DNA of 64,000 nt from Bacteroidia bacterium (lineage in GTDB: Bacteria > Bacteroidota > Bacteroidia > Bacteroidales > Prolixibacteraceae): assembly GCA_026391315.1 (NCBI GenBank), contig JAPLDT010000099.1:26706-90705 (forward strand), given 5' to 3'. The position numbers and the translations under genes were made by a program. How positions within the stretch are numbered: the stretch's first letter is position 1; every line of letters starts with the position of its first letter. The notes beneath the pieces were generated by a model. That model was not told the origin of the DNA and did no database searches. It saw nothing but the letters and a program-made list of their open reading frames with translations. Below are positions 1 to 64,000 of the stretch, one piece after another.

Positions 1-1
1 T

Positions 2-3000
2 CTCCTTTCCGAAATTCTAAAGATCAAACAGATAGGAATAAAAGATAATTTTTTGGAGTTGGGCGGCAATTCACTGATCGCAACGATGTTTATATCCAGG
101 CTCAGTAAGATTCATGGGATTCATCTGCCTTTACGGGCGCTTTTTGAGAAACCTTCCATAGCTGAAATAGCCCAGGAAATCGAAAAATTAATAAGTATGA
201 TGAGAAATACCGAAGGAAATCTGACCATTTTGCACCAGAAACGGGCTTCACCGATAGCTGAGCTTTCGCCCGGACAAAAACGACTTTGGTTTGTCGAAAA
301 TTTTGAACCCGGGAGCAGGGCCTACAACTTGCCATTTGATTACAAAATCAAGGGAGAACTGAATCCTTCTATTCTGGAGAAAAGTATACAGGAGTTGATT
401 GACCGGCACGAATCCCTCAGAACAGTTTTGAAGAGTGAAGAGGGAGTGCCTTTTCAAAAAGTCCTGGATTCCTATAATTTCACACTGGTCGTCGAAAATC
501 TGGAAAATTTTTCAGAGGCAGATCGTAATAATTCCGTCGAAAAATATTCACTGGAGAATGAGTTGCATCTATTTGAGTTGGAAACTGGACCATTATTTAT
601 CTTCAAACTACTGAAAATCACCAACAATGAGTGGGTACTCCTTTTGAATATACACCATGCCATTTCTGATGGTTGGTCTGTGAAGATTTTGGTTGATGAA
701 TTGGGTTTGATTTATACAGCGCTTAAACAAAACATGGAGATCAGCCTTCCGGCCCTGCCAATAACATATACTGATTTCTCCATCTGGCAAAATGAATGGT
801 TAAAAGGGGCTGACTGCAAAAAAGAGCTTGATTTCTGGATCAATGAATTGAAGGGTGCGCCCGACCTATTACAGCTTCCGATGGATTTTCAACGTCCAAA
901 AAATCAAACATACGACGGTGATGAAGTCAATTTTATCCTTGATCAAAAGACTACAGAACAATTACGCTCTTTCGGTCAGGAGCATAAAGGTTCACTCTTT
1001 GTTACCCTATTGAGCATTTTTAATACCCTTCTTTCCAGATATGCTTCACAGGAGGAATTTTTAATCGGAATTCCAATCGCAGGCAGAATTTATGAAGAGC
1101 AGGAATCCCTGGTCGGTATGCTGATCAACAATTTTCCGATCCGCATAACCCCACTTGATCAAATGACCTTTCCGGAAATGTATGAAATGAGCTGGAAGAA
1201 ATTCTTCCAGGCCTTTGAAAACCAGAAACTGCCCATCGACCGTATCGTTGAAGAGCTTAAAGTTACCAGAACACCAAATATTTCGCCGCTGTTCCAGGTT
1301 ATGTTCAACTTTCTGGATATGTTTGACGAAGAGATTTTGCTTGCAGGTTCATCCATGGTAATGGTCGATAAGCGAAGGCATATTGCCCAGTTTGATCTGT
1401 CACTGCACATTTATGAAACGGGCAAAAAGCTGAACTGTGTAATCGAATACAACACAAATTTGTTTAAAAGGAGCCGGATAGAACGTATGGCAGGACATTT
1501 CAGTGAGCTGGTTAACAGTCTCATGAAAAATCCAAATCAAAAACTCCGTACCATCCCGCTTTTGACTGAAAATGAGAAGATAGTAATCCTTGGAGATTGG
1601 AATGCCACAAAAGTTGATTTTCCGGAAAATCAATGCATTCACCAGTTATTTGAGATCCAGGTAACAAAGACACCAGAAAAAATTGCCGTTCGTGATGAAA
1701 AGGGACAAATGACCTATACCGAGCTGAACCAAAAAGCCAACAAGCTCGCCCGTCATTTGAACAACTCAGGAGCCATTGAAGGATCGCTTGTGGCCATATG
1801 TATGGAGCGCAGCTCTGATATTCTTGTTGCTTTGCTTGCTGTCCAAAAATCAGGGTGTACCTATATTCCGCTGGATCCAATCTATCCAAAAGACCGGCTC
1901 GCGCTGATTCTGGAGGATGGAAATCCTGTAGTGATGCTTACTGAAAGAAAATTACTCGGAAGTCTGCCTGAAACGACCGCAAAAAATATTTTCATCGAAG
2001 AGGTAGATGCCTACCTGAATGAGTCGGGAGAAAATACCTATTTCAAAGTAACTCCGGAGACAATTGCTTATCTGATATATACTTCCGGATCTACAGGAAA
2101 GCCGAAAGGGGTTCAGATTCAGCAACGCGCACTGGTTAACTTTATCGCATCGATGGCAAAGAAGCCTGGAATTGCGACTGACGATATTATGTTGGCGGTA
2201 ACCACGATCTCCTTCGATATAGCCGGACTTGAAATGTACCTGCCCATCACCCATGGCGCATCGGTTTTTGTTGCCAGCCATGAAACTTCTATGAATCCTG
2301 ATTTGCTTATTGAAAGGATTGAAGATACCGGCGCCACCATACTTCAGGCTACCCCTGTTACCTTCCGGATGCTGAATTCGGCCGAGTGGATTGGATCCAA
2401 AAAATTGAAGATACTTTGCGGCGGTGAAGCCATGCCGAAGGAGCTTGCCTACGATTTGATCAGAAAATGCAAAGAGTTGTGGAACATGTATGGCCCAACC
2501 GAGACAACAATCTGGTCGACAGTTGAAAAAGTTGTGATCAATGACAACGACAAAACCGGGTACATCAACCTTGGTAAACCCATAGACAATACGTTTATTT
2601 ACGTACTAAATTCTGAATTTCAGCCGGTTCCGGTCGGATATCCGGGAGAGTTGTTCATTGGCGGCGATGGTCTGGCCAAGGGCTATTTCAACCTTCCGGA
2701 GATGACAAAAGACAAGTTCCTGCCCAATCCATTCTCCAAAATCCCGGGAGCCCGGATGTACCGAACAGGCGACCTTGTCCAGCAGACGGAAGAGGGGAAA
2801 TTGGAATTTCTCAACAGGGTTGACTCTCAGGTCAAAATTCGCGGCTTCAGGATTGAACTGGGAGAGATTGAATCTGCCCTCACCCAATGGGAAACGATTA
2901 AAGACAATGTGGTCATTGTCAGGGAGGATACGCCGGGCGACAAAAAGCTGGTTGCCTACATAATTAAAAAGGATCAGGGAGAAACTGATCTTGCGGAACT

Positions 3001-4234
3001 AAGACAATTCCTGAAAACAAAGATCCCCGAATACATGGTTCCGACAGCCTTTGTTTTTATCGACCAGTTTCCGCTTACACCCAATGGAAAGATCGATCGA
3101 AAGGCACTTCCATCACCCCAGGAGGTAGCGCCGCAGGAGGCAAAAGCCTATGCCGGGCCAAGAACAGAGATAGAGAAGAAACTGGCCAAGATCTGGGAGG
3201 ATGTACTTAAGGTACCGCGGATTGGAATAGATGAGAATTTTTTTGAGATTGGTGGCCACTCCATGCTGGCAGTAACACTGATGGTAAAAATCGAAAAAGA
3301 ACTTGGTACCAGACTACCTCTCTCAGTCCTTTTTGACCATAGCAACATTGAGGAAATGGCCAAGCTTCTGGACAAGAAGGAAGATCAGGTGAGTTGGGGC
3401 TCCCTCGTCCCCATCCGATCGAAAGGGAGTAAAAAGCCGCTTTACCTGGTGCATGGCGCCGGATTGAACCTTTTGCTCTATACCACCATTGTAGCCCATC
3501 TCGACCCTGATCAGCCAGTTTTCGGACTGCAGGCAAAAGGGCTTGACGGTGTTGATGAACCGCTCTATACCATCGAAGGTATAGCTGCCTATTACAATGC
3601 TGAGATCATGAAAGTGGATAAAAGTGGATCTTATGCGCTGGCAGGATTTTCGATGGGCGGTCAGCTGGCTTACGAAATGGCCAGACAATTGGTTGAAGCC
3701 GGACAAAAGGTAAGTTTCCTTGGCGTTTTCGATACCGTATCCGAGAATGCCTCCGACATGCATCTGCCATTTTTAAAACGGTATTACCTGCGGATGGATC
3801 GTATTTTCCATCAGGTTGCCTGGATAACAGGTACCTTCCTGAAGTTGCCGGGAAATAAAAAATTCGAATTTGCGAAGGCGAAATACAAATCCATCAAACA
3901 GAAAATCACCAAGGATGACTACAAATTGAAACCCGAAGGAGTATCAGTCGGGAAGCAGAGTGAGTTGCCAAAATACTTACATAAAGTACACAAAGCCAAT
4001 TATATAGCCCTTGAGAAATACATCCTGCCCCCCTACCCCGGAAGATTGCATCTTTTCAGGGCAATGGATCAGAAATTTTATATCAAAGATCCTGTCTATT
4101 ATGGTTGGGACGAATTTGTTAAGGAAGTGGTCATTCTTCCTATTCCCGGAGAACACTCTACCATCTTTGCCCCTCCCAATGACAAACTGTTTGCCCGGGA
4201 GTTGCAGAAATGTCTGGATGAAAGGGAAGATTAA
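2..4234 (+). CDS. Non-ribosomal peptide synthetase, C-terminal part (T-C-A-T-TE), 5' end outside window
   Basis: The reading frame is open from base 2, and the residues before the listed TTG start (LLSEILKIKQIGIKDNFLE) belong to a carrier domain, so the gene begins left of the window. Domains in order, numbered from the listed start: carrier protein (LGGNSL, residues 1-45), condensation domain (70-480, HHAISDG motif near 201), adenylation domain (about 535-1020, YTSGSTGKPKG near 675, PNGKIDRKALP near 1010), second carrier protein (GGHSM near 1067) and a type I thioesterase (GFSMGG near 1197, likely catalytic His in PGEHS near 1365). All key motifs are intact. The hand-aligned adenylation specificity code is D-I-L-Q-L-G-M-I-W-K, one residue from the published glycine code DILQLGLIWK, so this terminal module may load glycine; that is inference. 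The thioesterase makes this the releasing module. A phosphopantetheinyl transferase lies 3 kb downstream. Confidence 0.95.
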   Translation, partial: LLSEILKIKQIGIKDNFLELGGNSLIATMFISRLSKIHGIHLPLRALFEKPSIAEIAQEIEKLISMMRNTEGNLTILHQKRASPIAELSPGQKRLWFVENFEPGSRAYNLPFDYKIKGELNPSILEKSIQELIDRHESLRTVLKSEEGVPFQKVLDSYNFTLVVENLENFSEADRNNSVEKYSLENELHLFELETGPLFIFKLLKITNNEWVLLLNIHHAISDGWSVKILVDELGLIYTALKQNMEISLPALPITYTDFSIWQNEWLKGADCKKELDFWINELKGAPDLLQLPMDFQRPKNQTYDGDEVNFILDQKTTEQLRSFGQEHKGSLFVTLLSIFNTLLSRYASQEEFLIGIPIAGRIYEEQESLVGMLINNFPIRITPLDQMTFPEMYEMSWKKFFQAFENQKLPIDRIVEELKVTRTPNISPLFQVMFNFLDMFDEEILLAGSSMVMVDKRRHIAQFDLSLHIYETGKKLNCVIEYNTNLFKRSRIERMAGHFSELVNSLMKNPNQKLRTIPLLTENEKIVILGDWNATKVDFPENQCIHQLFEIQVTKTPEKIAVRDEKGQMTYTELNQKANKLARHLNNSGAIEGSLVAICMERSSDILVALLAVQKSGCTYIPLDPIYPKDRLALILEDGNPVVMLTERKLLGSLPETTAKNIFIEEVDAYLNESGENTYFKVTPETIAYLIYTSGSTGKPKGVQIQQRALVNFIASMAKKPGIATDDIMLAVTTISFDIAGLEMYLPITHGASVFVASHETSMNPDLLIERIEDTGATILQATPVTFRMLNSAEWIGSKKLKILCGGEAMPKELAYDLIRKCKELWNMYGPTETTIWSTVEKVVINDNDKTGYINLGKPIDNTFIYVLNSEFQPVPVGYPGELFIGGDGLAKGYFNLPEMTKDKFLPNPFSKIPGARMYRTGDLVQQTEEGKLEFLNRVDSQVKIRGFRIELGEIESALTQWETIKDNVVIVREDTPGDKKLVAYIIKKDQGETDLAELRQFLKTKIPEYMVPTAFVFIDQFPLTPNGKIDRKALPSPQEVAPQEAKAYAGPRTEIEKKLAKIWEDVLKVPRIGIDENFFEIGGHSMLAVTLMVKIEKELGTRLPLSVLFDHSNIEEMAKLLDKKEDQVSWGSLVPIRSKGSKKPLYLVHGAGLNLLLYTTIVAHLDPDQPVFGLQAKGLDGVDEPLYTIEGIAAYYNAEIMKVDKSGSYALAGFSMGGQLAYEMARQLVEAGQKVSFLGVFDTVSENASDMHLPFLKRYYLRMDRIFHQVAWITGTFLKLPGNKKFEFAKAKYKSIKQKITKDDYKLKPEGVSVGKQSELPKYLHKVHKANYIALEKYILPPYPGRLHLFRAMDQKFYIKDPVYYGWDEFVKEVVILPIPGEHSTIFAPPNDKLFARELQKCLDERED

Positions 4235-4265
4235 CTGATAAATCGATAAACTGATACTTCTGATA

Positions 4266-5456
4266 ATGATTACATTGAAAATTATCTTTTGGTTGCTGCT
4301 TTTTATTGTATTCTATGCCTATCTGGGATACGGGATGCTTCTCTTTGGTATCATAAAGTTCAGGAGATTGACCGGTTTAACAAAAAAAAAAGTTGACGAT
4401 CCAACTTACGAACCCAGTGTGACCCTGTTTATTGCCGCTTACAACGAAAAGGATTTTGTGGCAGCGAAAATCAAAAACTCCTGGGAACTGGATTATCCAA
4501 GGGAGAAGTTAAAAATTGTCTGGGTGACCGATGGATCGGATGATGGCACGCCTGAGGAGTTAAAAAAATATGATGGTATAGTTGTCCATCACCTTCCACA
4601 GCGCAACGGAAAGATCGGTGCGATGAACAGGGGAATGAAATTTGTCGATACGCCCATTGTCGTTTTTTGCGATGCCAATACCATGTTGGGCAATGAGTCG
4701 ATAAGACGCATTGTGCGGCTCTTCAGCGACCCAAAAGTCGGATGCGTATCCGGAGAAAAGCGGATTTTCAGCAAGGAGAAAGATTCAGCCGCGGGTGCGG
4801 GTGAAGGTTTGTACTGGAAATATGAATCCGCTCTCAAAAAATGGGATGCCGAACTTTACTCGGTGGTAGGTGCAGCGGGAGAGCTGTTTGCCATCCGGAC
4901 AAAGCTTTATCAGGAGGTTGAACGGGACACGCTGCTGGATGATTTCATCATATCGTTGCGGGTAGCACAGGATGGCTACACCATTCAATATGATCCGGAT
5001 GCCTACGCCATTGAAACAGCTTCTGCCAATGTTAAAGAGGAGCTAAAACGGAAGATCAGGATCTCAGCCGGCGGAATTCAATCCATTGTGCGGCTGCATT
5101 CCCTCTTAAACATCTTCAAGTACGGCACTTTATCGTTCCAGTACATTTCGCACCGCGTTTTACGGTGGACGCTGGCGCCCCTCTCCTTGTTACTGATGTT
5201 ACCCATTGGCCTGGCGCTGGCCATTGACAGTGGAATATTTAGTTTGGAATTCTACCCAATTTTGTTTTGGCTACAAATTTTGTTCTATCTTTCAGCTTTA
5301 CTTGGGTGGTATCTCGAAAACCGATCTATCAGGGTAAAAATTCTATTTATACCATACTATTTCTTCATCATGAACCTTTCGGTTTTTCTTGGATTAAAAC
5401 GTTACCTGAAGGGTTCACAAACAGTTAATTGGGAGCGGGCAAAACGTGGAAAATAG
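4266..5456 (+). CDS. Family 2 glycosyltransferase, membrane-bound
   Basis: The 396-aa protein has an N-terminal transmembrane helix (about 5-27), a GT-A catalytic domain and a C-terminal block of three hydrophobic helices (about 295-375). The GT2 signature residues are visible: an early nucleotide-binding motif (VTLFIAAYNE), the DxD-like site VFCDAN, and the later acidic motif LLDDFIISLR followed by a basic stretch. This is the architecture of processive or lipid-linked GT2 enzymes of the PgaC/cellulose synthase type. It starts 31 nt after the synthetase and its end overlaps the next gene by 11 nt, so it is probably in the same operon. It may glycosylate the peptide product or assemble an associated polysaccharide; the acceptor cannot be told from sequence. 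Confidence 0.9.
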   Translation: MITLKIIFWLLLFIVFYAYLGYGMLLFGIIKFRRLTGLTKKKVDDPTYEPSVTLFIAAYNEKDFVAAKIKNSWELDYPREKLKIVWVTDGSDDGTPEELKKYDGIVVHHLPQRNGKIGAMNRGMKFVDTPIVVFCDANTMLGNESIRRIVRLFSDPKVGCVSGEKRIFSKEKDSAAGAGEGLYWKYESALKKWDAELYSVVGAAGELFAIRTKLYQEVERDTLLDDFIISLRVAQDGYTIQYDPDAYAIETASANVKEELKRKIRISAGGIQSIVRLHSLLNIFKYGTLSFQYISHRVLRWTLAPLSLLLMLPIGLALAIDSGIFSLEFYPILFWLQILFYLSALLGWYLENRSIRVKILFIPYYFFIMNLSVFLGLKRYLKGSQTVNWERAKRGK

Positions 5457-7167
5457 ATCTTCTGACATCTTCGTTAAAACTGTTTTTTTTATTCTTTTAT
5501 TTCAGTTTCTTCATTGCGCAGCAATGTTTGCTCAAACTAAGGGATGGGTTATCCCTATTGATAAATATTTCCTTGATGCCAATGACCCTTTGTACAAAAA
5601 TGTCGCTCCCGGCGATACGCTTTATTTCTTGACAGGAAATCGGACCTACATCAATCTCAGCAATTTTCAGGGTAAGGATGGTAAACCCATCGTAGTCGTC
5701 AACAAAGGTGGTGACGTGATCATTGACACCGATAACTATTATGGTATTTCCATCCAAAATTGCAGGTTTCTGAAATTCACAGGCACGGGTTACGCCGGGC
5801 AGTTTTATGGATTTAAGGTTAAACGGGTTGCCAATGGCGCCGGATGTAGCATCGGGTATTTAAGTTCCGATATTGAGGTCGATCATATCTCCATCGAAAA
5901 CACCAAGATCGGCGGTTTGTACGCCAAGACGGATCCCGATTGCAACCCCAATAGTGCCAGAAGTTCCTTTATACAATACAATACAATCATTCACGACAAT
6001 TACATTGCTTACACCGGCGACGAAGGGATGTACATTGGCAGCACCAAGTATTTCGGACAAACAGTCAGCTGCAACGGAAAAGATACCTTGATCATGCCAA
6101 GCATTTTGGATGGCGTTACGGTGTACAACAACATCGTCAAATATTCCGGTTGGGATGGGATCCAGGTTAGTTCAGCATCAAAAAACTGTCGGATTTACGA
6201 TAATTCCATCTATTATGACAGCGTGAATAAGGATGACACCCAGATGTCCGGAATAATGATTGGAGGTGGTACCAAATGCGATTGTTACAACAATTTTATT
6301 TACCACGGTACAGGAGACGGGATTGATTGTCTTGGTCTGGGAGGCACACGTATTTTTAACAACATCATCGTTGAGCCGGGGCTAAATTTCTATGTCAATG
6401 ATCCGACCATGATGAAACATGGCATCTTTGTCAATGATGACACCGTTCAAAAAGATTCTTCTTTTTACCTGTTCAACAACGACATCATCCACCCCAAATC
6501 AGACGGCATAAGGTTTTCAAGCGTTATCAGCAAAGGAAATTTTATTTCGGCAAACGTCATCATCAATCCAGGCAATTTCGATTATTATGAAAACGGGAAT
6601 ACAAGTTTCAAGGGCCAGGATTCCTACATTATGTTTCAATCACCGAACACGAACACAACGCTCGCCAACAATTATTTACACAGGGATGCTACAACGGCAA
6701 GTTTTTCTTCTCAAAAATTCGAGGTTCCTGAAAATTTTATCCCTATTGCTGGTTCACCTTTGATTGATGTCGTTGATTACAACGCCAAAACAGCCATCTC
6801 TTTTGATTTCTATCACCATCCCCGGCCATATGGACTCAAATCTGATATTGGGGCAATTGAATATGACGGAGTTACTTCCTCCAATCAATTACAGCTTGAC
6901 CCTCAAAACAGACAAAGCTGGCTGGTACAAAATCCTGTTTCAGACTTTTTGCGAATTATTCTGCCGATCCTGCCAGACCCCAATCTCACGGTAGGTATTT
7001 ACGACTTGAACGGCACATTCCTTTGTGAAATTAGTCCTTCAACGTCATCGCCGGGATCGTCACTTGCGGAGATGAATGTCACAGCCTTACCAAGCGGTGT
7101 CTACATTTTTTCCATTCGCAATGGCAGAACGAACTACGCTGGTAAATTTATCAAGCTATCACGATGA
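5446..7167 (+). CDS. Secreted right-handed beta-helix protein with T9SS sorting domain
   Basis: The 573-aa product starts at a GTG inside the glycosyltransferase gene, followed by a signal peptide (hydrophobic to about residue 30, ending AMFAQ). Residues about 80-470 carry many short N/D-rich repeats (YNNIVKYSGWDGIQV, DNSIYYDS, YNNFIYHGTGDG) typical of a parallel beta-helix of the polysaccharide lyase or DUF1565 type. The last 75 residues (NPVSDFLRI, YDLNG, LPSGVYIF, KFIKL) are a type A T9SS C-terminal domain, which targets the protein to the cell surface or medium by the Bacteroidota type IX system. No catalytic residues can be assigned. Translational overlap on both sides suggests it works with the NRPS and glycosyltransferase, perhaps modifying or binding the exported product. 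Confidence 0.85.
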   Translation: MENRSSDIFVKTVFFILLFQFLHCAAMFAQTKGWVIPIDKYFLDANDPLYKNVAPGDTLYFLTGNRTYINLSNFQGKDGKPIVVVNKGGDVIIDTDNYYGISIQNCRFLKFTGTGYAGQFYGFKVKRVANGAGCSIGYLSSDIEVDHISIENTKIGGLYAKTDPDCNPNSARSSFIQYNTIIHDNYIAYTGDEGMYIGSTKYFGQTVSCNGKDTLIMPSILDGVTVYNNIVKYSGWDGIQVSSASKNCRIYDNSIYYDSVNKDDTQMSGIMIGGGTKCDCYNNFIYHGTGDGIDCLGLGGTRIFNNIIVEPGLNFYVNDPTMMKHGIFVNDDTVQKDSSFYLFNNDIIHPKSDGIRFSSVISKGNFISANVIINPGNFDYYENGNTSFKGQDSYIMFQSPNTNTTLANNYLHRDATTASFSSQKFEVPENFIPIAGSPLIDVVDYNAKTAISFDFYHHPRPYGLKSDIGAIEYDGVTSSNQLQLDPQNRQSWLVQNPVSDFLRIILPILPDPNLTVGIYDLNGTFLCEISPSTSSPGSSLAEMNVTALPSGVYIFSIRNGRTNYAGKFIKLSR

Positions 7168-7835
7168 TTTGGCAAAGAGCTTTCGAAATTCCTAAAATCT
7201 CCCTCGATCAAAGAACTTTGGTGATTTATGGAGATCACAAACCTGCCGATCTGCAGGAGATGTTCTCGGTTTTGACTCCGGATGAAATAGCTTGTGCAAA
7301 CAGAATCAGGTCCCCTTTCCAGAGAAAAACCTGGATCTCCTGTCATGTAACCCTGAGAATCATGCTTGCCAACGTGATTGGATTGAATCCTGCCGATGTC
7401 GAAATTAGTAAGAACAGGTTTGGGAGACCTTTTCTGGCAAACTCAACCCTGTTTTTCAGCCTGAGTCACACAAACAGCTCCTATTTATTGGGCTTTAGTT
7501 CAACTGGAAAAATCGGGGTCGACATCGAAGAATTATCCGGAGAGGAAGATTTGGACGAATTGATCGAATACGCTTTCTCTAAGGAGGAGGTTGACTTTTG
7601 TAAAAACGGCAATCTCCATGACCATTTTTTAGAGACCTGGACCCTGAAAGAGTCTTTCCTCAAAGCCACCGGAGTTGGATTGGTAGACGAGCTGAAAACA
7701 GTTAACGTGGCCGGAAAGATTAACAATCATTTGGCTTTACTGAAATTTCAGCAAAACACTTTTAGCTGTCCGGGAGGGGAAACCGGGAGCATCGTATTCA
7801 GGGGTACTGATCCAGTTTGGTACATTTGGTTTTAA
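7164..7835 (+). CDS. 4'-phosphopantetheinyl transferase, Sfp type
   Basis: This 223-aa protein has the Sfp-family magnesium and CoA-binding motifs: the FSLSHTNSSY region, GVDIEEL (first acidic pair) and WTLKESFLKATG (the WxxKExxxK signature). It transfers the phosphopantetheine arm of CoA to the serine of carrier domains, and the two carrier domains of the upstream synthetase are the obvious substrates. Its ATG overlaps the TGA of the beta-helix gene in an ATGA arrangement, which implies translational coupling. It is the last gene of the apparent operon. Confidence 0.9.
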   Translation: MIWQRAFEIPKISLDQRTLVIYGDHKPADLQEMFSVLTPDEIACANRIRSPFQRKTWISCHVTLRIMLANVIGLNPADVEISKNRFGRPFLANSTLFFSLSHTNSSYLLGFSSTGKIGVDIEELSGEEDLDELIEYAFSKEEVDFCKNGNLHDHFLETWTLKESFLKATGVGLVDELKTVNVAGKINNHLALLKFQQNTFSCPGGETGSIVFRGTDPVWYIWF

Positions 7836-8040
7836 AGAACTCAGAACTCACAAGGGTTGAGCTGTTTATTAATTATTTGAATAAATTGACAGTTCCTGAA
7901 CATAACCTACTTTAATTTGTTAAATTCATAGTTTTCAATTCAACCAGGTTCAAACTTACTTCAAACGAAAAAAAAATATTTAATGTACTGGTTGTCATTA
8001 TATTAAAATTAGAAAGAAATATTATTTAAACCTCTTTTTC
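7836..8040. other. AT-rich intergenic region
   Basis: The 205 bases between the transferase and the UDP-glucose dehydrogenase gene hold no open frame of note. The sequence is AT-rich toward its right end and probably carries the promoter for the next gene, but no convincing -33/-7 pair was found. No strong hairpin terminator was seen after the transferase gene. Confidence 0.4.
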
Positions 8041-9366
8041 ATGAAAGTCGCCATAGTTGGAAGCGGATACGTTGGTCTTGTAACAGGCACCTGTTTTTCG
8101 GATGTTGGTATCGAAGTCACTTGTGTAGACATTGATCAAAAGAAAATTGACGATTTAAACAACGGAATTGTCCCTATTTATGAACCCGGTTTGGAGGAGA
8201 TGTTGCTCCGTAACATGAAAAAAGGAAGATTGAAATTCACATCCTCCCTGGCGGAAGCGCTGGAAGATTGCGAGGTACTTTTCACGGCAGTCGGTACACC
8301 ACCCGATAAGGATGGTGGTGCAGACTTGCAGTATGTACTGAGTGTTGCACGTGATTGCGGGAGAAATATGAAGGATTATCTCCTGATCGTGACCAAGAGT
8401 ACCGTTCCCGTCGGAACCGCCCAAAAGGTTAGAAAAGTCCTTCAGGAGGAGCTGAACAAACGCGGTGTAGCTATTCCGTTTGATGTAGCCTCGAACCCTG
8501 AATTTCTGAAAGAGGGTGCAGCCATCGACGATTTCCTCAAACCTGACCGGATTGTGGTTGGTCTCGATTCAACCAGGGCCGAAGAGCTAATGAAAAGTCT
8601 CTACAAGCCATTTACGCTCAACGGACATCCCATTATTTTTATGGACATCACATCGGCCGAGATGACCAAGTATGCCGCCAATGCTATGCTGGCCACTAAA
8701 ATCAGCTTTATGAACGACATCGCCAACCTGTGCGAAATCGTTGGGGCCGACATCAACATGGTGCGAAGAGGTATCGGATCTGATTCCAGAATTGGTAACA
8801 AATTCATCTATCCGGGTATTGGATACGGCGGATCCTGCTTTCCAAAAGATGTGAAAGCCTTGATTCATACTGGTGAAGACTTCAAATATGATCTGCGTGT
8901 TTTAAGAGCTGTTGAAGCGGTAAATCAGGATCAAAAATCTGTTCTATTCCAGAAAGTCTACAACTATTTCAAAGGAGATCTGAAAGACAAAAACATTGCC
9001 ATATGGGGATTGTCCTTTAAACCACAGACAGACGATATGCGTGAAGCCCCTTCTGTTGTGATTATCAATAAATTACTCGAAGCAGGCGCCAAAGTGCAGG
9101 CATATGATCCTGTTGCTATGAAAGAGGCTTCGCACCAGTTGGGAGATACGATTACCTACGCCGAAGATCAGTATGAAGCCCTTATTGATGCCGACTGTCT
9201 GCTGCTGGTTACGGAATGGTCTGAGTTCAAATTCCCGCACTTTAAGATCATTAAGAAGTTGCTGAACAAACCGGTTATATTTGACGGCAGGAACATTTAC
9301 GAAGTGGCAGAAATGCAACGTCAGGGATTCGAATATTTCTGCATAGGCATTGATACAACCAAATAA
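8041..9366 (+). CDS. ugd: UDP-glucose 6-dehydrogenase
   Basis: This 441-aa enzyme oxidises UDP-glucose to UDP-glucuronate with two NAD+. The N-terminal Rossmann motif (VAIVGSGYVGLVTG), the central helical part and the catalytic cysteine in GYGGSCFPKD are all present, followed by the C-terminal UDP-binding domain (GLSFKPQTDDMREAPS). Its length is normal for the family. It lies 260 bp before a UDP-glucuronate decarboxylase, so the pair would provide UDP-glucuronate and UDP-xylose for surface polysaccharide. A strict distinction from UDP-ManNAc or UDP-GlcNAc dehydrogenases cannot be made by eye, but the pairing with the decarboxylase supports the glucose enzyme. Confidence 0.93.
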   Translation: MKVAIVGSGYVGLVTGTCFSDVGIEVTCVDIDQKKIDDLNNGIVPIYEPGLEEMLLRNMKKGRLKFTSSLAEALEDCEVLFTAVGTPPDKDGGADLQYVLSVARDCGRNMKDYLLIVTKSTVPVGTAQKVRKVLQEELNKRGVAIPFDVASNPEFLKEGAAIDDFLKPDRIVVGLDSTRAEELMKSLYKPFTLNGHPIIFMDITSAEMTKYAANAMLATKISFMNDIANLCEIVGADINMVRRGIGSDSRIGNKFIYPGIGYGGSCFPKDVKALIHTGEDFKYDLRVLRAVEAVNQDQKSVLFQKVYNYFKGDLKDKNIAIWGLSFKPQTDDMREAPSVVIINKLLEAGAKVQAYDPVAMKEASHQLGDTITYAEDQYEALIDADCLLLVTEWSEFKFPHFKIIKKLLNKPVIFDGRNIYEVAEMQRQGFEYFCIGIDTTK

Positions 9367-9471
9367 AAATTCATAGAAAAGAGTAAAACCGGCAGCTTTT
9401 CGCGAGGAGATAGGTTTTGAAATAGATAAGCGATAAGACTATATAATGTCATACTATTTATCACTAATTTC

Positions 9472-9568
9472 TGACCTCCCCCACCCCCTCCAAAGGAGGG
9501 GTGTAATGCACTGATGTTGAGTTATGTACAAATCTAAAGTCTCCCTTAGGGGAGATTTAGAGGGGTCA
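9472..9568. repeat. 97-bp imperfect inverted-repeat element bounded by TGACC...GGTCA
   Basis: The element starts TGACCTCCCCCACCCCCTCC and its reverse complement starts TGACCCCTCTAAATCTCCCC. Each arm holds a smaller palindrome (CCTCCAAAGGAGG on the left, CTCCCTTAGGGGAG on the right), with a unique core of about 35 bp. It has no coding capacity. From memory, similar C-rich and G-rich intergenic elements are common in Bacteroidota genomes; copy number here cannot be tested within one window. Confidence 0.6.
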
Positions 9569-9625
9569 AATGTTGATTAATTATAAAATGGTGTATTATT
9601 TTTAGTATTACGTAAGATTGAAAAT

Positions 9626-10564
9626 ATGATCAGGAAAAAGGTTTTAGTCACCGGAGGTGCGGGTTTTGTGGGTTCTCACCTTTGTGAAAGATTGCTGAAT
9701 GATGGCCATGAGGTTGTTTGCCTTGACAACTATTTCACTGGCCAAAAGCAAAATATCGTTCACCTGTTCTCCAACCCCTATTTCGAATTGATCCGTCACG
9801 ATGTTACCAATCCGTTTTACATCGAAGTGGACGAGATTTACAATTTGGCTTGTCCTGCCTCTCCTATTCATTATCAGTACAATGCCATCAAAACGATAAA
9901 GACTTCAGTGATGGGTGCCATCAACATGTTGGGTCTGGCCAAGAGGGTCAAGGCCAAGATTCTGCAGGCATCTACGAGTGAAGTATACGGAGATCCGAAG
10001 GTGCATCCGCAAAAGGAAACCTACTGGGGACATGTGAATCCCATCGGAGAAAGATCCTGTTACGACGAAGGGAAAAGGGCAGCTGAAACGCTGTTTGTCA
10101 ATTACCACAAGCAGAACAATGTCCGGATCAAAATCATCAGGATTTTCAACACTTACGGTCCACGGATGCATCCTCATGACGGCAGGGTTGTTTCGAATTT
10201 TATCGTACAGGCATTGCAGAACAAGGATATTACAATCTACGGTGACGGCATGCAAACCAGGAGTTTTCAGTATATCGACGATCTGGTGGAGGGCATGATC
10301 AGGATGATGGCTTCGCCCGAAAGCTTTACCGGACCTGTAAATATTGGCAATCCGAACGAATTTACCATCATGCAGCTGGCCGAAGCGGTGATCCAACTGA
10401 CCAATTCAAAATCCAAAATAGTAAGGATGCCGTTACCTTCCGATGATCCCATGCAAAGACAGCCAAACATAGAACTGGCTAAAAAAATGCTGCATTGGGA
10501 ACCGAAAATTCAACTGAAAGAGGGATTGATCAAAACAATTGATTATTTTGCCGCAACTATTTAA
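9626..10564 (+). CDS. uxs: UDP-glucuronate decarboxylase (UDP-xylose synthase)
   Basis: The 312-aa protein is an extended short-chain dehydrogenase with the NAD-binding motif [10 protein letters not shown], the STSEVYGDP segment and the catalytic YxxxK in [13 protein letters not shown]. The SCYDEGKR context is characteristic of UDP-xylose synthases and distinguishes it from UDP-galactose epimerases. It would decarboxylate the product of the preceding dehydrogenase to UDP-xylose. The spacing of 259 bp, filled by a repeat element, suggests the two genes might be transcribed separately. Confidence 0.9.
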
Positions 10565-10573
10565 ATTTGGATA

Positions 10574-10915
10574 ATGGCAACAATTGACTGGGAACGATTC
10601 AACGAGAATTTTCAATATTACGACATGGAGATCATCCGTGAAGTCATAGAGAACTTCTTCGAAGAGTATGAAGAACGGCTGAGTACCATTGAAAAAAATA
10701 TTGCCGACAACGACCTTAAGCAGCTCTCTTTCAATGCCCACAGCATGAAAAGTGTAATCGGCAACTTTATGGCACCGGCACCGCATGAACTTTGCAGACG
10801 AATTGAGGAGCAAGCCAAACAAAATTCCGGAGAAGGAATTCCTGAGCTCTTTTCTGAATTAAAGAGATTGACTTACGAAATGAGGGACGAACTGAGGGAA
10901 TATCTTCTAAAATAA
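10574..10915 (+). CDS. Stand-alone histidine phosphotransfer (Hpt) protein
   Basis: This 113-aa helical protein carries the Hpt signature FNAHSMKSVIGNF, where the histidine of AHSMKS (near residue 57) would accept a phosphoryl group from a response-regulator aspartate. It begins only 9 nt after the UDP-xylose synthase gene, so the two are probably co-transcribed. No kinase or receiver gene is adjacent; the nearest is the hybrid regulator at 24-28 kb, which has its own receiver, so a partner cannot be assigned. A strong hairpin terminator follows. Confidence 0.85.
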   Translation: MATIDWERFNENFQYYDMEIIREVIENFFEEYEERLSTIEKNIADNDLKQLSFNAHSMKSVIGNFMAPAPHELCRRIEEQAKQNSGEGIPELFSELKRLTYEMRDELREYLLK

Positions 10916-10920
10916 GACAA

Positions 10921-10955
10921 AAAAAGGTCCTGGTGCGAAACCAGGACCTTTTTTT
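10921..10955. terminator. Bidirectional intrinsic terminator
   Basis: A perfect 9-bp stem (GGTCCTGGT / ACCAGGACC) with a 5-nt loop is flanked by an A-run on the left and a T-run on the right. It lies between the convergent ends of the Hpt gene and the small minus-strand gene and can stop transcription from both sides. Confidence 0.9.
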
Positions 10956-11129
10956 CTAGAGTTTCTTCATGCCAACCCTCGCCAAATAGGCGCTCCTGGC
11001 GAGTTTCGGGTCAGCATCCAATGCGATATAGAGAATAGTTTTGATATCAATAACTACTGCCTGCAATTTTGAAAGATCTGGAGAGACAAAAGAGGCTGGT
11101 TTCTTTTCATACATGTTGTTCGATGCCAT
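10956..11129 (-). CDS. Small conserved-looking hypothetical protein, 57 aa (not in ORF track)
   Basis: Reading the minus strand from ATG at 11129 gives MASNNMYEKKPASFVSPDLS... and ends ...YLARVGMKKL before TAG. The composition is balanced, with an amphipathic helical middle (LSKLQAVVIDIKTILYIALDAD) and a basic end, and no signal peptide or membrane segment. It was missed because it is below 60 codons. Support comes from its position: its stop codon abuts the bidirectional terminator and a long non-coding region lies upstream. Function is unknown. Confidence 0.55.
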   Translation of the reverse strand: MASNNMYEKKPASFVSPDLSKLQAVVIDIKTILYIALDADPKLARSAYLARVGMKKL

Positions 11130-11725
11130 GGGAAAGAGTATTAAATGAATTGTTTTTTGAGATTGCCGTTGCCGTTCGGGGTATTTATAAGCAGACAGGT
11201 ATATAATCCGACAAAGATTATTTATCCCAAATTGTAAAAACTTTTGAAAGGTAATGCTAATTATTGGATATACTACAATTTAGAGGCAGATTGGTAGAGC
11301 CGACTGATTAAACGGCTCTACCAATCTGCCTCTACCTATTTTGGAGATGGCCAGCCAGCCAGCTTTACCAAACTTCATGAATTCATTAAGGTATTTTCAG
11401 CAGTTCCCCGAGATTTCAACCACCTTTGAGACACCACACTAACGAATATTCTTGTTAATATTTGTTAAATATCTGTCAAAAATCATGTAAATAATTATGA
11501 TTTTTTAATAGTCTTTATAATATTATCATTAATTTCACACCGGAAAAATGTCTCGGAAAGTATCCCTTTCAAACCAAAACAAACTAAATTCTTAAAATTC
11601 ACTGCATGGGATAATACTTATCAGGCTCGAGATGTGCAATCGATTGTCTAATCCGATAGCACTCGGCGAATTCACTACAAAGGCAACTCAATCAGCATAA
11701 ATAATAATTTCAAACAGAACAGACT
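11130..11725. other. Long non-coding region upstream of the first susC
   Basis: These 596 bases hold no open frame that looks coding. They contain a perfect 22-bp inverted repeat (11281-11334), a very AT-rich stretch around 11450-11535 and a leader of about 150 bases before the susC ATG at 11726. The AT-rich part is the likely promoter zone for the polysaccharide locus, but no sequence fits the TTTG/TAnnTTTG pattern well. Confidence 0.5.
11281..11334. repeat. Perfect 22-bp inverted repeat with 10-nt loop
   Basis: The arms TAGAGGCAGATTGGTAGAGC+CG and its exact complement surround ACTGATTAAA. No T-run follows on either strand, so it is not a standard terminator. It could be a dispersed palindromic element or an RNA hairpin. 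Confidence 0.75.
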
Positions 11726-14700
11726 ATGAAAAAAAATCGAAGGTTTGACTGCTTCACTTTGGGATGTTGTTCACAGATTCTTTTGAAGGTCAAATTGCTT
11801 TCTGTTGTATTGGTGACTGCTTTTGCATCACTTGCGGCAGATGGTCATTTACTTGAGACGAAGCCTGTGATTACGGCTATTCCAGCTGAACAGCAAAAAA
11901 AGATCACTGGTAAAGTTAGTGATGTGGCAGGAGTTCCGATTCCTGGCGCAACTGTTGTTGCCAGTGGCACAACCATTGGTACCACTACCGACATTGACGG
12001 AAATTTCACACTTAGCGTTCCTGCAGGTACCAAAACCCTGTTGGTGAGCTTTGTGGGGATGGTTTCCAAAGATGTACCCATTGGAAACAACAACAATTTC
12101 AGGATTACGCTTGCCGAATCGACCGTTGGTTTGGAAGAGGTGGTTGTCGTGGGATATGGTACCCAGAAGAAAGAGAGTGTGGTCGGCGCCATCACCCAGG
12201 TAAACAACCAATCCCTGATGCGTTCAGGAACCTCAAACGTCACCAATGCCATCACCGGTAAACTTTCAGGTGTATTAACCATCCAGCAAACAGGTGAGCC
12301 TGGCGCCAGCAATTCTGAGATAGTGATCCGCGGTCTTTCCAGTTGGAATGGTTCCGCTCCTTTGGTTCTGGTTGACGGCGTTGAACGTGATTTCAACTCA
12401 CTGGATCCCAATGAAGTAGATAAAATTTCGGTTTTGAAAGATGCTTCAGCCACCGCAGTTTTTGGTGCCAGGGGCGCGAACGGCGTTATCATCGTCTCCA
12501 CAAAACGTGGTAAAATTGGAAAACCGGTGCTCGATTTCTCCGCATCCTACGGTATCCAAAAAGCTACAAGGATCCCTGATCATATCAGCTCCTATACCAC
12601 CATGTCTATGTACAATGTGGGTTTGATGAACGGCGCGAAATTCCAGGACCTGCTTCCAAAATCTGTTCTGGATCAATATGCCAATCCTTCTACTCCTCTG
12701 AATGCCCTGCGTTACCCCAACGTCAACTGGTTTGATGAGGTGACCAGGCCTTATGCCCCCAACATCAATGCCAACTTCAACGTTTCGGGAGGAACCAACT
12801 TCGTCAAATACTTCTGTTCTTTGGGATATTTGTACGAAGGCGATTTCTTCAATGCAAAACAAGATGGCTTTTACGACCTGAGTTACAGGTACAACCGTTT
12901 CAACTACCGGACCAACGTCGATTTTCAGTTGACACCTACCACTACCCTCTCTTTCAACCTGGGTGGTCAAACCGGTATCAAGAACTCGCCAGATAGCAAC
13001 CCCTGGAGAAACCTCTATTCTACTGGTCCGGCACGTTATCCTGCTTATTTTCCCGCCTGGGTACTCAATCAGGTACCTGATCCAACATACCCAAATGAAA
13101 CAGGAATACGACTTGCCGCCAACTTCGGTGAATATACCGGAAACCCATATACCAGCTTACATACCGGCCAGTTCAACCAGGATTTAAATACAAAATTGTT
13201 TACTGACGTTCTGTTCAACCAGAAACTTGATTTCATTACCAAAGGACTCTCCTTTGCAGGGAAAGCTGCATTGAGTACCTATTATGTAAACAGAATCCTC
13301 ACTGCGAACTGGACTGCTCCGGAGTACCAGCTTAACTATGATGACATAGGAAAACCCGGTGTAAATCCCTGGAACAGGATAACCTCTGCAGGTAACGAAT
13401 ATTACAAGCAGCAACCGCTGGATATCAATGTTGGAGGGATGCAGAGTGGTTATTACCGCGACCTCTATTATGAATTTGGCTTTAACTATGACAATACCTT
13501 CGGAAAACATTCCGTTACCGGTTTGGCTTTGATGAACCGACAACAGAAGAACAAAGGAACTGAATTTCCTTACTACAATGAAGGACTCGTTGGCAGAACT
13601 ACCTATGATTATGACCACAAGTATTTGTTGGAAGTAAATGTCGGTTATACCGGATCAGAGAGATTTGCGCCGGGAAATCGCTTCGGATTCTTCCCTTCCG
13701 GAGCTATTGGCTGGGTCGTTTCCGAGGAGAGATTCTTCAAAAATGCTATTCCATGGATCAGCAAAATGAAGCTTCGCTATTCTGATGGTCTGACGGGTAG
13801 TGACAATGCGGCCAACAGATGGCTTTACAACAGTGCTTACTATTCAGACAATGCCGGTTCTCCCGGTCCTTATCTGCATGAAGATTTGGGCGCCAACTCA
13901 ACGGCACAATGGGAACAGGCCAGGAAAAGGGACATTGGTTTAGAATTGGAACTTTTTAAAAGCCAACTGAAGATCAACGTCGATTTGTTCGATGAGCAGC
14001 GCGACAAGATGCTGCTTAGCCCGCGCAGTGTAACCATGATGGTAGGAAACTCATTCAAGGACCTGAACCTGGGGAAATTGAAAAAACATGGATTGGAGTT
14101 GGAAGTCGAATACAACCATACCACTGCAACCAAGCTGAACTATTGGGTAAAAGGAATTTTCGGCTACAACGAGAACAGGATCATTTTCAAGGACGACCCA
14201 CCGTATGCACCTGAATATACAAAGGATGCCGGAAAACCGCTGGGATCGCAGATTAATGGTGTTCTTTTGACGGGAACAGGATATTATACCTCCGTTGACG
14301 ATATCCACAACAATCCGGCGCCAATTGATCTCTACAAGATTAATGTAGGCGACTACAAATTCCTTGATTACAAGGTTGACGGTAAAATTTCCAGCCTCGA
14401 CAAATATCCGATTGCCGGTTCTACTTTCCCGCCGATTACCTATTCACTTTCGGGAGGAATTGTCTGGAATAAATTCGAATTCAACTGCATGTTCCAGGGA
14501 AACCAGGGAAAATATGTTGAATACAACCAAACATACGAAGTCGAATTTATCAAAGGCGACTGGCGTGTGCACTCATCACAGCTTGATTACTGGGCTCCCA
14601 ACAATCCGGATGCTAACCACTCAACCCTGCATTACAGCGGCAGTTCAAGCGCCGACATCCTCTTCTGGGGCGGTGGTGAGGCAGATAGGGGTTATCAAAT

Positions 14701-14950
14701 TGCTGTTGAAAACCGTTTCTGGCGCAAGGCTGATTACCTGCGTCTGAAAGAGGTCTATCTTGGTTACAATATGTCTTCCAAGTTCCTTAGCCGCCTGGCT
14801 GGTGTTTCCAACCTGACAGTTTATGGCTCAGGAAACAACCTTTGGACCCTGACCAACCTGATCGAAGGTGATCCGGAACGGAAAGATTTCCAACAGGGAT
14901 TCTATCCACAGATGACTGTTGTCAAATTTGGTGTTAAAGTCAATTTTTAA
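11726..14950 (+). CDS. SusC-like TonB-dependent outer membrane transporter (first pair)
   Basis: The 1074-aa protein has an N-terminal export signal, a carboxypeptidase-regulatory-like domain (ITGKVSDVAGVPIPGATV, about 60-140), the Bacteroidota TonB-box-like segment EEVVVVGYGTQKKESVVGA, a plug domain with ISVLKDASATAVFGARGANGV, and a C-terminal beta-barrel ending VVKFGVKVNF. Aromatic C-terminal residues agree with outer membrane insertion. It would import oligosaccharides captured by the SusD lipoprotein encoded 19 nt downstream. It begins a run of five same-strand genes with short gaps. The substrate is not defined by sequence. Confidence 0.95.
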   Translation: MKKNRRFDCFTLGCCSQILLKVKLLSVVLVTAFASLAADGHLLETKPVITAIPAEQQKKITGKVSDVAGVPIPGATVVASGTTIGTTTDIDGNFTLSVPAGTKTLLVSFVGMVSKDVPIGNNNNFRITLAESTVGLEEVVVVGYGTQKKESVVGAITQVNNQSLMRSGTSNVTNAITGKLSGVLTIQQTGEPGASNSEIVIRGLSSWNGSAPLVLVDGVERDFNSLDPNEVDKISVLKDASATAVFGARGANGVIIVSTKRGKIGKPVLDFSASYGIQKATRIPDHISSYTTMSMYNVGLMNGAKFQDLLPKSVLDQYANPSTPLNALRYPNVNWFDEVTRPYAPNINANFNVSGGTNFVKYFCSLGYLYEGDFFNAKQDGFYDLSYRYNRFNYRTNVDFQLTPTTTLSFNLGGQTGIKNSPDSNPWRNLYSTGPARYPAYFPAWVLNQVPDPTYPNETGIRLAANFGEYTGNPYTSLHTGQFNQDLNTKLFTDVLFNQKLDFITKGLSFAGKAALSTYYVNRILTANWTAPEYQLNYDDIGKPGVNPWNRITSAGNEYYKQQPLDINVGGMQSGYYRDLYYEFGFNYDNTFGKHSVTGLALMNRQQKNKGTEFPYYNEGLVGRTTYDYDHKYLLEVNVGYTGSERFAPGNRFGFFPSGAIGWVVSEERFFKNAIPWISKMKLRYSDGLTGSDNAANRWLYNSAYYSDNAGSPGPYLHEDLGANSTAQWEQARKRDIGLELELFKSQLKINVDLFDEQRDKMLLSPRSVTMMVGNSFKDLNLGKLKKHGLELEVEYNHTTATKLNYWVKGIFGYNENRIIFKDDPPYAPEYTKDAGKPLGSQINGVLLTGTGYYTSVDDIHNNPAPIDLYKINVGDYKFLDYKVDGKISSLDKYPIAGSTFPPITYSLSGGIVWNKFEFNCMFQGNQGKYVEYNQTYEVEFIKGDWRVHSSQLDYWAPNNPDANHSTLHYSGSSSADILFWGGGEADRGYQIAVENRFWRKADYLRLKEVYLGYNMSSKFLSRLAGVSNLTVYGSGNNLWTLTNLIEGDPERKDFQQGFYPQMTVVKFGVKVNF

Positions 14951-14969
14951 ACGCTAAAACAGCTTTACC

Positions 14970-16841
14970 ATGAAAAATCATAAGCTTCTTACACTTATAC
15001 TAATCCTGATGCTTCCTATTTTCCTTGCCTCTTGTCTGGAGAGTTACCTAGACAAGTCGCCGGAATCAGGACTGACAACCGAGGACGTATTCCAGAAACT
15101 GGATAACTTCAAAAAATTCTTTCTGGATGTCTATGAAGGACGCCAGAACAGGCCGGACACCAATGGATCATATGCATGGAGAGACTGGAACATCAAAATG
15201 GGAATGCCCTTCTATTTTGACCAGTGGGACCAGAAATATACCTGGGAAGGACTCACCGATTGTGCCGATATGGGACGTTACATGGAAGGACAAACTTTCA
15301 AGAGCGGTCAGGTTTCAGCTTTTGTCAACAAATTTACCTACGACCCGGCCCGCCGGCCTATTTTAGGCTCCTTGTTTACGGCCATCCGTATCTGTAACCT
15401 GACGCTTGCGAATATCAAAAAGTTGCAGGCTGATCAGTCCATCATCGACGACTATACCGCTCAGGCTCACTTTGTGAGGGCTTTTGCCCATTTCGAGCTG
15501 TTCAGGATTTGGGGACCGATGCCCTATATTACCAAGGCAATGGGACCTGAAGACCAATGGGATATTCCAAGATTGACAAAGCACGAAACACTGATTCGTA
15601 TCGCTGCCGACATGGACACAGCTGCTACTTTCTTTGCAAAAGCAGGTTTGATGCGTCGTGACAACCCCATTCCGGGAGCTCCGGGTCACTTAACCAATAC
15701 TGACCAGAAGTATCCAACCGGAGTGGCAGCCAAAGCATTCAAATCGCGTGCCTTGTTGTATGCTGCTAGTCCACTGAACAATGAACTGGGCATCAAAGAT
15801 TGGGAAAATGCCGCCATTGCAAGCTGGGAGGCCATTACCATTGCCAAACAAAATGGTTATGATCTGCAGACAGCTGCCAAATACAAGGACAACTATGTAG
15901 GCGTCACCTACACCAATGAACAATTGTGGGGTTATAACTATGGCACATGGAATGAAACCAATGGCAACCAGCAAGGAATGATCAATGGTGTTTTTGGAAA
16001 CAGTAAATCCAGTTGGTCGGGTGAATGTCCAACACAGAATTTTGTGGATAAATTCGAAACAAAAGATGGTTATCCGCTGAATACCCAAGCTGATAGGGAT
16101 GCAGCCATTGCAGCTGGTAAATTTAAGGAACAGGATCCTTATGCCAACCGCGATCCCCGGTTCTACATCGACATCATTCACAATCAGGCAACCAACATGA
16201 CAGGTTGGAGCAGTTCGAAGGCTCAAATTTGGTTCCAAATGGTCAACGGCGTTGCTCAATATGGCGAATTGATTGACCAATCCTACCTTGGGATTACCCG
16301 AACAGGTTATTATTCAAGAAAAAGATGGACAGAAACCAGCGTAAAAAACAAAACTTCCAAACAGGTTACCGATCCAATTATCCGTCTGGGCGAATTGTAC
16401 CTGAACTATGCGGAAGCTGCCAACGAAGCCTATGGTCCGAATGGAATGGCACCGGGAGCATCCATGACCGCACTTCAGTCGGTTAATCTGATCAGAACAA
16501 GAATCGGACAGTCTGATGTGCTTGCCAAATACACTGTTTCAAAGGATGAATTCAGGCCTCGCGTCAAGAATGAGCGCAATATCGAACTTTGTTTTGAGGG
16601 ACACTACTATTTTGATATCCGTCGCTGGAAAGATGCTCCCGTTTGCTATGCGGGTCCATTAATGGGCGTAACTGTAGAAAAGGTAGCCGTAAGCCCAACC
16701 TATCCGACTGGTTTTAAATACGACCGCTACCCTCTCTCCTCTGATCGTCAGAGCAACTGGAAAGACGCCATGTATTATCTGCCTTTTAATACAGAGGATA
16801 CCTATAAAATGAAAAAATTCGTATCAAACGAAGTTTGGTAA
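14970..16841 (+). CDS. SusD/RagB-like surface glycan-binding lipoprotein (first pair)
   Basis: This 623-aa protein begins with a lipoprotein signal peptide (FLASC), continues with the TPR-rich SusD fold and ends with the family hallmark NERNIELCFEGHYYFDIRRW. It forms the lid of the SusC transporter encoded upstream and helps capture glycans at the cell surface. It sits directly between two susC genes, and the second susC starts 14 nt after its stop if the ATG start is used. Confidence 0.95.
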   Translation: MKNHKLLTLILILMLPIFLASCLESYLDKSPESGLTTEDVFQKLDNFKKFFLDVYEGRQNRPDTNGSYAWRDWNIKMGMPFYFDQWDQKYTWEGLTDCADMGRYMEGQTFKSGQVSAFVNKFTYDPARRPILGSLFTAIRICNLTLANIKKLQADQSIIDDYTAQAHFVRAFAHFELFRIWGPMPYITKAMGPEDQWDIPRLTKHETLIRIAADMDTAATFFAKAGLMRRDNPIPGAPGHLTNTDQKYPTGVAAKAFKSRALLYAASPLNNELGIKDWENAAIASWEAITIAKQNGYDLQTAAKYKDNYVGVTYTNEQLWGYNYGTWNETNGNQQGMINGVFGNSKSSWSGECPTQNFVDKFETKDGYPLNTQADRDAAIAAGKFKEQDPYANRDPRFYIDIIHNQATNMTGWSSSKAQIWFQMVNGVAQYGELIDQSYLGITRTGYYSRKRWTETSVKNKTSKQVTDPIIRLGELYLNYAEAANEAYGPNGMAPGASMTALQSVNLIRTRIGQSDVLAKYTVSKDEFRPRVKNERNIELCFEGHYYFDIRRWKDAPVCYAGPLMGVTVEKVAVSPTYPTGFKYDRYPLSSDRQSNWKDAMYYLPFNTEDTYKMKKFVSNEVW

Positions 16842-16855
16842 CTAATCCTAAAAAA

Positions 16856-19800
16856 ATGAGCATTATGAGATATCATAATATATTTTTGAAATACAGAACG
16901 ATCGGAATGATGTTGCTCTGTATTGTAATGGCAGTATCACTTTCCGCGCAGGATCAAAAAGTCTCAAAGAAGGTGAAATTGATCAATGTCACCCTGAAGG
17001 TTACCGATGAAAACGGAAATGCATTTCCAAAGGCGCAGGTAATTGTAGGTGAGGGTGTTATCCACGACGAGACTGATGATATGGGATCCTTTACCTACAA
17101 AGGCTATCCGGACGATTTCGTAACAGTTTCTGCAAACGGGTATGAGAAAAGTGTTGCCCTGGCAGAAGAATTGGCCAAGAACGGCACTGTCAGACTGGTG
17201 AGGTCCAAACTTCAAATGACCGAAGATGACCTTGTTCCTCTACCCTTCTTTGAAATGAAGAAAAGGGAGACCACCGGCTCGTCCGATATATTGACCTCCA
17301 GTCAACTGGAGAGATATCCATCTACCGACTTCCGTAACTCCATGACAGGTCTCGGAACAGGAGTCGAAGTCAGGGAAATGAATGGAGCCCCCGGAATCAG
17401 TGCGGAAGAGTTTACTTCACGAAATGGTTTTAGTGCAAAAATGAATGTATATGCCCGCCAGATGAACATGATGTACATCATCGATGATGTTCCTACCGAT
17501 ATCACCGAGATGCCGCTCGACCCAAATGAGGTTGAATCTGTCACCATCGTAAAGGATATTGCCGATAAAGCGATGTTCGGGCCATCCGCCGCGAACGGGA
17601 TCATTTTCGTAAAAACCAAAAGAGGAAAGTCCAACGAAAGAGTGCTGAACGCGAATGTTGAGTACGGCACTTCCGTTATTGACAGGTTCCCCGGATGGGT
17701 TAACGGAGGCGAATATGCTACCCTCAACAACCTGGCTCGTACCAACGAAGGATTGACTCCCCGCTATCTGGATACCGACGTGTCAGCCTATGCCAAAAAC
17801 AATGCCTACGACTATTACCACCCAAGCGTGGATTACAGGTCGATGATGTTGAAAAATTCAATGTCCTATACCAGGATGAACCTCTCCTCCTCCGGTGGTA
17901 ACGACAGGGTGCAATACTTTGCCTACCTGGGTTACAATGGGGAAGGTGATATATACAAAATTGGCCCAACAGCAGACTACAACCGTTTGAATGCCCGGTC
18001 GAACATCGACATCAAAATCAACGATTTCATTAAGGTTCAGTTCAACTTTTTTGGAGGGCTCTCCTTCCGTCGCTCTCCCAACTATGGTTACAACGTCAAT
18101 TATACCAACCAGGATGCCGGAACCAATCTCGTTTTAACAGGTATTGAATTTCCAAGTGTTTTGAACGACATCACCACAACTCCTCCTGTGGCCTTCCCGG
18201 TATATGCAGCGCCTTATGACCCAGCGTCCGGAAATCCGCCCTATTATGGTGTAAGTTCAAATTACTCCCAAAACCCGATTGGTAACCTGACCGCGAACGG
18301 TTATTATACTGAATCAGGCCGTACCGGAGCAGCAACTACAGCGCTGGAATTCGACATGAGAAGCATTTTGCCTGGATTGAAATCTAAATCCTACCTTGCA
18401 TTCGATGCATTCAATCAGTTGCGTGTCGGAAAGGCCCAGAATTATTATGCTTACATCGCCACTCCGTCCAAAACAGCCGCAGGGGCCGACACCATTTTGT
18501 TGGCCAAAGCGCACGATGGTACGCAGATGGACGACCAGGTATTGCTGAACGAATACTATTACCAGCAAATGGCTGTTTATGAAAACCTCAGCTACGTCAA
18601 GAAATGGGATAAAAATGACCTGCAATTATCAGCAACCTATTTTATCTCCAAAATTGCCAGAAGCAAGACGGAAGAGCCACAACGACTACAGAACGGAGTT
18701 CTGACCGGTAAATATACCTGGAACGACAAGTTCATTTTCAATGGCGTTGTCAACTATGGCGGAACATCTGCATTTGACAGGGGTCACCGGTATAAATTCT
18801 TTCCTTCGGGTGGCTTTGCCTGGGTGGTTTCGGAAGAGAAATTCATGAAGAACATCAAGAGCATTGATTATCTGAAACTAAGGGTACAAGGAGGTATACT
18901 TGGATACGAGAGCTTCCTGGCGCCCTTCTCCTACCGTGACAGATGGAACAACAACAACAATGGTACCCTTTTCGGACCGGCTTCCACCAACCAATGGTTC
19001 GGCAACACTACCGAAACACTTGTTTACAGAGTCTCTCCCAACCGTACTGGCAATCCTGATATCACATGGGAATTACGCAAAGAGTTCAGCGCTGGCCTTG
19101 ACGGATTGTTCTTCGGTGAAAAACTTGCGCTGGAACTAACTTATTATAACAACCTACGTGACGGGGTTATCTCACAGGTTTCGAGCCGCGCACCAAATAT
19201 TGCAGGGGTTTCAAGCGCCCTCCCCCGTTTCAATTTCAATAAATACAGATACACGGGTATTGAATTTGGAATTCAATACACAGATAAGTTCGGAAAGTTT
19301 GAATATACGATTGGAGGAAATGGCGCCATTCAGAATTCAAAAGTTGAAAAATACGATGAACCACAATATCGCAATGCCTATCAGATCCGTACCGGAACAG
19401 CTTTGGACCTTATAATGGGTCAAACCTATATCGGCAAGTTTGCCACGGATGCCGAAGCCCTTGTGGTTCCCCAACTTTATGACCAGACGCTTCATGCCGG
19501 AGACCTGAAATACAAAGACAACAACGGTGATGGTTTTATCGATGACTCCGATGCAAGCCCAATTGGTCACGGCACTCCGCGCCTGTTCTATTCAGCCAAT
19601 CTTAAGCTGGATTATAAAGGCTTTGAATTGTATGTGATGGGAACAGGCCGTGCATTATATGACATAATGCTCGCCAACCAGTATTACTGGAATGGCTGGG
19701 GTGATAACACCTATTCGACTTTTGTCAGGGACAACATTGGAGGTGCTTACCCTCGTCTGACCTACAACAAGGTGAACAACAATTTCGTAGGGTCAAATTT

Positions 19801-20032
19801 CTGGTTGGTAAAAGGAGGGTTTTTCAAGATCCAGAACGTCGAACTGTCCTATACCCTGCCGGGAAACTCTTTAAAGATTATTGGCGCCAGGGGTACAAAA
19901 TTCTTTGTACGCGGAGCTAATCTTCTCACCATTTCGAAGATCAAAGATGTTGATCCCGAGTCAATCGATTCCGGTGTAGAGACCTATCCTTTGTTCAAGA
20001 CCTATTCGGTCGGAATTAAATTAACCTTTTAA
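16856..20032 (+). CDS. SusC-like TonB-dependent transporter with divergent N-terminus (second pair)
   Basis: The ORF track begins at a TTG at 16835, inside the previous gene; the ATG at 16856, followed by a hydrophobic signal (GMMLLCIVMAVSLSAQ), is the better start. A carboxypeptidase-regulatory-like domain (LKVTDENGNAFPKAQV) leads to the plug (VESVTIVKDIADKAMFGPSAANGI) and a barrel ending FKTYSVGIKLTF. The usual DEVVVxGYG segment is missing; LVPLPFFEMKKRETTGS stands in its place. The plug lacks several of the usual glycine-rich turns, so energy coupling may use a non-standard TonB contact. It is paired with the SusD gene 12 nt downstream. Confidence 0.92.
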   Translation: MSIMRYHNIFLKYRTIGMMLLCIVMAVSLSAQDQKVSKKVKLINVTLKVTDENGNAFPKAQVIVGEGVIHDETDDMGSFTYKGYPDDFVTVSANGYEKSVALAEELAKNGTVRLVRSKLQMTEDDLVPLPFFEMKKRETTGSSDILTSSQLERYPSTDFRNSMTGLGTGVEVREMNGAPGISAEEFTSRNGFSAKMNVYARQMNMMYIIDDVPTDITEMPLDPNEVESVTIVKDIADKAMFGPSAANGIIFVKTKRGKSNERVLNANVEYGTSVIDRFPGWVNGGEYATLNNLARTNEGLTPRYLDTDVSAYAKNNAYDYYHPSVDYRSMMLKNSMSYTRMNLSSSGGNDRVQYFAYLGYNGEGDIYKIGPTADYNRLNARSNIDIKINDFIKVQFNFFGGLSFRRSPNYGYNVNYTNQDAGTNLVLTGIEFPSVLNDITTTPPVAFPVYAAPYDPASGNPPYYGVSSNYSQNPIGNLTANGYYTESGRTGAATTALEFDMRSILPGLKSKSYLAFDAFNQLRVGKAQNYYAYIATPSKTAAGADTILLAKAHDGTQMDDQVLLNEYYYQQMAVYENLSYVKKWDKNDLQLSATYFISKIARSKTEEPQRLQNGVLTGKYTWNDKFIFNGVVNYGGTSAFDRGHRYKFFPSGGFAWVVSEEKFMKNIKSIDYLKLRVQGGILGYESFLAPFSYRDRWNNNNNGTLFGPASTNQWFGNTTETLVYRVSPNRTGNPDITWELRKEFSAGLDGLFFGEKLALELTYYNNLRDGVISQVSSRAPNIAGVSSALPRFNFNKYRYTGIEFGIQYTDKFGKFEYTIGGNGAIQNSKVEKYDEPQYRNAYQIRTGTALDLIMGQTYIGKFATDAEALVVPQLYDQTLHAGDLKYKDNNGDGFIDDSDASPIGHGTPRLFYSANLKLDYKGFELYVMGTGRALYDIMLANQYYWNGWGDNTYSTFVRDNIGGAYPRLTYNKVNNNFVGSNFWLVKGGFFKIQNVELSYTLPGNSLKIIGARGTKFFVRGANLLTISKIKDVDPESIDSGVETYPLFKTYSVGIKLTF

Positions 20033-20044
20033 TTGAAAACCATT

Positions 20045-21853
20045 ATGAAGACAAAAATAATTTTACTATTAGGAGGTATACTGGCAGTGTTCGGATACAG
20101 TTCATGTACGAAGTACCTGGATGCCTACCCCAACGGCGACAAGTCGTCAGAAGAGATCTTCCAGTACCAGGATATGGTGCAGGGGCTAGTTGGGCAATGT
20201 TATGACAATATGCCAAGAAGTTATAACGACAATGAAGGTGTCCAACTCGATTGGGCCACAGATGATGCTGTTTCTACCAGTCCGACCCAGGCAACCAGAC
20301 GTTTGGCTGTTGGCTCGCTAACAACAGGAAGTGACCCGTTCTCAACCTACTGGACCCGCGATTACAACTCCATCAAGCTAGTTAACATGTTTCTGAAAGA
20401 CCGGCGTGGTTTCAATACCAAATTTATCGTAACAGCCCGCTGGGACAGTTTGGTACGTTACCGCCTGCAGGGTGAAGCCTTTGCACTGCGTGCCTGGTTT
20501 CACTGGGATCTGCTTCAAAAATTTGCCGGAAAAGGTATCAACGGTGGTAAGATGCTTGGAATACCATTGGTTCTTGAACCAATCGACATCACCAAAGAAG
20601 TCAACCTGCCGCGCAATACCTACGATGAGTGTGTGAAACAGATTATTGCGGATTGCGACTCGGCATACAAATATCTTCCGATTGCACACCGCGACTTCCT
20701 TGTTCCAAATGCCTCTGACCGCGTATATGCCGGTGGCCGCTATTGGGGTAAACTGGATGGTATCACCGCCAGGGCCATCAAATCGAATGTATATCTGACC
20801 TGGGCAAGCCCAAGGTTCAATCCGGCCAACGATGTTTCAAGGTGGGACAGCGCCGCAGCCAATGCCAAGAAGGTGATCGATTTCAAATTGAAAATTGACA
20901 ATGTATCCGGTGGTTTTAATCCGGCAAACGCCATCAACTGGTTCGATCCCAACTCTCCTGAAATAGTTTGGTCTGCGCGCTTTCAGGGTACCAACGATGC
21001 CATGGAGCGTATGTTCTATCCGGGAGGATTTCAAGGAAATGGTGTGATTGGAGCAACCCAGGAACTGGTCAACACCTTCCCGATGGCCAATGGTTATCCT
21101 ATCACGGATGCGAGAAGCAAGTACGACATTAACAATCCGTACGCCAACCGCGATCCAAGGTTCTACAGCAATATTTTCTACACCAATGTACAAGCGAAGA
21201 AGAACAATACCGGTGTCTTAATGTACACGTTTGAAAACTGGGTCAATGGCGGTAAAGATGCTGCTGGTGTCAAGCCCACCAACAGCCTTACCAACTACCA
21301 CATCAAGAAGAATGTCTACATGGGACTCAACTGGTCGGATGCATCCATAACCAGGGTATCGCATACCAAAATGTTCATCCGGTGGACTCACATGGTGCTG
21401 AACTTTGCCGAAGCGGCCAACAAGGTTGTTGGTCCCAATGATGCAAGTAAATACGGTTTGTCGGCCAAAGCAGCCATGCAATACATCAGAACCAGAAAGA
21501 CCTATGACGGTGCGACCATGTACACAGCCGCCAATGATCTCTATCTGAACGAGGTTGCCGGTGATGCCACAAAGTTTGATAATTTTGTGAAAGATGAACG
21601 AAGAATTGAGACCTGCTTCGAAGGAATGAGGTTTTACGATCTTCGCCGCTGGACAACCAGCCTTACCGAACTGAACAAATCGGTTCACATGGCAGAGATC
21701 ACAAAAAATGCCGACGGCACCACATTTTCCTACGTACTGGACAAAGAAGCAGAATCTCGTGCATACAAATCCGCATACCTGCCAATTCCTTATGTGGAAA
21801 TATTAAGGATGAGCAAACTGGAGCAGAATGAAGGCTGGGACGGTTGGAAATAA
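20045..21853 (+). CDS. SusD/RagB-like lipoprotein (second pair)
   Basis: The listed TTG start at 20033 overlaps the preceding stop region; the ATG at 20045 (MKTKIILLLGGILAVFGYSSC) gives a clean lipoprotein signal ending YSSC. The roughly 602-aa product carries the SusD N-terminal motif SSEEIFQYQDMVQGLV and the C-terminal hallmark KDERRIETCFEGMRFYDLRRW. It is the surface binding partner of the divergent SusC encoded upstream. Confidence 0.93.
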   Translation: MKTKIILLLGGILAVFGYSSCTKYLDAYPNGDKSSEEIFQYQDMVQGLVGQCYDNMPRSYNDNEGVQLDWATDDAVSTSPTQATRRLAVGSLTTGSDPFSTYWTRDYNSIKLVNMFLKDRRGFNTKFIVTARWDSLVRYRLQGEAFALRAWFHWDLLQKFAGKGINGGKMLGIPLVLEPIDITKEVNLPRNTYDECVKQIIADCDSAYKYLPIAHRDFLVPNASDRVYAGGRYWGKLDGITARAIKSNVYLTWASPRFNPANDVSRWDSAAANAKKVIDFKLKIDNVSGGFNPANAINWFDPNSPEIVWSARFQGTNDAMERMFYPGGFQGNGVIGATQELVNTFPMANGYPITDARSKYDINNPYANRDPRFYSNIFYTNVQAKKNNTGVLMYTFENWVNGGKDAAGVKPTNSLTNYHIKKNVYMGLNWSDASITRVSHTKMFIRWTHMVLNFAEAANKVVGPNDASKYGLSAKAAMQYIRTRKTYDGATMYTAANDLYLNEVAGDATKFDNFVKDERRIETCFEGMRFYDLRRWTTSLTELNKSVHMAEITKNADGTTFSYVLDKEAESRAYKSAYLPIPYVEILRMSKLEQNEGWDGWK

Positions 21854-21870
21854 TTAAATACTAGACAGAT

Positions 21871-22842
21871 ATGAAAAAGATAGGAATTGTTTTAATGCTC
21901 GTTGCAGTCATGGTATCATGCTACAACGATTACATCAGCGATTTTGATTACAATGGAATCTACTTTCCTTACCAGACGGATGTTCGCAGCTTTGTGGTTG
22001 GAGAGGGGATGAAAATTGAGATTGGCGCTGCATTGGGAGGTGTTCGCGAGAATACCAAAGACCGTCAGGTTACCTTTTCGCTCGACAACAGTCTGGCCAA
22101 TGCGGCTACACTAACACTGATGAAAGGCGGAGCCCAGTACATCAAGGATGCGGTTGCTCCTGTGACTGCGCTGACTCCCATTCCAACCAGCTATTATACC
22201 CTGAGCGACAACAGCAAAATGATCATCAAAGCTGGTCAACACATGGGCTCGGTGGTAATGAGAATCGACTCGGCTAAATTCCTGGCCGATCCGAATACCC
22301 TGTTCGCCAATTACGTGATCCCGTTTTACATGGTCAGCGCTGATGCGGATACCATCCTGTCTACCAAAAGGACAGCTGTTATTGGTCTGAAGTATGAAAA
22401 CATGCTCTTTGGAAAATACTGGCATGGAGGGGTAACTACCGTGAAAGACGCATCCGGAAATACCATTCAAACCCTTGTTTATTACACTGCGGTAAACCAG
22501 CCTGAAAACAAAGTCTGGACATTGACTACTGTGGCCCCAAACGCACTTTTGGCCAATGGGTATAGTGATCAGACCACTTCAAAAGGTGAAATGAGGTTAA
22601 CCCTGGATGGCACCAACATCACTGTTACTACCAATGCCGGGTCGACCAATGTGGTTACAGCGGATGGAGCAAGCACTTTCAATCGGGCTAAATTGCTCCA
22701 AAACAGGAAGATTCTGCTCAATTACAAGTACATCAATGCAGCCGGCAATACCTGTTATGCCAAAGACACCCTTACCTTCCGCAACCGGATCAGGGATGGC
22801 GTAAACGAATGGCAGGACGAAAATCCGGCTAATTACAAGTAA
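21871..22842 (+). CDS. DUF1735/DUF4361-type surface lipoprotein
   Basis: The 323-aa protein has a lipoprotein signal (AVMVSC) and an N-terminal BT_3987-like domain (YNGIYFPYQTDVRSFVVGEG, IEIGAALGGVRENTKDRQVTF), followed by a C-terminal lipocalin-like region starting near GKYWHGGVTTVKDASG. Such proteins are usual third members of SusCD operons and are thought to bind glycans at the surface. It is the last gene of the five-gene run, and its TAA lies inside a large bidirectional terminator. Confidence 0.85.
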   Translation: MKKIGIVLMLVAVMVSCYNDYISDFDYNGIYFPYQTDVRSFVVGEGMKIEIGAALGGVRENTKDRQVTFSLDNSLANAATLTLMKGGAQYIKDAVAPVTALTPIPTSYYTLSDNSKMIIKAGQHMGSVVMRIDSAKFLADPNTLFANYVIPFYMVSADADTILSTKRTAVIGLKYENMLFGKYWHGGVTTVKDASGNTIQTLVYYTAVNQPENKVWTLTTVAPNALLANGYSDQTTSKGEMRLTLDGTNITVTTNAGSTNVVTADGASTFNRAKLLQNRKILLNYKYINAAGNTCYAKDTLTFRNRIRDGVNEWQDENPANYK

Positions 22843-22895
22843 ATTGAACAAATAAAAAATCCGGCTGGCGCCGGATTTTTTATTTGTTCAATTTA
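22840..22895. terminator. Bidirectional terminator with perfect 26-bp arms
   Basis: The arms TAAATTGAACAAATAAAAAA+TCCGGC and their exact complement enclose the tetranucleotide TGGC. The core GC stem is flanked by A- and T-runs in both directions. The left arm includes the stop codon of the lipoprotein gene, and the right arm includes the last codons and the stop of the convergent GH5 gene. Confidence 0.92.
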
Positions 22896-23857
22896 CTTAA
22901 CTTTTCTCTGAGGTATTTTCCAGACTCAGTCAGCTGCTCAATACTCCAGCCGCCTGCAACCGGGGCCCCGGGAAGCATGATGGCCGTGGTTTCATTTTTG
23001 TCAGTCACATTCCAGGCGACCCAGCTTAGCCGGTTGCCCTCCATCCATTCTACCCATCTGTTGCTCTTTTCCAGGTTGAATTCACCATTCCCGTTCGATT
23101 CACCTACCCCCCACTCCGTCACAAATAGTGGCAAACCAAGCTTCATGGCAGCCTCAGCTTTCGCCCGAAGCTTCTCCTGGTGGTTGGGATCTGAGGCATA
23201 GAAATGGAAAGAATAAACCAGGTTGTCGAATCCCCTGATTGGATCAGCCGCCGCCACATCCACATCCTGGTCCCACTTTGGGGAACCAACCACAATGATG
23301 TTTTTCTTATCATATTGCCGGATGGTTTTGATCACTTCAACAGAATAACCTTTTACCATTTCCCAGTTTTGCCTGGCCGGTTCATTGAAGATTTCATAGA
23401 TGACATTTGGCACACCGGAATATTTCTGTGCCATCAGGGCAAAAAATGCCTTCGACTCTTCCAGATGTTTCTCGGCATTGTGGTCGTGCCAGTCTACAAG
23501 CACATAAATGCCCTCAGAGATGGCTTTATCGATCACAATGGTCATCAGCCTTAACTGTTCTTCATTGTTGGCTAAATAGCCTCCTTTGGGTTCCACTCCC
23601 ATCGATGCCCGCAACAATGAAATATGGAAATCTTTGACAAGCCAGCTTACCACTTCCGGATTGTAGTATTTTTTCCCTTGCCACAGGCTCCATGACAAGG
23701 ATATCCCCCTCAACTGCGGAGGCAAACCACCTTTACCGACCATTTGATTGCCCTCCACCTGAAGTGCACCATTCAATTCGACAGGAGATTTAGGCTGTTG
23801 AGCCATTAAGCAGGAACCACAAAGCAACATCCCCGCTGCCAGTATTGATATTTTCAT
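22880..23857 (-). CDS. Glycoside hydrolase family 5 (GH5_2-like) endo-beta-glucanase or mannanase
   Basis: The 325-aa protein has a signal peptide (LLCGSCLMAQ, possibly a lipoprotein) and a single GH5 TIM barrel. The acid/base glutamate is in YEIFNEP (E159) and the nucleophile in FVTEWGV (E248). RGISLSWSLW and VDWHDH are typical of cellulase-like GH5 members. It lies 11 nt downstream of the hybrid regulator on the same strand, so the two are likely co-transcribed. Beside a GH26 gene it probably attacks a beta-1,4-linked glucan, mannan or glucomannan; GH5 substrate specificity cannot be fixed by eye. Confidence 0.92.
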   Translation of the reverse strand: MKISILAAGMLLCGSCLMAQQPKSPVELNGALQVEGNQMVGKGGLPPQLRGISLSWSLWQGKKYYNPEVVSWLVKDFHISLLRASMGVEPKGGYLANNEEQLRLMTIVIDKAISEGIYVLVDWHDHNAEKHLEESKAFFALMAQKYSGVPNVIYEIFNEPARQNWEMVKGYSVEVIKTIRQYDKKNIIVVGSPKWDQDVDVAAADPIRGFDNLVYSFHFYASDPNHQEKLRAKAEAAMKLGLPLFVTEWGVGESNGNGEFNLEKSNRWVEWMEGNRLSWVAWNVTDKNETTAIMLPGAPVAGGWSIEQLTESGKYLREKLSKLNK

Positions 23858-23868
23858 TTTATAACTGA

Positions 23869-26800
23869 TTAATTTTTGATGTATCTTGAAGGAATGACAC
23901 CGAACTCATTTTTAAAATGCTTGCTGAAATATTTCGGATCATTGAACCCAACCTGAAATGCTATTTCCGACACATTCAGCTGGCTTTTGGAAAGCAGAAG
24001 GGCAGCCCTTTTTAACCTCATTGAACGGAGAAACTCTAAGGGTGGTTTACCAGTCAATGCCAAAATTTTCTTATAGAGCAGGGTTCTGCTCATACCCAAA
24101 TCGTGACTCATCATTTCAATTGAATATTCAGTATTGGCTATATTCTTTTCAACCAGATCAAGAACTTTGTGCATAAATAGTTCGTCCAGAGAGGTAACGG
24201 TGATATCTTTGGGTTCAATTTGCAGCTTGTTTTTGAAGACTGTCCTTAAATTGTGCCTCAAAGAAAGAATGTTGTTAATTTTAGCCTCAAGTATTTGAAA
24301 ATTAAACGGTTTTATAATGTAGTCATCCGCACCCATCTCAATTCCTTTCAGCTGTTGCTCCTCCGATGATTTGGCAGTTAAAAGGATAAGTGGAATATGG
24401 CATACACTCTTGTCCGTTTTAATTCTTTCGCACAACTCCAGGCCGTCCATTCCTGGCATCATAATATCGCTGATAATCAAATCCGGCACATATTTCAATA
24501 CCAACTCCAGGGCAGCATTACCATTCGAAGCTTCAAGAACTTCAAACTGACCATGCAAATTGTCCTTCAGATAAAAACGAAGATCATCATTATCCTCGGC
24601 AATCAGGATCACAGACCTTCCGCTTACAATGGGTTTCTGATCATTATCAATAGCTATGATCGGTCTATTCCTTATCTCTTCCAAAGGCTGTCCCAGTGCC
24701 TCGATCACCATTCCTGACGCATTTACCGCCAATTTTACCGTAAAGCAACTGCCTTTACCTATTTCGCTTTTGACGGCGATCTCCCCACCATGAAGTTTGA
24801 CAAATTCAGCGACCAGGGAGAGACCAATGCCTGTACCCTTTTCGACCAGACCCGTTGTATCCACCTGAAAAAAACGTGTGAAAATTTTATCCAGTTTGTC
24901 TTCAGGTATTCCGATCCCGGTATCAGCTACCTCAATGATCAGAACGGTTGCTGAGTCTGCGCTATTGTACGTGCTTCCATTCGTTTCAACAGATAGTGTT
25001 ACAGACACCTGGCCGTTGCCGGGAGTGAATTTAAAAGCATTGGAAAGCAGATTAAAGATTATTTTTTCCAACTTATCCTTGTCAAAATAAGTATTAAGTT
25101 CCCTGATTCCGGATGTAAAGAGCAGTTTAATATGTTTTTGTTCGCTTAGGTAATTGAAGGAAAATACTGACTCTCTGATAAATGAGACAATATCACCGAA
25201 AAAAGGATCGTAATTGAACCCCTGTACTTCCATTTTTCTAAAGTCGAGCAACTGATTGACCATTTGCAGCAGCCTTCTGGCATTCTGATCAACAATCTTT
25301 AAATACTTACCCTCCGGCTTTTCATTCAAGGTCAACAACAGCTTATCCACAGGACCCATGATCAGCGTCAGAGGTGTTCTGAATTCATGGGAAATATTTG
25401 TAAAAAATTTAATTTTCAATGAGTCTATCTCATGAATATGCTGGGCCTCAATTCGTTCATGCTCGATACGTGTATTGGTTCTTTCGTTGACCAATATTAA
25501 TCGGCGTAGGAGTAGCAAGACCAGTAAAATGAAGACGGTATACGAAAGATAAGCAAGCAAACTTTTCCAGAATGGCGGGAGAACTACAATAATCATCGAG
25601 ATCTCTTTCCCTGTAGCGTTTTCATTCAGTTCTTTTACCCTAAAAGTGTATGTACCATTATTCAGGTTGGTATAGGTTGCTGAATTATTTTTCCCCGTAG
25701 TAGTAATCCACTGTTTATCAAACCCATCCAATTTATAAGAGTAAATATTTTTTTCAGGAAAAAAATAATTGAGTGCAGTAAATTCAATCGTAAAGGAATT
25801 TTCAACGTATTTTAATGCGATCTTCTCAGTATTAAAAATTGGCTTTTCTAGAAGAATCCGGTTGTTGTATTTCTGTCCGTAATCAATGCTTTTGTTGAAA
25901 ATCTTTAAATCCCTGAAGATCATTTTTGAGACAGAACTATCCGATTTTATTTCGTCCGGATAAAAGGCATTGAGGCCATCCGGGCCTCCAAAAAAAATCT
26001 CGCCATCTGAGGTGCAAAGGGCCGACGAACGGTTAAACTCTTTCCCCTGAAGACCATCTGTGATATCGTAGTTATGAAATTTAAAATCAAAACTGCTTTC
26101 ATTTTTAACATTTGTCAATTCCATTCTGGAAATTCCATTCTTCGAACTGATCCAAAGGTTTCGGCGCTTGTCCTCCACAATTCCGTGCACACTGTTTGAT
26201 GGCAGTCCGTCCCTGACCATAAAATGTCTAAAAGTGCCATTGTTTCTTGAGAACAGGTTAAGACCATTCTTGGTACAAATCCAGAAAAATCCTCTACTGT
26301 CTTCGAAACAGTTGATCACATTGTTGTCGCTGATAGAATTACTATCATTCTCCTGACTTTGGAAGGTTTTAAATGAATTGTTCCTGTAATTGTATGCAGA
26401 CAAACCATATTCTGTAGTTAACCACAAAATATCGAATTTGTCGCGATAGACAGAGGTAATCATGTCGTAGCAAAGGGAGCTATTTTTTGCAGTGAAGTAG
26501 TCCAATTTTCCTGTCTTTGGATTCAGACGGTTGATCCCGTTACCCCAGGTTCCAGCCCAAATATTGTTTTTCTCATCTTCACAGATTCCATAGATTCTGT
26601 CATCCGAAATCGAAGTAGTGTCTTCCGATTTATGTTTGTAAACCGTGAATTTACTGGTTATAGGATCATATTTGTTCAAACCCCCAAAATAAGTTCCGAC
26701 CCACAATTTTTTAAGGTAATCCATGTAGAGTGAAACAATGATGTTGCTACTTAAAGTATTGTTTGATAAATTATTATGAATAATTCTGGTAATTTTTTGT

Positions 26801-28059
26801 ATTTTTCGTTCCAGGTAATTGAGTCCACCTCCATCGGTACCAATCCAGATATTGCCTTTCTCATCTTCTACCAGCGCATTTACATCATTGTTGCTTATAC
26901 TATTGAGATCGCCTGACAAGTTTTTGTATATCCTAAATTTGTTGATATTCTTTTTATAATAATTAACTCCCTTTTTGGTCGTTCCAAACCAAACAATTCC
27001 ATCGTTGTCGCAGTAAACAAACGAAAGGCCATCTGATGAAAGTTTCTGCTCATCAAAAGGTTGATGTTTTAAGTTTGTGACATCCCTGGTTTTTTTGTTG
27101 AAGATAAACGCACCGCCCCCATCAGTAGCCACCCAAATTAAGCCATCAGTATTCTGGGAAATTGCCCCGATCCTTTTTAATCTGTCAGTCTCATCTGTTT
27201 TATCTTTAAAATGGTTTTCCCATCTTTCTTTGATTGTATCGAAAAAATATAGTCCAAACAAATTGCCAACCCATAGATCGTTATCAAGATCGACAAATAG
27301 TCTGGTAACACTATAGGCCAATTTGTCAGATTCGTCTGGGATTTTGAAATTTTTCATTCTCCGGCTTTGCGGGTTATATTTGATCAGATAGTCGTTTTTA
27401 GTACCTATCCACATGTTTCCGGTATGATCCTGGACTATAGAACTAATACTATTGAGAGGAGAATTACAGTTTGAGTCATCGATTAATATCCGTTGGATAG
27501 AACCGCGATTGATATCGTTATAAAAGATTCCATTGTTGGTACCAATCCAAATATTTCCATCATGATCTGTAGCCAACGCATTGATATAATAAATGTCACC
27601 GCAGTTAAACGGGGACAAAAAACGATAATCAAAATCCCTGAATTGATACGTTTGACTATTGAGGATACTAACTCCATTGGCAGTTCCAATCCAAAGGTTC
27701 CCTCTTTTATCTTCTGTAATGGCATTAATAGTGTTACTCTTTAACGAACCATTGTCAGACTTATCATTTGTAAAAACCTCAAAATCTGAACCATCAAACC
27801 TATTAAGTCCGGCATTAGTACCAAACCAAACAAATCCTTTGGAGTCGCGATAAATACAATTAATTTGATTTTGAGATAACCCGTTGTTCACATTTAAATG
27901 TGAAAATACATAACGATTTTCCTGACAAAACAGCTTGTTAACTGCCGCCTGAAATATCAAAATTAAGGACAGCGTAATTAAATATCTGCACAGTACAGAC
28001 CTTTGCGGGCTATATAATTTCAGTTTGATCCACCCGATCCTTGAAGCACATTTTCTCAC
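23869..28059 (-). CDS. Hybrid two-component system sensor-regulator (HTCS) of the polysaccharide locus
   Basis: One protein of about 1396 aa holds, in order, a signal/anchor segment, two blocks of two-component propeller repeats (many WIGT.GGL motifs), a Y_Y_Y domain (YSYKLDGFDKQW), a transmembrane helix (LLAYLSYTVFILLVLLLLRR), a histidine kinase (NISHEFRTPLTLIMG and KIIFNLLSNAFKFTP), a receiver (DIMMPGMDG) and an AraC DNA-binding domain (VSEIAFQVGFNDPKYFSKHF). The periplasmic propellers would sense an oligosaccharide and drive susCD expression. The ORF track starts at a GTG (28257) with an implausible Cys-rich leader that has no methionine; the in-frame GTG at 28059 (VRKCASRIGW...) precedes a normal hydrophobic signal and is preferred, though not proven. 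Confidence 0.93.
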   Translation of the reverse strand: MRKCASRIGWIKLKLYSPQRSVLCRYLITLSLILIFQAAVNKLFCQENRYVFSHLNVNNGLSQNQINCIYRDSKGFVWFGTNAGLNRFDGSDFEVFTNDKSDNGSLKSNTINAITEDKRGNLWIGTANGVSILNSQTYQFRDFDYRFLSPFNCGDIYYINALATDHDGNIWIGTNNGIFYNDINRGSIQRILIDDSNCNSPLNSISSIVQDHTGNMWIGTKNDYLIKYNPQSRRMKNFKIPDESDKLAYSVTRLFVDLDNDLWVGNLFGLYFFDTIKERWENHFKDKTDETDRLKRIGAISQNTDGLIWVATDGGGAFIFNKKTRDVTNLKHQPFDEQKLSSDGLSFVYCDNDGIVWFGTTKKGVNYYKKNINKFRIYKNLSGDLNSISNNDVNALVEDEKGNIWIGTDGGGLNYLERKIQKITRIIHNNLSNNTLSSNIIVSLYMDYLKKLWVGTYFGGLNKYDPITSKFTVYKHKSEDTTSISDDRIYGICEDEKNNIWAGTWGNGINRLNPKTGKLDYFTAKNSSLCYDMITSVYRDKFDILWLTTEYGLSAYNYRNNSFKTFQSQENDSNSISDNNVINCFEDSRGFFWICTKNGLNLFSRNNGTFRHFMVRDGLPSNSVHGIVEDKRRNLWISSKNGISRMELTNVKNESSFDFKFHNYDITDGLQGKEFNRSSALCTSDGEIFFGGPDGLNAFYPDEIKSDSSVSKMIFRDLKIFNKSIDYGQKYNNRILLEKPIFNTEKIALKYVENSFTIEFTALNYFFPEKNIYSYKLDGFDKQWITTTGKNNSATYTNLNNGTYTFRVKELNENATGKEISMIIVVLPPFWKSLLAYLSYTVFILLVLLLLRRLILVNERTNTRIEHERIEAQHIHEIDSLKIKFFTNISHEFRTPLTLIMGPVDKLLLTLNEKPEGKYLKIVDQNARRLLQMVNQLLDFRKMEVQGFNYDPFFGDIVSFIRESVFSFNYLSEQKHIKLLFTSGIRELNTYFDKDKLEKIIFNLLSNAFKFTPGNGQVSVTLSVETNGSTYNSADSATVLIIEVADTGIGIPEDKLDKIFTRFFQVDTTGLVEKGTGIGLSLVAEFVKLHGGEIAVKSEIGKGSCFTVKLAVNASGMVIEALGQPLEEIRNRPIIAIDNDQKPIVSGRSVILIAEDNDDLRFYLKDNLHGQFEVLEASNGNAALELVLKYVPDLIISDIMMPGMDGLELCERIKTDKSVCHIPLILLTAKSSEEQQLKGIEMGADDYIIKPFNFQILEAKINNILSLRHNLRTVFKNKLQIEPKDITVTSLDELFMHKVLDLVEKNIANTEYSIEMMSHDLGMSRTLLYKKILALTGKPPLEFLRSMRLKRAALLLSKSQLNVSEIAFQVGFNDPKYFSKHFKNEFGVIPSRYIKN

Positions 28060-28343
28060 TGTTATTAAGGGTACAAAAGTTATTGTCAGTCGGGAATACT
28101 TACGAATAAGACACCTCCAGAAATCTTTGCAAGTAAAGATATAAAAAGAATAAGCAAAGTACCCATAAAAACACTTTGTAAACAAACTATTACCTAATCT
28201 GCAACAAATGCCCCCCCATGCAGAACATTCGGTTACCCTTTCAAGAACAATCCTCACCCCTATTTGGTAGTGAAACAGGTACTTTTGTTAAAATGTTTTA
28301 ACACTTTTCTGATCAAACTACAGAAAATTTCACATTTGTTTTT
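28060..28343. promoter_or_regulatory. Regulatory region between HTCS and the third susC, with TACTTTTG element
   Basis: This divergent spacer holds a plus-strand TACTTTTG at 28280-28287, which fits the Bacteroidota -7 consensus TAnnTTTG. A matching -33 TTTG at the usual distance is not present. It would place transcription start just before the 30-codon ORF at 28344. The HTCS regulator, read outward from this region, is expected to bind here. Confidence 0.35.
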
Positions 28344-28436
28344 ATGAAGAACAAAAAACACGCTTACCTGCTCATCGAAGGTCTGATATACCTGATACTA
28401 ATTATCGCTATACTAATATTAATCAGCAACTTATGA
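28344..28436 (+). CDS. Possible 30-aa single-pass membrane peptide (not in ORF track)
   Basis: An ATG-initiated frame encodes MKNKKHAYLL followed by a continuous hydrophobic stretch (IYLILIIAILILI) and ends ISNL before TGA. A lysine-rich start plus about 18 hydrophobic residues is the look of a real small membrane protein. It lies 74 nt before the third susC and downstream of a TACTTTTG element. It could also be chance in AT-rich DNA. Confidence 0.35.
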   Translation: MKNKKHAYLLIEGLIYLILIIAILILISNL

Positions 28437-28509
28437 ATTAATGATTTTTCTATGACTAACAAAAAACTGAATTTCCAAAGACGAAGTATTAACAATTTAT
28501 CTAAAATCT

Positions 28510-31500
28510 ATGAAAATTAAACTGATTTTTCTTTCCCTATTAATTTTCTTGTCCATGGGAGCATGGGCACAGATAAAAATCACCGGCAAAGTTATGGACT
28601 CTGATAATTCAGAGACTTTGCCAGGGGTAAACGTTCTTGTTAAAGGCGACAAAGGTATTGCCACCGGTACGGTCACCGATGCAGAGGGCCGTTTTACCAT
28701 TACGGTTCCCACCGAACAGAGTACGCTTGTCTTTTCCTTTATCGGTTTCTTGCCACAGGAGGTTGTAGTTGGGAAGCAAACCTTTTTGAATATACAGCTA
28801 AAACTGATGGTAAAGGGACTGGACGAAGTAGTTGTTATCGGGTACGGAACGACCAAACGATCAAATCTTACCACGGCACAGACTACTATTACTGCGAAAG
28901 AAATTGAAAAAACAGTCAACACTACAATTGAACAAGCCCTTCAGGGAAGGACCGCAGGAGTATACGTTACGCAAAATACGGGTCAACCGGGTGGTGCCAT
29001 TTCGGTAAACATCAGGGGTGTCAATTCAATTAACGGCACCAATGAACCACTCTATGTGATCGACGGAGTACAAATACCGGGGCAATCCATATCGTTTGGT
29101 GCGACAAGCTCATCTAATCCGCTTTCCGGATTAAACCCATCGGATATCGAAGATTTTCAGGTATTGCAAGGTCCTTCAGCGACTGCACTCTTTGGTTCAC
29201 GTGCAACCAATGGCGTTATTTTAATCACAACCAAACGCGGGAAAGAGGGTTTTACAAACATATCTTATAACTTCCAATACAATATTCAAACACCGCCCAA
29301 GCATTTGAAAGTTATGGATCTGCCTGAATATGCCCAAATGGTCAAGGAATTTCATGCCATTCAGGGAGGAGCTACGCCTTCTGAATTCCTGGATCCATCG
29401 TTGTTAGGACCGGGAACAGATTGGCAGAAAGAATTATTCAACAATTCAGCCATGAAAAAACACCAGGTAAATATGAGCGGAGGGAACAATAAGACAACTT
29501 ATTATTTATCGGGTGAATATTTAACCCAGGATGGTGTGGCTGCCGGTTCAGGTTTTGACCGGTACAGTTTCAGGTTAAACCTCGACAACAAACCAAGGGA
29601 CTGGTTTAAAGTCGCAACAAGCCTGAACTTCAACCAAACCAAAGAAAACCTGACAACCAGCCAGGAGAACCTTATTTCAAACGGATTGCAGCTGACACCG
29701 CAGATTCCGGTTAAGAATCTGGATGGCACATGGGGAGGAGGCGACCTTACCAACGGAGCCAACTTATATGCACCGGTCAACCCGATCGCTATATCTAATT
29801 TAGTAACAAACAATAATTTAAGAAGGCAATTTGTCGGAAGTCTGAATCTGGATTTCATTCTTAATAAAAATTTGGTTTTCAGGACAGCCTTGAATACCAA
29901 CGTTGGCTATTCCAATGGAATTTATTATGTTCCCACTTATTCAATCGGATGGGCAAAAAATACAATAGCCACTTTATCTGATTCGAACGGAATGAATGCT
30001 TATTGGAACTGGAATCAAATGCTGGATTACAATAAATTGTTTGGAGATCATTCCCTTAACGTCAAATTGATCCATGAATCCCAATCATCCACATGGAAAA
30101 ATACAAGTTCAGGCAGGTCAGGTTTTCTTACCAGCGATATTCTGGACCTCAATGCGGGTGATCCCACAACTGCATCCAACTCAGGCGGCCAAGGCCAATG
30201 GGCGATGGAATCCTATCTCGGAATGCTGAACTACAACTACCGTGACCGTTACATCTTAGCCGGATCTGTCCGTCGCGACGGCTCCTCCAATTTTGGACCG
30301 GATAACCGTTGGGGAACTTTCCCTGCTATGTCAGTTGCATGGAGAATTTCAAAAGAAAATTTCTTTAAAGTTGCTGCAATCAATGAATTAAAGCTGCGCT
30401 TCGAAGTTGGAACAACCGGTAACCAGGGAGGTGGCGGCATCTATTCCCCAATGGCTACAGGTGCTACACAATGGGGTACCGGATTTTTACCAGCCCAGTA
30501 CAGTAATCCGGCATTAAAATGGGAGCAAACCACGACCGTCGATGGCGGTTTTAACCTCTCTCTGCTTAAGAACAGGATTCAGCTTGAATTCGACTATTTC
30601 CAAAAGAAAACCAGCAATCTTTTGATGTCCAACCCATTGCCCTATTACATGGGAACCAATGGTCAGGGGGCTGTTTCTTCACCAACAGTCAATATTGGTG
30701 CGCTGCAAAACAATGGTTGGGGGTTTACTATCATTACCACCAACATCAATACCAAAAATTTCAAGTGGGATTCAAATCTTAATATTTCAGGGGTAAAAAC
30801 AAAAATTACGAAATTCTATTCCGACGCGGCAATTGTCGACCGTACTTCCTGGTGGATGAACAGCTGGACCCAAAGATCAGTAGTAGGCATGGCGCCATGG
30901 CAGTTTCTGGGCTATATTGAAGAGGGCCTGTTCAAAACAGTCGATGAGATCAATAACAGTGCTGTACCCGTTGACAACAACGGCAAGAGGCTGCCTACCA
31001 ATGTTAACAACATTTGGGTTGGCGATGTTAAATACAGGGATATCAGCGGACCCGACGGAGTACCGGATGGGAAAATTGACATCAATGACCAGACATTCAT
31101 CGGAAATCCATGGCCTAAATTCTATGGCGGTTTCACCAATACATTCACTTACAAAGGTATAGAATGCAGCGTACTGTTAACTTTCACCTATGGGAATGAT
31201 ATTTACAACTATTTAGCCATGGTAAACTCAAATCCCAATAACATTAATCTCAGCCGTAACATGCTGATTACGGCGATGGATTACGCCAAACCAACTACCT
31301 TACCGGACGGATCGGTAGGATTGGCAAATCCTGAAACCAATGTTCCGAGACTTTCTTATGGTCCAAACGGAAATCAGTCAAGGTTCACATCCAAATGGGT
31401 AGTAGACGGATCGTTTTTGAGGGTTAAGAACATTTCTTTGGCTTATAATCTGCCTTCTTCATTACTTTCCAGGCAAAAAGTAGTCAACAATGTCAAAGTG

Positions 31501-31671
31501 ATGGTTAGCGCACAAAATATTGCCACCATTACCGGTTACAAAGGATATGATCCTGAAGTCGGTGCGTATGTAGGAAGGGATGCTAGTTCGGGTAACCAGG
31601 CACAGGGTGTTGACTATGGAAGGTATCCGCTTACACCTGTTTATACTTTTAATTTACTGATTAACTTTTAA
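28510..31671 (+). CDS. SusC-like TonB-dependent transporter (third pair)
   Basis: The 1053-aa protein has a signal peptide ending GAWAQ, a carboxypeptidase-regulatory-like domain (ITGKVMDSDNSETLPGVNVL), the TonB-box-like stretch LDEVVVIGYGTTKRSN, a standard plug (QVLQGPSATALFGSRATNGV) and a beta-barrel ending VYTFNLLINF. It is the first gene of a six-gene plus-strand run to 39.2 kb that includes a GH26, so it most likely imports mannan-type oligosaccharides. Confidence 0.95.
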   Translation: MKIKLIFLSLLIFLSMGAWAQIKITGKVMDSDNSETLPGVNVLVKGDKGIATGTVTDAEGRFTITVPTEQSTLVFSFIGFLPQEVVVGKQTFLNIQLKLMVKGLDEVVVIGYGTTKRSNLTTAQTTITAKEIEKTVNTTIEQALQGRTAGVYVTQNTGQPGGAISVNIRGVNSINGTNEPLYVIDGVQIPGQSISFGATSSSNPLSGLNPSDIEDFQVLQGPSATALFGSRATNGVILITTKRGKEGFTNISYNFQYNIQTPPKHLKVMDLPEYAQMVKEFHAIQGGATPSEFLDPSLLGPGTDWQKELFNNSAMKKHQVNMSGGNNKTTYYLSGEYLTQDGVAAGSGFDRYSFRLNLDNKPRDWFKVATSLNFNQTKENLTTSQENLISNGLQLTPQIPVKNLDGTWGGGDLTNGANLYAPVNPIAISNLVTNNNLRRQFVGSLNLDFILNKNLVFRTALNTNVGYSNGIYYVPTYSIGWAKNTIATLSDSNGMNAYWNWNQMLDYNKLFGDHSLNVKLIHESQSSTWKNTSSGRSGFLTSDILDLNAGDPTTASNSGGQGQWAMESYLGMLNYNYRDRYILAGSVRRDGSSNFGPDNRWGTFPAMSVAWRISKENFFKVAAINELKLRFEVGTTGNQGGGGIYSPMATGATQWGTGFLPAQYSNPALKWEQTTTVDGGFNLSLLKNRIQLEFDYFQKKTSNLLMSNPLPYYMGTNGQGAVSSPTVNIGALQNNGWGFTIITTNINTKNFKWDSNLNISGVKTKITKFYSDAAIVDRTSWWMNSWTQRSVVGMAPWQFLGYIEEGLFKTVDEINNSAVPVDNNGKRLPTNVNNIWVGDVKYRDISGPDGVPDGKIDINDQTFIGNPWPKFYGGFTNTFTYKGIECSVLLTFTYGNDIYNYLAMVNSNPNNINLSRNMLITAMDYAKPTTLPDGSVGLANPETNVPRLSYGPNGNQSRFTSKWVVDGSFLRVKNISLAYNLPSSLLSRQKVVNNVKVMVSAQNIATITGYKGYDPEVGAYVGRDASSGNQAQGVDYGRYPLTPVYTFNLLINF

Positions 31672-31683
31672 ATAATTCGGAAT

Positions 31684-33363
31684 ATGAAAAATTTAAAACC
31701 TATATATTTAAGGATTGTGCCAATTCTTTCAATCCTTCTCTTGTTCGGTTGCTCCAAAGATTTTTTGAACAGGCCGCCCAAGGATTCGATTGTGGATGCA
31801 AACTTCTATAAAACAGATCAGGAAGTCCTGGCCTCTACATCTTTGCTTTACAACAAAGTATGGTTCGATTACAACGACAAAGCCACTTACAACCTTGGTG
31901 ATTTCAGGGCTGGGACTGCCTACTCGGCATACAACGACAGGGGTAACGTGTTGTTCAATACAACCGCTGAAAACGGAGAGAACAGTGCATCATGGAGGGC
32001 CTTCTTTATTGTGGTCGGACAGTCGAACCTTGCCATCAACAACATCAACACGTATGCCGGTTCAGGTGTTTCAGCAAAAATTAAAAATTTTGCCATTGCA
32101 GAAGCCAGGTTCATGAGAGCCGTTGCTTACCGGTATTTGGTTATGAACTGGGGAGACGTTCCGATCATCCAGAATAATCTGACTTTACTTTCCGACACCA
32201 CCATTCAAAGAAACACAGCCAAGAGTGTCTGGAAATTTATCACCAACGAGATGCGCGCGGCTGCCAATGATCTGCCTGAAACTCCTATCGCTGTCGGCAG
32301 GGTCACCAAATGGTCGGCAGAGGCGATGCTGGCAAGGTTTTACCTGGCCAGGGCCGGGGTAGAAGCAGTGGGAGGCGTGAGAAATCAGAGTTTCCTTGAC
32401 AGCGCGAAATACTATTCAGACCGGGTTATCAGGTTGAGCGGGGCCGCTTTGTTAAGCGACTATGCCAAACTCTTCACCTATCCGTACGATAACAACTCCG
32501 AATCACTTTTTGAACTTCAATGGATTTTCCTTCCGGGAGTCTGGGGTACCCAAAATTCTACCCAGGCATATCTTGCCTACAGCGCCGATATCTCCGAAGG
32601 CGATGGATGGGGAGGCGACAAAGGCGCCACCTTTTGGATGTTGAGTCAATATGAGGGTTTTTTGGCATTGGGCGATACTGTGCTCAAAGGCCGGACCCTG
32701 GACCAGAGATTGAAGGCAACTTTTATGTTACCAGGCGCTTATTATCCTGAAATCACCCAAACATTGAACGGTGTGAACCAAAAATTGATTTTCCCCAACA
32801 GTTCGGGTGATGTCAGTTTCTCCTCCATCAAAAAATATGTTTGCGGAAAAGCCGTGGATTTAGGCGGACAAGCCTCTTCACAGCGTTACCCGCAGGATAC
32901 CTATATGATGCGCCTTGCTGAAATGTACCTTACCTATGCTGAAGCCGTACTTGGGAACAATGCATCAACACCTGACGCAACAGCCCTGGCCTATTTTAAT
33001 TTAGTCCACACCAGGGCTGGATTGGCTGCAATTGCCGGCCCCCTTACCGCAGATATCATTTTCAAGGAAAGAATCATTGAATTTTCCATGGAAGGAATGG
33101 GATGGTACGATCTGGTAAGTCTCCACTATTACAATCCTGCCAAAGCCTATGCAATTCTTAATCAGCAGGATAGAGGTTTATTTAGGGTTATACCTGACGT
33201 TTTCCCGAATCCTACGCAATGGACAGTTCGTAAAACTGTATGGGCCACTACCGACAGAAAGATTAATGCCAATGACGGCAATTTCCTTCTTCCTATTCCT
33301 GCTGCAGAAATGAGCCAGGCTCCCAACTTAAGGAAACCTCCGGTAGATTATTTTAGCAAGTAA
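31684..33363 (+). CDS. SusD/RagB-like lipoprotein (third pair)
   Basis: This 559-aa protein starts with a lipoprotein signal (SILLLFGC) and the SusD N-terminal motif (DSIVDANFYKTDQEVLAS). The C-terminal family motif is recognisable but diverged (FKERIIEFSMEGMGWYDLVSL), with the usual LRRW replaced. It follows susC by 12 nt and forms the lid of that transporter. Its divergence from the two SusD proteins upstream suggests a different glycan. Confidence 0.93.
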   Translation: MKNLKPIYLRIVPILSILLLFGCSKDFLNRPPKDSIVDANFYKTDQEVLASTSLLYNKVWFDYNDKATYNLGDFRAGTAYSAYNDRGNVLFNTTAENGENSASWRAFFIVVGQSNLAINNINTYAGSGVSAKIKNFAIAEARFMRAVAYRYLVMNWGDVPIIQNNLTLLSDTTIQRNTAKSVWKFITNEMRAAANDLPETPIAVGRVTKWSAEAMLARFYLARAGVEAVGGVRNQSFLDSAKYYSDRVIRLSGAALLSDYAKLFTYPYDNNSESLFELQWIFLPGVWGTQNSTQAYLAYSADISEGDGWGGDKGATFWMLSQYEGFLALGDTVLKGRTLDQRLKATFMLPGAYYPEITQTLNGVNQKLIFPNSSGDVSFSSIKKYVCGKAVDLGGQASSQRYPQDTYMMRLAEMYLTYAEAVLGNNASTPDATALAYFNLVHTRAGLAAIAGPLTADIIFKERIIEFSMEGMGWYDLVSLHYYNPAKAYAILNQQDRGLFRVIPDVFPNPTQWTVRKTVWATTDRKINANDGNFLLPIPAAEMSQAPNLRKPPVDYFSK

Positions 33364-33393
33364 ACTCAAAAGCATTATTAACAAAATAGAGAT

Positions 33394-34554
33394 ATGAAAA
33401 AAATATATCAATTGATACCCCTCCTGCTAATGGCAGTTGTACTAACGGGAAATTTTTCATCCTGTACAAAGGAAAATACCGGTCCAAACGGCGGTGTGCC
33501 AAGTATCACTTATATCAGGGTTACTGAACCTATGAAATCTGATTCGTTGCTCGTGGGAGCTTACCAGGGTAACCTGATCGCTATCATGGGAGTGAATTTA
33601 CAGGATGCAAACCAGATATGGTTCAACGACCAGCGGGCTTCTTTGACGCCAACTTACATTACAAGTACAACTATTATGGTGAGTGTTCCTACTGTCATTC
33701 CTGAAGTGATTGACAACCAACTGAAGATCATTTTTGCCAACGGGGACACTTTAAAATACCCTTTTAAAGTATTGATCCCGGAGCCGGTTGTCTCCAACAT
33801 GACTAGTGAATATGTACTTGCCGGTGGAACAGCTACCATCAATGGCGATTACTTTTATAAACCGCTTTCGGTTACTTTCCAGGGAGGTTCTGTTGGCGAA
33901 ATCGTATCTGTGGAGCCAAAGATCATTAAAGTTAAAGTTCCTGCCGGTGCACAACCAGGCCAAATTACCGTCACCACAAATTTTGGTGTAACCAAATCAA
34001 ATTTCTGGTTCCGGGATAACAGGAATATATTCATCAGCAGCGATCCTTTTAGCGGTTGGTGGAATGCTTCATACGTTGTGAACTATCCGGGTACGACGCA
34101 AGTTCCTGCCATCAATGGAAATTACTTCCGTGTTACGAAGAAACTCGGTAGCTGGAGCTGGAATGAATTTGCCGGCGGTCCTGCTTCTGCAATGGGAGAT
34201 ATCAGCAAAAACATCCCTGATGAAGCCATTCTGAAGCCAGCTCTCTACAATTTTAAATTTGAGGTAAATACGGTAAAACCATACAACAACAGTATCATAT
34301 CATTTAACGTTGGCCTGAATTCTGAAGTTAACAGCGCCTACAAATGGAATCCTCCTTACGACACCAAAGGACAATGGCAAACTGTCGTCATTCCTTATGA
34401 AGAAGTAGTTGCCTCCTATGAAGCTGCAGGAGTAAAACTTTCTGTCAATCCTGCTGGTTATTGGACCAGGGTATTGTGCCAGGGTCCGGGCGATCTGGAT
34501 TGCGATATTGCATTCGACAATTTCAGGGTGGTTCTAAAAACGCTTAAGAAGTAA
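33394..34554 (+). CDS. IPT/TIG-domain surface glycan-binding lipoprotein (SGBP) A
   Basis: The 386-aa protein has a lipoprotein signal ending NFSSC and two immunoglobulin-like IPT/TIG domains (PSITYIRVTEPM.., VSNMTSEYVLAGGTATINGDYF). Its C-terminal region (about 210-386, WWNASYVVNYPG, DIAFDNFRVVLK) looks like a beta-sandwich glycan-binding domain. Such proteins extend the binding platform from the cell surface and are encoded directly after susD. Spacing is 30 nt after SusD. Confidence 0.85.
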   Translation: MKKIYQLIPLLLMAVVLTGNFSSCTKENTGPNGGVPSITYIRVTEPMKSDSLLVGAYQGNLIAIMGVNLQDANQIWFNDQRASLTPTYITSTTIMVSVPTVIPEVIDNQLKIIFANGDTLKYPFKVLIPEPVVSNMTSEYVLAGGTATINGDYFYKPLSVTFQGGSVGEIVSVEPKIIKVKVPAGAQPGQITVTTNFGVTKSNFWFRDNRNIFISSDPFSGWWNASYVVNYPGTTQVPAINGNYFRVTKKLGSWSWNEFAGGPASAMGDISKNIPDEAILKPALYNFKFEVNTVKPYNNSIISFNVGLNSEVNSAYKWNPPYDTKGQWQTVVIPYEEVVASYEAAGVKLSVNPAGYWTRVLCQGPGDLDCDIAFDNFRVVLKTLKK

Positions 34555-34580
34555 AAAAATAAATTTTATAACTTAAAAAA

Positions 34581-35870
34581 ATGAATATAAAATTCAACAT
34601 ACGCTTGCTTTGGTTGACTGGTATTGTACTGTCAATCGGATTGGCAACCAGCTCTTGTCAAAAGGATAATTCTGATGTAAATAACGGAATGGTTGAGTTG
34701 CTTAGTTTTGGCCCGTCCGGGGTGAAACTGGGCGATCAGATAACCTTTATAGGGAAAAACCTTGATAAAGTTACTACGATCGTATTGAAAGGTGATAGTG
34801 TGCAAAGTGCATCCTTCGTCAGTCAGAGTGCAGACAACATCGTGATTATCGTTCCGCAGAAAACCGAGCGGGGAGCCATAACCCTCAGAACTGCAAAGGA
34901 AAATATCGTTTCAAAAACAGTTTTAGACCTGCTGGTACCGGTTACGATAACATCCATCACACCATCTGTCCGTCCGGGTGATAATATTACCATTGCCGGA
35001 AATTACCTGAATTGGGTATCTGAAGTTTGGTTTACCAAAGATCTGGTAGTTAAAACTTTCGAAAGCAAATCGTTAACACAATTGGTGGTTAAAGTACCTA
35101 TTGATGCAAAATCAGGTCCCTTGGTAATGAATACGAAGGGTACAAAACCGTTATCACTTACTTCAGACAAAGATTTGATTGTTACATTACCGGCAATTAC
35201 CTCATTCGGTCCGATTCCAGTCGACATTGGCGCGAACCTTACTATCACCGGTACTAACCTTGATCTCACGAAAGAAGTAAGGGTAAAAGGCGCAACGGCG
35301 CCCATTACCACATTTGTAAGTAAATCAGCAACACAACTGGTTGTTAAAATTCCTCCGCTTACCACCAAAGGATTGATTACATTGGTAGCTTATTCAGGAG
35401 TTACTATCGATTCACAGCAAAAATTACTAATTGTTGGAGATCTTCCCGACCTCGCCCCTGTAAGTTATGCTTTCTATGAAGATGCCTTAATGAATGGATG
35501 GTCAGATTGGGGCTGGGGAGGTCCGAGGGATTTTAAAAATACTGAGAATGTTCGTGATGGGGACAAAGCAATTAAAGTTACCTGTGATGGCTCCTGGGGA
35601 GCATTATACCTGGGTGGTGGAAATGTTTCCCTAGCCACTTATACTGAATTTACCTTTGCTCTTTTCGGTAAACCAGGAACGAACGGTAAGGTTCTCAAAG
35701 TAGCTGCTAATTGGGGATCACAGTATGATATCGTTATTCAGGAAGGCAAGTGGGTAGAATATAAACTTACAAAGGCTAACCTTGGTAATCCCACGAAAAT
35801 AACTGATTTGGTCTTTCAGGAAGCTGGTTGGGCTGGTGTTTATTATATAGATCATATCGGATTGAGATAA
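34581..35870 (+). CDS. IPT/TIG-domain surface glycan-binding lipoprotein (SGBP) B
   Basis: The 429-aa protein has a lipoprotein signal (LATSSC) and three IPT/TIG repeats, each marked by a GxxLTITGxNL-like turn (GDQITFIGKNLDKV, GDNITIAGNYLNWV, GANLTITGTNLDLT). The C-terminal domain from about residue 295 (FYEDALMNGWSDWGWGG, VYYIDHIGLR) resembles a beta-sandwich carbohydrate-binding module. It shares layout with the preceding lipoprotein but has one more Ig-like spacer, consistent with stacked surface glycan-binding proteins of different reach. Confidence 0.85.
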   Translation: MNIKFNIRLLWLTGIVLSIGLATSSCQKDNSDVNNGMVELLSFGPSGVKLGDQITFIGKNLDKVTTIVLKGDSVQSASFVSQSADNIVIIVPQKTERGAITLRTAKENIVSKTVLDLLVPVTITSITPSVRPGDNITIAGNYLNWVSEVWFTKDLVVKTFESKSLTQLVVKVPIDAKSGPLVMNTKGTKPLSLTSDKDLIVTLPAITSFGPIPVDIGANLTITGTNLDLTKEVRVKGATAPITTFVSKSATQLVVKIPPLTTKGLITLVAYSGVTIDSQQKLLIVGDLPDLAPVSYAFYEDALMNGWSDWGWGGPRDFKNTENVRDGDKAIKVTCDGSWGALYLGGGNVSLATYTEFTFALFGKPGTNGKVLKVAANWGSQYDIVIQEGKWVEYKLTKANLGNPTKITDLVFQEAGWAGVYYIDHIGLR

Positions 35871-35921
35871 TTATCTGAAGAAATATTTATTTCGCTTCAG
35901 TCGATTATCTGAAACATTTAT

Positions 35922-35967
35922 AATTGGGGTTGTCTCAATCCAAAAGGAAATTGAGGCAGCCCCAATT
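35922..35967 (+). other. 18-bp RNA stem-loop between SGBP B and GH26 genes
   Basis: AATTGGGGTTGTCTCAAT pairs with ATTGAGGCAGCCCCAATT in plus-strand RNA, with two G-U pairs. The wobble pairs mean the hairpin is designed for the plus-strand transcript. It is followed by an A-run rather than a T-run, so it may act as an mRNA stabiliser or processing site that separates expression of the lipoproteins from the enzymes. Confidence 0.6.
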
Positions 35968-36020
35968 TCAAAAAAATAAGTAAATAATATTTAAAAATTG
36001 AATAGCAGATTTTACAAAAT

Positions 36021-37457
36021 ATGAAAATTTATTGCACCATCTTGTTTACAGCCATTGCTCTTTTTGCCTGTAAGAAAGATAAGGCCGAAATAAAAATCCC
36101 ACCTTCCCAAAGGTTGAAATTTGAAGCCGAAAATGGCGTTAGAAGAGGAAGCTTAAGTGTTTCATCTTCGTTAAGCGGTTTTTCAGGAACGGGTTATGTT
36201 GCTTCTTTCAGTAGTGCAAACGACAAACTCATTTTCAATGTAATTAATGATTTGGCAGGTGATTACAATTTATATATCGGCTATTCAACTTTGACTTTCG
36301 GTGCAGGTTCATGTATTATAACTATTAATAATTCAGAAACAGTTAATTTGAATCTTCCGGCCACAGGAAATGCATTTGCAGAAATTAAATTTGCCCGTTC
36401 AAATTTGTGGCAAAACCTAAATACTGTCTCCCTGACGCCGGGTGGAATAAAAAATTTTGCGGTTGACTATATTAGGATTGAACCATTTTCACCTGGAGTT
36501 GCTGCCTCCAATCTGGTAAATCCCAATCCGTCGCCCGAAGCGGTCAATCTGTACAATTACCTGAAACAGACTTATAGCAAAAGGATTCATTCAGGGGCAA
36601 CTGCCATCACATCCAGCATGGACGAAGAAAATTGGATATTCCAGCAAACCGGAAAGTATCCTGCGTTGGCCGGTTTTGATTTCATGAACCATACACGCAA
36701 TTATTCGTGGGAAAGAAAGGGCGATCTGGTGAAGAATGCGGTGACATGGTGGTCTCAAAACGGAATGGTGAACTGTCACTGGCATTGGCGTGATCCGCTC
36801 AAAAATAATGACGCATTTTATTCTATGGCAACAAGTTACAGTGAACGTACAACCTTTGATGTTTCAAAAATTTCGGATACCCTTTCGGTCGAATATGCTG
36901 CCATGATCATGGATATTGATACGGTAGCCAATTACCTACGTCAATTAAGGGATGCAAAAGTTCCTGTTCTTTGGCGTCCATTGCACGAAGCATCCGGCAA
37001 ATGGTTTTGGTGGGGCTACAAAGGCGCTGATGCAACTAAAACTTTATGGAAGGTAATGTATAACCGGCTGGTCAATCACCACAAATTGAATAACCTGATC
37101 TGGATTTGGACTTCAGACGTAAAATCGGATGATCTCAATTGGTATCCCGGAGATGAATATGTTGATATTTTAAGCATGGACATCTATCCAACCAATGGCG
37201 ATTTTAGCTCTCAGGTGACCAGTTTTAATCATCTAAAAACAGATTTTGAAGGTAGAAAAATGATCACGCTAAGCGAGAACGGATCAATTCCTGATCCCGA
37301 CAACCTGGTAACCGACAAAGCCGGATGGTTGTGGTTTATGCCCTGGTATGGCGATTATACCCGAAAATCAACGATTAATCCTATCACGCACTGGCAAAAA
37401 ATAATGAACCACAGTTATGTAATCACCCGGGATGAAATGCCAAACCTTAAAAATTAA
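36021..37457 (+). CDS. GH26 endo-beta-mannanase lipoprotein with N-terminal carbohydrate-binding module
   Basis: This 478-aa lipoprotein (signal ending LFACKK) has a CBM35/CBM6-like beta-sandwich (about 28-155: KFEAENG..., AVDYIRIEP) and a GH26 barrel. The acid/base glutamate lies in WRPLHEASGKWFWW (near 323) and the nucleophile in TLSENGS (near 419), both conserved in beta-mannanases. It would cleave beta-mannan at the cell surface for import by the SusCD pair. Its presence is the main reason to call the locus a mannan utilisation locus. Confidence 0.92.
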   Translation: MKIYCTILFTAIALFACKKDKAEIKIPPSQRLKFEAENGVRRGSLSVSSSLSGFSGTGYVASFSSANDKLIFNVINDLAGDYNLYIGYSTLTFGAGSCIITINNSETVNLNLPATGNAFAEIKFARSNLWQNLNTVSLTPGGIKNFAVDYIRIEPFSPGVAASNLVNPNPSPEAVNLYNYLKQTYSKRIHSGATAITSSMDEENWIFQQTGKYPALAGFDFMNHTRNYSWERKGDLVKNAVTWWSQNGMVNCHWHWRDPLKNNDAFYSMATSYSERTTFDVSKISDTLSVEYAAMIMDIDTVANYLRQLRDAKVPVLWRPLHEASGKWFWWGYKGADATKTLWKVMYNRLVNHHKLNNLIWIWTSDVKSDDLNWYPGDEYVDILSMDIYPTNGDFSSQVTSFNHLKTDFEGRKMITLSENGSIPDPDNLVTDKAGWLWFMPWYGDYTRKSTINPITHWQKIMNHSYVITRDEMPNLKN

Positions 37458-37484
37458 TTTACCTCATCAAATAACTGATTATCA

Positions 37485-39203
37485 ATGATTTTTTTTTATA
37501 GGTCCATTTATTTCTTTTACACGTCCACTTTGATTATTTGCTTATTTTCCTGCAAAGATAAATCGGTTATCACCCCTGTTACTCCACCTGTAAACGTGGT
37601 GATCGACACTCCAAACGATTTGCCTGATCTTCCTTTTGGTGCATGGACCTCCAAAATGGTCACATTACCTGCTTCGTATGATGAAGTACCTCAATTTTCC
37701 GGACTTAAAGAAGTTGCTGTTAGCATAAATTTCTCCAAACGGATCACCAAAGTTTCAAAATATGTTAACGGCAACAATGCCAACTGTTTTTCCGGATGGA
37801 TGCAAAACAATGCAAACCTGATGAAAAACATAAACAACCTGAAAATGGGGGTCATGCGCGTTCCTGGAGGAAGCTTATCGGATGTTTTCTTTTGGAACAG
37901 AAAAGAGGTCTACGATAATCAATCTATTAAATCTTTTGATCCCCCAATTCCAGATATTCCACCAATTATGAATAAGGAAATATGGCCAGGAAAGAGGGTT
38001 GAGAGTTTTGAAGACTGGGCTATGGGAGTCGACCAATATTACCAGATGATGCAGATGACTGAGACCACCGGCATGGTTACGGTAAATTATGGTTATGCAA
38101 GATATGGTACAGGGCCAAATCCTGTTGCCCAGGCAGCACATCTGGCGGCAGACTGGGTGCGTTACGACAACGGCAGAAGCAAATTCTGGGAGATTGGAAA
38201 CGAAGTATCCGGCTCCTGGGAGGCCGGTTACGAAATAGATCAATCACTCAATAAAGATGGCCAGCCCAAAAGGATTACAGGAGATCTTTACGGCAGGCAT
38301 GCGCTCGTTTTTATTGATTCTATGAGGGCTGCAGCCAAACAAATAGGGAAAGAAATCAACATCGGTGTAGTCTGTGACCAGGAAGTCAACACCGCCATGC
38401 CAACCTGGAACAAGGATTTGTTCGCCAGAGTGGGTGGCAAAATTGATTTTTGCATCGTCCATTCCTATTTCACGCCCTACCAGGCAAATTCCACACCGGA
38501 TGTAATACTCAATTCTCCTCCAAAAGTTGCCGATTACAAAAGCTATGTCCAGGCTGAACTTGCCATACAAAACAAGCCGGTGGTTCCCGTCCTGCTCACC
38601 GAATGGAACATCTTTGCTCAGGGATCAAAACAAATGGTCTCATTTGTTGCCGGAATGCATGCAACCCTGATGCTTGGCGAATTAATAACCAATAAGTACG
38701 AGGCAGCTGTCCGCTGGGACCTCGCCAACGGATACGACAGCGGTAACGACCATGGACTTTTCTCATATGGAGACGAGTCCGGAGTGGCAAAATACGCACC
38801 CCGTCCTGCATTTTATTACATGTATTTTTTTCAAAAGTACTTTGGCGATACAATGGTTGAAACAACTTCAAGCAACAGCAATGTTGTCGCTTATTCATCC
38901 CAATTTTCATCCGGTGAAGCAGGAATTGTTTTGGTAAATAAGAGCAATGCAGAACAAGTAGTAGAACTTACCCTCAAAAACTTCAAACCGGGTTCCCGTT
39001 ACTATACTTATATTTTGACTGGCGGAAGCGACAATGGGCTCTTTTCAAGAAAAGTTTATGTCAATGGCGCGACAACCACTGCCGAAGGAGGAGGTCCTGA
39101 AAATTATGAATCTCTCAAAGCCAGATCGACCCTTATCAATGGCAATATTAAATTTAAGATGCCTAATTTTTCAGTCATTCATTTATTGGTCGAAAAGAAG
39201 TAG
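37485..39203 (+). CDS. Clan GH-A glycoside hydrolase lipoprotein (GH51/alpha-L-arabinofuranosidase-like annotation)
   Basis: The 572-aa lipoprotein (signal LIICLFSC) has a TIM barrel with the clan GH-A pair: an acid/base glutamate in KFWEIGNEVSG (near 239) and a nucleophile in VLLTEWNI (near 373). A C-terminal beta-sandwich (from about 470, VVAYSSQFSSGEAGIVLVNK) resembles that of GH51 or GH39 enzymes. Related Bacteroidota proteins are usually labelled alpha-L-arabinofuranosidase, but that specificity is not proven here. It follows the GH26 gene by 27 nt and is probably in the same operon. It could debranch or cut a decorated mannan. Confidence 0.75.
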   Translation: MIFFYRSIYFFYTSTLIICLFSCKDKSVITPVTPPVNVVIDTPNDLPDLPFGAWTSKMVTLPASYDEVPQFSGLKEVAVSINFSKRITKVSKYVNGNNANCFSGWMQNNANLMKNINNLKMGVMRVPGGSLSDVFFWNRKEVYDNQSIKSFDPPIPDIPPIMNKEIWPGKRVESFEDWAMGVDQYYQMMQMTETTGMVTVNYGYARYGTGPNPVAQAAHLAADWVRYDNGRSKFWEIGNEVSGSWEAGYEIDQSLNKDGQPKRITGDLYGRHALVFIDSMRAAAKQIGKEINIGVVCDQEVNTAMPTWNKDLFARVGGKIDFCIVHSYFTPYQANSTPDVILNSPPKVADYKSYVQAELAIQNKPVVPVLLTEWNIFAQGSKQMVSFVAGMHATLMLGELITNKYEAAVRWDLANGYDSGNDHGLFSYGDESGVAKYAPRPAFYYMYFFQKYFGDTMVETTSSNSNVVAYSSQFSSGEAGIVLVNKSNAEQVVELTLKNFKPGSRYYTYILTGGSDNGLFSRKVYVNGATTTAEGGGPENYESLKARSTLINGNIKFKMPNFSVIHLLVEKK

Positions 39204-39236
39204 CGGTGGAGCTGTAAGAGAGAAACCCCTGTTTGT

Positions 39237-39644
39237 TCAATTCGTCACAATTAGTTTGAACGCAATTGCAAACGGGATTTTATTTTTGGTTACAGTTGAT
39301 AAATCCACCAGTTTATAGTTTACACGATAGGTCCCAGCCGGCAATTTCCCGATAGGTATGGTATCGTTGGTAAGCATGCAAGGCGCCATGATCATGCTGT
39401 TAAATTGCTTTTCAATGTCAATGATGTTGCCATTTCTTTCAACCTTGTTCAGTCTGTTATACTTACAATCTTCATAGATTACAAGTTTGACATCAACCGA
39501 GGAGGTTGGAACATCAGGCAGGATCTTCATTTTGTAATTTGCCAATTCTGCAACGGATATTTCAGGAAGCGGGGTTTCACTCACAATACCTACGCAGGCA
39601 AAGCAAGTTACAACGATGATGCAGAAAAACAAAAAGTATTTCAC
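39237..39644 (-). CDS. Small exported lipoprotein of unknown function
   Basis: The 135-aa protein has a hydrophobic signal with a lipobox-like TCFAC. The mature part is beta-rich (VDVKLVIYEDCKYNRLNKVE, AGTYRVNYKLVDLS). No family is recognised. It ends 33 nt from the convergent end of the GH-A gene, with no obvious terminator between them, and stands alone. Confidence 0.6.
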   Translation of the reverse strand: MKYFLFFCIIVVTCFACVGIVSETPLPEISVAELANYKMKILPDVPTSSVDVKLVIYEDCKYNRLNKVERNGNIIDIEKQFNSMIMAPCMLTNDTIPIGKLPAGTYRVNYKLVDLSTVTKNKIPFAIAFKLIVTN

Positions 39645-39734
39645 GGATAAATGCTTAAATTCGATGATAAGACAGATATTTAAAACAACCTACAAATGTG
39701 CTGTTTTTTTTGCTTAAATGCTAATATTAATGCC

Positions 39735-40709
39735 ATGAAAAGTCTCCTTGCCCTCTCTCTTTTTCTTCTGTTATCCAACCTGATAAGCGCTCAGTCAAAC
39801 ACAAAATATGCCTTGGTCATTCATGGCGGAGCTGGCGTGATGTCTGAAAAATCGATGACACCCGAAATGCAGAAAGAGTACCTGTTTGTCCTCAACCGTG
39901 CGCTTCATGTCGGTGATTCAGTTCTTTCAAACGATGGGAGTTGCATGGATGCAGTGGTTAGTACCATCATGGTAATGGAAGACTCTCCCCTCTTCAATGC
40001 AGGGAAAGGAGCCGTTTTTACCCACGAAGGGACTGTAGAATTGGACGCCTCCGTGATGAATGGCAAGACTTTGGAGGCCGGCGCCGTAGCCGGGATTACC
40101 GATGTTAAAAATCCGATCATGCTGGCAAAAACTGTGATGGAAAAATCGGAGCATGTTTTTCTGGTTGGAAAGGGTGCTTCGCAATTTGCCGTTGAACAGG
40201 GTTTTAAGCTGGTTCCAAACAGCTATTTTTATACCGATAAAAGATTCCAGCAACTACAAGAACTGCTCAAAAAAGAGCGCGAGGCCGGCATCAACGACAA
40301 ACACGGAACTGTTGGCTGTGTTGCGCTCGACAAAAGTGGCAACATTGCTGCTGGCACCTCCACCGGAGGTATGACCAACAAAAAATATGGAAGGATCGGA
40401 GATGCCCCGGTCATTGGCGCAGGTACCTATGCCAACAATGCCACCGGAGGATTTTCCTGCACCGGCCATGGAGAGTATTACATCCGGCTGGGCTTTTCGA
40501 GAGACATCTCTGCTATGATGGAATACCGCCAACTCGGCATTCAAAAGGCCTGTCAGGCTGAAATCGAAAAACTCACCAAACTGGGCGGTACCGGCGGCGT
40601 TATCGGGCTGGACAAAGCTGGCAATATCTCTATGGAATTCAATACTTCAGGTATGTTCAGAGGTTTCGTCAAGTCAAATGGAGAGAAGTATACGGCGATC
40701 TTTAAATAA
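39735..40709 (+). CDS. Isoaspartyl peptidase / plant-type L-asparaginase (Ntn hydrolase)
   Basis: The ATG at 39735 (MKSLLALSLFLLLSNLISAQ) gives a clean signal peptide and is preferred over the listed start at 39696, which adds a Cys-rich tail. The product is about 324 aa. VIHGGAGVM, LFNAGKGAVFTHEG and the self-processing site KHGTVGCVALD, with its nucleophilic threonine, mark the family, which cleaves isoaspartyl dipeptides and asparagine after autocleavage. GTYANNATGGFSCTGHGEY is the substrate-site loop. A periplasmic location is inferred from the signal. A strong terminator follows. Confidence 0.92.
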   Translation: MKSLLALSLFLLLSNLISAQSNTKYALVIHGGAGVMSEKSMTPEMQKEYLFVLNRALHVGDSVLSNDGSCMDAVVSTIMVMEDSPLFNAGKGAVFTHEGTVELDASVMNGKTLEAGAVAGITDVKNPIMLAKTVMEKSEHVFLVGKGASQFAVEQGFKLVPNSYFYTDKRFQQLQELLKKEREAGINDKHGTVGCVALDKSGNIAAGTSTGGMTNKKYGRIGDAPVIGAGTYANNATGGFSCTGHGEYYIRLGFSRDISAMMEYRQLGIQKACQAEIEKLTKLGGTGGVIGLDKAGNISMEFNTSGMFRGFVKSNGEKYTAIFK

Positions 40710-40742
40710 AAAAACCGGGGTATACCCCGGTTTTTTTATTTA
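40703..40742. terminator. Bidirectional terminator, perfect 18-bp arms
   Basis: TAAATAAAAAAACCGGGG, loop TATA, then the exact complement. It separates the convergent asparaginase and M16 peptidase genes and has A/T-runs on both sides of the CCGGGG stem. Confidence 0.92.
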
Positions 40743-40747
40743 TGTTT

Positions 40748-43573
40748 TTACTGTTTGTACAGAATAGGTTTGCCCAAACCAACCGCTTCGAGCGGTTCCA
40801 ATTGGGTTTTGGCATCGCCGACAACCACATAATACATCCTGGCCGGATCAATGTATTTGTTGGTTATTTGAAGCTGTTTTTCGACGGTCAGACCTTTGAC
40901 ATAAGCCTCTTCCTTTTTAATGTAATTGGCAGACAGATTATTCTCTGTCATGGTATTCAGCATACCCATCAGACCGCCCAGTGTTTCAAAACGCAAAGCA
41001 TTTCCTTTGAGCAAAGAAGATTTGGTAAAATCAACATACTCCTGGGTAGTTGCCTTCCGGTATTTTTCCATCTCAGTTTTAAAAATGGTAACTGATTCTA
41101 GCGTGGAATTTGTGCGAACCCTGGAGGAAGCAGTAAATTGACCAAACTCTTTGGATCCTGCAAAGCCGGACCTTGCTCCATAGGTGAATCCTTTCTCTTC
41201 CCTGAGAATAAGGTTCAATACGCCGTTAAAAGAACCACCCAATTTGTAATTTGCTACATAGGCAGGATAGAAATCAGGATTGGACCGTGTGATGGAAGGT
41301 GTTCCAATGGAGATCACCGATTGCTTCGCACCGGGTACATCTACAAAATATATTTGAGATTTCTCGGGAGCTGCAGGCACCTTAATTTCGGGCATCTCAA
41401 CATTTTTAGCGACCCATTTGCTGTTCAATGAAGCCAGTGCTTTCATAACCCTTGCCTGATCGATATTTCCAACCACCAACATTTCGGATATGGATGGAGA
41501 AATGTATTTCCCATAGTATTCTTTCAAGTCATCCAGTGTAATAGCTGCGACTGAGCTCTCAGTTCCGCTGGCATCAATTGCCAGGATATTGTCGCCGAAA
41601 ATCAGTTTGTTCAATGCCTTGGAAGCTAGAAAATCAGGACTTGCCGAATTTCTTTTGATACCGTTAATGATCCTGCTTTTGGCCAGGGCAAATTGCTCCT
41701 TGTCCCATCTTGGCTCAAGCAACATCTCTTCAACCAATGCAAGTGACTTCTCGAAATTGCGGACAAGCATACCACCCGAACTGCGGAAACCCATTGAGCC
41801 AACTTCTATGGTAATATCTTCATTCGAAGAGCCAACTCTGATTGAAGCCCCCAAAAGACCAATTGCATCCTCCAACTCTTCCGGCGTTTTATTTTTGGTT
41901 CCTTCGTTCATCATGTTAGCGACCAGATTGGCAACACCTGCCTTGGCCACATTGTCAAGTTTGTGACCTCCATCAATCTTAATAGTATACTGAACCATAG
42001 GCAATTCTGTCTGTGCAATTCCCCAGATTTTCAGTCCGTTTGGCAAAGCGGCCGACCAGGGTTTTGGAATTGTAACTTCAGGATCCGGTCCCGGAACCGG
42101 TTTGACAGAACGGTCAAGCTTGGTTTTAGTTTTGACGATTGCTTCATCAGCAACCGGTACGTCTTTTACTTCAGCTGCTTTTGTCACATCTTCTTCCTCA
42201 ACTCCGGCATTGACAGATCCTGTTACAATCAATTTTGCTTCACCTTTGGGAACAAAGCTGGTCTCGACAAAGTTTTTGCCCTTGAGGTATTTGGTATAAA
42301 CAGCCTTTACATCAGCCATGGTAACTGCCTGAATATTGGCAAGATCTTTCTTGTAGAATTCCGGATCTCCGGTATAGATATTGTATTCAGCCAATGTAAA
42401 CGCCTTGCTTTGAACACTCTCAAATGAGTTGTAGAAACGGGTTTCATCATTGGCCTTGATCCTGGTAAGATCCTCCTCGGTAAAACCATCCTTTTCAAAC
42501 TTGTCAAAACCTTCGAAAACGGCCTTTTCTATGTCGGTCAAATTTCCTCCGGGATTGGCTGTAACTGAAATGGTAAATGATCCGGCAAGCTCCTGGGAAC
42601 CGTTTCTTGCCATGACCCGCGAGGTTAGTTTTTTGTCTTTAACTAGAATGGTATAAAGCGGCGATTTTTTGGTCCCGGCCATCAATTCACCCAAAAAATT
42701 AAGCGCGTAAGCGTCTTTGGAGTAACGTTCCGCTGTTGGGAATACCATCGTCAGCATGGGTACTTTGGCAAAATTGTCTTCCTGATAGAGCTTCACGGTA
42801 GCCGGCAATGTTACAGGCATAGCTTTGCGTATCCCGATCGGTTCGCCCTTTGCAATTTCGCCAAAATATTTTTCTATCATCGCTTTCGCCACAGCCTTGT
42901 CAAAGTCGCCGGCAACCACCAATGTGGCATTGTTTGGTGTATAAAATTTATGGTGAAATGCCTTAACATCTTCAACAGTAGCATTGGTAAGATCCTTCAT
43001 ATCACCAATGACAGTCCAGCTGTAGGGGTGCCCTTTGGGATAAAGGGTTCTTGCAAGGATCTCCTGATTGAATCCATACGCCGCATTGTCTACACTCTCC
43101 CTTTTTTCATTCTGAACCACATTCTGCTGATTGACCAGGGCAGATTTTGTTACCATATTTTCCAAATAACCCATACGGTCAGACTCCATCCACAACGCCA
43201 TTTCAAGGGCATTTTTCGGAACAATCTCATAATAGTTGGTCCTGTCCTGACTGGTACTTCCATTGAGGGTACCACCTGCTCCCTGGATATTTTTGAAAAA
43301 TTGATCTTCGGGTACATTTTCAGATTTCTGAAACATCATGTGTTCAAAAAGATGGGCAAACCCGGTCTTTCCGGCTACTTCCCTGCTCGATCCAACATGG
43401 TAATAAACTGCAACCGCAGCAATCGGATCGGATTTATCCTCGTGCAACACCACCGTCAGACCATTTTTCAAGGTATACTTTTCAATTGGGATAGACATTC
43501 CAGCCTCTTTGGCCTTCGAATTGTCCGGAAATAACAAAACAATCACAAACAAGATCAAAATGATTTTTTTCAT
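40748..43573 (-). CDS. M16-family zinc metallopeptidase, two-lobed
   Basis: The 941-aa protein has a signal peptide and two M16 lobes. The N-terminal lobe keeps the inverted zinc motif HLFEH (74-78) and the downstream glutamate in VVQNEKRES. The C-terminal lobe (from about 500, LPNGLKIWGIAQTELPMVQY) lacks the zinc motif, as usual for pitrilysin-type proteins. It is periplasmic or envelope-associated and would degrade peptides. It is a single-gene unit between a terminator and a divergent promoter region. Confidence 0.93.
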   Translation of the reverse strand: MKKIILILFVIVLLFPDNSKAKEAGMSIPIEKYTLKNGLTVVLHEDKSDPIAAVAVYYHVGSSREVAGKTGFAHLFEHMMFQKSENVPEDQFFKNIQGAGGTLNGSTSQDRTNYYEIVPKNALEMALWMESDRMGYLENMVTKSALVNQQNVVQNEKRESVDNAAYGFNQEILARTLYPKGHPYSWTVIGDMKDLTNATVEDVKAFHHKFYTPNNATLVVAGDFDKAVAKAMIEKYFGEIAKGEPIGIRKAMPVTLPATVKLYQEDNFAKVPMLTMVFPTAERYSKDAYALNFLGELMAGTKKSPLYTILVKDKKLTSRVMARNGSQELAGSFTISVTANPGGNLTDIEKAVFEGFDKFEKDGFTEEDLTRIKANDETRFYNSFESVQSKAFTLAEYNIYTGDPEFYKKDLANIQAVTMADVKAVYTKYLKGKNFVETSFVPKGEAKLIVTGSVNAGVEEEDVTKAAEVKDVPVADEAIVKTKTKLDRSVKPVPGPDPEVTIPKPWSAALPNGLKIWGIAQTELPMVQYTIKIDGGHKLDNVAKAGVANLVANMMNEGTKNKTPEELEDAIGLLGASIRVGSSNEDITIEVGSMGFRSSGGMLVRNFEKSLALVEEMLLEPRWDKEQFALAKSRIINGIKRNSASPDFLASKALNKLIFGDNILAIDASGTESSVAAITLDDLKEYYGKYISPSISEMLVVGNIDQARVMKALASLNSKWVAKNVEMPEIKVPAAPEKSQIYFVDVPGAKQSVISIGTPSITRSNPDFYPAYVANYKLGGSFNGVLNLILREEKGFTYGARSGFAGSKEFGQFTASSRVRTNSTLESVTIFKTEMEKYRKATTQEYVDFTKSSLLKGNALRFETLGGLMGMLNTMTENNLSANYIKKEEAYVKGLTVEKQLQITNKYIDPARMYYVVVGDAKTQLEPLEAVGLGKPILYKQ

Positions 43574-43699
43574 GTGAAATAATTTAGTTAAATGGTTGAG
43601 TTAGTTAGACAACTTTAAATCATTTAGGTTTAGTTAACAGGATTTTTTTTTTACATTTACCACTTCAAATCTTCGCTATTAACTACTATATTACTGAAC

Positions 43700-46600
43700 A
43701 TGAATATTTTAACACAAACCAACCCGGTTTATCGTACCTCATTACTATTTTTGAGCTTAATTTCTTTTTTCGTTACCCTGAATGCACAATCCAGGGACGG
43801 CAAATTGCTGCAGGGCGAAAAATGGGAAAAATTCAGTCCTGCTGAAAAAAAAGCAGATTTTTATGTTTCCCCTATCGGGAATGACAGTTGGAGTGGCACA
43901 CTGCCAGAACCCAATACCCTAAAAACAGACGGCCCTTTTTCCACCATCGAACAGGCACAAAAGGCGGTCAAAACATTGAAATCAAAAGTCTATTTCCCCA
44001 AAGATAAACCTATCGAAAAAAGATGGATTGGTTCACCTCATCCGCTAGGTCGTGGCAAAGATATCCTTGTTTACATTCGGGAAGGATACTATTACCTGAA
44101 TCAGCAACTTCAATTTGAACCTGCAGATGGAGGCGAAAGGGTTGAGACCAATCTGCCTACCGGCGCATTCGAATACCACAAGGTAAAGGACCATTATGTC
44201 ACCTATGCTGCCTTTCCGGGAGAGCATCCCGTACTCTCCGGTGGCCGGCCGGTTGCAGGATGGAAATTGAAGAATGGTGTCTGGTCTGCTTCCCTGGATG
44301 CCGACTCAGTTAGCATGTTTTTGGTCAACGGGAAAAAGCAAACAGTTGCCAGGAAGCCAAACAGCGGATATTTTATTCCAACCAGTATCTCGAAGAAAAC
44401 AGATGAGTTCTATTTTGGTAAGGGAGAACTGGAACCATGGAAAGATCTGACCGGTAATAGGGTGATCATGCTTCTGCGATGGCATACAGGAGTTAACAGC
44501 ATCAAAAGCATTGATCCAAAAAACGGAACAGCAACCCTGACATCACCCCAGGAAGGTCTGTTGATCGTACCTCCAAGATATTACATTGAAAACCTGAAAA
44601 CCTTGCTCGATACCGCCGGAGAGTGGTATTTTGACAGGAAGGCAAAAGAGCTAAGTTACATGGCTCCCAAAGAGATTGGTGATCCAAACAACGCAGCTAG
44701 TTCTGTCGCAAAATTGAATCAACTGGTAGAGGTAAAGGGCGAAAAGGGACATCCCGTGCGCAACCTCCGATTCTATGGCCTTACCTTCGAAGGTGTCGTA
44801 GCCGGAAACAGTGCTCTATCCTTTGAATATGCCCATGCCTGCGAACTGGCTGAAAGTATGGTCAGATCATGCGCAGGTACCGGAGTCTCCGTCAGGGCTG
44901 GATGTTACCAAACCAGAATATTCGACAACCAGATTGAGTCCATCGACAACGGAGGCATTTATGTAACAGGCTCCGTAAAACCTGTATGGCAAAACGAAGT
45001 GGATTACAACAAAGGGGTTACATCCAACACAACCGGCGATAGTCCTAAGATCATCCGCGAAACGATGATTTACAGAAACCGGCTCTCCGATTGCGGAGGT
45101 ATGTCAATTATGGCCAACAATACCCTTTCGACAACAATCTCACACAACTACATCACCAAAACCCGCGGACGTTATGGTATCGACGTCGGCGACTGGTCAA
45201 ACCAGGAGGATGCGCTGGACGGAAATTATACCGTCGAATATAACCATCTGGAAGATGTTCAGCAGGATGCAGACGATTCGGGCGCCATAAAAACAGCCGG
45301 CATGGTTTTCAATTCAGTGGTTAGAAGGAACCTGGTACACAAGGTCCACGCAGGCTTTTTCAATGACAACGTCGGATTTTGGTTCGACAACATGTCGCAG
45401 GGATGGCTAACCGAGGAGAATATTTATTATGATCTGGAACAGGGCGAGATGAAATACTGTGCCGCCCAGCCCGAAGACAACACCTACCGCAACAATTTCA
45501 AAATTGAAGCGCCTGCCAATGCACCTGAGATCATTATCGATGGAGTTCCCAATTTCAGGTACAGCAAATTGTCCATCGTTCCATCCGGCCAGCAATCTGG
45601 CTCCTACCCTGCCGGCAGTATCATTCAGCTCTCAGCCAAGGTTGAGAACAATGGATCAACAGGAATAGCCCCCGTCGAACTTTATCTGGATGGTAAAATA
45701 TACGAAACCAAACTCTTTCCGGTGATCAAAAACAATAGCCGAACCATCGATTTTCAACTGCGGATTTACGATGCCGGAGAACATCTGCTTTCAATCGGAT
45801 CGACTCCGAATCAAAAAATCGTGGTGACAGGCACAAAACCCCCTGTCGTTTTTGAGAATTTAAAACTCTCGGCAACCAGATGCCTGGAAGATGAATCGGT
45901 GAACCTTCAGGCTACTGCCAAAAATCTCACCTCCGATGGTCAGAAGTCTGATGCTGTAATCTTTCTGGACGACAAAAGCTTTCAAAAGCAGACATTGGAT
46001 TTGAAGGCAAATGAATCGGGAACCGTACGCTTTGACCTCAAAATCCCGGCAGGCAGCCATACGCTCAGAATTGGCAACAGTGCCGTGGAAAAGATTCTGG
46101 TACAACCCAAAATTTCGTTGGATCTCTCCAAAATGAAGATCATGGAATATGGGTCACCGCGTGCGAAGCCTTATGCCATTGAATCTGATGGTCAAAACAA
46201 CCGTTTCACGATTGCCGCCTGTGGCTCCGATTTTTACCATGCGGAAGATTCCTATGCGGCAGCCTACGTGAAAAATATCAAAGGTGATTTTGTGGCAACG
46301 GTGAAGATTGTCAAATTCGGCGAACGAACCCACGAATGGTTCAGAAGCGGCCTTTTTGTGCGCAACGACATGGCCAAAAGTTTCGATGTTCAACCAGGCA
46401 GCAAAGGTTCTGTCCTGCTATTTGGAACCCCAGGAAGGGCCGGTATCGAATACGACGAATTTGCCAACGGTTGCATGCACAAAGCCAGCAGTCAGAACCT
46501 TCCTGAGCATAGCAAGACTCCTATCTACCTGAAACTGGTCCGCCATGGCAACAGTTTCAGCGGATTCGTCAGTCTGGACGGAACCAACTGGATCATCGAG

Positions 46601-46723
46601 AAACATTCGACCGATATTCCCGGAATCAACGATTCGGTAGACATTGGTCTGGCAGCGGGTGGACCAGATACAAGGCAATACAAAGTCGAATTTGAAGAGT
46701 GGAAAATTGAAGTTGCCAAATGA
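43700..46723 (+). CDS. GH141-like right-handed beta-helix protein with CARDB and DUF1349-like tail
   Basis: The 1007-aa exported protein starts with FYVSPIGNDSWSGT and DGPFSTIEQAQKAV, then HPVLSGGRPVAGWK: the N-terminal pattern of the GH141-like beta-helix family, which includes fucosidase and xylanase activities. The helix spans about 45-610. Two CARDB-like beta-sandwiches follow (about 640-820), then a DUF1349-like lectin-type domain (ATVKIVKFGERTHEWFRSGLFVRND). A cleavable signal ends near LNAQ. Catalytic residues were not assigned. Its TGA overlaps the next ATG, so it is coupled to the following six-hairpin-like gene. Confidence 0.75.
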   Translation: MNILTQTNPVYRTSLLFLSLISFFVTLNAQSRDGKLLQGEKWEKFSPAEKKADFYVSPIGNDSWSGTLPEPNTLKTDGPFSTIEQAQKAVKTLKSKVYFPKDKPIEKRWIGSPHPLGRGKDILVYIREGYYYLNQQLQFEPADGGERVETNLPTGAFEYHKVKDHYVTYAAFPGEHPVLSGGRPVAGWKLKNGVWSASLDADSVSMFLVNGKKQTVARKPNSGYFIPTSISKKTDEFYFGKGELEPWKDLTGNRVIMLLRWHTGVNSIKSIDPKNGTATLTSPQEGLLIVPPRYYIENLKTLLDTAGEWYFDRKAKELSYMAPKEIGDPNNAASSVAKLNQLVEVKGEKGHPVRNLRFYGLTFEGVVAGNSALSFEYAHACELAESMVRSCAGTGVSVRAGCYQTRIFDNQIESIDNGGIYVTGSVKPVWQNEVDYNKGVTSNTTGDSPKIIRETMIYRNRLSDCGGMSIMANNTLSTTISHNYITKTRGRYGIDVGDWSNQEDALDGNYTVEYNHLEDVQQDADDSGAIKTAGMVFNSVVRRNLVHKVHAGFFNDNVGFWFDNMSQGWLTEENIYYDLEQGEMKYCAAQPEDNTYRNNFKIEAPANAPEIIIDGVPNFRYSKLSIVPSGQQSGSYPAGSIIQLSAKVENNGSTGIAPVELYLDGKIYETKLFPVIKNNSRTIDFQLRIYDAGEHLLSIGSTPNQKIVVTGTKPPVVFENLKLSATRCLEDESVNLQATAKNLTSDGQKSDAVIFLDDKSFQKQTLDLKANESGTVRFDLKIPAGSHTLRIGNSAVEKILVQPKISLDLSKMKIMEYGSPRAKPYAIESDGQNNRFTIAACGSDFYHAEDSYAAAYVKNIKGDFVATVKIVKFGERTHEWFRSGLFVRNDMAKSFDVQPGSKGSVLLFGTPGRAGIEYDEFANGCMHKASSQNLPEHSKTPIYLKLVRHGNSFSGFVSLDGTNWIIEKHSTDIPGINDSVDIGLAAGGPDTRQYKVEFEEWKIEVAK

Positions 46724-48075
46724 ACTGGTCAGATTTAAAAGAACGCAGAAGAAAGCGTATCGCCATTTTTCTTGGTATCATGCTTCCATTGCTGATTATC
46801 TCACGGATTCTCGTACATAATCACAAAGAGCAACGTCCTGAGAAAATTGGGTTTCATCAGGCCTTATATGATCAGAAAGGGAAACTACTGCCTTGGATCT
46901 GCTGGGAAGAAGCCCTGAAAAAGGAGATGACCTGGTATTACCACGCCCCTATCGGGAAGTCAGGATTTCCGGTATATTTCTATTCCACATTCATTGACTC
47001 AGCCTACAAACCTTATAAAACTGATATTATTCCATGTACCCAGCTGGGAATGGGCATTTTGTCCTACCTCAAATATTGGGAATATACTGGGAAAAAGGAT
47101 AGTCTGGCATTGAAGTATGCCATGCGGATGGCTGTTTTTCTTTCGGATTTTGCTTCTACTCCCAACTCTGGAATGTATGCCAATTTTCCACGGTCAACAG
47201 GTAACCATGAAGAGATTCCTTTGACAAAAAGCTCGCAGGGGGACGCGAAATACGGAGACCAGGTAATTGAACCTGACAAGGGAGGAATTGCAGGATACGC
47301 CTTTTTGCAGTTGTACAAAAAAACCGGTAACGTAGTCTGCGGAGAGAAGGCCTTGGCAATAGCCAGGGTTTTGGCAGAGAACATGCGCACAGGGGACAAA
47401 TCTCATGCACCATGGCCTTTCCGGGTCGATGCCGTAACAGGAAAATACTGGGGCGAACGCAATGGCAACATGGTTTACATTCTCAGGTTGTGGGATGGAT
47501 TGGCCGAAATTGGCAGCATTGAATTCGTAGCTCCACGCGCCAAATTGTGGCATTGGATGAAAGAGGTGCAGTTGGAAGCTCCTGAGCGAAAATCTGCCTC
47601 GCACTGGATTCAGTTTTTCGAAGACATGACAGAAGAGGACAACCGAAACTCATGGGCTCCGCTCGAAATGGCCCGATATCTCATCGAACAAAAAGAGAAG
47701 CTGGATCCGGATTGGAAAAGCATAGCCAAAAAGTGTATCGGTTTTGCCATGGATCATTTTGCCATTAAAATGCCGGGGGGAGTCACATTGATGGGTGAAC
47801 AGGATTCCGACCTTCGTCCCTGGGGAGGAGCCTGCTCCAAACTGGGCGGGGTTGCAGCGCTTTTTTATGCTGCAGGTGGCGGAGAACGCTACCGCGAAAT
47901 CGCTTTGCGAAATCTCAACTGGGTTACCTATTTCATCGACTCCGATGGTGGTCCTGCAGCCATGTGCGACATGAAAGAGTACCGTAAGGGTTCGTGGCAG
48001 GAAGACTGCCATACCGATGTAGTGCACAACTTTATCGACGCGATGAATGCTGTTCCGGAGTTTCGAACGCAGTAA
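46720..48075 (+). CDS. Membrane-anchored six-hairpin glycosidase-like protein of unknown function
   Basis: The 451-aa protein has one N-terminal transmembrane segment (AIFLGIMLPLLIISRILV) and then a helical domain with repeated W/G-rich helix-turns (GMGILSYLKYWEYTGKKDS, GGIAGYAFLQLYKKTGN, NWVTYFIDSDGGPAAMCDM) that suggests an (alpha/alpha)6 barrel, as in lyases and hydrolases of glycuronans. No named family was recognised. The ATGA overlap with the beta-helix gene indicates joint function. A 10-bp period repeat array follows the stop codon. Confidence 0.6.
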   Translation: MNWSDLKERRRKRIAIFLGIMLPLLIISRILVHNHKEQRPEKIGFHQALYDQKGKLLPWICWEEALKKEMTWYYHAPIGKSGFPVYFYSTFIDSAYKPYKTDIIPCTQLGMGILSYLKYWEYTGKKDSLALKYAMRMAVFLSDFASTPNSGMYANFPRSTGNHEEIPLTKSSQGDAKYGDQVIEPDKGGIAGYAFLQLYKKTGNVVCGEKALAIARVLAENMRTGDKSHAPWPFRVDAVTGKYWGERNGNMVYILRLWDGLAEIGSIEFVAPRAKLWHWMKEVQLEAPERKSASHWIQFFEDMTEEDNRNSWAPLEMARYLIEQKEKLDPDWKSIAKKCIGFAMDHFAIKMPGGVTLMGEQDSDLRPWGGACSKLGGVAALFYAAGGGERYREIALRNLNWVTYFIDSDGGPAAMCDMKEYRKGSWQEDCHTDVVHNFIDAMNAVPEFRTQ

Positions 48076-48083
48076 TATAACTA

Positions 48084-48230
48084 CACAGAGTTTCACAGAG
48101 AAGCACAGAGGACCACAGAGTGAAAACTAAAAAACAGAAAAATATTAATGATTAAATGGTCAGCTCCTTCAATCAGCCTATCATCTTATTTTTCTCTGTG
48201 AAACTCTGTGCTTCTCTGTGCGACTCTGTG
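48084..48230. repeat. Inverted 10-bp-period arrays: 4 x CACAGAGnnn facing 4 x CTCTGTGnnn
   Basis: The left array (48084-48120) is CACAGAG four times with 3-nt spacers TTT, AAG, GAC. The right array (48194-48230) is CTCTGTG four times with spacers AAA, CTT, CGA. Both keep an exact 10-bp period and face each other over a 73-bp core. A copy of the right-hand array recurs at 63917. Confidence 0.9.
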
Positions 48231-48273
48231 TAACTAATAAAACGAACTACTATTAATACAAATCCCAATTAAC

Positions 48274-50601
48274 ATGCGAAAATTACGTTTGCTTACTTTA
48301 CTACTATTATTCACCTTTTCACTCAATGCTCAAATTATGGACCTGAGCAGGGCAACAATTATTGCTTCCAAAAATATCCCCTCTCCTGTCCGGGAGACAG
48401 CCATCAGGGTACTGAAAGAGGAGGTTGCCCAGCGGACGACCATTCAGCTCAAAGAGATTGAAAAGTTTGGAAATCAGCCTGTTCTGGCCCTGGTTCTATC
48501 TTCTGAAAAAGAGCTGGCAGGAATAACAGTTCCAGTCAATAATTCTGACGCTAAACCCGAAAACAAGACCGAGGGTTACCGCCTGGTTTTGGATCAATCC
48601 AATGGCAAAAAGATATTATGGCTGATCGCAGCAGACCAGCGGGGAACCATCTTCTCCATCGGACAGCTACTAAGAACCGCTGATCTTTCCCATGGAAAAT
48701 TTCTCTTCGACAAAAAGAATGAAATTGCCACCTCCCCTAAATACCCCATCCGCGGCCATCAGATAGGATATCGCAATACTGCCAACTCCTGGGACTCCTG
48801 GACCATGGAGCAGTATGAAAAATACCTGCGCGAACTGGCCCTTTTCGGCACCAACTGCATCGAGAACATCCCCTTTCACGATGGCAACAACAATCCGTTG
48901 ATGAAATATCCCAGGGATGTGATGAACAACAAAATCGCTGAGATCTGTCACGAATATAGTCTGGACCACTGGGACTGGATCCCTGCGGATGTTGATCTTT
49001 CCAACCCTGTCAAATTCAAGGAAGAGGTGGCACGACACGAAGAATATTACAAAAATTGCCCCTACCTGGATGGAGTCTTCTTTCCGGGCGGCGATCCCGG
49101 CAGCAATCATCCGAAAGATGTCATGCCCTTCCTGAAAGCTGTTACTGAGAAGTTGAAAAAATACCATCCCAAGGCAACGATGTGGATCTCACTTCAGGGT
49201 TTCAGCGATGAACAGGTCGACTATTTTTACCAATATCTCGACGCCAACAATCCGGATTGGCTGACTGGTGTTGTGACCGGCCCAAGCAGTCCCGATCTTG
49301 CTGCTACCAGATTCCGCTTGCCTAAAAAATACCAGCACCGTCACTATCCCGATCTGACCCACACCGTGCGATGCCAGTATCCGACTTTAAACTGGGACCA
49401 GGGCTTTGCACTTACTGAAGGAAGGGAAGTCTGTAATCCGCAACCGGTTTATTACGCCAAAATCCACAACCGTTTTGCCCCTTTTACTGATGGCTTTCTC
49501 TCCTACTCCGATGGTGTTCATGATGATGTGAACAAAGTAACCTGGAGTCAGATGGCATGGGATCCGACAAGACCTGTCAGGGATGTGCTGGTGGAATATA
49601 CCCGGTTCTTTTTCGGTTCCGCAGTCGCGGAAGCCGGGGCAGACGGTATTTTAGCCCTTGAGCGAAACTGGGTTGGTCCTACAGAAGAAAATGGGGGTAT
49701 TGAGGCTACTTACGCATTCTGGAAAAATCTGGAGACCCAACATCCTGAATTGAATAAAAACTGGCGATGGCAACTGCTGGTGATGCGTTCGAACTACGAT
49801 GTTTTCGTGAAGCGCAGAAAGGCATATGAGCAAAAATTAGAAAAAGAGGCCAATGAACTACTTTTGAAAGCTCCTGAACTGGGTGCGGAAAAAGCCATGA
49901 GCATGGCACTCGAGCTGGTAAACAAGGGCTACAAAGAACCAATTACCAACGATTTAAGAGCAAAAATTGTCAACCTTTGCGAAGCGCTATGGCAATCTGT
50001 CGGACTGCAAACCAGTGTAAAGAAATACCAGGCAAGTGGTTCAGAAAGAGGTGCCATTCTCGACTTTATCGATTATCCGCTCAACAATCGCTGGTGGCTG
50101 GAAGATGAGTTCGGGAAAATAGCGAAGATGGCATCCGAAAAGGAAAAACTGGCCCGCCTGGAGGTGATCGCCAAATGGGAGAATCCCGGTCCAGGCAGCT
50201 ACTATGACAACGTATCCGATATCTCAAAAAGCAGCCATGTGCTTACCTTTTCAGACGATGCGACTGATGTAGCCTGGTGGGAAAGCGGACTGAGCCGGAG
50301 AAGGTTGTCAACGCAACTTTTTCAGAACTTTCCGGTCCTAAAATACAGTGATCTAGACCCAAATGGCCGCTATCTGATCAGGGTTGCCGGCTACCACGAG
50401 GCTTTGCTGAGGGTGGATGGCGAACGAATCGATCCAACCATTTACAACAAAGGATATGAGGAGTTCAAAGAGTTTCCGCTCAATCCAAAATTCGTGAGTG
50501 ATGGTAAAATTGATGTAACCTTTGATCAACCTGAAGAATCCACGCTCAACTGGCGTGAAAGGTCGAAGGTATCGGATGTGTGGCTGATAAAATTAAATTG
50601 A
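48274..50601 (+). CDS. Exported TIM-barrel glycosidase-like protein of unknown family
   Basis: The 775-aa protein has a signal peptide (LLLFTFSLNAQ), an N-terminal zincin-like/GH20b-type domain (about 25-150, WLIAADQRGTIFSIGQLLR) and a barrel-like middle (KYPIRGHQIGYRNTANSWDSW, LDGVFFPGGDPGSNHPKD). A helical region (480-620) and a C-terminal beta-sandwich (DATDVAWWESGLSRRRL) follow. The N-domain arrangement is shared with GH20, GH67, GH84 and GH115, but no catalytic signature of these was found, so no family is assigned. Together with the two preceding genes it forms an uncharacterised carbohydrate-processing set. Confidence 0.65.
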   Translation: MRKLRLLTLLLLFTFSLNAQIMDLSRATIIASKNIPSPVRETAIRVLKEEVAQRTTIQLKEIEKFGNQPVLALVLSSEKELAGITVPVNNSDAKPENKTEGYRLVLDQSNGKKILWLIAADQRGTIFSIGQLLRTADLSHGKFLFDKKNEIATSPKYPIRGHQIGYRNTANSWDSWTMEQYEKYLRELALFGTNCIENIPFHDGNNNPLMKYPRDVMNNKIAEICHEYSLDHWDWIPADVDLSNPVKFKEEVARHEEYYKNCPYLDGVFFPGGDPGSNHPKDVMPFLKAVTEKLKKYHPKATMWISLQGFSDEQVDYFYQYLDANNPDWLTGVVTGPSSPDLAATRFRLPKKYQHRHYPDLTHTVRCQYPTLNWDQGFALTEGREVCNPQPVYYAKIHNRFAPFTDGFLSYSDGVHDDVNKVTWSQMAWDPTRPVRDVLVEYTRFFFGSAVAEAGADGILALERNWVGPTEENGGIEATYAFWKNLETQHPELNKNWRWQLLVMRSNYDVFVKRRKAYEQKLEKEANELLLKAPELGAEKAMSMALELVNKGYKEPITNDLRAKIVNLCEALWQSVGLQTSVKKYQASGSERGAILDFIDYPLNNRWWLEDEFGKIAKMASEKEKLARLEVIAKWENPGPGSYYDNVSDISKSSHVLTFSDDATDVAWWESGLSRRRLSTQLFQNFPVLKYSDLDPNGRYLIRVAGYHEALLRVDGERIDPTIYNKGYEEFKEFPLNPKFVSDGKIDVTFDQPEESTLNWRERSKVSDVWLIKLN

Positions 50602-50875
50602 ATAGATTCATCTTGCTAAAGTCTTCTACTTATATTTTTAACTCCGCAGGAGTTGCCAGTGAATAACCTCCGGTTTAGACCGGAGGAACAGAAACAACCG
50701 CGAGACATCAACTCCGCAGGAGTTGCCCAAAGCCGTAAAAAGGGAAACCCTCAAAGGGTTTTGGGTTGCTTTTATGCTCTACCCCCCCGGTGACACTACA
50801 TAACCTGACGGTTAAGTAGTGTCACCGGGGGTTATTCACGGTAAACTCCTTCGGAGTTAATTAATCGAATCGCTC
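50602..50875. repeat. Cluster of six palindromes, three of them AACTCC-N3-GGAGTT
   Basis: Within 220 bp the sequence holds AACTCCGCAGGAGTT at 50640 and 50710, and AACTCCTTCGGAGTT at 50844. Between them lie CCTCCGGT/ACCGGAGG (50667-50686), AAACCCT/AGGGTTT (50745-50761) and a 16-bp arm pair CCCCCGGTGACACTAC (50784-50831) that encloses TAACC/GGTTA. There is no ORF. It fills the gap between convergent genes. Confidence 0.85.
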
Positions 50876-51316
50876 CTACCCAATCTTTAATTTGTAATTT
50901 GTAATTGTTTTGATCAGCCCTTCACATGCATCTTCCAGTATATCAATCACTAATTCATAATCCTTGTTGTCACCATAGTACGGATCTGGAACCGAAGAAA
51001 CCTTAATTCTCGTACAAAATTCTGTCATTTTCCGGATTTTTGCCTTGGCTTTTGCATCAGGAGCCATCCTGGTAAGGTCGGCAATGTTTTGATCATCCAT
51101 CCCAATAAGGAGATCGAACTCCTCAAAATCGCGCTTCGGCCTGACAGGCCTTGAAATGGATGTGAGATCGTAACCTCTTCTCAAAGCAATCTTCTTCATT
51201 TTTGGATAGGCTCCCTCCCCTTCGTGGTAACCAATTTTCCAAAATCAGGTGGTTGAAAATCCCCTCAGCTGCAGGTGAGCGGCATATGTTGCCCAGACAA
51301 ACAAATAAGATCCTCA
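50876..51316 (-). pseudogene. Low-molecular-weight protein tyrosine phosphatase, broken by an internal out-of-frame deletion
   Basis: Reading the minus strand from ATG at 51316 gives MRILFVCLGNICRSPAAEGI, the intact CxGNxCRSP active-site loop of the LMW-PTP family. After NHLILEN the frame leaves the family. A second frame picks up at GYHEGEGAYPKMKKIALRRG (from about 51235) and continues to the general-acid motif DPYYGDNKDY and a TAG at 50876. In intact members about 14-18 residues with DSAGT lie between the two parts; they are missing here, so this looks like an out-of-frame deletion rather than a single-base error. Neither half should be active. Confidence 0.85.
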
Positions 51317-51394
51317 TACGTATTGTTAAAAAAACTGAACAAAGAAAAGAATAAAATATCTTTTGCAAGGCAATTTGTACCTTCACCGGAAAAA

Positions 51395-51544
51395 GCAATT
51401 AGCTATTGGCTTTTAGCTATTAGCTTTTTGATGACAGAAATTTCGATGTTAGTAAACACAAAAAAGCAGTATTTAATGACGCTATCTATCAAATTAGATA
51501 TAGGCCAAAGCTAAAAGCCAAAAGCCAATAGCCAACAGCCAATA
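51395..51544. repeat. Inverted heptamer arrays, TTAGCTA-type facing GCCAATA-type
   Basis: The left array (51399-51426) reads TTAGCTA, TTGGCTT, TTAGCTA, TTAGCTT. The right array (51504-51544) reads GCCAAA, GCTAAAA, GCCAAAA, GCCAATA, GCCAACA, GCCAATA. The right units are complements of the left type. The period is exactly 7 bp and the core is about 77 bp. Confidence 0.85.
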
Positions 51545-51573
51545 TTCTACTGCTTCAATAAAACATCTTTACC

Positions 51574-51942
51574 ATGAGCTTAATCGGAAATGTAATCTGG
51601 ATAATTTTTGGCGGATTTGTTGCCTTCCTGGGTTACCTGTGGGGTGGACTGATCCTCTGTTGCACCATTGTTGGCATTCCATGGGGTTTGCAAGCCATAA
51701 AAATCGGTATTGCCACACTTGCTCCCTTCGGCAAAACTGTGCGTCCCAACGGTGGCTCCATCCCGGGACTTTCCTGTTTGCTGAATCTGATCTGGCTGAT
51801 ATTTGCCGGATTGTGGATAGCAATAGCACATCTCGTATTTGGTGTTTTACTTTGCATAACAATCATTGGAATCCCGTTCGGAATTCAGCATTTCAAGCTG
51901 ATGCGGTTGAGTCTTGCACCGTTTGGATATGATTTGATGTAA
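51574..51942 (+). CDS. yccF: YccF-domain inner membrane protein
   Basis: This 122-aa protein consists of two YccF repeats, each with a hydrophobic helix followed by G-I-P-F/W-G (TIVGIPWGLQAIKIG, TIIGIPFGIQHFKL). Its length matches the family. The function is unknown, although the fold is widespread in bacteria. It is a lone gene between two repeat arrays. Confidence 0.93.
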   Translation: MSLIGNVIWIIFGGFVAFLGYLWGGLILCCTIVGIPWGLQAIKIGIATLAPFGKTVRPNGGSIPGLSCLLNLIWLIFAGLWIAIAHLVFGVLLCITIIGIPFGIQHFKLMRLSLAPFGYDLM

Positions 51943-51959
51943 TTGATTGATATACAATT

Positions 51960-52213
51960 GAAATAGGTTGAAATAAATGGAAATAAAGTTGAAATGGATT
52001 GAAATAGATTGAAATAGATTGAAATAGATTGAAATAGATTGAAATAATTGGAAATAATTGGAAATTGATGGATTCGGAATTGAAATATATTGAAATAGAG
52101 GTTGGGAGATGATTGTGTATTGTGCCAAGTTCATGCATTTGAAGTCATTCTTACAATGTATTACAATTTATTTCTTTCTATTTCCATTTATATCTTTTAT
52201 TTCCACCTATTTC
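51960..52213. repeat. 10-bp-period GAAATAGATT array (about 14 units) facing TATTTC units
   Basis: Units such as GAAATAGGTT, GAAATGGATT and GAAATAGATT (four identical copies at 52001-52040) run from 51960 to about 52101, mostly at exact 10-bp spacing. TATTTC units in the opposite sense lie at 52169, 52179, 52198 and 52208. The core between the arms is about 65 bp. ORF-track entries across it are low-complexity shadows. Confidence 0.9.
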
Positions 52214-52232
52214 ATACAAAGATAAATACCAT

Positions 52233-53474
52233 ATGAATTTAGATATAATCACCATTGGCGACGAAATTCTGATCGGTCAGATCGTTGATACCAATTCGGC
52301 CTGGATGGCGCAGAAACTGAACGATGAAGGGATCAATGTCCGGCAGATCATAAGCATATCAGATGATGCTGATCATATTACCGACACCTTTGTGCAAAGC
52401 GCAAAGCAGGTAAACCTGGTTCTTGTTACAGGGGGATTAGGCCCAACCAAAGACGATAAAACCAAAGAAACCATTTGTAATTTTTTTGATACCAGACTAA
52501 TTTCAAACCAGGCAGTCTTGCAAAACATTGAGGAGTTGCTCAACAAAAGGGGCATTGCGCTCAACCGTTTGAACCGCGACCAGGCCCTGGTACCTGAGGG
52601 CAGTCATGTATTTCAGAATAAGTTGGGTACAGCTCCCGGACTGCTGCTCAAAAAAAACGGGTGCTCCTTTATTTTCATGCCGGGAGTGCCTTACGAGATG
52701 AAATACCTGATGGAATTTGAAGTTTTACCCTATTTGCGGGACAATTTTCAAACGACAACCATCCTCCACCGGACTGTCCTGACACAAGGTCTTCCAGAAT
52801 CAATGCTTGCCGAAAAGATCACCAGTTGGGAAGATGCGCTTCCCGGATACATTAAACTGGCCTATTTGCCTAGTCCTCAAGGTGTAAGACTGCGCCTGTC
52901 TGCGAGAGGACTGGAACAGTCACTTATGGAAGCCGAGGTGGAATCACAAATCATCGGGCTGCAAAAACTGATTGCTCCCAATATTTATGGTTACGACGAC
53001 GAATCTCCGGCCGAAAGTATCGGAAAAATCCTGACCGAAAAAGGGTGGACAGTCTCAACTGCTGAAAGCTGCACCGGAGGCGCTATCGCAAGGCTGTTTA
53101 CCGAAAATCCGGGCAGTTCGAACTATTTCAAAGGTTCTGTAGTGGCCTATTCCAATGAGATTAAAAAAGACATTTTGGGAGTCAAAGAAGAGCTACTCAG
53201 GCACCATGGAGCCGTAAGCCGGGAAGTCGTTGAATCAATGGCCCTCAATGGATGCAGGGTGATGAAGACTGATTTTTCAATTGCCACATCAGGGATCGCG
53301 GGTCCTGGTGGAGGCACTGAAGAGAAGCCTGTGGGTACAGTCTGGATTGCCGTAGCGCACAAAGATCGGGTCGTTTCACAGCTTTTCAATTTTGGTAACG
53401 ACCGTGAGCGGAATATCGCCAGAACCGGCCAAAATTCGCTGTTTATGCTTAGAAAATTATTAATCACCTTGTAA
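52233..53474 (+). CDS. cinA: CinA: competence/damage-inducible protein, NMN deamidase
   Basis: The 413-aa protein has an N-terminal MoCF-biosynthesis-like domain (ITIGDEILIGQIVDTNSAW, LVLVTGGLGPTKDD) and a C-terminal CinA domain (STAESCTGGAIA, IATSGIAGPGGGTEEKPVGT). The latter deamidates nicotinamide mononucleotide in the pyridine nucleotide salvage route, and the former is an ADP-ribose pyrophosphatase-type domain. Length and motifs are normal. The gene lies between two repeat elements. Confidence 0.95.
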   Translation: MNLDIITIGDEILIGQIVDTNSAWMAQKLNDEGINVRQIISISDDADHITDTFVQSAKQVNLVLVTGGLGPTKDDKTKETICNFFDTRLISNQAVLQNIEELLNKRGIALNRLNRDQALVPEGSHVFQNKLGTAPGLLLKKNGCSFIFMPGVPYEMKYLMEFEVLPYLRDNFQTTTILHRTVLTQGLPESMLAEKITSWEDALPGYIKLAYLPSPQGVRLRLSARGLEQSLMEAEVESQIIGLQKLIAPNIYGYDDESPAESIGKILTEKGWTVSTAESCTGGAIARLFTENPGSSNYFKGSVVAYSNEIKKDILGVKEELLRHHGAVSREVVESMALNGCRVMKTDFSIATSGIAGPGGGTEEKPVGTVWIAVAHKDRVVSQLFNFGNDRERNIARTGQNSLFMLRKLLITL

Positions 53475-53485
53475 ATTCAACTTTA

Positions 53486-53575
53486 CTTCGTGAACCTTTG
53501 TGCCTTCCTTTGTGACCTTCGTGGTAAAAAAAAATTCAACACGATGGACTCAAAGGGTTACACAAAGGACACCAG
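53486..53575. repeat. CTTTGTG/CTTCGTG array facing CACAAAGG-type units
   Basis: CTTCGTG, CTTTGTG, CTTTGTG and CTTCGTG occur at 53486, 53496, 53508 and 53517, and CAAAGGGTTACACAAAGGAC lies in the opposite orientation near 53551. The spacing is 9-12 bp, less regular than the array after 48 kb. It fills the gap between cinA and the AsmA-like gene. Confidence 0.75.
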
Positions 53576-53613
53576 GTAAAATAGTTTCTGCAGTTTTTTA
53601 ACAAAAAAATATC

Positions 53614-56073
53614 ATGGGAAAGAAGAAAGCATTTTTGATATCTGGTGTAGTTTTGGCTGCTATTATTTTGGCCATCGTCTTAATTCCGATACTCTTCAAA
53701 GGCAAAATTGTCGCCAAAGTGAAAGAGATGGCCAACCAGTCGCTGTTGGCAAGGCTCGATTTCAAAGATGCCGATGTCTCCCTTTTCAGGAGTTTTCCAC
53801 AATTGGATGTTCGTCTAAACTATCTGACCATCAACGGAATTAATGAATTCGAAGGCAAACAACTGATGCAGATAGAGACCCTGTCAACCTCTATGGCGCT
53901 CTCATCCCTATGGAAAAGCGATGGCATTACCGTTTCGGAAATTATCCTGACTAACCCTCAGTTCAATTTGCTGGTCTCCCCTACCGGGAAAGCCAATTGG
54001 GATATCACAAAGCCATCTTCGGCAGGTACTACTTCCGGAACGAAGAATCCGATGAAAATCGAATTAACCAAAGTTCAATTAATCAATACACTGCTCACCT
54101 ACCGGGATGAGCAAGCCAAAATGTTGACCGGCTTTAAAAAAGGAAATTTCGAATTATCTGGCTTTTTGAAGGGCAGCGATACCAAACTTAGGTTTAAAGG
54201 AGAGACCGACAGTATCGCATTCGAATATGGCGGTAAAAAATTGGTCAGCGGAATGAAAGTGAGTGGTGAAGGAGCGCTCCAGGCCAATTTCGATCAGATG
54301 AGCTTTCGCTTTCTCGATAACAAATTCAATATCAATAAGCTTCCTGTGCAATTGCAGGGTACTTTTGTGATGGGCGACAAAGAGGATCAATACAACCTCG
54401 TCTTTCAGTCAACCGGTTCCTCCCTGGATGAATTGATTGGATTTCTTCCGCAAACACAGCAAATAAAGCTAAAAGGATATGAAAAAGGGGGGAGCCTCTC
54501 CTTCACCGGGGTAATAAAAGGCGCCTATTCAGAGACAACATTTCCGGCCCTGTCGGCCGACCTGAAACTGACGGATGGCAGGTTGAAATATCCTTCAAAG
54601 CCCAATGAAATAAGTAAAATACAAATGGTAGCCAGTCTCAGTAAACCACAGGGAGTTCTCGATTCAATGAAAATTTCCATCAGTAAAATGGAGGCGTTTG
54701 TAGCCGGACATCCCATCATCGCGAATCTGTCGGTGAAATCGCCGGTCAGCAATCCATTCCTGACGGGCGATGTGATAGGAGAGATAGATTTTGCTTCGTT
54801 GCGGCAGACCATTCCAATCGACTCGATGGAAATTGGGGGAAGTGCACATGCCAACATCCATTTCAACGGCCCCTGGTCGGCCATCGACAAAGGTGAATAT
54901 GACAATTTTCAAACCAAAGGAGCGGTTACACTCAACGATTTCTTCTACAGATCTCCAGCTTTCCCTGAGAGAGTTGGAATTCAGTCCGGAACATTCGCTT
55001 TCAATTCAAAAGAGGTCTCCATTACCTCCATGAAAGGTAAATTTGGCCAAAGCGATTTCACAGTAGATGGTTCTATTGCCAATTATTGGGCCTATCTTTT
55101 GAAAGATGGCACCATTTTGGGCAACATCAAGCTAAAATCTGATCTGCTTGATGTGACCCAGCTGATGAATGGAGGTACCCAAAGTAAAGATACTACCCAT
55201 CTCGGCGACCCATATGTCATCCCTGCCCGGATTGAACTGACAGTCCAGGTAGCCGTTGACCGCATGCTTTACAGCAGAATGGAGATCAGGGGAACAACCG
55301 GAAAGCTGATGGTCAAGGATCAAATGCTGAATTTAGACCAACTCTCCATGAACCTGTTAAAAGGCAAAATGGTCTTGTCGGGGATTTACGCGGCCAAAGA
55401 AAAGAGTCCGGCTGACTTCAATTTCAAAATAGATATAAAAGATTTTGATTTGCCAACTGCCTATCAGTCAATGGGTATTGTCAGGCATATTTTACCAATA
55501 GCAGGAAACAGCAAAGGTACTTTCCTATCTGGATTGTCGCTGAGCGGAAAATTGGGAAAGGATTATGCGCCTTACTTCGAAACACTTAATGGAGGTGGAC
55601 AGATTGCTTTAAAAAATCTGGAACTGGTTGGCAACAACATGTTTGCCGATATTAGCAAATACTTCAGAAAAGACCTCTTTACCAATGTGAAGGTCAACGA
55701 TTTTGCCAGTAACATCGTACTGACCAACGGAGCCTTATCCATTTCACCCTTTACTACCAAGGTCGCCAATCAGGAGGTGACTGTCTCAGGGAGCCAAACG
55801 CTTGCGCTGGAGCTGAATTACCAATTCAATTTCAAAGTCAACAAAAACGATCTGGCCGCTGACGTGACCAACCTCATTGGCCTGGTGCCCGGAACAGAAA
55901 ATATTGACAAGTACCCGATCAAAATCAACGTAGTAGGCAACCTCAGGAAACCGGATGTCAAGGTCGACCTCTCAGAGGCAAAAGACCTGGTAGCCAAAGA
56001 GTTTTCAAAGAAGGCAAAGTCTACTTTACAGGATGCTGTGAAGAAATTTGGATTGGAGGGGTTGTTTAAATAA
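53614..56073 (+). CDS. AsmA-family membrane protein
   Basis: The 819-aa protein has an N-terminal membrane anchor (FLISGVVLAAIILAIVLIPILF) and a long beta-rich body. It contains an AsmA-like N-terminal region (ADVSLFRSFPQLDVRLNYLTING) and a conserved C-terminal part (TVSGSQTLALELNYQFNFKVN, YPIKINVVGNLRKPDVKV). Members of the AsmA/TamB group bridge the envelope and are linked to lipid transport and outer membrane homeostasis. It is a single gene with a 140-bp repeat-bearing upstream region. Confidence 0.85.
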   Translation: MGKKKAFLISGVVLAAIILAIVLIPILFKGKIVAKVKEMANQSLLARLDFKDADVSLFRSFPQLDVRLNYLTINGINEFEGKQLMQIETLSTSMALSSLWKSDGITVSEIILTNPQFNLLVSPTGKANWDITKPSSAGTTSGTKNPMKIELTKVQLINTLLTYRDEQAKMLTGFKKGNFELSGFLKGSDTKLRFKGETDSIAFEYGGKKLVSGMKVSGEGALQANFDQMSFRFLDNKFNINKLPVQLQGTFVMGDKEDQYNLVFQSTGSSLDELIGFLPQTQQIKLKGYEKGGSLSFTGVIKGAYSETTFPALSADLKLTDGRLKYPSKPNEISKIQMVASLSKPQGVLDSMKISISKMEAFVAGHPIIANLSVKSPVSNPFLTGDVIGEIDFASLRQTIPIDSMEIGGSAHANIHFNGPWSAIDKGEYDNFQTKGAVTLNDFFYRSPAFPERVGIQSGTFAFNSKEVSITSMKGKFGQSDFTVDGSIANYWAYLLKDGTILGNIKLKSDLLDVTQLMNGGTQSKDTTHLGDPYVIPARIELTVQVAVDRMLYSRMEIRGTTGKLMVKDQMLNLDQLSMNLLKGKMVLSGIYAAKEKSPADFNFKIDIKDFDLPTAYQSMGIVRHILPIAGNSKGTFLSGLSLSGKLGKDYAPYFETLNGGGQIALKNLELVGNNMFADISKYFRKDLFTNVKVNDFASNIVLTNGALSISPFTTKVANQEVTVSGSQTLALELNYQFNFKVNKNDLAADVTNLIGLVPGTENIDKYPIKINVVGNLRKPDVKVDLSEAKDLVAKEFSKKAKSTLQDAVKKFGLEGLFK

Positions 56074-56232
56074 TTATGCAAATTTAAAGTTGGATTTTAA
56101 ATTTGCATAAAAAATGATGCTTTCAAATTGGATTTTATGCATCCCTAAAGCACGATCCCCAGCCCTTCGTGTTGCTCCATCCGCCTGTTATTCTAATTAT
56201 TTTTTTTGATTCACTACCTAAAACTGTAAATT

Positions 56233-56248
56233 GTATCACAAAAGATAC
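56233..56248. promoter_or_regulatory. HipB-type operator O1, GTATC-N6-GATAC
   Basis: The site GTATCACAAAAGATAC is a perfect 5-bp inverted repeat with a 6-nt spacer. Its half-site TATC matches the HipB operator type TATCC-N8-GGATA known from Escherichia coli, but with a shorter spacer. It lies 80 bp before hipB and recurs at 56295. Confidence 0.6.
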
Positions 56249-56294
56249 CATTTACTTGCTTTTCGATGAAATATATCCTAATTTTATCAAATAA

Positions 56295-56308
56295 TATCAT
56301 TTATGATA
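56295..56308. promoter_or_regulatory. HipB-type operator O2, TATC-N6-GATA
   Basis: TATCATTTATGATA has the same half-sites and the same 6-nt spacer as O1, with centres 61 bp apart, and ends 19 bp before the hipB ATG. Two matching sites suggest co-operative autorepression. Confidence 0.6.
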
Positions 56309-56327
56309 CAAGTTAATCTTGTAAATT

Positions 56328-56540
56328 ATGACAAACGAAGAGCTAATTCAAACAATAAAAGCCAGAAAAAATATCCTGTCAGTAAACCAGGAGTACTTGG
56401 CTGAGCTTTCCGGGGTTGGAATTGCAACCTTAAAACGGTTCGAAAGTGGCAAAGGGAATGTCACTTTAAAAAATCTGCAGAAAATTACAGATGTATTGGG
56501 CCTTGAAGTGAAACTCGAACTTAAAAAAACCGGTAAATGA
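56328..56540 (+). CDS. hipB: HipB-like antitoxin/repressor, HTH-XRE
   Basis: The 70-aa protein is a single Xre helix-turn-helix (NQEYLAELSGVGIATLKRFE, then LKNLQKITDVLGLEVKLEL), typical of HipB proteins that repress their own operon through TATC-type operators. Two such inverted repeats lie just upstream. Its TGA overlaps the ATG of the next gene, so the proteins are translationally coupled. Confidence 0.88.
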   Translation: MTNEELIQTIKARKNILSVNQEYLAELSGVGIATLKRFESGKGNVTLKNLQKITDVLGLEVKLELKKTGK

Positions 56541-56860
56541 GAAGCGCTGAAGTTTATAGGAACGGTATTTTAGCTGGCACATTAACCAAAATCAACAGTC
56601 GTTCCTACAAGTTCACCTACGGTTCCGGGTATTTCTCCGATTATTCAAAACCGCCAATTAGCCTGACACTGCCAAAAAATCAATTGGTGCACACTTCTGA
56701 ATATTTATTCCCCTGCTTCTACAATATGCTATCGGAAGGAACCAACAGGGAAATTCAAATGAGATTATTGAAAATTGACAAGAACGATTTCTTTGGCCTC
56801 CTGTTGGCCACTGCCCGATACGATACCATCGGCGCAATAACAATTAAGCCGATTAAATAG
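56537..56860 (+). CDS. hipS: HipS-like protein, free-standing HipA N-terminal subdomain
   Basis: The 107-aa protein matches only the N-terminal subdomain of HipA (RNGILAGTLTKI, FTYGSGYFSDYSKPPISLTLP, FPCFYNMLSEG). In tripartite HipBST systems this separate subunit, about the same size, is the antitoxin that inhibits the kinase HipT. The order B-S-T and the short gap to the kinase gene (9 nt) agree with this. Function as antitoxin is inferred from the family, not shown here. Confidence 0.8.
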   Translation: MRSAEVYRNGILAGTLTKINSRSYKFTYGSGYFSDYSKPPISLTLPKNQLVHTSEYLFPCFYNMLSEGTNREIQMRLLKIDKNDFFGLLLATARYDTIGAITIKPIK

Positions 56861-56869
56861 AAAGGACCG

Positions 56870-57880
56870 ATGATGGAAATAAAATATTGTCCCGGATTGC
56901 TCCTGGAGGGACATTCCGGATATAGCCCACTATTTTTGCATAGGATGTTTTCCGGGCGGAAGGTCAGCCACGTCTTGCCCTACAACGCCCCTGAAATGGA
57001 TGAAGAAGACCAAAAGAAGTTCATGCAAAACAGGAAAAGAATTTCAATTTCGGGTATGCAGGAGAAATATTCCGTACTGCTTGAAAAAAACAGCCTTCGA
57101 TTGACCGTTGAAGGGGAACAGGGTTCCTATATTCTCAAACCAAAGCCTCATGGTCTACAAAAAATCGCTATGGCCCCGGCAAATGAGCATGTAACCATGC
57201 AAATAGCCAGTCAGATATATAATATTCCGACTGCTGTAAATGGATTGGTGTTTTTCAGCAATGACGAACCTGCCTATCTGACCAAACGATTTGACATAGA
57301 TATCCATGGGACAAAACTTGGGAAAGAAGACTTTGCAACACTAGCCGAAAAAACAGAAGAAAATGCAGGTGTAAATTTCAGGTATGAATATTCTTACGAA
57401 GGTATTGCCGAATTAATAAAAAGATACGTCGGGGCATGGCAAATTGAAATGGAGAAATTTTACCGTCTGGTAATTTTTAACTTTCTGTTTTCCAATGGGG
57501 ATGCCCATTTGAAGAATTTCTCCTTGCTGGAAACCGCGAATGGCGACTATGTTTTAAGCCCGGCTTATGACCTGATGGATACCCGGATCCACGTTGACGA
57601 AGAAGGCTTTTTCGCTTTGAGTGACGAACTCTTTAAGGATGGGTACTGGTCGGATTGCAGAATTAAAAATTCGCTGCATCATCCATGCAAGGAGGATTTT
57701 ACTGAATTCGGGAAGAAAATCGGAATAGAAGAAAAAAGGGTCGGTAAACTGCTTGTTCCTTTTCTGAAAGAACAAACCGGGGTTGGAAATTTAGTGAAGA
57801 AATCGTTTCTTGATCAGGAAACCCGGGAACTGTACCTGAATCATTACCATGAACGGTTAGGGATGTTGAATTTAGGTTGA
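56870..57880 (+). CDS. hipT: HipT-like serine/threonine kinase toxin
   Basis: The 336-aa protein is the HipA-like kinase core without the N-terminal subdomain. An SIS motif (RISISGMQ, S59 and S61) lies in the glycine-rich loop region and matches the autophosphorylation site described for E. coli O127 HipT at S57/S59. The catalytic motif NGDAHLKNFSLL and the metal-binding AYDLMDT are intact. HipT proteins inhibit translation by phosphorylating an aminoacyl-tRNA synthetase (TrpS in E. coli); the target here is unknown. The start may be the second ATG at 56873. Confidence 0.85.
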   Translation: MMEIKYCPGLLLEGHSGYSPLFLHRMFSGRKVSHVLPYNAPEMDEEDQKKFMQNRKRISISGMQEKYSVLLEKNSLRLTVEGEQGSYILKPKPHGLQKIAMAPANEHVTMQIASQIYNIPTAVNGLVFFSNDEPAYLTKRFDIDIHGTKLGKEDFATLAEKTEENAGVNFRYEYSYEGIAELIKRYVGAWQIEMEKFYRLVIFNFLFSNGDAHLKNFSLLETANGDYVLSPAYDLMDTRIHVDEEGFFALSDELFKDGYWSDCRIKNSLHHPCKEDFTEFGKKIGIEEKRVGKLLVPFLKEQTGVGNLVKKSFLDQETRELYLNHYHERLGMLNLG

Positions 57881-58014
57881 TTACCGAACATGCTCAAATC
57901 TTCGGGTTTGAAAACCTTACTTTTCGGCTCAACCTTAGTAGAAAGGTTAACAGACAGAATATTAACCTTATTACCTTATAAAAGTGTTGTTAAAATACAT
58001 TTATATCAAGATAA

Positions 58015-58284
58015 AAGTGTAATGAAATCTTTACCGAGTTTAAAGGGGAAAACGAATTGGAATTCAGGCTAACAACTGAGACACTGTTGATTACCTACAG
58101 CGATATTTTCACCAAAGCAGCCCTTTCCCGAATCACCGGGATCAACCAGTGCCAACTCTGACACTATGCCTCAGGGATGCGCAAACCACGGCCTGCACAG
58201 CGCAAAAGAATTGAAGAGGGGTTGCATAAATTGGGAGCAGAGTTGCTGAGAATTGGGATAAAAGGGAATTTGTATGGACATTGA
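58015..58284 (+). pseudogene. Remnant of a HicB-like antitoxin (HTH type) with internal TGA
   Basis: In one frame the DNA reads KCNEIFTEFKGENELEFRLT, then DIFTKAALSRITGINQCQL-stop-HYASGMRKPRPAQRKRIEEG, and ends LYGH before TGA. This resembles the C-terminal helix-turn-helix half of HicB-like antitoxins in Bacteroidota (typical GINxxQLSHYASGxRKPRPAQ). The in-frame TGA at 58159 replaces what is normally a serine codon, and a TAA lies just before the first residue. No partner hicA was found. Confidence 0.65.
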
Positions 58285-58302
58285 TTGCAAATAAGCGCCT
58301 CC

Positions 58303-58335
58303 GGGGGAGCCTGTTTACAGCTCTCCTTTCTTTTT
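58303..58335 (+). terminator. Possible terminator after the HicB relic
   Basis: GGGGGAGCCTGTTTACAGCTCTCC can fold into an imperfect hairpin (GGAG...CTG/CAG...CTCC with one bulge) and is followed by TTTCTTTTT. Fold stability was not calculated. Confidence 0.35.
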
Positions 58336-58435
58336 AAATATGTTAATAACTTTTATGTTAATTCGTTACAGTAGTCACAAATTTTATATAATTTTGGTTT
58401 AGTACTTGAATGTTAAATAATTAAATCAAAATGAT

Positions 58436-59158
58436 ATGTTCAAGATTTTAAAAAATTCAATTAATTTGTTTGGTAAGAAATACAAAGAAGGGGGTTTATT
58501 CCAGTTTTTAGTGAATTTGTTTTCACCTCTTTATTTAGCGATAATAATAGTAGTACTGAACTTTTTTTTTGATGTTTTCTTAAATTTAAGTGTTAACTTT
58601 AAAAATACCTATTACACATTTGTATCGGCAAATGTCAATTTTACTGAACATGTTATAGCAATATTAATTATTGCTTTTGCTGCAATTGGTTGCTATTTTG
58701 TTTACAGTTATATTAACGAGGCTTATATAAATGTGAGAAAAATGCTTTTAGAAAGTCTTGAAAAAATCTCTACTGCCCGAAATGAATTTCATAATAAAAA
58801 GCAAGAACCCCAACCTAATATAGACTTGTCTGATGAGGAATTTTTACTAGAGTTAGGAAGGGTTGAAACTAATGTGCAAAAAAAGCTTTCAAAGTGGAAT
58901 AACAAAAGGTACTTGTTTAATGGGGTGTATGCTCTTGCTATTGTTTTACCAGTATATTTATTACTTATAGTACTCATTTCAAATTCAATAAGTAATAAGA
59001 ATCTAATCTTCAAACTTCAAACCACAATTTTATTACCGTACATCGGACAGGATGAAGTAAACAAGCTAAACTCTTCTTGGGCTTTAATGAGGAATGAAAC
59101 CGATTACATTAAAATTAATACTCAGATTGAAGAGGCTAAAAAGAAGTATTTACCCTGA
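58436..59158 (+). CDS. AT-rich hypothetical membrane protein
   Basis: The 240-aa protein has three predicted transmembrane segments (about 29-50, 72-94 and 166-186). A cytoplasmic, charged region lies between the second and third (VRKMLLESLEKISTARNEF...LLELGRVETNVQKKLSKW), and a charged tail follows. No family was recognised. The codon use is visibly more AT-rich than in neighbours, and the gene sits between two toxin-antitoxin modules, which suggests recent acquisition. A role in defence is possible but is only inferred from position. Confidence 0.55.
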   Translation: MFKILKNSINLFGKKYKEGGLFQFLVNLFSPLYLAIIIVVLNFFFDVFLNLSVNFKNTYYTFVSANVNFTEHVIAILIIAFAAIGCYFVYSYINEAYINVRKMLLESLEKISTARNEFHNKKQEPQPNIDLSDEEFLLELGRVETNVQKKLSKWNNKRYLFNGVYALAIVLPVYLLLIVLISNSISNKNLIFKLQTTILLPYIGQDEVNKLNSSWALMRNETDYIKINTQIEEAKKKYLP

Positions 59159-59269
59159 ATATAGCCCGCCCTCTAGCCTACCGGCTTGTTATAATTCATT
59201 TGCACTGACGCATTGTTTGCACTTTTCAATATAAAATTTTCGTACCTTGCAAATTGAAAATGAAGCAAA

Positions 59270-59482
59270 ATGAGAACCACTGAATTGATAAAAGAAATTG
59301 AAAAACTACCTGTTCAGAAGCGAATTTTCGTCATTGAAAGGACGCTTCAATCAATTAGAAGAAATGAAGAAAATTCTCAAATGAAAAAGGCCGCGGAACT
59401 GTTATATCATGATTATACCAATGATTCTGAATTGACAGTTTTTTCTGATCTTGATTATGCCGAATTTTATGAAACAAGGTGA
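59270..59482 (+). CDS. MazE-like/prevent-host-death-type antitoxin
   Basis: The 70-aa protein (MRTTELIKEIEKLPVQKRIFVIER...) begins with a short helical domain and ends with a charged, less ordered tail (DLDYAEFYETR), as in antitoxins that pair with PemK/MazF toxins. Its stop lies inside the start of the toxin gene. A TACCTTGC element at 59243, 20 bp before the ATG, could be the -7 promoter box. The antitoxin family itself is not named with certainty. Confidence 0.75.
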   Translation: MRTTELIKEIEKLPVQKRIFVIERTLQSIRRNEENSQMKKAAELLYHDYTNDSELTVFSDLDYAEFYETR

Positions 59483-59816
59483 AATTTGGCTGATCAATTT
59501 GGATCCAACAATTGGAGCAGAGATTAAAAAGACAAGGCCTGCTTTAATTGTCAATGATAATTCACTTGGAAAACTACCATTAAAAGTGATTGTTCCATTA
59601 ACAGATTGGAAAGACAAATACCAATTGGCTCCCTGGATGATAAAATTAATACCGAATAAGCTCAATGGGTTAATCAAAGATTCATCGGCTGATTGTTTTC
59701 AGATACGCTCCGTTTCTGAAACAAGATTTGTAAAAAGGCTTGGCCATGTTGATGAATCATTGATGGATGAAATCAGGAGTGGTCTTTCTAAAGTTTTGTC
59801 TATTAGCGAAGAATAA
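59469..59816 (+). CDS. MazF/PemK-family endoribonuclease toxin
   Basis: The ATG at 59469 (MKQGEIWLINLDPTIG) is preferred over the listed start, since MKQGEIW is the usual family start. The product is about 115 aa. It contains the SH3-like fold signature (GEIWLINLDPTIGAEIKKTRP, CFQIRSVSETRFVKRLG). Such toxins cut mRNA at short specific sites. It overlaps the antitoxin gene by 14 nt, typical of a coupled pair. Confidence 0.9.
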   Translation: MKQGEIWLINLDPTIGAEIKKTRPALIVNDNSLGKLPLKVIVPLTDWKDKYQLAPWMIKLIPNKLNGLIKDSSADCFQIRSVSETRFVKRLGHVDESLMDEIRSGLSKVLSISEE

Positions 59817-59885
59817 ATCAAGGCACTGGCAGTCTTTAGCAACTAATTTTGAACCAATATTTTTCTTTACATTTCCTCGAATTAT

Positions 59886-60908
59886 ATGAAATACAACGAA
59901 CTAGGCAAAACAGGCGTTCTGGTCTCAGAGCTCTGTCTCGGAACCATGACTTTCGGCGGAAAAGGTTATTGGCAGGCAATTGGCCAGGTACCTCAGGAGG
60001 AGGTGAACCAAATCGTCAAAACTGCCGTTGAAAAAGGAATCAACTTTATCGATACGGCAAATGCCTATTCGGAAGGGTTGTCCGAAACAATGCTTGGAAT
60101 CGCTTTAAAAGCGCTCTCTATCCACCGTCAGCAGGTATTTGTAGCAACCAAGGTTCGGATACGCATGGGCGCCGGCGCCAACCAGGTCGGACTCTCGCGC
60201 CTGCACATCATGGACTCCGTCAACAACAGTTTGCAAAGGCTCAATCTTGATCATATCGATCTCCTCTACATCCATGGGGTTGACCCAATCACCCCACTGG
60301 AAGAAACCATGCGCGGATTGGAAGATGTTGTGCGCTCGGGTAAAGTGCGCTACCTCGGCATAAGCAACCACCCTGCCTGGATGATGATGAAAGCCAACGG
60401 TTATGCGGATAAAATGGGCTGGACGAAATTCGTCGCCTCTCAAAATTATTACACCATCGCCAGCCGCGATATCGAACGGGAAATCGTTCCCATGGCCAAA
60501 AGTGAGAACATCGGTATCATGCCCTGGAGCCCGTTGGCCGGAGGATTCCTGTCAGGCAAATTCACCCGCCACAACGAAGTAGCCGGAAATAGCCGCAGGG
60601 ATGCATTTGATTTCCCACCAATCAACAAAGCCAAAGCCTACGACCTGATCGATCTGATGGCTGAAATTGGCAAGAAACACAACGTTTCGGTGGCCAATGT
60701 GGCGCTGAACTGGGTGATCAGGCAACCGGGAGTGACAAGCACCATCATCGGAGCCAAAAACCTGCTTCAACTCAACGACAATATTTCTGCAGTCAATCTC
60801 CAAATGACGCAGGAAGAGATTAAGCAACTTAACGATGCAAGCGCCCTGGCACCCGAATATCCTGGGTGGATGGTAGCCCGTCAGGCACAGGGTCGTTGGC
60901 CAGATTAA
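59886..60908 (+). CDS. Aldo/keto reductase
   Basis: The 340-aa TIM-barrel enzyme has the catalytic tetrad residues in context: Asp and Tyr in FIDTANAYSEG, Lys in VFVATKVR and His in DLLYIHGVD. The C-terminal NADPH-binding region (GVTSTIIGAKNLLQLNDNI) is intact. The sequence is closest to the broad yeast Aad/YajO-type group. Substrate unknown. It is transcribed alone, with a 160-bp gap before dapB. Confidence 0.92.
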   Translation: MKYNELGKTGVLVSELCLGTMTFGGKGYWQAIGQVPQEEVNQIVKTAVEKGINFIDTANAYSEGLSETMLGIALKALSIHRQQVFVATKVRIRMGAGANQVGLSRLHIMDSVNNSLQRLNLDHIDLLYIHGVDPITPLEETMRGLEDVVRSGKVRYLGISNHPAWMMMKANGYADKMGWTKFVASQNYYTIASRDIEREIVPMAKSENIGIMPWSPLAGGFLSGKFTRHNEVAGNSRRDAFDFPPINKAKAYDLIDLMAEIGKKHNVSVANVALNWVIRQPGVTSTIIGAKNLLQLNDNISAVNLQMTQEEIKQLNDASALAPEYPGWMVARQAQGRWPD

Positions 60909-61019
60909 AAATGGTTGAAAATGATCCCAAACAGTATCCACTAATTCAATTTAATGCCCACCTAGGACTCTAAACATCCTGGGTTGAAAAATTGAGAGGA
61001 AGTTTTTCCCGCAAAATCT

Positions 61020-61027
61020 TACCTTTG
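61020..61027 (+). promoter_or_regulatory. Candidate -7 promoter element TACCTTTG upstream of dapB
   Basis: TACCTTTG matches the Bacteroidota consensus TAnnTTTG exactly and lies 44 bp before the dapB ATG. The nearest TTG on the -33 side is about 25 bp away, a bit farther than usual. Confidence 0.5.
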
Positions 61028-61070
61028 TAATTCATTTGGGAAAAATCATACTTATTGAGAAAGCTGAAAT

Positions 61071-61787
61071 ATGAAGATTGCATTGATAGGATACGGTAAA
61101 ATGGGAAAAGAGATTGAGCAGATTGCAATCGGTCGCGGACATACAATTGTTTTGAAGATTGATGTTGATAATCAGAGTGATCTGACGGTTTCGAACCTTT
61201 CCAAGGCAGACGTTGCCATCGAGTTTACCACACCTTCTACGGCCGTTTCGAATTACCGGATCTGTTTTGAAGCAGGAGTACCGGTTGTAAGCGGAACCAC
61301 CGGATGGTTGGAGCAAAAGCCCCTGATTGAGCAAGAATGCCTGGCCAAAAATGGATGTTTTTTCTACACATCAAATTTTAGTCTGGGGATGAATCTTTTC
61401 TTCGAACTGAACAAGATTCTGGCACGGATGATGAAGCCGTATCCTCAATACGATGTTTCCATGACAGAGATTCATCATACCCAGAAACTTGACGCACCCA
61501 GCGGAACAGCCATCACATTGGCGGAAGGTATTATTTCTGAAAACGGATCCAAAAAATCATGGACCATCGAACCTCCAAAAAGCTGGGAGGAACTTCATAT
61601 CCAACCGGTAAGAAAAGATCCCTATCCCGGACTGCACACCGTAAAATATGATTCGGAGGTAGATTACATCGAAATCACCCACAATGCTTACAGCAGAAAG
61701 GGATTGGCACTCGGCGCTGTTCTGGCGGCAGAATTTTGCCTGGGAAAAAAAGGAATATTCACCATGTCTGATTTGTTAAAATTATAA
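61071..61787 (+). CDS. dapB: 4-hydroxy-tetrahydrodipicolinate reductase
   Basis: This 238-aa protein has the NAD(P)-binding start MKIALIGYGKMGKEIEQI and the catalytic motif EIHHTQKLDAPSGTA, both typical of DapB. It reduces the cyclic intermediate of diaminopimelate and lysine synthesis. Its short form is common in Bacteroidota. It is followed 11 nt later by lepB, so the two are likely co-transcribed. Confidence 0.95.
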   Translation: MKIALIGYGKMGKEIEQIAIGRGHTIVLKIDVDNQSDLTVSNLSKADVAIEFTTPSTAVSNYRICFEAGVPVVSGTTGWLEQKPLIEQECLAKNGCFFYTSNFSLGMNLFFELNKILARMMKPYPQYDVSMTEIHHTQKLDAPSGTAITLAEGIISENGSKKSWTIEPPKSWEELHIQPVRKDPYPGLHTVKYDSEVDYIEITHNAYSRKGLALGAVLAAEFCLGKKGIFTMSDLLKL

Positions 61788-61798
61788 CTGAAACCAAT

Positions 61799-63139
61799 AT
61801 GTTTAAGGACGTCTCAAAAAGCCAATGGATTCAATTTGGCGTTGTCGCAGTATTATACTTGCTGTGGGTTATCTGGCTGCAAAATTTCTGGTGGCTCATC
61901 GGTTTGGGCATCATATTCGATATGTACATCACCGGAAAAGTTCACTGGACCTTCTGGAAAAAGAAAAATCCGGTAGATGGAAGACAGACCAAAGTAGTTG
62001 AATGGGTAGACGCCATCATCTTTGCCGTCATCGCAGCTACCTTCATCCGCCTCTTTTTTATCGAAGCCTATACCATCCCTACCTCGTCCATGGAAAAATC
62101 GATGATGGTTGGCGATTATCTGTTTGTCAGTAAGACGGCCTACGGTCCCAAATTACCCAATACGCCTGTTGCTTTTCCTTTCGTCCATCACACCATGCCT
62201 TTTACCGCAGCTACACCCTCCTTTTCTGAAATCATCCACAATAAATACAAAAGGCTCGGTGGTTTTGGAAGGGTGAAAAATGATGATGTGGTGGTCTTCA
62301 ACTTCCCGGAAGGTGATACAGTTGCCACCAACATGCAGGAACGCAGCTATTATGAAATGGTGAGAAGCTATGGCCGTGAACGCGTAAATACCGACAAACG
62401 TTCCTTTGGCGACATCATCTACCGTCCGGTAGACAAGAGGGAAAATTACATCAAACGTTGCATCGCCATTCCGGGAGACTCACTGAAATTGGTGAATGGA
62501 CTGGTTTATGTAAACGGAAAAGCTCAAAAAGAGATTCCCGGAATCCAGTACAAATATTTGGTAACAATACAAGGCAACTCGCTGAATTCGAATGCCATGG
62601 AAAAACTGGATATCACACAGGAAGATATTGAAGGTTCAGGCTCAAGAATGCTCATTTCGCTTACTGCCGGGCAATACAGAAAAATGGATGGCATGAAATT
62701 CATCACCAGCAAGGAGCGCATTTTGTGGCCCAAAGAGGAACACGATCCGAATATCTTCCCGAGTGACGATCAATACAATTGGAATCTCGACAATTTTGGA
62801 CCTCTATGGATTCCTAAGAAGGGCGTAACTATTCAGTTGACCACCAAAAATCTTCCGCTGTACAAGAGAATTATTGGTGTATATGAGGAAAATAAACTGA
62901 CAGTTAAAAATGGAGAGATCTACATCAACGGAGCTGTTGCCAAAGATTACACCTTCAAAATGGATTATTACTGGATGATGGGTGATAATCGTAACAACTC
63001 TGCCGACTCAAGATATTGGGGTTTTGTTCCGGAAGACCACGTGGTAGGCAAAGCCTCCTTTGTCTGGTTATCTCTCGACAAAAACAAGTCTTTCCTCGCT
63101 AAAATTCGCTGGAATCGCTTCTTTATGGGGGTAAAATAA
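61799..63139 (+). CDS. lepB: Signal peptidase I
   Basis: The 446-aa enzyme has N-terminal membrane segments (about 12-45), a third hydrophobic segment near 80-100, the nucleophilic serine in YTIPTSSMEKSMMVGDY, the general-base lysine in NYIKRCIAIPGD and the C-terminal box MMGDNRNNSADSRYWG. It has a long insertion between the boxes, usual for Bacteroidota. It cleaves signal peptides on the outer face of the inner membrane. Confidence 0.94.
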   Translation: MFKDVSKSQWIQFGVVAVLYLLWVIWLQNFWWLIGLGIIFDMYITGKVHWTFWKKKNPVDGRQTKVVEWVDAIIFAVIAATFIRLFFIEAYTIPTSSMEKSMMVGDYLFVSKTAYGPKLPNTPVAFPFVHHTMPFTAATPSFSEIIHNKYKRLGGFGRVKNDDVVVFNFPEGDTVATNMQERSYYEMVRSYGRERVNTDKRSFGDIIYRPVDKRENYIKRCIAIPGDSLKLVNGLVYVNGKAQKEIPGIQYKYLVTIQGNSLNSNAMEKLDITQEDIEGSGSRMLISLTAGQYRKMDGMKFITSKERILWPKEEHDPNIFPSDDQYNWNLDNFGPLWIPKKGVTIQLTTKNLPLYKRIIGVYEENKLTVKNGEIYINGAVAKDYTFKMDYYWMMGDNRNNSADSRYWGFVPEDHVVGKASFVWLSLDKNKSFLAKIRWNRFFMGVK

Positions 63140-63156
63140 TGCATCCTTTTTTCTGA

Positions 63157-63816
63157 ATGGAACCTGGCAACAAACGTGTTCTGCTGAGCAGCGCCTATCT
63201 GGCACCCGTTCAATATTTCACAAAATTAATAGACTACGATGAGGTGTGGATTGAGTTGAGTGAGCATTTCCTCAAACAATCCTACCGGAATCGTTGTACC
63301 ATCCTGACGGCCAATGGTCCGCAAAGCCTCTCTATTCCTGTCACGGAAGGTTCCAATTCCAAACGGATGATCCGTAATGTAGCTATTTCCTACGACCATC
63401 CCTGGCAAAAACTGCATTGGAAATCGATTGTTTCTGCCTACAACAATGCACCGTTTTTTGAGTATTATGCAGACAGCTTTTTGAGGTTTTATCATGAAAA
63501 AAAGTGGCAATTTCTGACCGATTTCAACCGTGAGATTCAGTCTGTGGTTTTGGAAGAACTTAACCTGAAATGTGATATCCGGGTTACCGAAACGTTTTTG
63601 CCACCTAACGGGATATCCGCCGGCACGGATGATTTTCGCTATTCCATCCATCCCAAGACAAACCGGCAAATCGGTGATGATCGTTTTGCTCCTGCCGTAT
63701 ATATGCAGGTCTTCCAGGAGAAATTCGGCTTTACACCCAATTTAAGTATCCTGGATTTGCTTTTCAATGAAGGACCGATGGCCGTGGATATTCTGAAAAG
63801 TTCGATTGTAAAGTAG
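63157..63816 (+). CDS. WbqC-like protein
   Basis: The 219-aa protein shows the WbqC-family pattern: LLSSAYLAPVQYF at the start, QSYRNRCTILTANGPQSLSIPV in the middle and FGFTPNLSILDLLFNEGP at the end. The family is found in polysaccharide and other biosynthetic loci but its reaction is not firmly known. It follows lepB by 17 nt and may belong to the dapB-lepB unit. Confidence 0.88.
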   Translation: MEPGNKRVLLSSAYLAPVQYFTKLIDYDEVWIELSEHFLKQSYRNRCTILTANGPQSLSIPVTEGSNSKRMIRNVAISYDHPWQKLHWKSIVSAYNNAPFFEYYADSFLRFYHEKKWQFLTDFNREIQSVVLEELNLKCDIRVTETFLPPNGISAGTDDFRYSIHPKTNRQIGDDRFAPAVYMQVFQEKFGFTPNLSILDLLFNEGPMAVDILKSSIVK

Positions 63817-64000
63817 GAAAAGACTAGGGAGATGGGGAGAACTGAACTCCGAAATTGAAGAAGGGAAACAGAGAAACGGTGAAACGGTGATCGGTTTCCT
63901 CTTTGAAGCCGACTGCCTCTGTGTAACTCTGTGCTTCTCTGTGTAACTCTGTGTAATATTTACTGACCACCAATTTGGTAAATGCGAAATCCAAAATCCC
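63817..64000. repeat. Repeat region at the window end, 4 x CTCTGTGnnn (63917-63953)
   Basis: CTCTGTG recurs four times at 10-bp spacing (spacers TAA, CTT, TAA), the same family as the array at 48194. A short 8-bp-period stretch GAAACAGA/GAAACGGT/GAAACGGT precedes it near 63865. The right side of the element may extend beyond the window. No gene is visible. Confidence 0.8.

What the first reader, a model, noticed from the sequence alone, without database searches (positions are those of the whole stretch)
56233..57880. Tripartite HipBST-type toxin-antitoxin operon in a Bacteroidota
Three coupled genes encode a HipB repressor, a free HipA N-subdomain and a HipA-like kinase core lacking that subdomain. 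The kinase keeps NGDAHLKNF and AYDLMDT and has the SIS autophosphorylation motif at S59/S61, near the S57/S59 positions of E. coli O127 HipT. Splitting of HipA with the small subunit as antitoxin is an established but recent type of system, and Bacteroidota versions are little studied. Its target synthetase may differ.
Basis: partly seen in the sequence, partly recalled or inferred. Interest (0 to 1): 0.65.

Follow-up and report, generated by a model that had tools for sequence, protein, structure and literature searches.

The report
Split-kinase HipBST toxin-antitoxin operon (Bacteroidota type)
This is a real, selected three-gene toxin-antitoxin operon of the known HipBST kind, from a Bacteroidota subgroup that differs from the two studied in the laboratory at residues thought to control the toxin, so it is a good but not startling test case.

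Summary
In detail: hipB (56328-56540), hipS (56537-56860) and hipT (56870-57880) form one operon. HipS is the HipA N-subdomain alone; HipT is the kinase core alone, with all kinase motifs and SIS at S59/S61. The S-T split is kept in 110 of 110 relatives; dN/dS is 0.05-0.16.

Both proteins match the Legionella HipBST better. The HipS Trp65 wedge is absent in all relatives. The second Arg of the RxDR phosphoserine site is lost in 99 of 100 relatives but kept in the three other HipT types compared. This is a distinct Bacteroidota HipT type; a near relative of Legionella HipT sits in another genome of the same genus.

New anatomy: two palindromes (GTATC-N6-GATAC type) lie 61 bp apart around a likely promoter; 12 of 13 close loci, the window's included, carry two or three at that spacing. 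The cassette is mobile: neighbours differ, three same-genus genomes lack the 3.8-kb insert, and relatives sit on plasmids. HipBST homologues in the FCB group are already published. Toxicity, antitoxin role and target are untested.

The parts
56233..56248 (.). Operator-like palindrome O2, GTATCACAAAAGATAC
   Evidence: Exact GTATC-N6-GATAC. 13 loci (the window and relatives with HipT more than 70% identical) hold 32 such sites (up to 2 mismatches) against about 1.0 expected in shuffles, at about -94, -33 and -155 from hipB. In the window TATC-N6-GATA occurs 5 times against 0.85 expected.
56256..56286 (+). Likely promoter: TTG, 20-bp spacer, TAATTTTA, lying between the two operators
   Evidence: Direct reading of upstream DNA of close relatives, which keep a TTG and a TA-n-TTT box at this place. 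The Bacteroidota promoter consensus (TTTG / TAnnTTTG) is from own knowledge; no mapped start site.
56294..56309 (.). Operator-like palindrome O1, ATATCATTTATGATAC, 61 bp from O2
   Evidence: One mismatch to GTATC-N6-GATAC; 60-62 bp spacing kept in relatives.
56328..56540 (+). hipB, 70-aa Cro/C1-type HTH protein; probable autorepressor
   Evidence: HTH_3 7.7e-10, couple_hipB 4.3e-11 though below its curated cut-off; the recognition-helix region GIATLKRFESGKGN is kept in the clade that has the operators and changed in the clade without them.
56537..56860 (+). hipS, 107-aa free HipA N-subdomain 1; probable antitoxin
   Evidence: Couple_hipA 3.3e-17; PDB HipS_Lp 1.4e-17, HipS_Ec 1.6e-7; modelled part matches 8ezr_A at TM 0.89. 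Thr69 stands at the place of E. coli Trp65; Glu67, Gly68 and Asn70 are invariant in 100 relatives.
56870..57880 (+). hipT, 336-aa HipA-like Ser/Thr kinase core without the N-subdomain; probable toxin
   Evidence: HipA_C 2.6e-35; PDB HipT_Lp 4.6e-28, HipT_Ec 4.4e-21; fold match to 7wcf TM 0.85 of target; SIS P-loop, K90, D211, D234 conserved.

Best explanation
It is a HipBST toxin-antitoxin operon. HipT is a HipA-fold Ser/Thr kinase that, when free, stops growth, most likely by phosphorylating an essential translation protein such as an aminoacyl-tRNA synthetase. HipS, the detached lid domain, binds HipT near its glycine-rich loop and keeps it inactive. HipB dimers join the complex and bind two or three evenly spaced GTATC-N6-GATAC operators around the promoter, so the operon represses itself. 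Shown here: gene anatomy, domain identity, kept catalytic residues, family-wide split, purifying selection, conserved operator-like sites, mobility. Inferred from the studied homologues: toxicity, kinase activity, HipS as antitoxin, HipB binding of the palindromes, target class. Because Trp65 and the RxDR arginine are missing, the details of loop control probably differ from E. coli O127.
For: Domains. PDB matches to HipT and HipS of both studied HipBST systems, far above HipA. Split order in 110 of 110 relatives, with hipS-hipT in all three relative frames (0/1/2 = 10/27/73), so the split is genuine. HTH ORF also found upstream in 7 of 8 checked loci where tblastn missed hipB. S-psi-S in 99 of 100, catalytic N-x-D and Mg-binding D kept. 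dN/dS 0.05-0.16. Operators 32 against 1.0 expected, changing together with the HipB recognition-helix region. Folds match HipT (TMt 0.85) and HipS (TMt 0.89). Experimental basis in homologues: PMC10627512, PMC9325769, PMC10653801.
Against: No wet evidence for this operon. The residue essential for HipS neutralisation in E. coli (Trp65) is absent, and one Arg of the proposed phosphoserine site is missing. The modelled HipS-HipT chain did not dock HipS as in HipA (whole-chain rmsd about 21 A), although a short artificial tether and mostly unpaired alignment rows make that test inconclusive.
Confidence: 0.78

Rival explanations
1. HipS is not the antitoxin but an obligatory subunit: HipS plus HipT make a HipA-like kinase and HipB is the antitoxin, as in HipBA.
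For: The Trp65 wedge is absent in the whole clade; HipS+HipT equals HipA in domain content.
Against: Legionella HipS also lacks Trp65 and still neutralises HipT (PMC10653801); in both studied HipBST systems HipS, not HipB, neutralises. HipB is only 70 aa.
Confidence: 0.12
2. The in-frame TAG between hipS and hipT is read through to give a HipA-like fusion, so the 'split' is a recoding or a recent nonsense mutation.
For: In the window hipS and hipT share a frame with one TAG and three codons between them.
Against: Only 10 of 110 relatives share the frame; 73 and 27 lie in the other two frames, many with overlapping genes. HipT has its own start codon after AAAGGACCG.
Confidence: 0.03
3. The operon is an addiction or defence module of a mobile element whose kinase acts during plasmid loss or phage infection rather than as a growth-control switch (a rival about role, compatible with the mechanism above).
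For: 3.8-kb insertion between asmA and an aldo-keto reductase gene that are adjacent in three same-genus genomes; neighbours not shared among relatives; copies on plasmids including a conjugative one; a second toxin-antitoxin pair sits next door.
Against: HipT's best defence-library match is a candidate family, PDC-M03A, at 1.7e-8, and no phage record holds a homologue; no functional data.
Confidence: 0.4
4. A decaying remnant with no activity.
For: A neighbouring HTH reading frame in the same insert carries a stop codon.
Against: All three genes intact with dN/dS 0.05-0.16 and catalytic residues kept.
Confidence: 0.04

Closest known systems
HipBST of Legionella pneumophila (Lpg2368-2370; PDB 7vkb, 7wcf, 8ezr)
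   Same: Gene order, split HipA, no Trp65 in HipS, Asp/Lys pair (D154/K215 here, D145/K201 there), best PDB match for HipT and HipS, multiple evenly spaced operators.
   Different: Only about 27-30% identical in HipT; S-psi-S here, S-psi-Q there; RFDI here, RFDR there; operator sequence and spacing differ (61 bp start to start here, 53-bp gaps there).
HipBST of E. coli O127:H6 (PDB 7ab3-7ab5)
   Same: Gene order, split HipA, SIS P-loop at aligned positions.
   Different: About 24% identical in HipT; HipS Trp65 absent here; RYDR there, RFDI here; NNDMHLRNF there, NGDAHLKNF here; target TrpS not shown here.
S-psi-Q HipT of Bacteroidota (for example locus L141, same genus as the window)
   Same: Split HipS and HipT.
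   Different: Near relative of Legionella HipT (7e-107) with SVQ and RFDR; separate branch from the window type.
HipBA (E. coli K-12; own-genome copy at L171 2319-3855)
   Same: Kinase core, HTH repressor.
   Different: HipA is one chain with its N-subdomain; single P-loop phosphoserine in the E. coli protein; much weaker match (1e-4).
hipJS modules (Gerdes et al. 2021, PMC8262856)
   Same: Short kinase plus HipS.
   Different: There hipS lies downstream of the kinase and there is no hipB; here the order is B-S-T.

Membership tests
HipBST | Three-gene operon hipB-hipS-hipT | tested here: met
   S-T kept in 110 of 110 relatives, HTH ORF upstream in nearly all.
HipBST | HipT lacks the HipA N-subdomain 1 but keeps the Gly-rich loop, catalytic and Mg-binding motifs | tested here: met
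HipBST | HipS is a free HipA N-subdomain 1 | tested here: met
HipBST | Groups with HipT rather than HipA kinases | tested here: met
   PDB ranking and tree: split HipTs on one side of HipAs, support 90/95; the E. coli HipT branch is long, so its exact place is unsure.
HipBST | HipT alone is toxic and HipS neutralises it | not testable with these tools
   Needs an expression assay.
HipBST, E. coli O127 subtype | S-psi-S autophosphorylation motif | tested here: met
   SIS at 59-61; 99 of 100 relatives S-psi-S. Phosphorylation itself not tested.
HipBST, E. coli O127 subtype | HipS Trp65 wedge | tested here: not met
   Thr69 here; A, S, V, E, T or D in nearly all relatives, no Trp in 100.
HipBST, E. 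coli O127 subtype | RxDR phosphoserine-binding motif | tested here: not met
   RFDI here; second Arg present in 1 of 100 relatives; kept in E. coli, S-psi-Q and (S/T)-psi-(T/P) HipTs.
HipBST, Legionella subtype | S-psi-Q P-loop and RFDR | tested here: not met
   near relatives of Legionella HipT with both exist elsewhere in the genus.
HipBA | HipA with N-subdomain and kinase in one chain | tested here: not met

The most novel reading that the evidence does not exclude
The window belongs to a third, undescribed HipBST subfamily of Bacteroidota in which both P-loop serines are kept but the RxDR phosphoserine dock and the HipS Trp wedge are gone, so HipS (perhaps through the invariant E-G-x-N segment) holds the loop in a different way and phosphorylation has a different meaning, possibly with a new target.
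Probability: 0.4. Interest if true: 0.5.

Novelty: new variant of a known kind. Interest (0 to 1): 0.37.

Why it matters
HipBST is known in detail from two gamma-proteobacterial systems that already disagree on how HipS disarms HipT and on what autophosphorylation does. A widespread Bacteroidota subtype (including gut species and plasmids) that keeps the two serines but has lost both the RxDR arginine and the Trp wedge would separate the two proposed roles. The predicted HipB operators and promoter give an immediately testable autoregulation model.

Tried and rejected
Stop-codon readthrough fusion: rejected, frames vary among relatives. Structure of a HipS-HipT complex: no complex prediction is offered, so the chain read through the TAG was folded; the first alignment (A1) misplaced the HipS rows and was not used; two folds (A2, A4) gave confident domains but no HipA-like docking, treated as inconclusive. 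Operator GTATC-N6-GATAC in more distant clades: not found above chance, so the site is clade-specific. Other own-genome copies of the palindrome: 8 exact sites against 2 for a control pattern; the most similar one lies inside a 443-aa ORF, so no second HipB regulon is claimed. Phage records: no homologue. Rfam and tRNA: nothing in the window. The Legionella HipT sequence was not put into the tree because it is a reported injected effector; PDB search scores were used instead. Whether the 48 HipTs of Gerdes 2021 or the 86 HipBST_Lp representatives of Lin 2023 already include this subtype could not be checked, since their tables are in supplements that were not available.

Full report
What is there. 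Three ORFs on the + strand, 56328-56540, 56537-56860 and 56870-57880, encode a 70-aa HTH protein, a 107-aa HipA N-subdomain and a 336-aa HipA kinase core. hipB and hipS overlap by 4 bp; 9 bp separate hipS and hipT. SIS lies at 59-61, NGDAHLKNF at 209, AYDLMDT at 232. Against E. coli O127 HipT, S59/S61 pair with S57/S59 and D211 with the catalytic Asp210.

It is not chance. Searches of 140 genomes of the family and of a collection of bacterial genomes gave 110 usable loci (some loci are the same genome seen twice, 100 distinct full-length HipTs). In all 110 a hipS gene lies directly upstream of hipT, and an HTH ORF lies upstream of hipS in 95 by tblastn and in 7 of 8 checked exceptions. Nei-Gojobori dN/dS between the window and close relatives is 0.05-0.16 for every gene where it could be estimated. 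DNA similarity to other genomes starts near 56214-56244 and ends near 57880, so the conserved unit is the operator region plus hipBST.

Which HipBST. Single-sequence and profile searches of PDB both rank Legionella HipT first (4.6e-28; profile 1.1e-51), then E. coli O127 HipT (4.4e-21; 7.6e-32), then HipA. HipS ranks the same way. A Bacteroidota HipT with SVQ and RFDR from another genome of the same genus (L141) matches Legionella HipT at 7e-107, so the close Legionella relatives in Bacteroidota are a different type. The tree separates window-type (S-psi-S), S-psi-Q and (S/T)-psi-(T/P) HipTs; the window group itself has modest support (71/93) and the E. coli branch is long.

Distinguishing residues. 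Of 100 distinct relatives, 99 have S-psi-S in the P-loop and 99 lack the second Arg of RxDR. That Arg is present in the E. coli, S-psi-Q and (S/T)-psi-(T/P) HipTs compared. The eLife authors propose that RxDR binds phospho-Ser57 and the Q151/R214 site phospho-Ser59 (PMC10627512); here the second site is D154/K215, as in Legionella, while the first is incomplete. In HipS the position of E. coli Trp65, which E. coli HipS needs for neutralisation, is a small or acidic residue in nearly all relatives, never Trp, and the next residue is an invariant Asn. Legionella HipS neutralises without Trp65, so its absence does not refute the antitoxin role.

Control region. Two palindromes, GTATCACAAAAGATAC (56233-56248) and ATATCATTTATGATAC (56294-56309), are 61 bp apart. 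In 13 loci (the window included) with HipT over 70% identical there are 32 such sites against about 1.0 expected; 12 of the 13 have two or three sites at a spacing of 60-62 bp. A promoter-like TTG-N20-TAATTTTA lies between them. Loci whose HipB has a different recognition-helix region lack these sites. Legionella hipBST likewise has three evenly spaced operators. HipB binding is inferred.

Mobility. In three genomes of the same genus asmA and the aldo-keto reductase gene are adjacent (8-55 bp between them by the coordinates); in the window 3.8 kb lies between them, holding hipBST, a broken HTH frame, an unknown ORF and a MazF-like toxin with a small upstream ORF. None of the asmA, unknown, MazF or reductase genes is found beside hipBST in the relatives' loci (some of these loci are short). 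Window-type operons occur on a Runella conjugative plasmid and a Bacteroides thetaiotaomicron plasmid.

Structure. A chain read through the TAG was folded with relatives: pLDDT 94, pTM 0.83. HipT and HipS parts match the solved homologues (TMt 0.85 and 0.89). HipS was not placed as in HipA; with a four-residue artificial tether and mostly unpaired rows this is inconclusive.

Literature. HipBST_Lp homologues in the FCB superphylum are already reported (PMC10653801), and the S-psi-S group is the largest among 48 known HipTs (PMC10627512). The finding is therefore a variant of a known kind. What is added here is the clade-wide RxDR loss with kept serines, the absent Trp with an invariant Asn, the operator set, and the empty site.

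Noticed in passing
window 59270-59816: A second toxin-antitoxin pair in the same insert: 70-aa ORF followed by a PemK/MazF-like toxin (PemK_toxin 1.2e-25).
   Followed up: partly
window 58046-58280: Broken HTH-like reading frame with an internal stop, perhaps a decayed antitoxin; only a weak Pfam match (0.051).
   Followed up: partly
window 58436-59158: 240-aa probable membrane protein with no Pfam match, inside the insert.
   Followed up: no
window 56074-59885: Variable slot between asmA and an aldo-keto reductase gene: empty in three same-genus genomes; in G024 and G026 asmA is followed by a dapB-like gene instead.
   Followed up: yes
L171 2319-3855: Own genome also has a two-gene hipBA (98-aa HTH, 409-aa HipA with RFDR and a GGSSGGTRPK loop).
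   Followed up: partly
L136, L141, L113-L129: At least three HipT types (S-psi-S, S-psi-Q, (S/T)-psi-(T/P)) coexist in one Bacteroidota family, and in the window's own genus.
   Followed up: partly
window 86-9363: Single-module NRPS (C-A-PCP-TE) followed by a glycosyltransferase and a UDP-sugar dehydrogenase gene.
   Followed up: no
window 11726-31668: Two large TonB-dependent receptor genes and a hybrid two-component regulator, as in polysaccharide utilisation loci.
   Followed up: no
window 50879-51199: Low-molecular-weight protein tyrosine phosphatase-like ORF of only 107 aa that matches the C-terminal two thirds of the family.
   Followed up: no
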